Positions 1-41,055 of a DNA stretch of 41,055 nucleotides are shown here, in pieces. Source of the DNA: Methanofollis sp. (GTDB lineage: Archaea > Halobacteriota > Methanomicrobia > Methanomicrobiales > Methanofollaceae). The stretch's first letter is position 1. Each line of letters begins with the position of its first letter. The position numbers were made by a program, and so were the translations under genes. The notes under the pieces are model-generated. The model saw only the letters and a list, made by a program, of their open reading frames with translations. It was not told the DNA's origin and did no database searches. The DNA is taken from contig NZ_JAQVNX010000008.1 of assembly GCF_028702905.1 (NCBI RefSeq), forward strand, positions 1 through 41,055, read 5' to 3'.

Positions 1-452
1 GCCGCAAGGTGTTCTATCTCCAGGAAATTGAGAATCTCTTCAGTCCTGCCCTCCATCGCCGGGGTGACCTCGTGCCTGAAGAGGCCGACACTGGAGAAGA
101 AACCGGAGAGGACGACGTCACGCCCGGCGATATCGCGGGTGAAGGTGAACTGCAGGTCCGCGGAGACGATGCCGAGGAGGGAGCGGAGGGCGCCCACCTG
201 CCACACCTCCTCGCCGAGGACCGAAAACCTGCGGTCCGGGTGCGTCAGCGGGTAGTACTCCCGCGTTATCGTCTTGATCAGGGACGACTTCCCCGACCCG
301 TTCGGTCCGAGGATGGCGAGGTGCTCGCCGGCACCGACGGTGAGGGAGAGGAAGTCGAGGACTTTTCTGTCCTCTCTCATGACGGCGATATGCGCGAAGT
401 CCAGCAACGGCGGGGGCCGGGCAGAGGTCTGGAACGTCTCTCTGTGCGCCAT
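1..452 (-). CDS. ABC transporter ATP-binding protein, partial (C-terminus beyond window)
   Basis: This is the N-terminal 150 residues of a stand-alone ABC ATPase that hydrolyses ATP to drive, or regulate, a transport or related process. The Walker A motif GPNGSGKSS lies near residue 50, after a short beta-rich stretch. The Q-loop region follows (LGIVSADLQ), in a style like the ModF/YlmA group of ATPases without their own permease. The signature motif and Walker B lie outside the window. The start is the ATG at 452, 5 bp after the stop of the upstream YeeE-like gene, so it is probably the last gene of the sulfur-related operon. Substrate cannot be read from this fragment. The ABC assignment is certain; the subfamily is a guess. 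Confidence 0.85.
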   Translation of the reverse strand, partial: MAHRETFQTSARPPPLLDFAHIAVMREDRKVLDFLSLTVGAGEHLAILGPNGSGKSSLIKTITREYYPLTHPDRRFSVLGEEVWQVGALRSLLGIVSADLQFTFTRDIAGRDVVLSGFFSSVGLFRHEVTPAMEGRTEEILNFLEIEHLA

Positions 453-457
453 CCCGA

Positions 458-1024
458 TCAGAGCCCCAGGTATTCAAGGCCGTAGAGGACGGCCGCGATC
501 AGGAGCACGAGCGGCACCACCACCACCCGGGGGTTGACATGCAGGATCTCGGGGATGGTGGCGGTCGGGAACCTCCCCAGCCCGAGCACCGACGCCTCAA
601 GGCGGGGGTAGAGAGCCGAGAAGATGCCGGCCCCGATGAGGATGCCGGTCACCCCGCCGACGAGGGCGTCGAGGGCGCCCGACCCGACGGCGCCGGCCAC
701 CGTCCCTGGACAGTAGCCGAGGACCGCAAAACCTGCGCCGAAGATCACCCCGCCGACGACCGTTGCGCCGACCGAACCCGGCTTGATGTGAAGGTCGGCA
801 AGACCCGCCGCCCGCATCAGGTGGACGCCGAGCGTGCCGACGGCCACCGCACTGAGCATCACCTTCACCACCGTGAAATCGGTGAGCAGGAGCTGGCCGA
901 TGATCACATCATAGCGCGTGACCCCGGCGACCTGGAGGCAGGCGCCGAAGGCGACCCCCAGCGCCAGTCCGAGAGAGAGTTGCACCGGCGCATTCCGGCG
1001 CAGGCGCGTCAGGGCGTCCTTCAT
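458..1024 (-). CDS. YeeE/YedE-type membrane protein, half 2
   Basis: Small integral membrane protein of 188 residues with about four hydrophobic helices. It carries the glycine-rich loop GFAVLGYCPGT around residues 90-100, whose Cys is the conserved Cys of YeeE/YedE (TsuA-like) proteins. Known members import thiosulfate or pass sulfur atoms across the membrane through conserved Cys residues. The ATG at 1024 overlaps the stop of the preceding YeeE half by ATGA, which argues for translational coupling and a two-protein channel made of two half-size subunits. The downstream neighbour is an ABC ATPase 5 bp away. Transport of thiosulfate or a related sulfur species is inferred from family and from the adjacent MBL-rhodanese gene. 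A longer reading frame upstream exists but would run far into the preceding gene. Confidence 0.85.
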   Translation of the reverse strand: MKDALTRLRRNAPVQLSLGLALGVAFGACLQVAGVTRYDVIIGQLLLTDFTVVKVMLSAVAVGTLGVHLMRAAGLADLHIKPGSVGATVVGGVIFGAGFAVLGYCPGTVAGAVGSGALDALVGGVTGILIGAGIFSALYPRLEASVLGLGRFPTATIPEILHVNPRVVVVPLVLLIAAVLYGLEYLGL

Positions 1025-1521
1025 GGCCACACCCCGTAGAGGAGAAAGGCAGAGAGTATGCCGCTTGCAAAGAAGACGACGACCGCAACCCAGCTCGAGA
1101 GGGCCATCTGGAGAGTGCCTGAGATCCCGTGCCCGCTCGTGCACCCGCCGGCCCAGCGCGCACCTATCCCCATCAGGACGCCGCCGGCGAGGGCGACGAC
1201 GATCCTCAGGGGGACAGACGGCCCGAATGCCGCTTCAAAAGTCGGCGGGACCCAGACCAGGGCAAATTCCCCGGTGAGGAAGGCCGTTGCGAAGGCACCG
1301 ATCACGATGCCGAGCACCAGCATCACCTCCCAGTCGATCCGCGGGGCAAACTGTTTGTAGTATGCTCTGTCCAGCACCGCCTTCCCGCGGACGGCACGCT
1401 CGATCATGCCGCTCGCCCGGGCATAGGCCGTCGAGCACCCGAGAGGGCGGTCGGAGAGGAGGAACGCGAGCCAGCTGAGCACGCCGATCCCGGCGCCTGC
1501 GATATAAGGTGTCCAGTCCAT
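1021..1521 (-). CDS. YeeE/YedE-type membrane protein, half 1
   Basis: Integral membrane protein of 166 residues, MDWTPYIAG onward, with about four hydrophobic segments. It has two typical YeeE/YedE Cys loops: RPLGCSTAYAR near residue 30 and RWAGGCTSGHGISG near residue 125. Such Cys residues relay sulfur in characterised thiosulfate importers. The ATG at 1521 is preferred because GAGGTG lies 6 nt upstream; an ATG at 1539 would overlap the preceding gene by 8 bp. The gene starts 10 bp after the MBL-rhodanese gene and its stop overlaps the next start by ATGA. Together with its partner it resembles the paired half-size YeeE genes of other prokaryotes. The precise substrate is inference. Confidence 0.87.
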   Translation of the reverse strand: MDWTPYIAGAGIGVLSWLAFLLSDRPLGCSTAYARASGMIERAVRGKAVLDRAYYKQFAPRIDWEVMLVLGIVIGAFATAFLTGEFALVWVPPTFEAAFGPSVPLRIVVALAGGVLMGIGARWAGGCTSGHGISGTLQMALSSWVAVVVFFASGILSAFLLYGVWP

Positions 1522-1531
1522 TGCCTCCACC

Positions 1532-2896
1532 TCAGGCATATCCTGCCGCACGGTAGCCGGTGATCCCGCCGGCGGCGTTGGAGACCTCGACAAACCCTTT
1601 CTGTTTGAGGATGCTGCACCCGAGGCTCGAACGGTGGCCTGTCCTGCACATGACGACGAGGGGCCGGGCGGGGTCGAGCGCCGCGGAGCGCTCCCGCAGG
1701 TCTGTCACCATGATATTGACCGCCCCCTCCACATGGTCCTCCTCGTACTCCTCCGGCGCCCGCACGTCCACAAGCACGGCCCTTCCTCCCGTGATCATCG
1801 CATGCGTCTCAGCCGGCGAGAGTTGAGGGACATGAGCGGCGGGATACCCGGCCGTCACCCAGGCATGGACGCCGCCGTCGAGGTAGCCGACGGTGCGGTC
1901 CAACCCCACCCGGCGGAGCATGACCACCGCCGCCTCCGCCTCTGCCTGAGTCCCGGCGACGAGCAGGACCTCCCTCTCCGGAGGGAGCACCCACCCGGCA
2001 AAGGTGGAGAAGTTGCCGGCAAGGTCGATATGATAACTGCCCGGGACGTGCTGACCCCCGAAAGCGGCGTAGTCGTTGACTGAGAGGACGACCGCATCGC
2101 CCTTCCCGGCCCGATCCCTGAACTCGGCCGGCTTCATCGGCCTGATCGCCGGGAGGGTGCGGACGAGGGGCGGGCCGCGGCGGTTGATCTCGCTGCACCT
2201 GCTGAAATGGTCAGGGGCAGGGGGCATGCCCGTGGTAAGCGAGCTGATGAATTCCTCCCTGTCGGCGATCTTCAATGCCGCGTTATACCGGCGCTCGTAG
2301 CCGATGGTGGTCGACCGCATCGATCCCATCGCCCGGCCGCAGAGCGACCCGGCGCCGTGCGCGGGAAAGACCATGCAGTGGTCGGGGAGGGCGAGGATCT
2401 TCTCGTGCAGGCTATCATAGAGACGCCCTGCAAGGTCCCGCGCCTGTCCGGGGAAGAGGTCGGGCCGACCCACGTCGCCGACAAAGAGGGTGTCGCCGGG
2501 GAAGACGGCGACGGGGTCATCACCGCGGGAGAGGTCGGTGGCCACGTAGGTGACGCCGTCCGGGGTGTGCCCCGGCGTATCGAGGACGTCGAACCTGATA
2601 TCCCCGACCGAGAACTCTGTCCCGTCGGCGACCGGTTCGTGCGGAAACGCGCATGAACCCGATTCCGGCGCATAGATCCGGGCGCCGGTCTTCTCCGCCA
2701 GGTCCATGTGGCCGGAGACGAAATCGGCGTGGAGGTGCGTCTCAAGGACATGCGTGATCGCGAATCCGAGGTCTGCCGCGGCGTCGAGATAACGGTCGAC
2801 GTCCCGCGCCGGATCGACGACGGCGCAGGTGCCGGCCGCACCGACGAGATAGGAACTGTGCGCGATGCCCGGTATGAAGAACTGCTGAATCACCAT
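1532..2896 (-). CDS. MBL-fold hydrolase fused to two rhodanese domains
   Basis: Cytoplasmic protein of 454 residues. An N-terminal metallo-beta-lactamase domain of about 240 residues carries the metal motif THLHADFVSGH near residue 53 and later FPAHGAGS. This variant is typical of the ETHE1/CstB/BlhA-like group that acts on persulfides. Two rhodanese domains follow. The first (about 260-350) has no Cys in the active-loop position (AGTQAEAE) and is probably inactive. The second (about 360-454) has the catalytic loop MCRTGHRSS near residue 417. Expected role: handling of sulfane sulfur, such as persulfide oxidation or thiosulfate/persulfide transfer. It sits 34 bp downstream of an anion transporter gene and directly before two YeeE genes. 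The ATG at 2896 is chosen over 2938 because residues before it do not match the family start. Confidence 0.88.
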   Translation of the reverse strand: MVIQQFFIPGIAHSSYLVGAAGTCAVVDPARDVDRYLDAAADLGFAITHVLETHLHADFVSGHMDLAEKTGARIYAPESGSCAFPHEPVADGTEFSVGDIRFDVLDTPGHTPDGVTYVATDLSRGDDPVAVFPGDTLFVGDVGRPDLFPGQARDLAGRLYDSLHEKILALPDHCMVFPAHGAGSLCGRAMGSMRSTTIGYERRYNAALKIADREEFISSLTTGMPPAPDHFSRCSEINRRGPPLVRTLPAIRPMKPAEFRDRAGKGDAVVLSVNDYAAFGGQHVPGSYHIDLAGNFSTFAGWVLPPEREVLLVAGTQAEAEAAVVMLRRVGLDRTVGYLDGGVHAWVTAGYPAAHVPQLSPAETHAMITGGRAVLVDVRAPEEYEEDHVEGAVNIMVTDLRERSAALDPARPLVVMCRTGHRSSLGCSILKQKGFVEVSNAAGGITGYRAAGYA

Positions 2897-2930
2897 TCTC
2901 CGTTCACTCCATCCATCTCTGGAGCGATGA

Positions 2931-4721
2931 TCATCCAAAGACCATATAAATCCATCCCGAGACGATGAGGAGGAAGAGAACGGTCAGGACAACGCCTGCT
3001 TTCAGATAATCAACCGTGTGATACCCGCCCGATGACATGAGAAAGGCATTCACCTGATGCGTCGGCAGGAGGAACGAGTTGGAGGCGCAGAGCCCCACAA
3101 GGAGGGCGAGGCCGCGGGGGTCGGTCCCGGTCTCGGCGCCGACGAGGAGGGCGATCGGGACCAGGATGACGACTGCCCCGAGATTGGACATCAGCAAGGT
3201 GAAGAGGGTCGCGAGTGCTCCGATGCCGATGAAGAGCAGGAGGGGGTGGGCGTTTCCGACGAGCGGGATCACGGTCCCGGCGATCAGTGCCGCCGTCCCG
3301 GTGGTGATCATCGCGGTCCCGAGGGGGATGAGGCCTGCGAGCAGGAAGACCGTCTTCCAGTCGATGGTGCGATAGGCCTCGTCGATGGTGAGCACCCCCG
3401 CAAGGACCATGACGAGCACCCCGGTGAGGAGGCCCATGGAGATCGGGATGCCGGTGAGGGTGAGGGCGATCCCCCCGGCAAAACAGAGGAGAGCGATGGG
3501 CGCTTTCTCTCTGCGCATCGGGGGTTCCTCGACTCGTGTGGAGAGCACGAAGTTCGGGTCGGCGGCAAGGGCGTGGATGTTGTTCCATGGCCCGAAGACC
3601 ACGATGGTGTCGCCGGCGGTGAGGGGGGTGTCGGAGAAGTCCATGCGCATCTCGACGCCCTGTGAGGAGAGCATGAGGGGTTCGACGCCGTAGGTCTTTC
3701 TGAACGCGATCGCCCTGAAGGTCCGGCCGACGACCGGCGCGTGCGGCCTGACCATGACCTCTGCAAAACCGGCATACGCCCCTCCCACCTTCGCGGAGAG
3801 GCGCTCCCGGTCGGGGACGGTCTGGAGCGAGTAGTCGGCTGCGAAGCGTTCTGCGTCCTCCGCTTTTCCGAGGAGGGTGATGTACTGCCCGGCACGCAGG
3901 GTGGCATGCCGCCAGGGTGCATAGGAGACCTCTTCTTCTTCCGTGACGGCGAGGAGGTGGAGGGAGTAATCGGTTTTCAGGCGCACCTCTTCCCGCTCCC
4001 TGCCGGCGAGAGGACTGGAGGCCGGGATGACGTAGTGGTGCATCGCTGCGGGAAGGTGCCAGGTGTCCACGAGGTCTTCCTGACTCCCCGGTCGGCGGGT
4101 TCCGGCGCGGCCGGGAGGGAGGACGTATACCCCCAGCAGGAGGAAGTAGAGGACTTCTGTGCAGAGGAGGAGGAGACCCGCCGGCGTCGCGGTAAAGAAC
4201 CCGAACGCCTCGGCACCGCTGGCGACCATGAGGTCGTTCAGGAGGATCAGGGCCCCTGACCCGATCATGGTGAGGGTGCCGCCACTGAGCGCCGCAAAAC
4301 CCATCGGCATGACAAGACGGGAGGGCGGGACTGCGGTCATTTTTGCGGCCCTCATCAGCGCGGGCTGGAAGAGGGCGACCGACCCGATGGCCGGTATGAA
4401 TGCGGAGACGAGGCCGACGGCAACGGAGAAGAGGGCGCAAAGCCGTCTCTCCCCATTCCCGGCAATGCCGACGATGAAACGACTGAGGTGGCTCATGACG
4501 CCTGTGCGTTCGATACCGCCGCCGAGGATCATCACCGAGATGATGGCGATCACGGCGTTGCTGGCAAACCCCGAGATCGCCTCCTGGGGAGTCACAAGCC
4601 CGAACCAGAAGAGCAGGAGGAGGACAAGGAGCGCGACAAGGTCGACCCGAAGGAGTTCGGTGACGAAGAGCACGAACGCTGTCCCGATAACAAGGAACAT
4701 CAGGATGATCTCCGTCTCCAT
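2931..4721 (-). CDS. SLC13/DASS-type anion transporter with TrkA-C (RCK_C) insert
   Basis: Membrane transporter of 596 residues. Residues 1-190 and about 400-596 are hydrophobic helices of the SLC13 (divalent anion/Na+ symporter) type, with re-entrant-loop motifs such as GGTLTMIGSGALILLNDL and a second near the C-terminus (CASNSFLLPTHQVNAFL). A hydrophilic central region of about 180 residues contains two TrkA-C/RCK_C-like domains, the usual architecture of bacterial sulfate/anion permeases of this class. The ATG at 4721 has GGAGG 8 nt upstream, which decides against longer frames. It is first in an operon with MBL-rhodanese and YeeE genes, so sulfate, thiosulfate or another sulfur oxyanion is a reasonable, unproved substrate. 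Confidence 0.85.
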   Translation of the reverse strand: METEIILMFLVIGTAFVLFVTELLRVDLVALLVLLLLFWFGLVTPQEAISGFASNAVIAIISVMILGGGIERTGVMSHLSRFIVGIAGNGERRLCALFSVAVGLVSAFIPAIGSVALFQPALMRAAKMTAVPPSRLVMPMGFAALSGGTLTMIGSGALILLNDLMVASGAEAFGFFTATPAGLLLLCTEVLYFLLLGVYVLPPGRAGTRRPGSQEDLVDTWHLPAAMHHYVIPASSPLAGREREEVRLKTDYSLHLLAVTEEEEVSYAPWRHATLRAGQYITLLGKAEDAERFAADYSLQTVPDRERLSAKVGGAYAGFAEVMVRPHAPVVGRTFRAIAFRKTYGVEPLMLSSQGVEMRMDFSDTPLTAGDTIVVFGPWNNIHALAADPNFVLSTRVEEPPMRREKAPIALLCFAGGIALTLTGIPISMGLLTGVLVMVLAGVLTIDEAYRTIDWKTVFLLAGLIPLGTAMITTGTAALIAGTVIPLVGNAHPLLLFIGIGALATLFTLLMSNLGAVVILVPIALLVGAETGTDPRGLALLVGLCASNSFLLPTHQVNAFLMSSGGYHTVDYLKAGVVLTVLFLLIVSGWIYMVFG

Positions 4722-5155
4722 TCCACGGCCCTCCGGGTTCGGCATCCCCTCTTTCCGGTGGTGGCCCGGCACGCCATTAAAACATTCGGTGGCGGGGGAG
4801 AGGATCAGCCGCATCCTCTGCCCAGCAGGAAGGCGCAGAGCAGTGCCGCCACAATCAGCATCTTCGACTTCATACACTGGAGGGGTGACCGATACGGCTA
4901 TGAAAGATATTGATACAATCGTTTTACATTCAGGAAATTGAAGAAGGCCTATAGTATCATCTGAAGACAGAAAAGATGAGATATTGAAAATAATCCATAT
5001 AAGAGATAAAATATCCTCACGGGGCCCCGGCGCGCCATTGAGATTATAAATAAACCCTGCATGAGAGGGATATGGCCCGGCAAAAAGAGGGGAGAGGGTC
5101 TTCCAGGAATTATCCACAGGGATAAGTCAGAGAAGAACAAACCGGAGAAACACTA
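4722..5155. promoter_or_regulatory. Divergent intergenic region between the anion transporter and the methyltransferase
   Basis: A stretch of 434 bases with AT-rich sequence from about 4880. It must hold the promoter of the minus-strand sulfur operon and that of the plus-strand methyltransferase. On the minus strand, TTATATGG around 4992-5000 could be a TATA box with a long leader; GTTTTAATGG near 4785 is an alternative close to the start. On the minus strand at 4873-4805 there is a 22-codon reading frame (MKSKMLIVAALLCAFLLGRG...) that looks like a short hydrophobic peptide but has no clear ribosome site. No RNA gene is recognised. Confidence 0.4.
5044..5052 (+). promoter_or_regulatory. Candidate TATA box for the HemK2-type methyltransferase gene
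   Basis: TTATAAATA matches the archaeal TATA consensus and would place transcription start near 5075, leaving a leader of about 80 nt. GGAG lies 8 nt before the ATG at 5156. A 6-bp inverted repeat (TTATCC, ACAG loop, GGATAA) at 5110-5125 sits in that leader. Confidence 0.45.
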
Positions 5156-5737
5156 ATGGAGTACCAGCACGACCAGGTCTACGAACCCGCGGAGGACACC
5201 TTCCTCCTCCGCGACGCCGCCCTCGAGGAGGTGCGGCCGGGCGACCATGTCCTCGAAGTGGGGTGCGGGAGCGGGGCGGTTACGGCGGCCCTCCTCGGCC
5301 GGGCCGGGAGCGTCGTCGCCACCGACATCAACCCCCACGCGGTGCTGGCGGGGCGGGAGCGGGGCGTCGAGACGGTGCGGACCGACCTGATGACAGGGGT
5401 CCGCGGCCCCTTCGACCTCGTCCTCTTCAACCCGCCGTACCTCCCGACCGCACCGGAGGAGAGGATCGACGACTGGCTCGAATACGCGCTGGACGGCGGC
5501 CCAACAGGGAGGGAGACGATCGAGCGGTTTGCCGACGACGTCGGGCGGGTGCTCGCACCCTTCGGTCGCATCCTCCTCCTCGTCTCATCCCTGACCGACC
5601 CCGACGAGGTGCGGAAAATCTTTGCCGGCCTCGGCTATATCGTGCTCCTCGCCGCGGAGGAGCGTGTGGAGGGCGAAGACCTCATCGTGCTGCGGATCAG
5701 CCGCGACCTCTGCCTCTGTGCCGGACACGGAGATTAA
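5156..5737 (+). CDS. HemK2/MTQ2-type class I methyltransferase
   Basis: S-adenosylmethionine-dependent methyltransferase of 193 residues. The SAM-binding motif VLEVGCGSGAVTAALLG is at residues 31-47, with the acidic ribose contact in VVATDINPHA. The catalytic NPPY motif is at residues 92-95 (LFNPPYLP), the hallmark of enzymes that N5-methylate glutamine in release factors or related substrates. Length and the absence of a long N-terminal domain fit the archaeal/eukaryal HemK2 group (aRF1 GGQ modification) rather than bacterial PrmC. The start has GGAG 8 nt upstream. Its TAA shares three bases with the stop of the convergent histidine kinase gene. The target protein is inferred from family. 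Confidence 0.88.
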   Translation: MEYQHDQVYEPAEDTFLLRDAALEEVRPGDHVLEVGCGSGAVTAALLGRAGSVVATDINPHAVLAGRERGVETVRTDLMTGVRGPFDLVLFNPPYLPTAPEERIDDWLEYALDGGPTGRETIERFADDVGRVLAPFGRILLLVSSLTDPDEVRKIFAGLGYIVLLAAEERVEGEDLIVLRISRDLCLCAGHGD

Positions 5738-7419
5738 CGCCTGCGGAGCCTGAAACTTTCCGGCGGGACCGCGATCTCGAACCTGGCCCCGACCCCGGGC
5801 GTCCCGGTCTCCCTGATCGTCATGCCGGTGATCCCGAGAACCTCCCTGACAAGGAAGAGGCCGAGACCGGTATGCTTCCCGAACCCTCTGAGAAATATCT
5901 CCTCCTTCTTTCCTTCGGGGACACCAACACCGTCGTCCTCCACGACAATGGTGAGGCGCTCCCCCTCGGTGCGGCAGGATATCCTGATGACCGTCACCTC
6001 GACGCCATGCTCCAGCGCGTTGTCGGCCAGGTTATACAGGGCCCGTTCAAGGAGGGGGTCGGCATAGACCTCCACACCGTCGACGGCGACCTCGGTGCGC
6101 ATCCCCCCCTGCCGGGCCGACCCCAGCGCCCTTTCTGCTACGCCCTTCAGGTCAAACCACTGGGGGCGGTCCATCCCGACAGCCTGGTACTCGCGGGCAA
6201 ACTCCATCTGCTGGCGGATCGTGCCGGCGGCATCGAGGCTCTTTCTGACGTACCCCCTGATCTCCTCAGGGTCGTCCGACTCCAGGGCGATGTCGAGGTA
6301 GCCGATGACCCCGGCGAGCAGGTTGAGGGTGTCGTGGCGGGTGATCCCTTCGAGCAGGTTCAGTTTCTCGTTCGCCCTCCGGAGTGCTGCCTGCTCGTTC
6401 CGCAGTTCGGTGATGTCGTGGAGGACGAGCAGGTGGCCGTGCAGGTCGCGGGAGACGCCGGCCGCGCGCTGGCACTGGACGGCAAAGATATGGGGCGCCC
6501 CATCGGTCGTCACCTCCACCTCGGCCTCCTTCGGGCATCCTGCAATGAACCGGGCGAACGCCGGCAGGACCTGATCGAAGGGGCGGCCGATTGCTGCCTC
6601 TTCTGGCATCCCTGCGATCAAGGCTGCGGCCGGGTTGATATCGACGACCACGCCGGCCTCATTGACCACGACCATGCCGTCCGTCATGATCCTGGGAAGG
6701 AGGGACCGCGCCACCGGCGTCACCGAGAAGAGCCTGTACCGGATCGTCGCCATCTCCAGGGTCAGGCCGGTGACGAGGAAACTCAGCGGGGTCAGGTCCA
6801 GCCCCCGTACAGGCCCCATACCGAAGACATAGAGGAGGTTGGCCACAAGAGGCACGAGAGACGCAACCAGGAGGAGCCGGATCTGCGTTCGGTACACCGG
6901 GGGGGACGAGATGAGATGGCTGACAAGAAGGGCGATCGCAGCGATGGTCATGGCGGCGAAACCTATCCATGCCACCCAGAAGAGCGGGCCGTGCACGAAG
7001 ACCCATACGATAGACCCGGCAACGACCACCGGCATAAAGCCGGTATAGTACAGGTGGTGGAGGTCGTTGGTGAGGAGGGCGGCAAAGACACATGCCGGGA
7101 AGAGCAGGAGGGCGCACCGCCATGTACGGGTGAGCAGGCTCTCGCGCCCTGTATAGGAGATGACGAACAGGACAAACGCCAGGGAGACGGCCATGATGCC
7201 CGCGTACTCGACATAAGTAAAGAGGAGGTTTGACGGCAGGTCGGCGACGGAGAGCACCAGGGCATAGGCGGCACTCCAGACAGTCGCACCCAGGAGAAAT
7301 ATCGTGAGTGGCACTCCCCCGGGAACCTTCCTGTTATGCCATGCTATGGCCGCAAGGACCAGGGTCATGACGGCCGAGACGGCCAGAGGGAGAACTAAGG
7401 GGGAGTACTGCCAGATCAT
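5734..7419 (-). CDS. Membrane PAS sensor histidine kinase (7TM N-terminus)
   Basis: Sensor kinase of 561 residues. Residues 1-220 contain about seven hydrophobic helices of the 7TMR-HisK/histidine kinase N-terminal type. A PAS domain follows (about 230-335, ending with the PAC-like LLVLHDITELRNEQ). The phosphoacceptor helix has ITRHDTLNLLAG with His near 360. A HATPase domain spans about 440-555, with N-box YNLADNALEHG, G1 EDDGVGVP and G2 GLGLFLV. All catalytic elements are present, so it should autophosphorylate; no response regulator is adjacent, as is common in methanogens. The ATG at 7419 is preceded in frame by a stop and has no clear Shine-Dalgarno, so it may be leaderless or weakly initiated. 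The signal is unknown. Confidence 0.9.
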   Translation of the reverse strand: MIWQYSPLVLPLAVSAVMTLVLAAIAWHNRKVPGGVPLTIFLLGATVWSAAYALVLSVADLPSNLLFTYVEYAGIMAVSLAFVLFVISYTGRESLLTRTWRCALLLFPACVFAALLTNDLHHLYYTGFMPVVVAGSIVWVFVHGPLFWVAWIGFAAMTIAAIALLVSHLISSPPVYRTQIRLLLVASLVPLVANLLYVFGMGPVRGLDLTPLSFLVTGLTLEMATIRYRLFSVTPVARSLLPRIMTDGMVVVNEAGVVVDINPAAALIAGMPEEAAIGRPFDQVLPAFARFIAGCPKEAEVEVTTDGAPHIFAVQCQRAAGVSRDLHGHLLVLHDITELRNEQAALRRANEKLNLLEGITRHDTLNLLAGVIGYLDIALESDDPEEIRGYVRKSLDAAGTIRQQMEFAREYQAVGMDRPQWFDLKGVAERALGSARQGGMRTEVAVDGVEVYADPLLERALYNLADNALEHGVEVTVIRISCRTEGERLTIVVEDDGVGVPEGKKEEIFLRGFGKHTGLGLFLVREVLGITGMTIRETGTPGVGARFEIAVPPESFRLRRR

Positions 7420-7514
7420 CGGAGGTCACAGAGGGAATTCATAGAGTTGGTCGTCCAGGGGTAAAATCCCTCCTCATGCCACCGGATCCGGCAGAGACAC
7501 AAGGATCTCCGGCC

Positions 7515-8339
7515 TCACCGTTTTTCCGCGTCCTCTTCCCCGGAGAGAGGCTCGTCGATGCACTTCCCGCAGTGCGGGCAGACCTGCTTTTTCCTGTGCC
7601 TGTTCCTGATCTCGTCCCCGAAGGCCGAGGCAAGGATGCCGGCAGGGAGAGCAAACATACCGATGCCGAGGATGGCGATACATCCACCGAGGAATCTCCC
7701 GAGGAGGGTGATCGGGTAGACGTCGCCGTAGCCGACGGTGGTGAGGGTTGCCACCGCCCACCACATCGCCATCGGGATACTGGAGAAGGCATCGGGCTGG
7801 GCGTCGTGCTCGACGAAGTACATCAGGGTCGAGGTGATCACCAGGAGGATGACGAGCACGAACCCCACCACGATGAGCGCCTCCCTCTCGGCGCTGAGTA
7901 CACGGCCCAGGGTCTTGAGGGCATCGGAATACCGATAGAGTTTCAGGAGCCTGAAGATCCGCAGTATCCTGAGCATCCGCATGACACGGAGGTCGAGGGG
8001 CAGGACCATCGGCAGGTAGAAGGGGAGAACCGCAAGGAGGTCGATCACCGCCATCGGCGTGGCGACAAAGCGTGCCCTCCCACCGATCCCCCTGAATGCC
8101 GGGTTGCAGGGGGCCGTCCAGAGGCGGAGGAGATACTCGACGGAGAATACGGCCACCGAAAAGACCTCGAAGAGATCGAATGCTGGCTGGAAGGCGAGGT
8201 ACAGGGGTTCGTCGGTGGCAAGGATCACGGCAGCGACATTGAAGAGGATGAGCGCGGCGATGAAGAAGCCAAAGACGCTCCCCGCGATGCCGCCTGCGGG
8301 AGTGCTCTCAAGAATGTTGTAGACCCGGTCTCTGAGCAT
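7515..8339 (-). CDS. Voltage-gated potassium channel, 6TM, with Cys-rich tail
   Basis: Ion channel of 274 residues. Helices S1-S3 are followed by an S4 voltage sensor with spaced arginines (RVMRMLRILRIFRLLKLYR, about residues 125-143), then S5, the selectivity filter TTVGYGD near residue 203 and S6. This is the KvAP/Kv-type tetrameric cation channel architecture, with K+ selectivity predicted by the filter. After S6 the tail carries CPHCGKC (about 254-260), a compact Cys cluster that could bind a metal or be redox-sensitive. It lies between a histidine kinase and a zinc-ribbon membrane protein on the same strand. The ATG at 8339 has only AT-rich sequence upstream (GTATACTATC) and may be leaderless. 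Confidence 0.93.
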   Translation of the reverse strand: MLRDRVYNILESTPAGGIAGSVFGFFIAALILFNVAAVILATDEPLYLAFQPAFDLFEVFSVAVFSVEYLLRLWTAPCNPAFRGIGGRARFVATPMAVIDLLAVLPFYLPMVLPLDLRVMRMLRILRIFRLLKLYRYSDALKTLGRVLSAEREALIVVGFVLVILLVITSTLMYFVEHDAQPDAFSSIPMAMWWAVATLTTVGYGDVYPITLLGRFLGGCIAILGIGMFALPAGILASAFGDEIRNRHRKKQVCPHCGKCIDEPLSGEEDAEKR

Positions 8340-8446
8340 CGATAGTATACTTTTTTCCGGGATGAGGTATGGATGTATCGCCGGGATGCCCGAAGATCCC
8401 GGTTCTTCTGGAGTGACGGGAGAAGGGCGGTGTTCCCCGGCACCCC

Positions 8447-8692
8447 TCAGAGGAGATGATTCAGGAGGAGGAAAAGGAGGAAGAGGAGAGCGGCGATTTT
8501 TATCCCGGGATAGACAGAATGCTGCATATGTGCCCGGTTTATCGTCCCCTCATCGGGCGGCGGGAGTTCCTCCTCCGACTCGATGACAAAAGACCCGGTG
8601 TACCCGCACCTCTTGCACCGGTACATCGTCCCGGCATACCCGCCGAGCACCTGGTAGAGGTCGGTGCTCCCGCACGTCGGACACCTGAGCAT
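8447..8692 (-). CDS. Small zinc-ribbon protein with C-terminal membrane helix
   Basis: Protein of 81 residues. The N-terminus has two CxxC knuckles (CPTCGST at residue 4 and CKRCGYTG near residue 26), forming a zinc ribbon. After an acidic, proline-containing linker, the last 20 residues (IKIAALLFLLFLLLNHLL) form a single membrane helix. It is likely a tail-anchored protein with a cytoplasmic zinc ribbon; function is unknown. It could be co-expressed with the potassium channel 108 bp downstream, which also has a Cys cluster. A 7-bp inverted repeat (GGGTGAG ... CTCACCC, 8693-8713) lies directly before the start and encloses GGGAGAG on the minus strand, possibly occluding ribosome access. Confidence 0.75.
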   Translation of the reverse strand: MLRCPTCGSTDLYQVLGGYAGTMYRCKRCGYTGSFVIESEEELPPPDEGTINRAHMQHSVYPGIKIAALLFLLFLLLNHLL

Positions 8693-8713
8693 GGGTGAGA
8701 CTCTCCCTCACCC
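8693..8713 (-). promoter_or_regulatory. Inverted repeat at the start of the zinc-ribbon gene
   Basis: Perfect 7-bp arms GGGTGAG and CTCACCC with a 7-nt spacer end one base before the ATG of the minus-strand gene. On that strand the spacer contains the purine-rich GGAGAG. It could be an mRNA hairpin controlling translation or an operator in the divergent region shared with the hac operon. Function is not shown. Confidence 0.3.
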
Positions 8714-8780
8714 GCCATCAAACTTTGCCCCCCCCAAACCTCTTAACCGTGGAGGGCGCGATTGATCGGTTGATCACAGC

Positions 8781-10034
8781 ATGGGAGCGACTCTCGTTGA
8801 AAAGATCTTCTCTTCCCGGTGCGGGAAGGAGATAGAGGCAGGCGATGTGGTGATGGCGGCCGTGGACCGCGCGATGATCCATGACATCACCGGCCCCCTT
8901 GCCATTCAGAAGTTCAGGGAGATGGGTGGGGAGCGGGTCTTCGACCCGGCGCGGATCGTGATGCTCTTCGACCACCAGGTCCCGGCCGACTCCATCCAGG
9001 CGGCCGAGAACCAGAAGTTCATGCGGGAGTTCGCGCTCGGGCAGGGCATCCACAACTACGACCTCAGGGAGGGCGTCTGCCACCAGGTGGTCCTGGAGAA
9101 GGGGCATGCGGCGCCCGGCGAGATCGTCGTCGGTTCGGACTCGCACACCTGCATGTACGGCGCTGCAGGCGCGTTTGCGACCGGCATCGGCTCGACGGAC
9201 ATGGGCTTTGTCCTCAAGTTCGGCGCCCTCTACTTCAGGGTGCCCGACTCGATCAGGGTCGAAGTGAACGGCGCCTTCGCACCCCGCGTCGGGGCAAAGG
9301 ACCTCATCCTCTCGATCGCCGGCGACATCGGCGCGGACGGCGCCACCTACCAGGCCCTGGAGTTCGCCGGCGAGACCTTCAGGTCGATGCCGATGGCCGG
9401 GCGGATGACCTGCGCCAATATGGCGATCGAGATGGGAGCGAAGGCCGGGATCGTCCCGCCCGACACCATCACCAGGGAATACGTGCAGGCACGCCGGCCC
9501 GACGCCGCCGGTTTCGACCTTGCGAGCGACAGGGACGCCGTCTATGCGGAGTGGCGGGAGTACGAGGTCGCCGACCTCGTGCCGCAGGTCGCGGTCCCCC
9601 ACAATGTGGACCATGTCGTCGGCGTCGACGAGGTCGCCGGCACCCACGTCGACCAGGTCTTCATCGGTTCCTGCACGAACGGCCGGTACGAGGACTTTGC
9701 CGAGGCCGCCGGGGTTCTCGGCGACAGGAAATTCTCCGACGCGGTGCGGGTGGTCCTGATCCCGGCCTCGAAGGAGGAGTACCTGAAGACCCTCAGGGCC
9801 GGACTGATCGAGCGTTTCGTCGAGGCGGGCGCACTCGTCGAGGCGCCGTGCTGCGGGCCGTGCATGGGCGGGGCCTTCGGCCTCCTCGCCCCGGGCGAGG
9901 TCTCCCTCTCCACCTCGAACAGGAACTTCAGGGGGCGTCAGGGGAGCACGGAGGCCGGGGTCTACCTCTGCTCCGCGGCGACGGCGGCGGCGAGTGCGAT
10001 CACCGGCGAGATCACCGACCCGAGGGAGGTGTGA
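8781..10034 (+). CDS. hacA: Homoaconitase / 3-isopropylmalate dehydratase large subunit
   Basis: Aconitase-family large subunit of 417 residues, normal for archaeal HacA/LeuC. It isomerises (homo)citrate-type acids by dehydration and rehydration using a [4Fe-4S] cluster. Cluster ligands are expected at C298 (FIGSCTNG), C358 and C361 (CCGPCMGG). The substrate-binding stretch [21 protein letters not shown] starts near residue 117. The N-terminus [11 protein letters not shown] is typical. The next gene, 3 bp downstream, is its small subunit, followed by the matching dehydrogenase. In methanogens this trio makes 2-oxosuberate for coenzyme B (and biotin) or serves leucine synthesis. The sequence does not decide between the two, so the symbol is provisional. 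Confidence 0.88.
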
Positions 10035-10037
10035 AAG

Positions 10038-10535
10038 ATGCGGATCTGGACATTCGGCGACGATATCGACACGGACGCGATCATCCCGGGGCGGTTCCTC
10101 ACCGAGTACGACCCCGGGAAACTCGCGGAGCATGTCTTCGAGGGGACGAGGGACGACTTCAGGACAGGGGTTCGTCCCGGCGACGTCGTTGTCGCGGGCA
10201 GGAACTTCGGCTGCGGGTCCTCTCGGGAGCACGCCCCCCTCGCCCTTCTCGGTGCGGGGGTGAAGGTCGTCGTGGCAGAGTCCTTTGCCCGGATCTTCTA
10301 CCGGAACGCGGTGAACACCGGACTCCTCCCCCTCGTCTGCCCGGACACGAGCGCCCTTCTCGAAGGGCACGAGATAAAGGTCGACCCGGTGGGCGGTTTC
10401 ATCGAGTCTGACGGCGTCAGGTACGCGGTCGAAGCTGTGCCGCCCTTCATGCAGGCGATCGTGGACGCGGGTGGGTTGGTCGACTATGCAAAGGAGATGA
10501 AAGAGGTGGAACTGTGTACAGGGTCGCGGCGATAG
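10038..10535 (+). CDS. hacB: Homoaconitase / 3-isopropylmalate dehydratase small subunit
   Basis: Swivel-domain subunit of 165 residues that pairs with the upstream large subunit. It shows the family landmarks [14 protein letters not shown] near the N-terminus and [19 protein letters not shown] near residue 55, with the SSRE loop contacting substrate. The substrate-selecting loop reads FLTE. As I recall the M. jannaschii enzymes, this position reads YLRT in homoaconitase and a different sequence in isopropylmalate isomerase, so specificity is undecided. The start is 3 bp after the large subunit stop and has GGGAGG/GGTGTG-like purines just upstream. Its last 22 bp overlap the start of the dehydrogenase gene. 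Confidence 0.87.
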
Positions 10536-11626
10536 GCGGCGACGGCATCGGGCCCGAGATCCTCGACGAGGGGAAGAAGGTCCTCGATGCCGCGGGGGAG
10601 AAGTACGGCTTCGAGATCGGGTGGACAGATTTCGATATCGGGGCCGATAGGTACCTGGAGACCGGGGTGCTGATCACGGAGGAGGAACTGAAAGAACTCT
10701 CCGGGTACCCGGCGATCTACTTCGGCGCCATCGGCGACGAGCGCGTGAAGCCCGGCATCCTGGAGAAGGGCGTCCTCCTGAAGATGCGGTTCTTCTTCGA
10801 CGAGTACGTGAACCTCAGGCCGATCCGTCTTCTGCAGGGGGTCCAGACCCCTCTTGCCGGGAAGGGGCCTGCGGACATCGACTTCGTCGTGGTGCGGGAG
10901 AACACCGAGGACTTCTATGTCGGGATCGGTTCGCGCTTCAGGAAAAGCGAAATAAAGGAGCTCGAAGTTGTCCGCGACCTCTACTCGGTGAAGTTCGGCC
11001 TCGACGTCGAGAGCGACGCCGAGGAGATCGCCTACCAGATCGGCGTCCTCTCCCGCGAGGGGTGCCGGCGGGTGATGGAGTACGCCTTCGACCTGGCCGA
11101 GAGGCGGGGCAGGAAAGTCGCCTCCGTCGACAAGGCAAATGTCCTCTCCGACGTCTACGGCCTCTGGAGGGAGGTCTTCTCCGAGGTGGCGGGGCGCCAC
11201 CCAGGTGTGACGACCGAGTTCACCTTTGTCGACGCCATGACGATGTGGTTTGTCAAGAACCCGGAGTGGTTCGACGTCGTCGTCACCCCGAACATGTTCG
11301 GCGACATCATCACCGACCTCGGGGCGATGATCCAGGGCGGCCTCGGCCTTGCGCCAGGCGGGAACATCAACCCGAAAGGGACCTCGATGTTCGAGCCCAT
11401 CCATGGGTCGGCCCCGAAGTACAAGGGCCTCGGCGTCGCGAACCCCATCGCCACCATCTGGGCCGGCGGCCTCCTCCTCGACCACCTCGGCGAGCACGAG
11501 GCGGCAGAAGGGATCGTGCGGGCAATCGAGGGGACGATCCGGGACGGCGTCGTGACCCGCGACCTCGGCGGCGCGGCAGGAACCGCGGACGTCGGCGACC
11601 GCATCTCGGCGCGGATCAGGGAATAA
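10514..11626 (+). CDS. aksF: Homoisocitrate / 3-isopropylmalate dehydrogenase
   Basis: NAD-dependent beta-decarboxylating dehydrogenase of 370 residues. The N-terminus [15 protein letters not shown] is the family signature. [13 protein letters not shown] (about residues 128-140) and the metal/substrate-binding [30 protein letters not shown] (from about 259) are intact. A nucleotide-binding segment [19 protein letters not shown] follows. It starts with GTG at 10514, inside the end of hacB, with GAGGTGG 4-6 nt upstream, so translation is coupled. It completes the three-enzyme chain-elongation module with the preceding isomerase subunits. Coenzyme B pathway (AksF) or leucine (LeuB) function cannot be separated here; the symbol is provisional. 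Its 3' end overlaps the convergent sensor gene by 11 bp. Confidence 0.88.
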
Positions 11627-12806
11627 ACTTATTTTTATCCTCTGAAGCGGAGGGGGAGCCCGACCGCCCCCCCTCTGTGCCGTAATGCCTTCGCAGGAAG
11701 CCGCGGACGGTCTCACACTCCAGCCAGCGCTCGTCGAGATGGGTGACGATATCGTCGATCTCCATCGCATGCCTGAGGATTTTCTCAGAAAAAGCACCCT
11801 CTGCCATCCCGGCAAGGCCCACGATGGCAGTCAGCGGGTTTCTGATCCGGTCGTTGAGGACGGCGAGCTGGGCGAAGTTCCGGTCTATCTGGGCAAATGC
11901 CTCCTCCCGCATCTCTTCAAGGCGCCGGCGTTCGGTCACGTCGAGGAGGGAGAGCACATAGCAGTCGTTTCCCGGGATCTTGCCTGTATGCAGGACCGCG
12001 GAGATCTGCCTGCCGTCCACACTGGTGAGGGCGATCTCATAGCCGTTCATCGAAAAAAGGGGATCCAGATCGCGTTTTTCATGGATCACCAGGATCCTCT
12101 CCCTCTCCTCAGGGGAGACGAACAGGGTCCAGGGTATCCCGCAGAGCACGTTCTGATCGATCTTGAGCAGGTTCCCGAAACCAAGATTCGCCCGCACGAT
12201 CGAACCGTCGTCCCTGACAATCGCCATCGCGGTTCCGCTGTGCTCGAAGATCGTCCTGTATAGGCCCTCGGAATCGTGAAGACGGTTTTCAGCCAGCTTC
12301 CGACCTTCCATCTCCCTGACAAGCTGGAAACTGTGGGTGATGCACATCGAGAGCATCCCTGCAAAGGTGGAGGCGAGGGAGAGGACACGGGAAACGTTCT
12401 CCGGGGAGAGGAGAGGCACCGCCGCCGGGGATGCCGGCATCTCCCTCTCGTCAGGACAGGAGAGAGGCCCGCCGCAGAAAAATGCGACAGGCCTGCCTTC
12501 CAGGCAGACAGGAGCGACGATCATCCTGGAACTTCCCCGACACCTGACCATGACGGACTCCCCGCCTTTCAGGCCCAATACCCGACCACTGTCACAGCAG
12601 GAGAGGGCCGGCCCACCCGCACACAGGCGGCAGGACTCTGTGCAGAAACTCCAGCCCCTGGTCGTGGCCACCTGCACGCCGTCGCGGGTGAGGATACAGG
12701 CGGGGACGCCGGTGATGTCGTGGAGGTTCTCCATCAGCGCCTTCAGCTTGCCGACATCGGTGAAATCAGAGATTTTAATCCCTCTTTCAGGAGTATTGTG
12801 GCCCAT
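11616..12806 (-). CDS. PocR-PAS sensor protein without a kinase ATPase domain
   Basis: Protein of 396 residues, apparently soluble. Residues 1-165 form a PocR-type ligand-binding domain with a Cys-rich core ([21 protein letters not shown], then RCRG), as in other methanogen sensors. A PAS domain follows (about 180-295, ending [15 protein letters not shown]). A two-helix dimerisation segment then reads [14 protein letters not shown]; an Arg occupies the place where related archaeal kinases have the phospho-His (NDHIRNPL). There is no HATPase domain, and the C-terminus ends with the recurrent [21 protein letters not shown] motif. It is probably a non-catalytic sensor or partner protein. The ATG at 12806 is chosen for GGAGG 3 nt upstream. 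The 3' end overlaps the dehydrogenase gene. Confidence 0.85.
11624..11640 (+). terminator. T-rich termination region after the hac operon
   Basis: The stop codon of the dehydrogenase gene is followed by ACTTATTTTTATCC, a T-rich run of the kind that ends archaeal transcripts. It lies inside the 3' end of the convergent gene. Confidence 0.35.
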
Positions 12807-12831
12807 CGTCCTCCGTAAAGGTTCGTGTACC

Positions 12832-12846
12832 CATAAATAAAATATC
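12832..12846 (-). promoter_or_regulatory. Candidate TATA box for the PocR-PAS gene
   Basis: On the minus strand this reads ATATTTTATTTATGG, about 27 nt before the ATG at 12806, so the leader would be very short. A small palindrome TACTATTAGTA at 12849-12859 lies just upstream. Confidence 0.4.
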
Positions 12847-12921
12847 AATACTATTAGTAAGGTTTGTTTTATATCATTACATTAAACAAGACTCTTTTAT
12901 TTCTCGAACATTCAATCTGTG

Positions 12922-12945
12922 ACCAAAATAGAAAAATAGAAATTA
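12922..12945 (-). terminator. T-rich terminator of the seven-gene surface operon
   Basis: Downstream of the last operon gene the minus strand reads ATTTCTATTTTTCTATTTTGG, three close T-runs typical of archaeal termination. It lies between the stop at 12963 and the promoter of the next minus-strand gene. Confidence 0.5.
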
Positions 12946-12962
12946 TGCTGTATGTCCGACCC

Positions 12963-13964
12963 TCAGGCAGGGAGGGGCGAGGGCCATCCCTCGCCACGAC
13001 CCTCTGAGAATCGAGTGATCATATAGTCCATGAACTCGCGGGCAAGGTCGGGGTGGGAGGCAGAGTTCGGGACCGTCGCCGCATAGACGATGGGGTTGCC
13101 TATCCGCTCGCTCCCAATGGAACCGAAACGCTGAAAACCGAGTTTGACGACGGCCTTCTCATAGTCGCCTGCATATGCTGCAGAGCCGAGGTCGATCTCG
13201 GGCGGCAGGGTGACGTACTTCAGGCCGTGTCCCTCCGCCACGCTCAGGTACTCGAAGGCATAGTCCACCCCCCCGGTTTCGACGAGGGAGAGGAGGAAGA
13301 TGCTGCCGTCGCGTATCCTGACCTTCCCTGTCTCCTGCTTGAGCACCTCGGGAAGGGTGATGGACGTGACGCCGCCCTTTTCTTCCACCGTCACATTCGG
13401 CCTGAGGTGATCGCCGAGGACGGCGTCGAAGAGGCCGTCGTCCCGGTAATATCTCTCTGCCAGGGTCGTCACCATCAGTGCCCTGTAGCCTGCGGCATCG
13501 AGCATCGGGTTCGAGATCCCGACGACGACGTCAGGCCTCGAAAGCACTTCATGCCAGTTCTCGGTGGTGATCTCGTCTGCATACCTGCTCTGGTCCGTGT
13601 ATGCGACGACCATCTGGTTGGTCGCAAAGGGGGTATACGTGTCTGTGTAGTTCCCTTCCCTATCCACCATCGTTCGGTACATCATGTCAGGGATGAGGGC
13701 CTGATCTGCGACCACCACCACATCGATGGGACGGTGGAGGTCAGTCACCTGCCTGATGCACTGGATGGAGCCGTGCCCCTCAATCTGGACGTCCACACCA
13801 GGGTGGGACGCCTCAAAACCGGCCTCTATCTCTTCCATAGGGAGAAGAAGACTCCCGGCCGGGACGACCTTCAGGGTTGTAGGGGTGTCGTCACCACCGG
13901 TGCACCCGGCCGCAAGGACAAACACCGCCGCAAGAGCGAGGAGAATGAGGGGGGTGCCCCTCAT
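12963..13964 (-). CDS. wtpA: Tungstate/molybdate-binding lipoprotein, WtpA-like
   Basis: Extracellular solute-binding protein of 333 residues. It has a lipoprotein signal (FVLAAGC, Cys at about residue 22) followed by the type-II periplasmic binding fold. Family landmarks are visible in order: VVPAGSLLLPMEEI, IEGHGSIQCIRQVTDL, FATNQMVVAYTDQSRYADEI, SNPMLDAAGYRALMV, and VDYAFEYLSVAEGHGLKYVTLP. These correspond to the Ser, Asp and Glu/Tyr positions that hold tungstate or molybdate in WtpA/ModA proteins. The ATG at 13964 overlaps the upstream stop by ATGA, so it is the last coupled gene of the surface operon. No permease or ATPase partner gene is present here, which is unusual and leaves open a non-transport role. 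Confidence 0.85.
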   Translation of the reverse strand: MRGTPLILLALAAVFVLAAGCTGGDDTPTTLKVVPAGSLLLPMEEIEAGFEASHPGVDVQIEGHGSIQCIRQVTDLHRPIDVVVVADQALIPDMMYRTMVDREGNYTDTYTPFATNQMVVAYTDQSRYADEITTENWHEVLSRPDVVVGISNPMLDAAGYRALMVTTLAERYYRDDGLFDAVLGDHLRPNVTVEEKGGVTSITLPEVLKQETGKVRIRDGSIFLLSLVETGGVDYAFEYLSVAEGHGLKYVTLPPEIDLGSAAYAGDYEKAVVKLGFQRFGSIGSERIGNPIVYAATVPNSASHPDLAREFMDYMITRFSEGRGEGWPSPLPA

Positions 13965-14545
13965 GAACGTTTCACCTCGATCCGGTCCACCCACTTCACC
14001 CAGGCGCTCCCCTCGGTGATAGTGTTTGGTTCACCGGTGCCGACCACGATCCGCAAGGGACCGCCGTCTCCATCAGGGATCGCTGTTCCATTGAACTCGT
14101 AGGCGAGGACCAAGGTAAGAGTAGGTGAGGATTTCTCTTTGAGGTTCTGGTCAAAGGTCACAAAACCCTTCCCGGCCATCTGCTCGTCATCGAAGACCCA
14201 GTAGTAGCCGTCAGGGGCTGTGATTCCGACCTGATCGCCTTCTCCAGACCCGCCAACGAGATCGACCAGTGTTGTAAGGGTTACGCCCTTGACATTGTAT
14301 GGCCCGTACTTGATCCCAACCGTGGAGACCGCATAGCCATAGCCTTCCCAGGCGGGGAGGTTTTTAATCTCAGAGAAGGAGAGTACCTTTTCATTGGTGC
14401 CGTCAGAAACTGTGAGGTTCCAGGATATATCCTCAACAGCCTGAACGGCGGGATCAGTAGTTCCAGTGGTCCCGATACACCCGCAGGCGGCTACAGCGCA
14501 GATGAGGGCAAAGACAGCCAGGAACCAAACGAAACGAGTCTTCAT
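13961..14545 (-). CDS. SUOX-like domain lipoprotein
   Basis: Secreted protein of 194 residues with a signal peptide ending in a Cys-containing lipobox-like sequence (AVAACGCIG). The mature part is one domain resembling the oxidoreductase molybdopterin-binding (sulfite oxidase) beta-sandwich: DISWNLTVSDG at the start, VKGVTLTTLVDLVGG, a DGYYWVF strand, and GGPLRIVVGTGE ... WVKWVDRIEV at the end, which recalls the PLRLVVP/KWV ending of that family. No Cys is found at the molybdenum-ligand position, so catalysis is unlikely for this copy. It has ATGA overlaps with both its upstream and downstream operon neighbours. Fold assignment is from motif pattern only; anchoring by lipid is inferred. Confidence 0.72.
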   Translation of the reverse strand: MKTRFVWFLAVFALICAVAACGCIGTTGTTDPAVQAVEDISWNLTVSDGTNEKVLSFSEIKNLPAWEGYGYAVSTVGIKYGPYNVKGVTLTTLVDLVGGSGEGDQVGITAPDGYYWVFDDEQMAGKGFVTFDQNLKEKSSPTLTLVLAYEFNGTAIPDGDGGPLRIVVGTGEPNTITEGSAWVKWVDRIEVKRS

Positions 14546-15393
14546 CCCCGCATCCTCCTTGCAAAGACGGCAGCACCAAGCCCTGCCAGGAGTCCGAAGA
14601 GCGGCCCCGGACTCTGGACGGTCTGTGTGGCCGTCGGGATCTCTGTTGTCTCGACCGCGGCAGATCCCTGGAGTGACTTGACCGGGACATTCTTCGCTCC
14701 ACTATACCCGCCCTCATAGACCCGTACCTCGTCGATCCACTTTACCGTATAGCCTGAAGTCGAGGGATAGAGGTCATCGAAGAGGTGGAGGCGCTCAGGT
14801 GGGAAGCACTCGCGCATATCCTGGTTGCCAAAGACATGCTTGCCCTCCGGGTTAGTGGAGTTGTCGGCAAAGAGGACCAGGCGCATCCCAACATGATAGT
14901 CCGGCGGATAGCCGACGCCCTGCCGCTCGCCGACAGCCGCGTCTTCGCCATTGTACCAGCAAACACCAATCGGCCCCTGGCGCGGCTCGGGTTCATAGAC
15001 ATTCTTGTATCCGAACTCGATGTGATATCCGTCACCTGCCTTGACCATCACCTCGTCGCCGGGTTGCATGCCGCCGACAAGGTCACAGAGGTCGGCAACG
15101 TTCGTCCCCTTCACCGCGCCGCGGTCCTTGAAGTTCGTGGTCTCGTTCCTGTCCCACTGGGCCTCCTTGTCCTCGGAGAAGACCGGGCCCTGGTGGTAGT
15201 AGTGGGTCGTGCCGTCGCCGAGGACAGGGAGGTTCGCCTCCATCCACCGGTAGTCGACGGTCGTCTCATTGAGCACCGTGGTGCCGTCGTCCGCAAACTT
15301 TACCACATGCACCGAGGTCGTCGGTGCGGCCTGCGCCCCTGCGATACATGCGCAGAGGAGCAGGAGCAGAAATACACTCTTTGTTACGTTCAT
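14542..15393 (-). CDS. Anchored single-domain surface protein (NLPVLGDG family)
   Basis: Secreted protein of 283 residues. Signal peptide 1-22 (ends AGAQA). One domain of about 210 residues has the family signatures WMEANLPVLGDG, YYHQGPVF, VADLCDLVGGMQPGD, AGDGYHIEF, RLVLFAD, FGNQDM and TSGYTVKWIDEVRVYEG. Similar domains start the 992/986-aa and 1756-aa proteins of this operon. The DLVGG...DGY core looks like a derived SUOX-type fold with an insertion. A Thr-rich linker then leads to the tail TQTVQSPGPLFGLLAGLGAAVFARRMRG: a short motif, a hydrophobic helix and basic residues, as in archaeosortase substrates. Its stop overlaps the next start by ATGA and it begins 4 bp after the phosphatase gene. 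Confidence 0.82.
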   Translation of the reverse strand: MNVTKSVFLLLLLCACIAGAQAAPTTSVHVVKFADDGTTVLNETTVDYRWMEANLPVLGDGTTHYYHQGPVFSEDKEAQWDRNETTNFKDRGAVKGTNVADLCDLVGGMQPGDEVMVKAGDGYHIEFGYKNVYEPEPRQGPIGVCWYNGEDAAVGERQGVGYPPDYHVGMRLVLFADNSTNPEGKHVFGNQDMRECFPPERLHLFDDLYPSTSGYTVKWIDEVRVYEGGYSGAKNVPVKSLQGSAAVETTEIPTATQTVQSPGPLFGLLAGLGAAVFARRMRG

Positions 15394-15397
15394 AAAA

Positions 15398-16651
15398 TCA
15401 CCTTTCTTTTTTCATCCACAGGGCGACCATACCGGCCGCTGCACATGCACAGAAGGGAGAGAGAGGCGCCTGTGCAGCGTTCTCCCTCTCTGTCTTCGGC
15501 GTCATTTCAATCGTCTCGAAAGTGCTATTCCGGGGGTAGAGGCTCACAACCTCCCTGTTATCCCCGGAGATCCTGGCAACAGGCACCGTGGAGACTGTCA
15601 CCCTCTCTCCGTCCACACTGACCCGCAGGTACGCGAGGGTGTGGTCGAGGCCGTTTTCAAAACCCTGGGCCTTTTTTTCGGCAAGAGGGAAGAGTTCCTC
15701 CCCGCCGCACGGGATCACGAAGTACGGCGTCCCGTTGACCGCATAGCGTTCATAGGCATGGACATGCCCGTTGAAGACCGCCGTTACGTTGTAGCGGTCG
15801 AAGAGAGGCGCCCATTCCCTCTGCAGGACGCGGTCGCCGCCCCAGTGACGTTCATTGGACGAGAAGACCGGGTGGTGGAAGGCGACGAAGGTCGGGCCCG
15901 AAGACCGGGCGAGGTCGGCCTCCAGCCAGGCGGTCTCCTCGTCGATCCGTCCCTTTGCCCAGTCGTTCGAGTCCAGGACGACGACATGCGCGTCGCCCCA
16001 TTCGTAGGAGTACCACTCCGGGACGCCGAAGGCGTCATAGTAAGGCGTCCTGTTCCCCTCGTGGTTGCCGAGGGCGGGTACCAGAGTGGTGTTCGCAAGC
16101 ATCCCCTTCGCCGCCGCGAAATACTCGTCCCATTCGGCGAGGTCGTTCCCGAAGGTGACGAAGTCGCCGCAGTGGATGACAAAGGAGAGGTTCTCCTCCT
16201 CCGCAATCCTGTCGGCAACAAGCCTGTGCCTCTCCATCTGGGAGAAGAGGGGGACCTGCCCCCTCGTGTCACTGTACACCGCAAAGGTGAACGGCCCGGA
16301 ACCGGCGGTCATGAACCGGCAGTCCTGACTCCTGGCATCCCCTGCGGTGACGGCATAGAGGTACGTCGTCCCGGCCGTGAGATCTGTCAGCCGCACATGG
16401 TGGAGGGTTACACCAGAGGGGTCTGCAATCGTGTGCGCATACTCTCCGGCCTTTGCGAACTCCTCGGCCGTCGCATAGGCGACCGTTCCGTCAGACGGTT
16501 CCGCGGTCTTCCAGGAAACAACGGCCGTCGTCCCGTCGGTGCCGGTGACGTACGGCCCCCAGAGAAATGGGGCATTTCCAGCGGCAACGGCTGACGGGAG
16601 GACCATGAGAAGAATAAAGAGAAGAGGAAGGAAAAGTCCGCCCCTCTTCAT
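15398..16651 (-). CDS. Surface-anchored metallophosphoesterase, purple acid phosphatase-like
   Basis: Secreted phosphatase of 417 residues. After a signal peptide (1-25) comes a fibronectin-III-like N-terminal domain (about 28-118) of the purple acid phosphatase type. The dinuclear metal site follows in order: YSDTRG (about 126), HCGDFV (159), GNHEGN (196), AFHHPVF (259) and GHVHAYER (299). All motifs are intact, so hydrolysis of phosphate esters outside the cell is expected; the substrate is unknown. The C-terminus AQAPLSPFCACAAAGMVALWMKKER has the short motif, helix and basic end of a sorted, anchored protein. The ATG at 16651 overlaps the upstream stop by ATGA, tying it to the PEGA surface protein. 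Confidence 0.9.
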   Translation of the reverse strand: MKRGGLFLPLLFILLMVLPSAVAAGNAPFLWGPYVTGTDGTTAVVSWKTAEPSDGTVAYATAEEFAKAGEYAHTIADPSGVTLHHVRLTDLTAGTTYLYAVTAGDARSQDCRFMTAGSGPFTFAVYSDTRGQVPLFSQMERHRLVADRIAEEENLSFVIHCGDFVTFGNDLAEWDEYFAAAKGMLANTTLVPALGNHEGNRTPYYDAFGVPEWYSYEWGDAHVVVLDSNDWAKGRIDEETAWLEADLARSSGPTFVAFHHPVFSSNERHWGGDRVLQREWAPLFDRYNVTAVFNGHVHAYERYAVNGTPYFVIPCGGEELFPLAEKKAQGFENGLDHTLAYLRVSVDGERVTVSTVPVARISGDNREVVSLYPRNSTFETIEMTPKTERENAAQAPLSPFCACAAAGMVALWMKKER

Positions 16652-19608
16652 CTCCTGAGCCTGACCTTGCACTCTGTCACCTCCCCGGGCCTGACCAGCA
16701 CGTCATCGACGGTCCTCGAGTCCGAGCGGCCGACGACCTTGACCGAGTAGACGCCGATGTCCATGCCGGTGAAGAGATGGGGCGTCACCTCCCCGGTGTT
16801 CTGGCCGTAGAGATAGATCTTCGCTCCGTCGGGCGTGCTGTTCACGTACAGGGAACCGCTGGCATAGGACGCAAGCATGAACTTCACATCCACCTTTTCG
16901 CTCCCCTTCGGGACGAGGACCACATCCTCCTTCGGGAGGTAGCCCGGTTTGGCGAGCATGACCCGATGGCGCCCCGGCGAGACATTCTCCACGGTGTAGG
17001 GAGTTGCACGCCCGGTGTCGAAACCGTCCACGAAAATTTCGGCACCCTGCGGGGTAGAGTCAACCCGGAGAGAGGTCAGGCCGTCGGTCACGGGCTGGAG
17101 TGTCAGGGTGCTCCCGTCCTCGGCAAAGTTGGAGATCGGGACAGAAATATAGGACCCGTTCCTGCTGAATGATACAAAGGAGTTCAGACCGCCGAACTTA
17201 ATCGTCGCCGGCACCTTCTTGCCGGTATAGTAGCCGTTGACAGAACAGGGTGCCCCCTTATACGCGGGGACATCAACGGTGAGGGTCTTCTGTATCGCAT
17301 TCTCGCTCCGGTCAAAACGTACAGGGACGACGACGCCCGGAGAGACACAGACCTCCTTCGTGTCGACGGCATAGGAGGCTTTCGCCTTCTTCACCTTCAC
17401 GCGGTGGAGGCCTTCCTTGAGGCCGTTAACCACCTGCGGGGTCTGTACATCGATCTTTTTGTTGTCGATGTAGATGTCTGCCCCATCGTCGCTCGCCTCC
17501 ACATAGATGCCGCCCGAACGGGAGTCCATCCCCTGGACGGCGGCAAGGGTGAGGCAGAGGGGGTCGACATGGAGGTTCGGGTTGCAGGGTTCGAGGGAGA
17601 CAGCGACATCGGTGTCCTCATCGAGGTCGAAGGCGGTCTCGTAGGGGCGGTAGTTCTCCAGTTCGATCCTGAGGATGTGGTCTCCTGTCGGCAGGTCAGA
17701 GAGACTGGCAGGGGTGATCAGACCGGTGTATACCCCGTCCTGGAAGACCTGCGCACCAGCGGGGTGTGTGATGACGGTGACCGTAGCGTGAGTCGCTGAA
17801 GGCGTCATCAGAGGAGCGGGAGTCTGGGTCGGGACGTCAGTTTTCTCTCCCGTCCCGGCCGGTGCCGGGATCTTTTCATCCCCTCCGATGCCGAACCACC
17901 CGGCGATCATCGCCCATATTCCGGAAAAGAGATCTCCGGAAGTTTCGGTCTCTGTCACTGGAACACTGGTTACTTCAACGGTTGTGGTCGTCTCTGTCGG
18001 CGGCACCGTCGCGGTCGTGACCGGGAGGGCCCGGACAGGCATCCGGGTCACGGCAAGGAGGACGATCCTGTTCTCAATGTAGTCGCCGGGATCGCCGGTC
18101 GGGATACTTGCGATCTCGACTTTATTCCCTGCATCCCTGAGATAGGGAGTCGCATCGGCCCTGCCGATGCTGACGGCGTCCTCCCCTCCGGATAGGAGGT
18201 TGGTCCACTCCCCGCCATTGAGGACGACGCGGTTTGTGAATGTGTCATTCCCTGCCGCACCTGTGCTGACGACACTGAGAGCAACGACTGTCCGGTCGTC
18301 CCGCTGCCCTATCGGATCGGTGAAATCGGCGGTGGTGCAGGCGTCGTCTTCTGAAACCCCCGATGCGGGGTCTGCCTGGATGACATCGGCACCCTCGGCA
18401 ATCCACCAGGAAGTGCGGTTGCCCGAGGTATCGGGAAGCGGTACGACGAGGACGCCACCAGAAAGGGTGAGCGAGCTCTTATCCTCTCCTGTATTCCTGA
18501 CATGGAGAGTATGATTCGCCGACGGAAGCGTCTTCAGGGCATAGCGCCAGGTCTCGACTGCCGGGTTGCGTCCCTTCGCGTCGTCGGTATAATATGCCTC
18601 GGCCCTGAGGCCCATGTTCCCCAGGGAGACTTCAAGGTCGGTACCGTCTTCAGACGGACTACCCGTGTTGTTTGTCCCGAAGAGATAGAGGCGCACACCG
18701 GAGGTCTTACCTATGCCGGTCGTGTTCAGGAAGATGGTGCAGGAATCACCGCTCTCCAGGGTGCAGAAACCTCCTTCAGAGGTGATGACCTGCACCGTGC
18801 CGTTCACCGTGCCTTTGTCGGTGACTGAGAGGGCCGAACCCGTGAATCCAGTGGGCTTGCTTGTGCCATCGCCGCCAGACCCTCCCGATCCCCCGGAAGA
18901 TGCAGGTTCATCGCTGTGGATGGTAATCTTGTTAACCACCTGAACAGAGTTGCCGCTCGCTGAGGGGTACTTGTTGTTGTAGTAATACCAGTATTCTTCA
19001 TCCCAGGACTCGTGCATGTCCCAGTTGCCCCAGACATGCATACCCTGCTCGTTTGTCGTCTCGCCGAAGAAGTAGAGGCGCATACCTTCCCGGAATTTTT
19101 CATCCACGTAACCGGTGTCCTTGCCATGGTACCAGGCGATCACCATCGGTCCCTGCCGGGGATTGGGGGTGTAAATGTACTTCGCCGGCCACTTTTTGGA
19201 TAAACCGTCATAGGCTTTGATCTCGACGAGGTCCTCCGGTTCGGCCCCGCCGACAAGGTTGCAGAGGTCCTTCACGTCGGTGCCCATGAACTCTCCGTGG
19301 TCCTTGTAGACCAGATTCACGTCCTCGGTCGGGTTCCAGCCGTCATATTGCTCGCCTGGATGAACCTCCTTCCACGCGTCCTCAAAGACAGGTCCCTGGT
19401 TGTAGTAGGTCGTCTCGCCATCACCGAGGACCGGGAGGTTATCCTTCATCCACTGCCAGGTGACCGTCTTCTGGTCAAGGACGGTCGTGTCGTCACTCGC
19501 CAGTTTGGTAATCGTCACTTCCGTCGTTGCGGCCGAGACCGGCACTGCGACCACCGCCACCATGAAGAGGAGAACGGCAAGGAGAAGGAGGGATTTTTTT
19601 TCCGTCAT
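16648..19608 (-). CDS. Large secreted multidomain protein with PEGA repeats
   Basis: Secreted protein of 986 residues. Signal peptide 1-26 is followed by an NLPVLGDG-family domain (about 27-235) nearly identical to the one in the 1756-aa protein. A Gly-Ser linker leads to a DUF3344-like beta-rich region (about 255-520: GTVNGTVQVITSEGG, SGVRLYLFGTNN, RIVLLAV). A Thr-rich stalk (530-600) precedes four PEGA-type repeats (about 605-986), e.g. STPQGAEIFVDGFDTG and STPDGAKIYLYGQNTG. PEGA modules are extracellular and often bind surface components. Unlike its neighbours it ends without a hydrophobic sorting tail. The ATG at 19608 is chosen for the signal peptide; a GTG at 19626 is possible. The stop overlaps the phosphatase start. 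Confidence 0.82.
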   Translation of the reverse strand: MTEKKSLLLLAVLLFMVAVVAVPVSAATTEVTITKLASDDTTVLDQKTVTWQWMKDNLPVLGDGETTYYNQGPVFEDAWKEVHPGEQYDGWNPTEDVNLVYKDHGEFMGTDVKDLCNLVGGAEPEDLVEIKAYDGLSKKWPAKYIYTPNPRQGPMVIAWYHGKDTGYVDEKFREGMRLYFFGETTNEQGMHVWGNWDMHESWDEEYWYYYNNKYPSASGNSVQVVNKITIHSDEPASSGGSGGSGGDGTSKPTGFTGSALSVTDKGTVNGTVQVITSEGGFCTLESGDSCTIFLNTTGIGKTSGVRLYLFGTNNTGSPSEDGTDLEVSLGNMGLRAEAYYTDDAKGRNPAVETWRYALKTLPSANHTLHVRNTGEDKSSLTLSGGVLVVPLPDTSGNRTSWWIAEGADVIQADPASGVSEDDACTTADFTDPIGQRDDRTVVALSVVSTGAAGNDTFTNRVVLNGGEWTNLLSGGEDAVSIGRADATPYLRDAGNKVEIASIPTGDPGDYIENRIVLLAVTRMPVRALPVTTATVPPTETTTTVEVTSVPVTETETSGDLFSGIWAMIAGWFGIGGDEKIPAPAGTGEKTDVPTQTPAPLMTPSATHATVTVITHPAGAQVFQDGVYTGLITPASLSDLPTGDHILRIELENYRPYETAFDLDEDTDVAVSLEPCNPNLHVDPLCLTLAAVQGMDSRSGGIYVEASDDGADIYIDNKKIDVQTPQVVNGLKEGLHRVKVKKAKASYAVDTKEVCVSPGVVVPVRFDRSENAIQKTLTVDVPAYKGAPCSVNGYYTGKKVPATIKFGGLNSFVSFSRNGSYISVPISNFAEDGSTLTLQPVTDGLTSLRVDSTPQGAEIFVDGFDTGRATPYTVENVSPGRHRVMLAKPGYLPKEDVVLVPKGSEKVDVKFMLASYASGSLYVNSTPDGAKIYLYGQNTGEVTPHLFTGMDIGVYSVKVVGRSDSRTVDDVLVRPGEVTECKVRLRR
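18902..19534 (-). repeat. Near-identical direct repeat, copy in the PEGA protein
   Basis: About 633 bp encoding the N-terminal NLPVLGDG-family domain. It aligns without gaps to 25011-25643 at a constant offset of 6109 bp, with only scattered differences concentrated at 19340-19410. This indicates a recent duplication or gene conversion. Confidence 0.85.
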
Positions 19609-19635
19609 ATATGTTGTTAGAGTCACGGCAGATCT

Positions 19636-20418
19636 TCATCTCCTGAGGGCGCATACGGCGGCGAGGGCCGCAAGGACCACGGCAATTCCGAGGGGTGCCT
19701 GCGTAGCGGGTACTTTCTCCTTGCCTGCTGCACTGTTATGCGTATAGATCTCAAGGTTGCTCACCTGCTTGACAGAGAGACCGCTCGTCGACGGCCATTT
19801 TCCGCTGTAGAGATGCCACTCGTCCTCGGGCAGGGTCTCCTTCATATCGTTGTCCCCGAAGACATGCCGGCCCCACGGATTCGTCGAGGCGTCGGCAAAG
19901 AAGATCAGGCGGATGCCGTCATAGTACTCAGGGACATAGCCCGAGCCCTGCGGGTCGCCGGTGACGGAGTCCTCGCCGACATACCAGGCAAGGCCTATCG
20001 TGCCCTTCCGCGGGTCGTCGCCATAGACGGTTGCGTAGGAGAAATTCTTGTAGAACCCGTCCTCTGCCTTCACCCGGAGGGTGTCGTCGGGTCCCATGCC
20101 GCCGACAAGGTCGCAGAGGGCCCTGACGGCGGTGCCCTTCACAGCACCATAGTCCCTGCTCTCCACGTTCTGGTACTCGGCAGGATCCCACAGGTCAGAC
20201 TCATTGAAGGTCGGTCCCTGGTGGTAGTAGTGGGTCTTACCATCGCCGAGGACGGGAAGGTTCGTCTCCATCCAGGTATAGTTCACCGTCGTCTCGGTGA
20301 GGACGGTCGTGCCGTCAGGGGCATACCTGACGATATGGACGTCGGTCGTCGCCACCGCCGGCAGGACAAGAAGGCAGACGGCGAGGATGATGATCGACAC
20401 AATGCTATGGTTTTTCAT
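19636..20418 (-). CDS. Anchored single-domain surface protein (NLPVLGDG family)
   Basis: Secreted protein of 260 residues. Signal peptide 1-24 (MKNHSIVSIIILAV..., ends PAVA). One NLPVLGDG-family domain follows, with WMETNLPVLGDG, HYYHQGPTF, VRALCDLVGGMGPDD, AEDGFYKNF, GIRLIFFAD, FGDNDM and SGLSVKQVSNLEIYT. The tail PATQAPLGIAVVLAALAAVCALRR is a minimal sorting signal: short TQAP motif, helix, Arg-Arg. It is closest in design to the 283-aa protein of the same operon. The ATG at 20418 is preferred because GGTGA lies 5-6 nt upstream. A much longer open frame upstream runs through the preceding gene and is not credible. It lies 31 bp after the giant protein and just before the PEGA protein. Confidence 0.82.
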   Translation of the reverse strand: MKNHSIVSIIILAVCLLVLPAVATTDVHIVRYAPDGTTVLTETTVNYTWMETNLPVLGDGKTHYYHQGPTFNESDLWDPAEYQNVESRDYGAVKGTAVRALCDLVGGMGPDDTLRVKAEDGFYKNFSYATVYGDDPRKGTIGLAWYVGEDSVTGDPQGSGYVPEYYDGIRLIFFADASTNPWGRHVFGDNDMKETLPEDEWHLYSGKWPSTSGLSVKQVSNLEIYTHNSAAGKEKVPATQAPLGIAVVLAALAAVCALRR

Positions 20419-20449
20419 GTTTTTCACCCAGAGTGTAAAAAGGAGAATA

Positions 20450-23400
20450 TCACCTTCTCCGGAGGAGGAGAAGGGCGCCGAGGGCGATGAAGGGCAGGGC
20501 CCAGAAGACCGGCGACTTCTGTGGGGTCGTTGGAGCAGTCGTTGTTGTTGTCTCGACCGCCGGAGTCGTGACCTCTCCCACCGGTGCCTGCGCATCGTCG
20601 GGGGTCACTGCCGCACCTTTCTCCGCGGTGATGGCAAAGAAGGAGAAGCCCGGGGACCGGGCCGAATAGTATGCCTTCCCGTCCTTTTCCTCGACGAAGG
20701 TCGTCTCCAGACGGATCCACTCTCCGTTCACGTACCGGAGGAGGGTCACGTCGCCGGCCGAAACGCCCTGGGCCTTCAGCCACGCGGCGTCAACGGCAAA
20801 CTCGATGGTAACTCCTTCGATCGCCGACGGGTCGGTCTTGTAAAGTGTGACCTCCTGGATCTCGTAGACCGCACCCTCTGGTGCCGGGGCGCCCTTCGGC
20901 AGGCTTGCCTTCTTCACCGTAAAGAGGAAGTGTTCGATCCGGTCATAGGCGCTGACCGTGATCGTTGAGAACGCGGTCTCGGTCACGGAGAAGGACTTCG
21001 ATTCACCTGCCGGGATGGAGCCGGAAATGGCCGATATCGCCGCTGTACCGCCAGAGGATGAGGAGCGGTATTGAGGTGAAACCGTCGGGGTTGGGGTTGG
21101 AGTGCCGCCGACCGCGAAGTACGAGAAGCCCGGCGTCGTCGCTGCGAAGTAGGCGGAACCGCCGCGGCTCTCCAGGTAGGTCGTCGGAAGCTGCTGCCAG
21201 ACGCCGTCGTGGTACCGCATGAGCCTCACGTCCTTTGCTGCGATACCCTGTGCAGAGAGCCAGGAGAGCGGGACGGAGAAGGTGACCTCGGCCTCGCCGA
21301 GGGAGTCCTGGGACTGGGGGTACAGGACATGGATGAGCTGGTAGACCTGATACTCGGGTTTCGGGACGTCTTGCGGGAGGGTGTTTACTGCAGAGACGGC
21401 AAACTGACCGCCGTTGATGTCACCCTTCGCCTTCAGGGTGAGGTTCGAGAAGGTGCAGTTCTCGACGGTAAAGTTCTTCTTCGTGCCTGCCGGGATGGTG
21501 CCGATCTGCTGGACAGCATCGCCCATACCCGGCGGGATGAACGCTATCCGCACAACACCCTTCGTCGATGTGCCTATGGCGGTTCCGACAAGTCTGAGCG
21601 GCCAGCTGCTGTCCTCGGGTTGGATGTGCCTGCCGTCAAGAGAGTTGGCGAGGATGTAGTTGGTGTCATCATAGCGGCTCAGGTTCCTGGAGTCGATGGT
21701 CGTCTCGGTACCGTCCGAGGCTACGATGTGGATGGTGTAGCCCTCGGCCGTCATTGCATCGTTGAAGGCCCGGCCGGTGTGCTCGTTGTCGTCGTCCACC
21801 CAGCCAATGACACGCCAGAGGGGCATGCCCTGCCAGACACGGCCTTTGTCGTCCTTATACTCAGCCCGATGGGTCGCTTCACATGCGACACCTTCCTCGA
21901 AGTAGTGCTTGCTCATCGAGGCGGAGATGGTGCCTTCAAGGGAGAGGGTCCAGTCCTTCTCAAGGGGGACTATCTTGATGGTGGCGACGTTCCGTGCCGA
22001 TAGGCCGCCTGCAGAGGGGTATTTTATGCCACTATCGAAGTAGAAGTGGTGGTACTGCGAGGCAAAGGAGACCCTCATGTCTTCGTTGCCGAAGACCTTG
22101 TCGGGGGTGATGAAGAACAGCCTGTAGCCGTCACCATAGTCCGGCACATAGCCGTCGCCCTTCATGTACCATGCAAGGACAGCGGTGCCCTGCCGGTCAA
22201 GGGGGGCATAGACGTTGGTGTAGTTCATCTTGGTCTGGTAACCGTCGACCGCCTCAAGGGTGATCTCGGTGCCGGTTTCCATGCCGCCGACGAGGTCACA
22301 GAGGTCCTTGAGGGACGTACCCTTCACGGCGCCGTAGACCTTGCCAGGATTGGCGTTCTTGTTCTCTTCTGGGTTCCAGAGGTCGTCCGGGTCGAAGGTC
22401 GGGCCTTGGAAGCGGTAGACTGTCTCGCCGTCGCCGTAGACCTTGAGGTTCTCCTGCATCCAGGTGTAGTTAAGGGTCTTCTCGGCGACGATGGTCGTGC
22501 CGTCCGCGCCGTACTTGATGATGTGGAGGTCAGGGATCTTGGTCGGTTTCTGGAACTCGGTCAGTTCGATCCTGGCGATGCTGCCGACGCTGTTGCTGCC
22601 TGAGACAGCAGGACCGACAAGCCGCAGGGGCCAGGGTGCCTTGCTCCCGTCCTTCGGGAGAGCGGTGCCGTTGAGTGTGTTTGCAATGATATACCCATTG
22701 TTCCGGGCGATGTCCTTGCTGGAGAACTCCTTGGAGTAGCCGTCCCCGGCTGTGACGATCACCGTATAGCCGGCCGTCGCCGCACCGTCGTTGAAGCCGT
22801 TCGATCCATGGGGGATGCGGTCATCGACCCAGCCGCAGAGGTCCCAGAGCGGGAGGCCGGACCAGCGTTCACCGGTCTCCGGATTGGTCCAGGTAGCCGT
22901 GTGATGCGAACAGGCGACTGCCTGCTCGAAGAATTCCTCGGTGGCGATGTAATCGATCTTCCCCTTCAGTTCGAGGTTCCAGGAGCCCTCAGGCGCCGGG
23001 CCGGGGATGAGGTCGACAAGGTCGATTTCCACGACATTCTTCAGGCCTTTACCAGCAGAATCACCAACGAGCCTGAGCGGATATGATGAATCTGTATCGG
23101 CAATCGGCGTACTGTTCAGTCTGTCGGCAAGGATGTAGTCGCTGCTCCTGTTGATCTGCTTGCTGCCGAGAGAGATTGTTGTCCCGTCACCGGAGACGAT
23201 CTTCACTGTGTAGTTAGTTGCGGCAAGTTTGTCATCGTAGGTCCAGTGATTGGTGGTCTCGATGTTGTCGGAGACGCCGACGAGGAACCAGAGGGGCACA
23301 CCGCTCCAGACACGGCCCTTGCCGTCAGTATACTCGACACCACCGTGACAGCCTGCTTCTTCAAATTCTGCCTGGGTGATGGTGTCGTTGATGGCACCGC

Positions 23401-25720
23401 AGACCTTCAGGGTCCAGCCCTGATCAGGTTCTGGGAGGCCGACGAGTTCGATGGAGGCGATGGCGCCGACAAGTTGTCCGGCGTCGGCTTCGGAGCCCTT
23501 GATCTGGAGAGGCCAGCAGGGCTTTTTCTTCTCACCGATCGTTGCGGGGAGTGTCTCACCATTGAGGGTGTTTGCAACGATGAAACCGCTGCTGCGGGCC
23601 ATCTCGGAACTCGGGATGTTGATCGAGTAACCGTCCTTCGAGGTGACCTTCACCGAGTAGCCTTTGGCTGCAAGGGCGTCGTTGAAGGTGTAGTGGCCGC
23701 CGGTCTCCTCATCGTCGACCATGGCGACGAGCATCCAGAGGGGCATGCCGGCCCAGACGTCACCGGTTTTTGAGTCAGTCCAGGTAGCCGTGTGATCTTT
23801 TGTTTTACAGGCAAGGGTCTCCTCGAAGTAAGCCTTCGTGACCGTCTGCGTCGTCTTCCCCTTCAGGGAGAGGGTCCAGTCGCCGGGTGCGGGGGGGGCG
23901 CCGCCGACAACGATGTTGACGACAGTTGTAGCATTCTCAGGAGTGACCGGTTTCTTCTTTTCGTTGGGACCATAGTAGTAGGTCACCACATCGCCGTCTT
24001 TGAGAGGATAGATGTGGAGACCCTGCTCCTCGTACTTCTCCCAGTCATCCAGTGCTATGTCATTCACATAGCATGACCACCGCAATCCACTGCCATATCC
24101 GTAGGCATCAATACTATCTAGACTCAGTTTCCCGCTCTTTTCAATGACCGAATAGAGGAAACCCTGAGCCTTCGAAACTGCATCGAGAGCACCGAAAGGC
24201 GTGAAATTGCCTACCTCGCGGGGTGTTCCACCGGCGGGAGTGAGAGTAAACGTCCCTTCTGACAGTTTCATCCCGCCATTGAAGAGGACTGTCTTGCCGA
24301 CAAATGAAGGGACAACGGTGACGCTGGCCGTACCCTCTACACTGCCGCTCTTTGCGGTGACAGTCGTCGTGCCCGCGGCGTGTGCAGTGAAGTATCCGGT
24401 CTCGTTCACGCTTCCAACAGATGGGTTGCTGCTCGACCACTCAAAGGTGACATCGGTCATCGCCTGGCCTTTCTGGTCGAGTTCGGCGGCGGTGAACTGC
24501 CTGGCCTGCTCGGTCTCCAGGGTTTCACTGGCTGGAGTTACTGTTATTGTCGTCAGGACTGGGGTATCAGGCCGGGCAAGTTCGATCTTCGAGATCTGCT
24601 CGACTGCCCGCTGCGTGGTGTCCACACCAGTCCCCTGCAGGTAGAGGGGGAAGAAGACGCGGTCGATGTACGTGCTCTGGTTGATCTCAATGCCATTGAA
24701 CCTGTTCCCGAGGACATAGGTCTTTTTGCCGTCTGTCACTTCGGTGGAGTAGAAGGTTGAGGTGTAATCGACTCCTTTCTTCTTGCCGTAGACCGTAATC
24801 GTGTAATTCTCCGCAGCGAGAGTTGCATTCACGGTCTTGGGATCGTTGTCGTCGACCAGGCCGATGACAGCGGAGAGATTGGTGCCCTCAAGGAGGCCGT
24901 ACTTGTCGTGATGGAAAGAGGCCGGGTGTGCTGCGGCGAGAGCGAGGAACTCGCCCCTGGTGAGGGTGCGGTCTGTCGAGCCGTTGAGGGAGATCGACCA
25001 ATCTGCGGGGGCAGGTTCATCGCTGAGGATGGTGATCTTGTTAACCACCTGAACAGAGTTGCCGCTCGCTGAGGGGTACTTGTTGTTGTAGTAATACCAG
25101 TATTTTTCATCCCAGGACTCGTGCATGTCCCAGTTGCCCCAGACATGCATACCCTGCTCGTTTGTCGTCTCGCCGAAGAAGTAGAGGCGCATACCTTTCC
25201 GGAATTTTTCATCCACGTAACCAGTGTCCTTGCCATGGTACCAGGCGATCACCATCGGTCCCTGCCGGGGATTGGGGGTGTAAATGTACTTCGCCGGCCA
25301 CTTTTTGGATAAACCGTCATAGGCTTTGATCTCGACGAGGTCCTCCGGTTTGGCACCGCCGACAAGGTTGCAGAGGTCCTTCACGTCGGTGCCCATGAAC
25401 TCTCCGTGGTCCTTGTAGACCAGATTCACGTCCTCGGTCGGGTTCCAGCCATCATAGGGTTCACCGGGATGAACCTCCTTCCATGCATCTTCGAAGACAG
25501 GACCCTGGGTATAGTAGATCGTCTCGCCATCACCGAGGACCGGGAGGTTATCCTTCATCCACTGCCAGGTGACCGTCTTCTGGTCAAGGACGGTCGTGTC
25601 GTCACTCGCCAGTTTGGTAACCGTCACTTCTGTCGTTGCCGCAGCCGCGGGTGCGATGAGCATCCCGGCGACAAAAAAGATCAGAAGCGTCATTATTGCG
25701 AATCTGGTATCTGTTCTCAC
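20450..25720 (-). CDS. Giant surface protein with tandem SUOX-like domains
   Basis: Secreted, anchored protein of 1756 residues, first gene of the operon. Order: signal peptide 1-28; NLPVLGDG domain (29-235); SUOX-like copy 1 (240-382); BIG_2 Ig-like domain (387-470); DUF4430-like domain (473-597, with LRWSCYVNDI and LKDGDVVTYYYGP); SUOX-like copies 2-4 (610-762, 765-908, 910-1057); second NLPVLGDG domain (1060-1250); SUOX-like copy 5 (1253-1397); two PGF-pre-PGF-like modules (1400-1538, 1557-1700); tail TPQKSPVFWALPFIALGALLLLRRR. Copies 2-5 share a Cys, then W.G.PLW (e.g. RVWSGVPLWFLV), the pattern around the molybdenum Cys in sulfite oxidases; copy 1 lacks both. The GTG start at 25720 has GAGGTG 5 nt upstream. 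Whether any cofactor is bound is unknown. Confidence 0.85.
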   Translation of the reverse strand: MRTDTRFAIMTLLIFFVAGMLIAPAAAATTEVTVTKLASDDTTVLDQKTVTWQWMKDNLPVLGDGETIYYTQGPVFEDAWKEVHPGEPYDGWNPTEDVNLVYKDHGEFMGTDVKDLCNLVGGAKPEDLVEIKAYDGLSKKWPAKYIYTPNPRQGPMVIAWYHGKDTGYVDEKFRKGMRLYFFGETTNEQGMHVWGNWDMHESWDEKYWYYYNNKYPSASGNSVQVVNKITILSDEPAPADWSISLNGSTDRTLTRGEFLALAAAHPASFHHDKYGLLEGTNLSAVIGLVDDNDPKTVNATLAAENYTITVYGKKKGVDYTSTFYSTEVTDGKKTYVLGNRFNGIEINQSTYIDRVFFPLYLQGTGVDTTQRAVEQISKIELARPDTPVLTTITVTPASETLETEQARQFTAAELDQKGQAMTDVTFEWSSSNPSVGSVNETGYFTAHAAGTTTVTAKSGSVEGTASVTVVPSFVGKTVLFNGGMKLSEGTFTLTPAGGTPREVGNFTPFGALDAVSKAQGFLYSVIEKSGKLSLDSIDAYGYGSGLRWSCYVNDIALDDWEKYEEQGLHIYPLKDGDVVTYYYGPNEKKKPVTPENATTVVNIVVGGAPPAPGDWTLSLKGKTTQTVTKAYFEETLACKTKDHTATWTDSKTGDVWAGMPLWMLVAMVDDEETGGHYTFNDALAAKGYSVKVTSKDGYSINIPSSEMARSSGFIVANTLNGETLPATIGEKKKPCWPLQIKGSEADAGQLVGAIASIELVGLPEPDQGWTLKVCGAINDTITQAEFEEAGCHGGVEYTDGKGRVWSGVPLWFLVGVSDNIETTNHWTYDDKLAATNYTVKIVSGDGTTISLGSKQINRSSDYILADRLNSTPIADTDSSYPLRLVGDSAGKGLKNVVEIDLVDLIPGPAPEGSWNLELKGKIDYIATEEFFEQAVACSHHTATWTNPETGERWSGLPLWDLCGWVDDRIPHGSNGFNDGAATAGYTVIVTAGDGYSKEFSSKDIARNNGYIIANTLNGTALPKDGSKAPWPLRLVGPAVSGSNSVGSIARIELTEFQKPTKIPDLHIIKYGADGTTIVAEKTLNYTWMQENLKVYGDGETVYRFQGPTFDPDDLWNPEENKNANPGKVYGAVKGTSLKDLCDLVGGMETGTEITLEAVDGYQTKMNYTNVYAPLDRQGTAVLAWYMKGDGYVPDYGDGYRLFFITPDKVFGNEDMRVSFASQYHHFYFDSGIKYPSAGGLSARNVATIKIVPLEKDWTLSLEGTISASMSKHYFEEGVACEATHRAEYKDDKGRVWQGMPLWRVIGWVDDDNEHTGRAFNDAMTAEGYTIHIVASDGTETTIDSRNLSRYDDTNYILANSLDGRHIQPEDSSWPLRLVGTAIGTSTKGVVRIAFIPPGMGDAVQQIGTIPAGTKKNFTVENCTFSNLTLKAKGDINGGQFAVSAVNTLPQDVPKPEYQVYQLIHVLYPQSQDSLGEAEVTFSVPLSWLSAQGIAAKDVRLMRYHDGVWQQLPTTYLESRGGSAYFAATTPGFSYFAVGGTPTPTPTVSPQYRSSSSGGTAAISAISGSIPAGESKSFSVTETAFSTITVSAYDRIEHFLFTVKKASLPKGAPAPEGAVYEIQEVTLYKTDPSAIEGVTIEFAVDAAWLKAQGVSAGDVTLLRYVNGEWIRLETTFVEEKDGKAYYSARSPGFSFFAITAEKGAAVTPDDAQAPVGEVTTPAVETTTTTAPTTPQKSPVFWALPFIALGALLLLRRR
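25011..25643 (-). repeat. Near-identical direct repeat, copy in the giant SUOX-like protein
   Basis: Partner of 18902-19534, same strand, no gaps. It encodes the first NLPVLGDG-family domain. The flanking signal peptides and following domains are unrelated, so only the domain was copied. Confidence 0.85.
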
Positions 25721-25741
25721 ACTTTCACCTCATTGTCCGGA

Positions 25742-25753
25742 GGGGGATCCCCC
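25742..25753. promoter_or_regulatory. Palindrome in the leader of the giant surface protein gene
   Basis: GGGGGATCCCCC is a perfect 12-bp palindrome 22 bp before the GTG start and next to its GAGGTG ribosome site. It could fold in the mRNA leader; with no loop it may equally be chance. Confidence 0.2.
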
Positions 25754-25816
25754 ATTCACGATGTAGACATGTATCAGTCCTTTTTTGATATGAAAAACAT
25801 TACCCTGCCACAATTA

Positions 25817-25836
25817 GTTAATTTAACTAAATTAAC
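25817..25836. promoter_or_regulatory. AT-rich palindrome upstream of the seven-gene operon
   Basis: GTTAATTTA and TAAATTAAC separated by 2 nt form a perfect inverted repeat; a nested palindrome, TTAGTTAA-T-TTAACTAA, occupies 25814-25830. It lies about 100 bp before the GTG start. A possible minus-strand TATA element (TTTTTATCTTT) is at 25878-25888, so the palindrome would fall shortly after the start of transcription, the position of an archaeal repressor site. Confidence 0.45.
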
Positions 25837-25907
25837 AAGGCCGTAAAATCCGCAATTTTGTCGAGATTTTAGAAAGTAAAGATAAAAATGGTGAGATTAT
25901 GAAAACA

Positions 25908-25934
25908 GGGAGGAGCGATCATTCACCCCCTCCC
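25908..25934 (-). terminator. Hairpin terminator after the 743-aa surface protein gene
   Basis: GGGAGG and CCTCCC arms with a 15-nt loop directly follow the stop at 25942. On the minus strand they are followed by TGTTTTC and, further on, CCATTTTTATC. A terminator for the gene upstream is the simplest reading. Confidence 0.4.
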
Positions 25935-25941
25935 ACAATAA

Positions 25942-28173
25942 TTATCCTCTCCTGATGAAGAGGGCGATCAGGCCTGCAAGGAGGGGCACGACCAGACCGA
26001 CCGGCGACTGCTGCGGTGCGGTGGTCGCAGGCACAGCCGTCGTTTCGGAGACAACGGCACTGTTTCCGGCCTTCCCCCCGATCACAAAGAGAGAGATCCT
26101 GTCGACCTGTGCCGTAAACTCGACAGCCCCGTCCCTCTCCTCCTCGACAACAGTCGGGAAGGCCTGCCATTCTCCGCTGACCCGGCGCATCAGCGCGACG
26201 TCCTCCGCCTTCAGGCCATGGTCGGCGATCCATGCGGAGGGGACACGGAAGGTGAGGGCAAGAGATGCGGGTTCGGCGTTCGCGCCTTCGAGCCTGAGCT
26301 TCAGGTAGCGGTAGACCTCTCCCTCAGGCGGCGCACCGCCGGCCGTCTCCGCGTCCTCCACCGTCACCAGGAAGGGAGAACGCTGTTCGGGGAGGGTCAC
26401 CGAGACACGGGAGACCACCGGGTTGTCGATGAGGAAAGCCTTCGTCATCATAGGTACCGACCCCGACTCCGCACCGGCGTCGGCGCTGACAGGCGTGCCG
26501 CGGGTGGCAACCAGGACGGCAAGACGGTTCACCAGGACACCGCCGTCCCCGGCATTCTTCTGCGCACGGACAGCGACGATGTTCTCGCGGGGGAGGAGGG
26601 AGCGGGCGGCGTCGAGGTCGGCCCGCAGCACAGAAACGTTCCGGCCGAATGCACCGGGCCACTCCTGATCGTTGAGGCCGACCCTGGCGACTCCGTCGAT
26701 CCATGCCTGCGGGGCGGTGCCGACGACGTACAGCCTCGCCGCACCGACGTGGTCGAGGTCGAGACGCTCGTCGAAGACCATCTTCGTCACGGCGTCCTCT
26801 TCATAGACCCCTGCATCGCCGTCGATGGCGACGGCGTCGCAGCCTTCCACGACCTGCCAGAGGACCTCGGGGAGGGCCTGGTCCTCGCGCACGACAAGGA
26901 GGGCACCACCATCAAGAGTGCAGACAGCACCCGGCGTACCGGTGTTCCTGACTTCGACGGAGACGCCGCCTTCAGGCAGGCGGTCCATGTCGAAGGCATA
27001 GGTAGCGGTGACCGGGGCATCCTTCCCGCCCTCGCGGTCGGTGGCTGTGCGGTCGGGAGAGACCGACCGTCCATTGATTGTGACGGTCAGGGCAGGTTCG
27101 ATCCCTCTGTCATTCTGTTTCGACCCATCCACGAAGAGGTAGAGGGTCGCCTTTTTCACGGTCCCGGTATCTGCCGGAGGAATGAGGGACAGTGTTGCGC
27201 TCTCTCCCCCGTAGAGGATGACGGGGGCACCGTTGGTCGTCACAAGGGCCACATGACCCTTTATCTCTCCGCTTTCCTGCGTGGCAAACTCCGAACCCGA
27301 TAAACCGGAAGAGGTACCTGTACCCGACGAATCACCACCGCTGCCCTGTGCCACGTCGCCCCCCTGCGGCGCCGTCCCGATGACCGCGTAGCCGCTCGAA
27401 CCCTCACCGACGATCCGGTTTGTCCAGGATATACCCCGGCCCTGGTTGGACTGGTTGCACCAGCCATAAGAATTGAAAGCCGCAAAGGTTTCGAGGTTCT
27501 CGAATTCGTACTCGATCTTCACGGCACCCAGATCCTTCAGGCCATCGATCTGGGAATTTTTGCCAATATTACCGACATTGAGGTCGATATAGACGGTATG
27601 GAATGGGTTCGAACCATCGGAGACGTCCTGACCATAGTAGATGGGATATGCCCCGGGCAGATTGTTCCCGGCAGGCTTCCAGGTCTGTGGGCTGTACTTG
27701 AAGTTGTCCTTCGTGATCGTTCCCTCATAGGCCCCATCGACGTACTCGATCTGATCCGCTGTGGGTGGCATGTTCAACACCGGCGTCGGGGTCCACCTGT
27801 ATCCACTCGCCCTGATATGGAGGGCGAAATCGTCAGGAATGACGCCATTGACGGCGACCATGAGGATCATGTCGTCAAAGAAACCGCGACCGCCTGTTTC
27901 TGAGAGATAGAAGACACCTGACTGTTCTTCAGTTGTCGTTACCTGCCCATAGGGCTCGGACTCGGGATCGGTTGTGACATGGAGGGCGTTGAGCCCGCCG
28001 CCTTCGAACTTGAAGAACTTGGTCATCCCATCTGAGAGGATGAGGTCAAAATTGCTGGTGCCGGGCATCGTGATCCCGCCGACGTCGTCGGCAACCGCGG
28101 GGGCGATGCAGACGGCAGCCAGAAGCATGGCCAGAGCCAGAAACACATGTCGTGATTTTATTCCCTGATTCAT
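25942..28173 (-). CDS. Anchored surface protein with GYxWTP domain and DUF3344-like region
   Basis: Secreted protein of 743 residues. Signal peptide 1-28. A domain of about 220 residues is marked by GGGLNALHVTTD, YGQV, SGVFYLSETGGRG, ASGYRWTP, YPIYYGQDVSD, YIDLNVG and NQSNQGRGISWTNRI. After a Ser-Gly linker, a DUF3344-like beta-rich region (about 300-560: IKGHVALVTTNG, KKATLYLFVDGS, RLAVLVATR) resembles the middle of the PEGA protein. A degenerate PGF-pre-PGF-like module (580-710) precedes the tail TTAPQQSPVGLVVPLLAGLIALFIRRG. GGAGAT 4 nt before the ATG supports the start. It is separated from the next operon by about 220 bp and has its own leader, so it is probably transcribed alone. Confidence 0.83.
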   Translation of the reverse strand: MNQGIKSRHVFLALAMLLAAVCIAPAVADDVGGITMPGTSNFDLILSDGMTKFFKFEGGGLNALHVTTDPESEPYGQVTTTEEQSGVFYLSETGGRGFFDDMILMVAVNGVIPDDFALHIRASGYRWTPTPVLNMPPTADQIEYVDGAYEGTITKDNFKYSPQTWKPAGNNLPGAYPIYYGQDVSDGSNPFHTVYIDLNVGNIGKNSQIDGLKDLGAVKIEYEFENLETFAAFNSYGWCNQSNQGRGISWTNRIVGEGSSGYAVIGTAPQGGDVAQGSGGDSSGTGTSSGLSGSEFATQESGEIKGHVALVTTNGAPVILYGGESATLSLIPPADTGTVKKATLYLFVDGSKQNDRGIEPALTVTINGRSVSPDRTATDREGGKDAPVTATYAFDMDRLPEGGVSVEVRNTGTPGAVCTLDGGALLVVREDQALPEVLWQVVEGCDAVAIDGDAGVYEEDAVTKMVFDERLDLDHVGAARLYVVGTAPQAWIDGVARVGLNDQEWPGAFGRNVSVLRADLDAARSLLPRENIVAVRAQKNAGDGGVLVNRLAVLVATRGTPVSADAGAESGSVPMMTKAFLIDNPVVSRVSVTLPEQRSPFLVTVEDAETAGGAPPEGEVYRYLKLRLEGANAEPASLALTFRVPSAWIADHGLKAEDVALMRRVSGEWQAFPTVVEEERDGAVEFTAQVDRISLFVIGGKAGNSAVVSETTAVPATTAPQQSPVGLVVPLLAGLIALFIRRG

Positions 28174-28255
28174 GATAATCTCCTTTAGGTCATGGTATCA
28201 AGCAGAAACGAAGGTTATACATCCATATTCTGGATTGTGCACAGATTATTCTTAT

Positions 28256-28279
28256 GATCTGAAAAATGTTCATCAGATC
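28256..28279. promoter_or_regulatory. Inverted repeat upstream of the 743-aa surface protein gene
   Basis: GATCTGA and TCAGATC are perfect 7-bp arms with a 10-nt spacer, about 85-105 bp before the ATG at 28173. A minus-strand TATA-like GTATAACC lies nearer, around 28213-28220. The repeat would be upstream of that promoter, an activator-type position. Its sequence differs from the TTGATTAAC repeats elsewhere. Confidence 0.35.
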
Positions 28280-28300
28280 TCGTTAACCTTACCTGGCCAG

Positions 28301-28307
28301 AAAAAAA
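28301..28307 (-). terminator. T-run terminator after the 2030-aa gene
   Basis: Seven T on the minus strand, 9 bp past the stop at 28316, consistent with archaeal termination. Confidence 0.5.
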
Positions 28308-28315
28308 GAGAGGAT

Positions 28316-31300
28316 TCAGTCCCTCTTCAGGAGGAAGAGTACCCCTATGGCGACAAGAGAGAGGAACCACGGGACCGGCGACTTCTGCGTCGTCGGCATG
28401 GTTGCCGGGGCAGTCGTCTCAGCAGTTTCGGTCACGGTCGGCGTGACCGTCTCTCCGACCTGCTGACCGGCAGAGGCGGTCTTCCCAGCGGCGATCGCGA
28501 AGTACGAGAAGCCCGAGGCCTCGGCGGAGTACAGGGCCTGGCCGTTCTCCTCCTTCAGGAAGGAGGTCTTGAGCGGCTTCCAGGCACCCTTCTCGTAACT
28601 GAGGAGGACGATGCTGTCGGCGGAGAGGCCATGCTCCTTGATCCAGGCCGTCGGTACCGCAAACTCAAGGGTCACCGTGTCGATCGCGGCCGGGTCGGCC
28701 CGGTAGAGAGTGGTCTTGATGACCTCGAAGGGTGTCTGCGAGGGAGCGTCCATGCCCGTCGGCAGGGAGGCCTTCTGCACCGTCACCAGCATGTCGTCGA
28801 TCGCGTCCCAGGCACTGACCGTGATCCGGGTGATCGCTGTTTCTCTCACCACAAAGGTCTGTGTTTCCCCGGCAGGGATGGAACCGGAGATCGCGGCAAC
28901 TTCAGAATTCCCGCCACCGGATGACGAGTGGGAGGAGACTGTCTCCCCGCCGCTCGGTGCAGTCGAGACTGCGGCCAGACCGAAGATCGAGAGGCCTTTC
29001 GGCGAGAAGGCCTCGAAGACCATGTTCCCGTCGGCATCGGTGCCGACGAGGACCGTCTTCAGGACTTCCTTCGTCCCGTCCTCCGCCGAGCGGATGATCC
29101 GCACCGCACCCACGCCGCCGTGGGCGTCGACCCACGCCGGACTAGCGGTCATGCGGATCGTGGCATAGGAGACGTCCTGACCGTTCGTCAGGTTCGTCTT
29201 GACAATGTTCATCGTGTAAGCGACGGCGTTCACCTTCAACCCGTCACTGGAGGCGGCGAGCTGGAAGGCGCTCTGTGCGTCGGCCGAGACATTCGCAGAG
29301 ACGGTGGTCTGCAGGGCGGCGCCAGAGGGGATGCCGGTCAGGTTCGCCGAGACGGAGGCGGTGACCGTGCCGACGCCGTCAAGGACCGTGGTGACCGGCG
29401 CGGTGTTGAGGGTGATGCCGGCAATTGTGCCGTTCACGGTGCCGTTCACGACGGTGGGAGCGCCCTCGGTCTTGATGATGAGGCTGAAGGTGTCCTCGTC
29501 GAGCCGGATGGTGTTCCCGGAGACGGTGGCGTTGGCGGCTGAGGTGTTGACCCTGACCTCCTGCTTCCCATCGCCATTCGTCGTCATGTTGCAGCCCGGA
29601 ACATCAAGCGATGAGTCCGTCGTCTGGTCGCCGTGCGGCGGCGTCACCGTCACCGTGGCCGTGCCGACCGCACCATTCGCCGCGGCGCTGACCGTGGTCG
29701 TGCCGATCTTGTGGGCGGTGAAGTACCCGGTCGCGTTCACCGTGCCGACGGTGGCGTCGGACGACGTCCACCCGAAGGCGAGGGGCGAGATCTCAGCGCC
29801 GTTGTCGTCATAGGCGGCGGCGCTGAACGTCAGGACGTCGCCGGGGGTAAGCGAAGACGTCTGCGGCGTAAGGACGATCGAGGCCGGAGCGAGAATGACG
29901 CCGTCCTTCCAGGAACCGCACAGGGGGTAATTGTCGATCTGTGTCGACGACGACGTCGTGATGACAAAAGGTTCGTCGCCGATACCGTTGGTATTCGAGT
30001 CGTTACAGGTAAAGGAGGAGCCCCAGAAGTTTCCGAGGTACGAGGACTGCGCCTCACCGTGAACCATATAGGTCACCGGTTCGGTGGAGTTCCACTGCCA
30101 AGATGCAGCAGGTTGATTGACTATCCATCCATGTGCAGATGGTGTGTTGAATGTGTTGAGGTATGCGGTGTTTGAACCGCCTCTCCTGATGAACATTGCA
30201 TATTGCCCGCCCGTGAACGTGTTGGAGACGAAGAGGTTGTCGGTGGCGAAATACGCCTCAATGCCTCCGACACTGATATTTCGGAACTGGTTTCCTGAGA
30301 CGATATTCGATTCCGAGGAAAGTATGGACAATCCATAGTCGCCGCTGTCATGGATCTCGTTCCCTGTGATAGTGTTATCCGTGGCATACCTGACGCATAT
30401 CGGACCAAAGAGATCTGTTGCACCGGTGATGTTGTAGAGAACATTGTTGGAGATCGTGTTCCCGCTTGATCCCCTGACGCTATTGTCCCATAGGGACGCC
30501 TGACCATCCAACCAGATCCCTCTGTAGAACACATCATGAATGGTATTTCCGGTGATGGTGGAGTTGTGCGCCATCCTGATGCTAATGCCCAGATAGTCGT
30601 CGAAAACATCATTTCCTGCAATGGTAAGGTTATCGCATTCATAGGAATAGACGGCATTTCGCACGTACCACTTACCGACAGAATAAGTAAGGTCCGTCCC
30701 GGTGAGGGAGAATCCCTCGACGGTGACATTGTCAGATTGTATCGTGACGATGTTGTCGTTCGGGTCCGCCGGCCGGATGATCGTCGATGACGACCCGTTC
30801 ATCGATCCCAGATACACCGCTCGGTCGAGGACGACATTTTCAACATAGGTGCCGTCCCTGACGATGATGCGGTCGCCATCGAACGCCGCGTCGACGGCCG
30901 CCTGGATGGTGGTGAAATCTCCTCCGCCGGAGGCATCGACGTACAGGGTGACCGGACCGTCGGGGTGGACGGTGATGGTGGTGGTGCCTTTCACGGTGCT
31001 TTTTGAGGCGGTGACCACCGTTTTACCGGCGGTAAAGGCGGCGAAGTAGCCGGTGGCGTTCACCGTGCCGACCGTCTCGTTGCTGCTCGTCCAGGCGAAG
31101 ACGGACCTCTCCATCTGGTTCCCGTACTGGTCGATGGCCGTTGCATTGAGGGAGAGTCCGTTCCCCTTGAGGACGGTGGGGTTCTTCGGTACAAGAGAGA
31201 TTGTGGTGAGCTTGGGCGCGGTGTTCTCGGTGATCGCATAGAGTTTACTGTCGCTCGACCCGACGTAGATGGTGCCGTCCGCACCGATGGAGGGTGCGTA

Positions 31301-34300
31301 GAAGAACCGCGGGCTCACGGGGTCGAGGAACGTCCACTTCAGTGTGCCGTCGGAGCCGATCACATAGAGGTTCCGGTCGTTCTTGTCGGTGGACGGGATA
31401 TAGACGGTACCTTCGGCATCGACGGCCGGTGCCTCCGTGATGGTGCCGGTGGTTGTATAGGACCACTTCTGGGTGCCGTCGGGGTTCACGGCGTTGACGG
31501 TCTTGCTGGCCGAACCCACATAGATCGTGCCGTCGCTGCCGATCGCAGGGGACGCAACGGCGCCACCGGTGGCGTACGACCACTTCTGGGTGCCGTCGGG
31601 ATTCAGGGCATAGAGGCTGCCGTCGGCCGAACCGGCGTAGATCGTGCCGTCAGCACCGATCGCAGGGGCCGTGTTGACCACACCAGCGGTGGTGTACGAC
31701 CACTTCTGGGTGCCGTCGGGGTTCAGGGCGTAGATCTTCATGTCGGCCGAACCGGCGTAGATCGTACCGTCCGAACCGATCGCTGGGGCCGAGGAGACCG
31801 CCCCGCCGGTTGTGTAAGACCATTTCTCCGTGCCGTCCGGGTTGATGGCGTGGATCTTCGTGCCGGCGGAGCCGGCATAGATCGTGCCGTCGGAACCGAT
31901 CGTCGGGGCGGAGGAGACGACGCCGCCGGTCGTAAACGTCCACTTCAGCGTGCCGTCAGGGTTCACGGCATAGATCTTCGCGTCACGGCAGCCGAAGTAG
32001 ACGGTGCCGTCGCTGCCGATCGCTGACGCTGTGTAGATCTGGTTGAGTGCGAGATACGACCATTTCAGCGTGCCGTCAGGGTTGACGGCGTGGAGTTTTT
32101 TGTCCCGGGAGCCGACATAAATCGTTCCGTTCTGGTCGATCACCGGCTGGATCGTGAGGAAACCACCCGTAGTGTACGACCATTTCTGCATCGGGTCGCT
32201 CGGTCCGGTATAGGGGCTCTGCCCGGTATGCCTCAGGTCGTGGCCGACCATCGGCCACGCCGAGTCGGCAAGGCCGCCCGACTGCTCGGTGACGGTCACC
32301 GCAGCGCTGCCCGAGACCGCACCGTACGAGGCGGTGACATTCGTCGTGCCGGCGGCAAGGGCGGTGAAGTACCCGGTGGCGTTCACCGCGCCCACGGTCT
32401 CATTCGAACTCGACCAGACAACGGTGATGCCGGCCATCGGGTTGTCGTCGGCGTTATAGGCGGTGGCGACAAACTGCTGGTCGTCGCCGACGCTCAGAGC
32501 GGCCGTGACCGGGGCGACCTCGATCCGTGAGGGAGTGGGGCCGGACCCTGCGCCGATGACCGAGTAGCCGCTCGTCACCTTGGGCGCCAGGAGGGCGTTG
32601 CTCCAGGCGACCATGTTGTCGCCGTTGTTCGAGTTCTGGCAGTAGCCGTAGACGTTGAAGGCCACAAAGGTGTCCAGGTTCTCGAAGGAGTAGTTGATCC
32701 GCACTGCACCCCGGTTCTCGAGGGCAGCGTTCGGTCGAAGCACGCCGGCGTTCAGGTCGATGAACATCACTTGGAAGGTGTTTGCAGCGTCGCTCATGTC
32801 TTGGCCGCAATAGATCGGGTAGTCGAAACCGTTGCCGGTCGGCTTCCAGATCTGCGGGCCGTACCTGAAGTCTTCCTTCGTGAAGGTCTCGTCGAGGGCG
32901 GAGGGCTGGTAGGTCACGGTGTCAAGGGGCGGGGCCTGGTTGCTCACCGGGTTCGGGGTCCATGTGTAACCGTCAGCCTTCACATGCAGCCTGAAGGTGT
33001 CAGGGATCGTCCCGTTCACGGCGACCATCAGGATGATCTCGTCCTCGTAGCCCTTGCCGCCGGAGTCGGTCGCATAGAAGGTGCTGCTCTGGTTCTCGGA
33101 GACCGTCACCTGACCGAAGTTGACTGCCGGGTCGGTGGAGATGTGCAGGGCGTTGAGGCCGCGGTCGTAGCCTTCGAACCTGACATTGTAGGTGTTGTTG
33201 CCGAAGGCGTTGTATTTCACGCCGGCGTCGTTGGCGACGGTGAAGAAGATGTAGTTGTAGTCGGGAAGGGGCTGCGGGCCGGGGGACGCGGCGGTGACGG
33301 TCACCGTGGCCGTGCCCTCGAAAGTGTCGTTTGCCGCCGTGATTGTGGTCGTGCCGGCTGCGAGGGCGGTGAAGTACCCGGTCTCATTTACCATGCCGAC
33401 CGTTTCGTCGCTACTCGACCACGCAAAGGTGAGACCGGTCATCGGCCGGTTGTTCTGGTCGAGGGCGGTGGCGGTGAACTGCATCGAGGTGCCGATCCCG
33501 ACGTCAGCGGTCGCGGGAGTGACATTGATCGAGGTCAGCACCGGCGGGACGCCGATAACGGCATAACCGGACGAGCCTGTTGCACTCAGGCGATTGGTCC
33601 AGCGGACGCCCTGCCCCTGGTTCGAGGAGACCGTATAGGCGTAGCCGTCGAACGCGGCGAAGGTCTCCAGGTTCTCGAAGGAATACTCGACCTTGATTGC
33701 GCCGTTGTCGGTGATCGACTGGCCCGAGAAGTCAGACCGAGAGAGGGTGTTCGCACCGAGGATACCTGCGTTCAGGTCGATGAACATGATCGAGAAGATG
33801 TTCCCCGTATCGGTCATGTCCTGTCCGTCGAAGATCGGGTAATCGGCCGCCGCACAGGGCCTCCAGATCTGCGGACCGTAGAGGAAGTCGTTCTTGGTGA
33901 ACGTCTCGTCCAGGGCGACAGGCACATAGGTGACATTCTCGAATGCAGGATAGGTGCCCGTGAGTACAGGTGTCCACCGATAACCGCTCGCCTTGATGTG
34001 GACTCTGAAGTCGTCGGGAACCGTGCCGTTGATCGCCAGCATCAGGATGCCGTCGTCGTCCCAGCCACGGCCACCGGTGTCGGTGATGTAAAAGACGCCG
34101 GACTGGTCGCCGCTGAACGTGACCTGACCATTGGAGTTCGAGGCATCGGTCGTAATATGAAAGGCGTTCAGGCCCTGGGTTGCACTCTGGGCAGGGTTGA
34201 AGAAGTGATAGGTGTTGTTGCCGTAGTCGTTGAACCGGGCGTTTTCGTTGTTCGAGATACTCAGCAGTGTGTCCTTGTTCGAAGGCATCACCGTAGTACC

Positions 34301-34408
34301 GGAATCGGCAGCCGCCGGGGCGATACTGATGATCATAAAGAGCAGGAGGAAAGTTGCGGCGATCCACCGCAGGTACCTCCCGCCGGATTCAGAATAATCT
34401 TTTCTCAT
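28316..34408 (-). CDS. Giant anchored surface protein with PQQ-type propeller and NosD beta-helix
   Basis: Secreted protein of 2030 residues. Order (approximate): signal peptide 1-35; GYxWTP domain (35-285); BIG_2 (285-365); second GYxWTP domain (382-618); BIG_2 (626-712); eight PQQ-type blades forming a beta-propeller (733-1060); BIG_2 (1066-1148); NosD-type right-handed beta-helix (1150-1500, starting LYVDASGGGDFTTIQAAVDAA); BIG_2 (1508-1591); a Thr/Val-rich region (1600-1810); PGF-pre-PGF-like module (1830-1970); tail PTTQKSPVPWFLSLVAIGVLFLLKRD. It is probably an adhesin- or S-layer-associated scaffold; no enzyme motif is visible. The ATG at 34408 has GGAGGAG 8 nt upstream, which decides against 34426. 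The helix region is less GC-rich than the rest. Confidence 0.88.
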   Translation of the reverse strand: MRKDYSESGGRYLRWIAATFLLLFMIISIAPAAADSGTTVMPSNKDTLLSISNNENARFNDYGNNTYHFFNPAQSATQGLNAFHITTDASNSNGQVTFSGDQSGVFYITDTGGRGWDDDGILMLAINGTVPDDFRVHIKASGYRWTPVLTGTYPAFENVTYVPVALDETFTKNDFLYGPQIWRPCAAADYPIFDGQDMTDTGNIFSIMFIDLNAGILGANTLSRSDFSGQSITDNGAIKVEYSFENLETFAAFDGYAYTVSSNQGQGVRWTNRLSATGSSGYAVIGVPPVLTSINVTPATADVGIGTSMQFTATALDQNNRPMTGLTFAWSSSDETVGMVNETGYFTALAAGTTTITAANDTFEGTATVTVTAASPGPQPLPDYNYIFFTVANDAGVKYNAFGNNTYNVRFEGYDRGLNALHISTDPAVNFGQVTVSENQSSTFYATDSGGKGYEDEIILMVAVNGTIPDTFRLHVKADGYTWTPNPVSNQAPPLDTVTYQPSALDETFTKEDFRYGPQIWKPTGNGFDYPIYCGQDMSDAANTFQVMFIDLNAGVLRPNAALENRGAVRINYSFENLDTFVAFNVYGYCQNSNNGDNMVAWSNALLAPKVTSGYSVIGAGSGPTPSRIEVAPVTAALSVGDDQQFVATAYNADDNPMAGITVVWSSSNETVGAVNATGYFTALAAGTTNVTASYGAVSGSAAVTVTEQSGGLADSAWPMVGHDLRHTGQSPYTGPSDPMQKWSYTTGGFLTIQPVIDQNGTIYVGSRDKKLHAVNPDGTLKWSYLALNQIYTASAIGSDGTVYFGCRDAKIYAVNPDGTLKWTFTTGGVVSSAPTIGSDGTIYAGSAGTKIHAINPDGTEKWSYTTGGAVSSAPAIGSDGTIYAGSADMKIYALNPDGTQKWSYTTAGVVNTAPAIGADGTIYAGSADGSLYALNPDGTQKWSYATGGAVASPAIGSDGTIYVGSASKTVNAVNPDGTQKWSYTTTGTITEAPAVDAEGTVYIPSTDKNDRNLYVIGSDGTLKWTFLDPVSPRFFYAPSIGADGTIYVGSSDSKLYAITENTAPKLTTISLVPKNPTVLKGNGLSLNATAIDQYGNQMERSVFAWTSSNETVGTVNATGYFAAFTAGKTVVTASKSTVKGTTTITVHPDGPVTLYVDASGGGDFTTIQAAVDAAFDGDRIIVRDGTYVENVVLDRAVYLGSMNGSSSTIIRPADPNDNIVTIQSDNVTVEGFSLTGTDLTYSVGKWYVRNAVYSYECDNLTIAGNDVFDDYLGISIRMAHNSTITGNTIHDVFYRGIWLDGQASLWDNSVRGSSGNTISNNVLYNITGATDLFGPICVRYATDNTITGNEIHDSGDYGLSILSSESNIVSGNQFRNISVGGIEAYFATDNLFVSNTFTGGQYAMFIRRGGSNTAYLNTFNTPSAHGWIVNQPAASWQWNSTEPVTYMVHGEAQSSYLGNFWGSSFTCNDSNTNGIGDEPFVITTSSSTQIDNYPLCGSWKDGVILAPASIVLTPQTSSLTPGDVLTFSAAAYDDNGAEISPLAFGWTSSDATVGTVNATGYFTAHKIGTTTVSAAANGAVGTATVTVTPPHGDQTTDSSLDVPGCNMTTNGDGKQEVRVNTSAANATVSGNTIRLDEDTFSLIIKTEGAPTVVNGTVNGTIAGITLNTAPVTTVLDGVGTVTASVSANLTGIPSGAALQTTVSANVSADAQSAFQLAASSDGLKVNAVAYTMNIVKTNLTNGQDVSYATIRMTASPAWVDAHGGVGAVRIIRSAEDGTKEVLKTVLVGTDADGNMVFEAFSPKGLSIFGLAAVSTAPSGGETVSSHSSSGGGNSEVAAISGSIPAGETQTFVVRETAITRITVSAWDAIDDMLVTVQKASLPTGMDAPSQTPFEVIKTTLYRADPAAIDTVTLEFAVPTAWIKEHGLSADSIVLLSYEKGAWKPLKTSFLKEENGQALYSAEASGFSYFAIAAGKTASAGQQVGETVTPTVTETAETTAPATMPTTQKSPVPWFLSLVAIGVLFLLKRD
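31226..32207 (-). repeat. Tandem propeller repeats, eight units of about 120 bp
   Basis: Eight consecutive units of 39-43 codons within the 2030-aa gene, each of the form KWSY-x-TTGG...IGSDGTIYAGS...LNPDGT. Units three to six are close at DNA level, suggesting recent internal duplication. Outer units have diverged more, and the seventh carries a three-residue insertion. Confidence 0.85.
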
Positions 34409-34476
34409 ACGTGTGACTCCTCCCATTCCAGACTAAAAGAACGGACAATATGCGCGTTTAAGGTAATGAATTCCAT

Positions 34477-34497
34477 TTAACTGCCCAGAATGGTTAA
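34477..34497. promoter_or_regulatory. TTAAC/GTTAA inverted repeat at the promoter of the 2030-aa gene
   Basis: Half-sites TTAAC and GTTAA are separated by 11 nt. The repeat begins about 25 bp after the minus-strand TATA box at 34523-34534, so it covers the predicted transcription start. The half-sites match the core of the TTGATTAAC repeats at 35497 and 36253, although the spacer differs. Confidence 0.35.
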
Positions 34498-34522
34498 CAG
34501 GAGTACTATCGGGCGGCAGCAC

Positions 34523-34534
34523 CATAAAAATATT
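34523..34534 (-). promoter_or_regulatory. Candidate TATA box for the 2030-aa surface protein gene
   Basis: The minus strand reads ATATTTTTATGG in an otherwise GC-rich stretch, about 120 bp before the ATG at 34408. Confidence 0.5.
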
Positions 34535-34610
34535 ATTATTTGCCCAGGAGTATAACAGATATCATTAACAGACGAGATGATCGGGCACCTGCTGTTGCGG
34601 GAAAGGTGAT

Positions 34611-34617
34611 AAAAAAA
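34611..34617 (-). terminator. T-run terminator after the interrupted surface gene
   Basis: Seven T on the minus strand about 33 bp past the stop at 34650, after another T/A-rich stretch. This fits termination of the gene upstream. Confidence 0.45.
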
Positions 34618-34649
34618 GGAAATATAAGATTTTTCAGGGATTTACACGC

Positions 34650-35444
34650 TCAGAGGCTCACGGTGTAGCCGCTGCTGCCCGCATCCAGAACCCTGTTCGT
34701 CCAGGAGATGCCCTGGTCCTGGTTGGACTGGTTGCACCAAGCATAGGCATTGAACGCACAGAAGCCGTCGAAGTTGCTGAGGGTGTAATCGACCTTCGCC
34801 ATGCCATTACCTTCAAAGGAACTGTTGACGCCGAGCGCACCGACGTTCAGGTCGATGAACATGAACCGGAATGTGTTGTTAGTGCCGCTCATGTCCTGGC
34901 CGTAGAAGATGGGATACTCCATAACACTCGACGATTTGTTTATCTGGTAACCATACGTGAAGTTGGCATTTGTGAAGGTGTCGTCCAGCGCTCCTGCCAC
35001 GTAGTCGTTTACGGGGTCTACAACCGGTATAGAGCCATCGCCCGTCGGCGTCCACTGGTAACCACTTGAGTTAATAGCGAGAGTGAAGTCGGTGTCTGAA
35101 CTGTTCGTGGCAAACATCAGAATGATGTCGTCGTCATAGCCCCTGCCACCGGTGTCCGAGACATAGAACGTGCCGTTATCGAACGTCCAGTTGGTTACCT
35201 ACCCGTACGGAAGAGAAATACTATCTGTGATGTGGAGGGCGTTGAGGCCGCCGCCGTCGAACTTCATGTAATAGTTGTCCAAATAAAAGTCATAAAATCT
35301 CGTACCATTATCGTTTGCAACTGATATGTTGCAGTGCCTGTACGGCAGTGTAGTCAACGCGGCCGCCGGTGCGACCGTGATCGCAAGCATCATCAGGGCC
35401 ACGGCAACCATGGCCAGGCTCCTGATACCATCGTTCTCTTTCAT
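34650..35444 (-). pseudogene. GYxWTP-domain secreted protein interrupted by an in-frame TAG
   Basis: An open frame of 265 codons from 35444 to 34650 is interrupted once, by TAG at 35201-35199; the reading frame is the same on both sides. The first part encodes a signal peptide (ends APAAA) and GGGLNALHITDSISLPYG. The second continues VTNWTFDNGTFYVSDTGGRGYDDD ... SGYQWTP ... FYGQDMSG ... FIDLNVG ... NQSNQDQGISWTNRV. In the three intact copies of this domain in the window the interrupted position is Gln in GQV, so one C-to-T change (CAG to TAG) explains it. Beyond the domain there is no stalk or sorting tail. Options are a recent nonsense mutation, a sequencing error or stop-codon readthrough; pyrrolysine is less likely given the conserved Gln. 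Confidence 0.8.
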
Positions 35445-35484
35445 GGTTTCACCTCTTTGCTCATTTTTTCGACCGGGTCACACC

Positions 35485-35502
35485 AATCAACAATAGTTGA
35501 TT
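35485..35502. promoter_or_regulatory. Accessory inverted repeat AATCAAC/GTTGATT
   Basis: AATCAAC, four bases, GTTGATT. Its right arm is shared with the longer repeat at 35497-35521, so three half-sites of the same kind are packed in 38 bp. Confidence 0.5.
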
Positions 35503-35521
35503 AACTGAGCGGATTAATCAA
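35497..35521. promoter_or_regulatory. 25-bp operator-like repeat, copy 1 (surface gene)
   Basis: TTGATTAAC, 7-nt spacer TGAGCGG, ATTAATCAA. It starts about 24 bp after the minus-strand TATA box at 35545-35554 and so overlaps the predicted transcription start of the interrupted surface gene, a repressor-type position. The same 9-7-9 design recurs at 36253-36277. Confidence 0.6.
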
Positions 35522-35544
35522 CAAACATACCATGAAACGAACAA

Positions 35545-35554
35545 GATATAAAAA
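35545..35554 (-). promoter_or_regulatory. Candidate TATA box for the interrupted surface gene
   Basis: The minus strand reads TTTTTATATC. It lies about 100 bp before the ATG at 35444, which is preceded by GAGGTGAAACC, a clear ribosome site. Confidence 0.5.
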
Positions 35555-36242
35555 TTATCCCATATTACATTCTCGACACTACAGAATAAGGACAAAATAC
35601 AAAGATCAAAAACTGCGTATCAGGCCTAAAATCAATTCTATCGTAGAAAAATATAACCCAAACTTTGAAAGCCGGTTCGGGTACACGCCAGGCACAGGCC
35701 CCTGTGAAAAAAACGCGGCCATTTCGAGCCTCTGCACAAACGCGACGCTGCCCTCTATCCTCTCTGCCCCTTTTTCATAGCACATCTCGATCAAGGGGGA
35801 AAGACCACACCTGCTGATTCGGAGACATCTCTTCACATCAGGATCTGCAGAGCCGCATGATCCGGTATCCGACAGAGAAAAAGGGAAAACCTATAGATGG
35901 AAGAACACCGGAGCGTTCCACCGTCCCCTGAAGATGAAAGCGGACGAAATTCCGGAGACCGAACGTGCAACAGAACAAGGTTGATAGGGGCGACCAGGTT
36001 GCGGCCCTTCCCCCTACATCCATAGAAACAACGAGAAATGCGGTGCAGGCGGAAAAAATCCATACAATAGCAAGGCAAGAGAAAAGTGGACACCGATCAG
36101 GGGAGCAGGGGAAGGAGGGTGAGAACCCGAACCTGGATATGGCAATGCAGTGCAGAAGGTATGCCCGCGGCCGGAATGCCGCTGATCTCTTTCCGGCCTA
36201 TGGGCCATGGAGTGCCTGCTCCCGATCGTGCTTGCTCCGAGG

Positions 36243-36250
36243 TTTATATT
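36243..36250 (+). promoter_or_regulatory. Candidate TATA box for the MoxR operon
   Basis: TTTATATT within GAGGTTTATATTTG, 3 bp before the 25-bp repeat. A second AT-rich candidate, CCTTATAACTTT, is at 36304-36315. Confidence 0.45.
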
Positions 36251-36252
36251 TG

Positions 36253-36277
36253 TTGATTAACAGAAAGTGTTAATCAA
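36253..36277. promoter_or_regulatory. 25-bp operator-like repeat, copy 2 (MoxR operon)
   Basis: TTGATTAAC, 7-nt spacer AGAAAGT, GTTAATCAA: perfect arms. It fills the interval between the TATA box and the predicted transcription start. Nine of nine left-arm bases and eight of nine right-arm bases match copy 1, while the spacers differ, which is the pattern of a dimeric regulator site. Confidence 0.6.
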
Positions 36278-36472
36278 ACAAAAGAATTTGATATCTCCTG
36301 AAACCTTATAACTTTCGCTTTGGCCCTCAGGGCGTACTGGCCGCCGTACCCTCCCGGCCAGGCCCCATCCATTTCTGAAAAAGGGCCGACTGCAGAGATA
36401 GTTAAGTCAAATGGATATATTGAACAGATATGGAAAAATCAACAGTGTAATAACAGCCACTCGCCATACCTG

Positions 36473-37489
36473 ATGTCATATGGCTGTGATCCCGTGGAGA
36501 TAACTGATGCAAAGAGAGATGACCTCACCGGAGAGGCGGAGGCGTGCAGACAGATGCTCCTCCCGGTGAAGGAGGAGATGCAGAAGGTGATCGTCGGGCA
36601 GGAGGAGACGATCGACGGCCTCCTCACAGCCCTCGTGGCGGGAGGCAACGTCCTCCTCGAAGGGGTGCCCGGCCTCGCAAAGACCCTCATCGTCCGGTCC
36701 CTCGCTTCCTGCATCGACTGCTCCTGCGCCCGCATCCAGTTCACCCCCGACCTCCTCCCCTCAGACATCACAGGGACGATGGTGTACAACCAGAAGGAGA
36801 GCACCTTCTCCCTTGTCAGGGGCCCGGTCTTCCACAACATCATCCTGGCGGACGAGATCAACAGGGCGCCTCCGAAGGTGCAGTCCGCGCTCCTGGAGGC
36901 GATGCAGGAGAGGCAGGTGACGATCCAGGGGGAGACCCTCCCTCTGCCCGACCCCTTCTTCGTCCTCGCCACCCAGAACCCCCTTGAGTCTGAGGGCACC
37001 TACCCCCTCCCGGAGGCGCAGACCGACCGCTTCCTCTTCAAACTCCTCATCGACTACCCGACTGTCGCCGACGAGGTCGAGATCCTGGAGAGGTACACCT
37101 CGGGGACGGCAGTCACCCCGGCATGCGTCCTCTCTGCACCGGACCTCCTGAGGGTGCGGGCGGCGGCGCGGGCGGTCCGCGCCGACCCCGCGGTGCAGGA
37201 GTACGCCGCAAAGGTCGTGGACGCCACCCGCCACCCAGCCGCGTACGGCCTCGACCTTGCAGAGACCGTCGCCTGGGGGGCATCGCCGCGGGCGACCATC
37301 GCCCTCGTCCTCGGGGCAAAGGCCCGCGCCCTCCTCGCGGGCCGGGGCTACATCGTCCCCCATGACATCAAGGCCGTCGCCCACGCCTCCCTCCGCCACC
37401 GCATCCTCCTCACCTATGCCGCCGAGGCCGCGGGGACAGGCACCGACGCCGTCGTCGACACCGTCCTCGAGGCCGTCGAGGTGCCGTGA
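36473..37489 (+). CDS. MoxR-family AAA+ ATPase
   Basis: Cytoplasmic AAA+ chaperone-type ATPase, 338 residues from the ATG chosen. Walker A GVPGLAKT (about 65), Walker B and following DEINRAPPKVQSALLEAMQE (about 127), sensor 1 ATQNPLESEGTYPLPEAQTDRF (about 165) and the lid with sensor 2 are all intact. MoxR proteins help assemble or activate partner proteins, often with von Willebrand A domains, as encoded directly downstream. The start is uncertain: ATG 36473 and GTG 36494 are in frame with no clear ribosome site, while MoxR proteins usually begin about 20-30 residues before VIVGQEE. The DUF58 gene starts within its stop codon. The operator-like repeat at 36253 probably controls it. Confidence 0.9.
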   Translation: MSYGCDPVEITDAKRDDLTGEAEACRQMLLPVKEEMQKVIVGQEETIDGLLTALVAGGNVLLEGVPGLAKTLIVRSLASCIDCSCARIQFTPDLLPSDITGTMVYNQKESTFSLVRGPVFHNIILADEINRAPPKVQSALLEAMQERQVTIQGETLPLPDPFFVLATQNPLESEGTYPLPEAQTDRFLFKLLIDYPTVADEVEILERYTSGTAVTPACVLSAPDLLRVRAAARAVRADPAVQEYAAKVVDATRHPAAYGLDLAETVAWGASPRATIALVLGAKARALLAGRGYIVPHDIKAVAHASLRHRILLTYAAEAAGTGTDAVVDTVLEAVEVP

Positions 37490-38349
37490 TGGCGTGCGAC
37501 GTCGCCGCCCTGATCAGGGGAGTGCGACCCGTGCCCCTCCAGGCCCTCCTCCCGGTCGGCGGCATGCAGGCAGGGGGCCACCGCTCCTCCCTCACCGGTC
37601 AGGGAGTCGAGTTCGCCGGCATCAGGGCCTATGTCCCTGGCGACGACGTCCGCACCATCGACTGGAAGGTGACCGCCCGCAGGAACGCTCCCTATGTGCG
37701 GGAGTATGCCGAGGACAGGGAGACGACCCTGTACATCACCGTCGACGTCTCGGCCTCGGCCGGATTTTGCGGCACGGCAGGCAAGGAAAAGGCCGTGATC
37801 GAGGCGGCCGCAGCACTCGCCCTCGGGGCCGGGAAGAACGGGGACCGTCTCGGCCTCTGCCTCTTCTCCGACAGGGTGGAGACGTTCATCCCGGCACGGC
37901 GGGGGAAGAGGCACCTCGCCGCCGTCCTCTCCGCCCTCCTCGACCGCCGTCCCTTCTCGGGGAGGACAGACCTCGCCGCACCCCTCAGGTTCATCGCCGC
38001 CACCGTCCCCCGGCACTCCACCGTCGCCGTCGTCTCAGACTTCTTCGGAGACCCCTTCTTCGACGACCTCGCCATCCTGCGGCGGCGCCACGAGGCCGTG
38101 CTCGTCAGGGTCGTCGACGCCGCGGAGGAGATGCTCCCCGACGTCGGCCTCATCTCCCTGGAAGACCCGGAGACAGGAGAGCAGGTCATCGCCGACACCT
38201 CCGACCCTGCCTTCAGGGCCAGGTACGGGGAGGCCGCGGAGGAGGAGGCGCGGGCCCTCGGCACCGGCGCCGGCACCTGCAGGACACCCCTCCTCCCCCT
38301 CAGGGCAGGGGACGACCTTATCGATGCCGTACCGGGCAGGAGGCGGTAG
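37489..38349 (+). CDS. DUF58 domain protein
   Basis: Protein of 286 residues with the DUF58 core GQGVEFAGIRAYVPGDDVRTIDWKVTARR around residues 35-65, followed by a degenerate von Willebrand A-like fold (YITVDVSASAGF, where the metal motif DxSxS is present). Such proteins are always found beside MoxR ATPases and are thought to be their clients or adaptors, linking them to membrane vWA proteins. The ATG at 37489 overlaps the MoxR stop (TGATG) and has GAGGTG 5 nt upstream; a GTG at 37486 is possible. The stop is followed immediately by the vWA gene. No membrane helix is seen, unlike larger DUF58 relatives. Confidence 0.88.
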   Translation: MACDVAALIRGVRPVPLQALLPVGGMQAGGHRSSLTGQGVEFAGIRAYVPGDDVRTIDWKVTARRNAPYVREYAEDRETTLYITVDVSASAGFCGTAGKEKAVIEAAAALALGAGKNGDRLGLCLFSDRVETFIPARRGKRHLAAVLSALLDRRPFSGRTDLAAPLRFIAATVPRHSTVAVVSDFFGDPFFDDLAILRRRHEAVLVRVVDAAEEMLPDVGLISLEDPETGEQVIADTSDPAFRARYGEAAEEEARALGTGAGTCRTPLLPLRAGDDLIDAVPGRRR

Positions 38350-39294
38350 ATGCCGGGCTTCACCCGCCCCCTCTGGCTCCTCGCCCTCATCGGCCTCCCT
38401 CTGCTCTACCTCCTCTACCTGCGGGCGCAGAAAAGACGGAAGACAGAGGCCCTCCCCTTCTCCCGCGTCGCCCTCGTGAAGGCGGCCCTCCCGCGGCCGT
38501 CACGACGGCCTCTCGCCCTCTTCCTCCTCACCCTCCTTGCGATCGGCCTCATCGTCACCGGCCTTGCCGGCCCGCACGTCCCCTTCGCCGGCGTCCACGA
38601 GGGGGTGAGCGTGGTCCTCGCCCTGGACACCTCGGGGAGCATGGCCGCGGCGGACTATGCCCCGAACAGGCTTGAGGCCGCAAAGGCCGCAGGGGGCACC
38701 CTCCTTGCCGGTCTCGAGGACGAGGACTATGCCGGCGTCGTCACCTTCGAGGCAGGGGCGATGAGCGCCGCCTACCTCTCCCCCGACCTCGCGCGGGTGG
38801 AAGGGAAACTCGCGGCCATCAGGCAGAAGGACGGCCCGACCGCCCTCGGCGACGGCCTCGCCCTCGCGGTGGACATGGCCGACGCCATGCCGAACAGGAA
38901 GAAGGTGGTCGTCCTCCTCTCCGACGGCGTGAACAACGCGGGCATCATCACGCCCTCCGAGGCGGCGGCCTTCGCACAGGAACGCAACGTCCAGGTCTTC
39001 ACCGTCGGGCTCGGTTCTGCCGCCCCCACCGCCTTCGGGCCGGCAGAGGACGGGACGATGCAGTACGCGGACCTCGACGAGGAGAACCTGCGGAGGATCG
39101 CGGCGGCGACAGGCGGTGCCTATTACCGGTCAGTGGACGGCGACACCCTGCAGGAGATCTATGCCTCCCTCCCGGGTGCGATCGCGCGGGAGCCCGAGGA
39201 GACGGACATCGCCGGGGCCTTCTTTGTCGGCGCGGCCCTCGTCCTCCTCGCGGAGTGCTGGCTCAGGTACGGGAGGGGGCGGATCCTCCCGTGA
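38350..39294 (+). CDS. Membrane von Willebrand A protein, BatA-like
   Basis: Protein of 314 residues. Two N-terminal membrane helices (about 6-24 and 55-75) precede a vWA domain with a complete MIDAS metal site: LALDTSGSMAAAD near residue 92, the Thr in GPTALGDG, and LLSDGVNNAG. A C-terminal helix (about 290-306) closes it. This is the BatA/aerotolerance-type architecture, in which the vWA domain sits outside or at the membrane and is served by the MoxR ATPase. It begins directly after the DUF58 stop and its own stop overlaps the GTG start of the next gene. In Bacteroidetes related operons affect stress resistance; the archaeal role is unknown. Confidence 0.9.
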   Translation: MPGFTRPLWLLALIGLPLLYLLYLRAQKRRKTEALPFSRVALVKAALPRPSRRPLALFLLTLLAIGLIVTGLAGPHVPFAGVHEGVSVVLALDTSGSMAAADYAPNRLEAAKAAGGTLLAGLEDEDYAGVVTFEAGAMSAAYLSPDLARVEGKLAAIRQKDGPTALGDGLALAVDMADAMPNRKKVVVLLSDGVNNAGIITPSEAAAFAQERNVQVFTVGLGSAAPTAFGPAEDGTMQYADLDEENLRRIAAATGGAYYRSVDGDTLQEIYASLPGAIAREPEETDIAGAFFVGAALVLLAECWLRYGRGRILP

Positions 39295-40736
39295 TCAGGA
39301 AGGTTCTCCTCCTGCTTCTGCTCCTCCTCGCGGCCGTCCAGGCCTGCAGCGCCGGGGAGGTCTCCCTCACCGCGGCAGAGAGCGAGTACACCTTCCAGGT
39401 CGGTACCCAGGCCGGGATCGAGGTGGCAGCCGCGAACACCGCAGGCGCGGAGACGAGGGGCACCCTCACCGTCGCGCTCAGGCCAGAGGGGGGCGGGTCA
39501 GGGCGGACACAGGTGCGGGGCGTCGTCCTCGGGCCGGGCACGACCAAGGTCCCGGTGGCCCTCGGCACCTTCGATGTCCCGGCGACCTGCAGCCTGGAGA
39601 TCACCTTCGCCTCCGCAGACGGGAAGGCGGCGGCTCTCAGGGGGATCACCGTCCATTTTGTCGAGGAAGTGGAGCAGGCCGGGGAGAAAGAGACCGGCGG
39701 GCCTGTCAGTTCGGTCCCTGAAACGGCCGGGCAGACAGGAGGGAGGTCGCCCCCATCTGGCAGGGGTGGCACGACCGACCGGGAAATCCAGGCTGGGCAG
39801 GCGGCGCAGGACGCTGCCGCCCTCAAGGAAGCGCTTCTGGGCGAGACCAACCGGAAGAAGGAGGCAGAAAACGACCTCCTCGATCGAGCACAGAGCGACA
39901 CTCTGGTCAGGGACTTCGACCGCATGCTCCGGGCAGAGGGATTTGCGCCGGCCGGGCGGTCTGCAGATCCAGACTCCGGCGCCTTCTCCCTCGCCTACAG
40001 GCGCGGGGGAGAGGAAGCGGAGGTCAGGGGAGTGATGGGGGAGACACTCGCCTATGCCGCCCTTGAGACCGGCGCACCCCTCAGGGTGCCTGCAGTGCTC
40101 GAGGAGAATGCAACATTCGAGGACTATGCGGCAACCCTTACAGGGGAAGGACTCTCCCGCGGGCGGACAGTCATCAATGCCACCCGTGAGCAGAGCACCA
40201 TCGCACTTGCGTGGGGCGGGGAGGCGGCCTGGGTCAATGCCACCGTCGCCGGCGGGGCCGTGACCGGTGTGACCCTGCACAGGCACCTGAACTGGCTGCC
40301 CCTTGCCGCCCTGATGGCGGCGCTCGTCGCCGTGCTGGCGGCGGCCCTGCGGGCAGGCGGGCCGTCAGAGCGGTCAGGGCAGGGAGAGGAGAAAGAAAGG
40401 GAGGATACTGCCCCCCCCTCGCCTGCCGCCATCCTTGCGCGGGCGCGGGAGGAGTTCGGGAATGGGGAGACGACCCTCGCATACCGCAGCGCGGCACGGG
40501 CGCTCAGGGTGCAGGTCTCGCAGACCCACGGCAGGGGGACCGAGCTCACCGACGAAGAGGCACTGGAACTCCTTGCAGGGGGGGATGCGGCGGCACCGTG
40601 GGTGCGCGACGCCCTGCAGACCTGCAGCAGAGTCGCCTTCGCAGGGCGGCCCACGTCTGAGGAAGAATTTGCCACCCTCACAGACAGGATCGGGCGGCAT
40701 CTCGGTGGCCGCGATGAGTTTAACAGATCCATTTAA
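39291..40736 (+). CDS. Secreted/membrane protein of the MoxR operon, DUF4129-like C-terminus
   Basis: Protein of 481 residues with a signal peptide (VIRKVLLLLLLLLAAVQACSAG), an Ig-like N-terminal region (about 22-125) that may bind partners, a Gly/Ser/Glu-rich linker, a mixed alpha-beta region (about 200-325), one membrane helix (NWLPLAALMAALVAVLAAAL, about 334-353) and a cytoplasmic helical tail (380-481; ARAREEFGNGETTLAYRSAARALRVQV) resembling the DUF4129 tails of MoxR operons. The GTG at 39291 overlaps the vWA stop (GTGA). It stands in the place of BatB/BatD-type genes. I do not recognise a named family for the whole protein; no catalytic motif is visible. Confidence 0.78.
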   Translation: MIRKVLLLLLLLLAAVQACSAGEVSLTAAESEYTFQVGTQAGIEVAAANTAGAETRGTLTVALRPEGGGSGRTQVRGVVLGPGTTKVPVALGTFDVPATCSLEITFASADGKAAALRGITVHFVEEVEQAGEKETGGPVSSVPETAGQTGGRSPPSGRGGTTDREIQAGQAAQDAAALKEALLGETNRKKEAENDLLDRAQSDTLVRDFDRMLRAEGFAPAGRSADPDSGAFSLAYRRGGEEAEVRGVMGETLAYAALETGAPLRVPAVLEENATFEDYAATLTGEGLSRGRTVINATREQSTIALAWGGEAAWVNATVAGGAVTGVTLHRHLNWLPLAALMAALVAVLAAALRAGGPSERSGQGEEKEREDTAPPSPAAILARAREEFGNGETTLAYRSAARALRVQVSQTHGRGTELTDEEALELLAGGDAAAPWVRDALQTCSRVAFAGRPTSEEEFATLTDRIGRHLGGRDEFNRSI

Positions 40737-40769
40737 CCGGTGCGCGGCGGAACCGGCCCGCACGCCGCA

Positions 40770-40783
40770 TATCCCCTTTTTTT
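40770..40783 (+). terminator. T-run terminator after the MoxR operon
   Basis: Seven T at 40777-40783, 41 bp past the operon's last stop, preceded by C-rich sequence. Confidence 0.5.
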
Positions 40784-40801
40784 CAGGACCAATTCCGCAG
40801 G

Positions 40802-40809
40802 CTTTTATC
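40802..40809 (+). promoter_or_regulatory. Candidate TATA box for the TiaS-like gene
   Basis: CTTTTATC, about 35-40 bp before the ATG at 40842, giving a short leader that still contains the ribosome site AGGAGAT. Confidence 0.4.
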
Positions 40810-40841
40810 ACCATCGGGAAAATGGAGTACAGGAGATTTCT

Positions 40842-41055
40842 ATGACCGTCTATGTAGCAATGGATGACACCGACAACCTCGAGTCCCGCGGCACCGGGCG
40901 TCTCGCACGGAATGTCGCGGCAGCACTTTCAGAAACATATGATATCTATGGTGTCACCCGCCACCAGCTCTTCTTCAATGAAGCGATCCCCTACACCTCG
41001 CACAACTCCTGTGCGGTCGTCCACCTCCCCGACGCAGGGAAGGCCGACATCCCGG
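40842..41055 (+). CDS. TiaS-like DDTDN protein, partial
   Basis: The first 71 codons of a protein beginning MTVYVAMDDTDNLESRGTGRLARNVAAAL. The N-terminal beta strand and DDTDN/GTG pattern match the catalytic N-terminus of TiaS, which attaches agmatine to the C34 base of tRNA-Ile2 (DDTDS in the classical enzyme), and of its methanogen paralogues. The following SHNSCAVVHLP fits the same domain. The change from DS to DNLES suggests a paralogue rather than TiaS itself. GGAGAT stands 5 nt before the start. The 3' part lies outside the window, so the full architecture and function remain open. Confidence 0.6.
   Translation, partial: MTVYVAMDDTDNLESRGTGRLARNVAAALSETYDIYGVTRHQLFFNEAIPYTSHNSCAVVHLPDAGKADIP

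Follow-up and report, generated by a model that had tools for sequence, protein, structure and literature searches.

A conserved cell-surface operon of Methanofollis and related archaea, proposed to capture tungstate or molybdate for import

Layout of the operon and its products

Which task could be shared by seven coupled cell-surface genes that encode SUOX-like domains? The question is raised by a locus in the window, i.e., the whole stretch of DNA analysed here (41,055 nucleotides; G000:C8:1-41055), which belongs to a 2.41 Mb draft genome of a Methanofollis species. An earlier note on this DNA had described seven same-strand genes with three ATGA overlaps and otherwise short gaps, all with secretion signals. 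All seven open reading frames are present at the positions claimed (12963-25720, minus strand), and the ORFs and the sequence bear out both the ATGA start/stop overlaps (16648-16651, 14542-14545 and 13961-13964) and the remaining intergenic gaps of ≤31 bp. In the order of transcription the locus contains:

25814..25830, no strand: candidate operator, the 17-bp perfect palindrome TTAGTTAATTTAACTAA, ≈95 bp upstream of the first gene
20450..25720, minus: 1756-aa anchored surface protein (signal, SUOX-like domains, C-terminal anchor)
19636..20418, minus: 260-aa single-domain anchored SUOX-like protein, a paralogue of core protein S1
16648..19608, minus: 992-aa protein with four PEGA domains, DUF3344 and an N-terminal SUOX-like (S1) domain; secreted, without C-terminal anchor
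15398..16651, minus: anchored purple-acid-phosphatase-like metallophosphoesterase (metal motifs; ATGA overlap)
14542..15393, minus: core 1, the 283-aa anchored SUOX-fold protein S1 (conserved order, predicted fold)
13961..14545, minus: core 2, the 194-aa SUOX-fold lipoprotein (PF00174; Mo-ligating Cys replaced by an invariant Thr75)
12963..13964, minus: core 3, WtpA2, a tungstate/molybdate-binding lipoprotein paralogue in a clade separate from canonical WtpA
12925..12942, minus: T-rich tract, likely terminator, read directly

The ATGA overlaps set the starts of the phosphatase (16651), the SUOX lipoprotein (14545) and WtpA2 (13964). For the 260-aa gene an upstream in-frame ATG at 20595 was rejected and the ATG at 20418 used; the 992-aa protein starts at either GTG 19626 or ATG 19608. 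Signal peptides, C-terminal hydrophobic anchors with a basic tail and lipobox Cys residues were judged by eye, and the signals, anchors and lipoboxes claimed before could be seen in this way, as could the lack of a C-terminal anchor in the 992-aa PEGA protein. Inspection of the N-termini of the operon proteins revealed no twin arginine. The T-rich tract also lies where a terminator had been proposed, ≈20–40 nt past the WtpA2 stop. An Rfam scan of window positions 10000-36000 gave no match, and thus no Moco/Tuco riboswitch; comparison with a viral fold library gave no match either.

The palindrome TTAGTTAATTTAACTAA upstream of the first gene is the sole exact match in the genome, the next best having three mismatches. 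Its core, GTTAAWTTAAC, was found six times in 2.0 Mb of loci; five of these sites lie directly in front of the operon, in five Methanofollis genomes, and we regard the 17-bp palindrome as a candidate operator of the operon. An operator shared with canonical wtpA was rejected because the palindrome is absent upstream of that gene. A related palindrome, TTAGTTAATATAATTTA, is present in two copies at a second SUOX-like surface cluster without WtpA2 (G004:C1:1002965-1020634).

The 1756-aa protein has two S1-type SUOX-like domains (aa 8-234 and 1063-1250) and two PF00174 domains (≈aa 600-770 and 915-1062) plus weaker repeats, and also carries Big_2, a PGF-pre-PGF region and a C-terminal anchor. A DUF4430/transcobalamin-like domain guessed in this protein was dropped, since Pfam gives no support. 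The single-domain anchored proteins, i.e., the 260-aa protein and S1, are 52% identical over 235 aa and have no Pfam match. At the DNA level, the 992-aa and 1756-aa proteins have N-terminal SUOX-like domains (window 18910-19575 and 25025-25684) that are 96.2% identical across 632 bp. By contrast, those relatives that give a long match share 39–71% of residues between the two domains, which points to a recent gene conversion in the strain of the window.

The metallophosphoesterase combines a purple acid phosphatase (PAP) N-domain with a Metallophos domain. The metal motifs YSD, CGD, GNHE, HH, and GHVHAYER are present and the charge-transfer Tyr is absent; in the alignment, six of the seven metal ligands of bean PAP are kept, the Tyr ligand being the missing one. 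Upstream of the operon the window encodes a 2036-aa surface protein (28316-34426) with a PQQ-type beta-propeller, a NosD beta-helix and four Big_2 domains, and further on a gene cluster of MoxR AAA ATPase, DUF58, and VWA/BatA (36320-39294).

Conservation of the last three genes

Using S1, WtpA2, the phosphatase and the SUOX lipoprotein as queries, we searched 150 Methanomicrobiales genomes. The SUOX lipoprotein is present in 54 of them, and in 52 of these 54, spanning 18 genera and 6 families, S1, the lipoprotein and WtpA2 lie contiguously on one strand. In one of the two exceptions WtpA2 is on another contig, and the other is a fragmented genome. An order of three genes kept to this extent is beyond chance, and the gene order is thus not a peculiarity of this strain. 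The matched ends of the lipoprotein and WtpA2 overlap in most of the triad genomes. An apparent fusion of the two (a 496-aa ORF in L108) was rejected, as the coordinates show different frames.

Around this triad the arrangement is looser. The phosphatase and large SUOX-like proteins usually adjoin it in relatives, and neither the length nor the number nor the position of the 1756-aa and 992-aa proteins is constant. Other genera and families keep at least four of the genes together, so that the conserved, translationally coupled surface system proposed earlier holds; of the seven-gene unit, it is the last three genes that are invariant and not the whole set. Within the window's own genus the seven-gene order is kept in most of the ten operon-bearing genomes. 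The observation of seven genes is confirmed as real and not strain-specific. Two further genomes of the genus lack the operon, and one of these (G011) retains only an S1 remnant (85% identity over 60 aa at ≈9849-10028 of locus L087), near which pieces of the flanking p443 gene persist; here the operon has apparently been lost.

A search of 394 genomes of the phylum with the lipoprotein profile gave strong matches in two further families, and a scan of named genomes located the system in Methanosarcinales (GoM-Arc1, Argoarchaeum, ANME-2c, Methanosarcinaceae) and Methanophagales. Among the bacterial records at least two (L192 and L182) are probably archaeal contigs that were misbinned, their WtpA2 being 0.07 and 0.17 substitutions from archaeal sequences. 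A divergent operon with WtpBC in a MAG labelled Bacillota (L214) may reflect either transfer or misbinning. Since ≈90 of the 150 Methanomicrobiales genomes lack the operon, it is not essential for tungsten use.

SUOX-fold proteins, WtpA2 and the tungstate importer genes

The SUOX lipoprotein matches PF00174 (8e-11), and in the whole genome only two PF00174 matches exceed the threshold, both in this operon. Its profile also matches plant sulfite oxidase (6e-8). The AlphaFold model of the lipoprotein (pLDDT 90.5) has confident matches only to SUOX folds, i.e., sulfite oxidases, the YedY-type W-containing oxidoreductase 1xdy, and PruR, with TM values on the target of 0.66–0.76 (PruR 7kom: E 3.4e-6, TM 0.76). 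The S1 model (pLDDT 82) matches nothing but a sulfite dehydrogenase (4e-4) and PruR, and these weakly; a profile of this anchored protein found no match among PDB sequences, and only the fold comparison gave matches. The description of the operon as built on SUOX-like domains is thus right at the level of fold, as judged from predicted structures.

The lipoprotein shares the fold and the GGPLR and KW motifs with the sulfite oxidase family (PF00174; SorA, YedY, SUOX), but differs in lacking the dimerisation domain, the Tat signal and the Mo-ligating Cys. In the motif alignment the position of this Cys is Thr75 in all 53 lipoproteins, so catalysis is unlikely; Asp112 and Tyr114 (of a DGY motif) and Trp182 (Trp182/185) are invariant. 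PruR proteins are likewise secreted, lack the Mo-ligating Cys and bind reduced pterins, with Asn/Asp102, Tyr104 and Trp160 reported at the site and a Trp in place of the Cys (PMC13259868). The likeness to PruR (7KOM, 7KOS, 7RKB) lies in the stand-alone secreted SUOX fold, PruR being a top fold match to both core proteins, and for the lipoprotein also in the missing Cys. The proteins differ in that those described here are lipoproteins or membrane-anchored, and partly tandem, and in the Thr that the motif alignment places at the Cys position, for which PruR is reported to have Trp. The SUOX-fold proteins are unlikely to be catalytic and likely to bind a ligand, which could be an oxyanion or a metal-pterin complex.

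WtpA2 belongs to the WtpA equivalog family TIGR03730 (341 bits against a cut-off of 242.75; 3e-102) but stays below the cut-off of the stricter NF003196 (306 against 355), and in the tree it is separated from canonical WtpA with support 1.0 and a branch length of 0.52. Site residues were numbered by AF_0094 and compared with AF_0094 and MA_0280. Ser42, Ser70, and Asp153 are kept in all 51 WtpA2 orthologues. At position 218 a Ser replaces Glu, and residue 235 is Glu/Asp; Asp153 and Glu218 have roles that we take to be those seen in the AF_0094 structure. Canonical WtpA of the same order shows Ser218/Glu235 as well, so we rejected the notion that the loss of Glu218 is a WtpA2-specific loss of tungstate binding. 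The alignment suggests that the anion site persists with its carboxylate shifted, residue 235 presumably replacing Glu218. Five residues bordering the site (His68, Ile71, Gln72, Arg82, and Leu152) are invariant and specific to the WtpA2 clade, and the ligand may therefore differ from plain tungstate.

Compared with the known WtpABC system (TIGR03730, NF040839, NF040840; structures of MA_0280 and AF_0094), WtpA2 shares family membership and the anion-site residues, and wtpBC adjoins it in many relatives. It differs in forming its own clade, in its coupling to a pair of SUOX-fold surface proteins, in the extra invariant residues, and in having no wtpBC of its own in the window genome, where a single wtpABC with its own WtpA is found on another contig (C1). 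Neighbours were named by their best NCBIfam models, WtpB and WtpC, with scores below the strict equivalog cut-offs, so the names hold at the family level. WtpBC or Tup importer genes adjoin the operon in at least five arrangements and four families:

wtpB(C) directly behind WtpA2: G136, G045, G015, G072, G100, G018
convergent wtpBC behind WtpA2: G056, G077, G081
divergent canonical wtp(A)BC at the operon head: G016, G061, G085
wtpABC with tupA behind the operon: G079, G119
divergent tupABC, with a second WtpB/C behind: G041
wtpB-like permease and ATPase inside the operon: G148

In total, importer genes lie at the operon in 16 of the 51 loci of the order with usable flanks (by family: f3 1/1, f4 2/14, f5 6/9, f6 7/7, f1 0/10, f2 0/10). 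None adjoins the operon in the ten operon-bearing genomes of the window's genus or in the ten of f2, which speaks against a role in import. At an assumed chance of ≈1% per locus the probability of this is ≈5e-20, a figure that ignores relatedness, although the linked genomes are phylogenetically non-independent; the diversity of the arrangements is therefore the better argument. Outside Methanomicrobiales wtpB follows or adjoins the triad in six of nine loci, and in L140 and L190 S1, the SUOX lipoprotein, WtpA2, WtpB and WtpC are consecutive. Those WtpB proteins that accompany WtpA2 in Methanomicrobiales operons group in a separate clade, WtpB2 (support 0.955). TupABC, which has a binding protein of another family, adjoins the operon in some genomes (as tupA or tupABC) but is outside the conserved triad. 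In Methanolinea, a 649-aa protein in which TupA-like and WtpA-like tungstate-binding domains are joined heads the operon (L069:13047-14996 and L070:2892-4841).

The position of wtpBC varies between lineages. Several Methanoregulaceae and Methanosarcinales encode it within the operon itself, Methanocorpusculum/Methanocalculus have it as a neighbour, and Methanofollis and Methanoculleus carry it at another place in the genome. In several genomes WtpA2 was the sole match to the WtpA family. Four Methanoculleus genomes (G014, G019, G029, and G099) have wtpBC without wtpA beside it, leaving WtpA2 as the only candidate receptor there. The gene before these orphan wtpBC codes for an AP-endonuclease-like protein or is a tup gene, and the upstream gene in G014/G019 was rejected as a substitute receptor for being AP-endonuclease-like. 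In L234 and L235, the two of the corresponding loci (L234, L235, L236, and L237) that were examined for it, an MFS_MOT1 molybdate permease follows wtpBC. The WtpA-like protein, listed before as just another lipoprotein, is thus instead the key to the operon, which repeatedly occurs with a tungstate ABC importer or holds the sole candidate receptor. Judged by gene neighbourhood, the linkage of the module to transport is well supported. A tungsten requirement is listed for Methanocorpusculum parvum and Methanogenium tatii (PMC3439257). M. parvum strain XII (L195) has the triad with a convergent wtpBC. We take Methanogenium tatii to be the species now called Methanofollis tationis, allowing for spelling.

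Proposed role and alternative readings

We propose, with a probability of roughly two in three, that the operon encodes an envelope-anchored module that captures tungstate (or molybdate) for import. The large 1756-aa and 992-aa proteins and the small anchored proteins would display SUOX-fold domains on the outside of the cell, and these domains, probably non-catalytic and PruR-like, would concentrate the metal as an oxyanion or in pterin-bound form. For the anchored metallophosphoesterase, one possible task is to take off a phosphate or nucleotide, and another is to clear away phosphate esters that compete. At the membrane, the SUOX-fold lipoprotein and WtpA2 would take over, with WtpA2 passing the anion to the WtpBC ABC importer. 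We infer ligand binding by the SUOX fold, delivery to WtpBC, the part of the phosphatase and assembly into a single complex. Tungstate is a known ligand or inhibitor of PAPs, and the phosphatase might therefore be an oxyanion target rather than a processing enzyme. We see the module as a probable variant of WtpABC import rather than as a redox enzyme, and it is probably more than S-layer decoration. An analogy is offered by the Isd NEAT heme surface relays of Gram-positives, where anchored surface domains and a lipoprotein pass a metal ligand to an ABC importer; these differ in handling iron/heme and not W/Mo in archaea, and the likeness is one of idea rather than of any demonstrated sequence or fold relation. 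Searches of an open literature library found no description of such a surface module.

One specific form of the capture reading is salvage of metal cofactors, in which the SUOX-fold domains would bind molybdo/tungstopterin or other complexes of pterin and metal outside the cell, the phosphoesterase would remove phosphate or nucleotide, and the freed W/Mo oxyanion would reach WtpA2. Sulfite oxidases bind molybdopterin through the SUOX fold, PruR comes closest among the small folds, the DGY and invariant Trp of the lipoprotein resemble the Asn/Asp-x-Tyr and Trp contacts of PruR, and a phosphoesterase is often in the operon. Against this, free Moco is unstable, and the equivalence to PruR residues was judged from motifs. 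The PruR site is, moreover, probably too small for Moco according to a review (PMC13259868). We hold this form to be tentative and somewhat unlikely. An apparatus whose SUOX-fold arrays capture pterin-bound (or thio-anion) W/Mo, with processing by the phosphoesterase and relay to an ABC importer, seems rather unlikely too, and to our knowledge there is no example of a metallopterin salvage pathway of this kind.

A structural or adhesive surface complex, with the SUOX-like domains as scaffold repeats (S-layer-associated or for attachment) and WtpA2 recruited as a structural or sensory lipoprotein, would fit the tandem domains, PEGA, Big_2, PGF-pre-PGF and anchors, all typical of archaeal surface proteins, as well as the other SUOX-like surface genes without adjoining WtpA2 in the same genomes. 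It is hard to reconcile with the kept anion site of WtpA2, the several different wtpBC arrangements and the role of WtpA2 as sole WtpA for the orphan wtpBC in Methanoculleus, and we consider it improbable. The PruR-like fold of the core proteins might also suggest pterin or metal sensing analogous to PruR-DcpA, via the downstream PocR/PAS kinase (11616-12848), and several Methanofollis genomes have such a sensor gene behind the operon. Outside the genus this gene is not kept beside the operon, though, and the conserved partner of the core proteins, unlike that of PruR, is the tungstate receptor WtpA2, with no DcpA-type GGDEF/EAL protein among the annotated window genes, which makes sensing very improbable. 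Least probable of all is an extracellular sulfite oxidase-like Mo/W redox complex supplied with metal by WtpA2, as the assignment of both the lipoprotein and the large protein to PF00174 is countered by the Thr in all lipoproteins, the lack of redox partner genes and the lack of the twin-arginine signals with which cofactor-loaded SUOX enzymes are normally Tat-exported.

Both formate dehydrogenase and the enzyme that opens hydrogenotrophic methanogenesis, formylmethanofuran dehydrogenase, depend on W or Mo. The capture module proposed here would add metal acquisition to the uses of PruR-type non-catalytic SUOX folds, and it suggests a function for many surface proteins whose present annotation is no more than a domain name ("molybdopterin-dependent oxidoreductase", "PEGA"). 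A surface module tied to WtpBC would be a concrete and testable answer to how S-layer methanogens and alkane-oxidising archaea gather scarce W and Mo on the outer side of the membrane.
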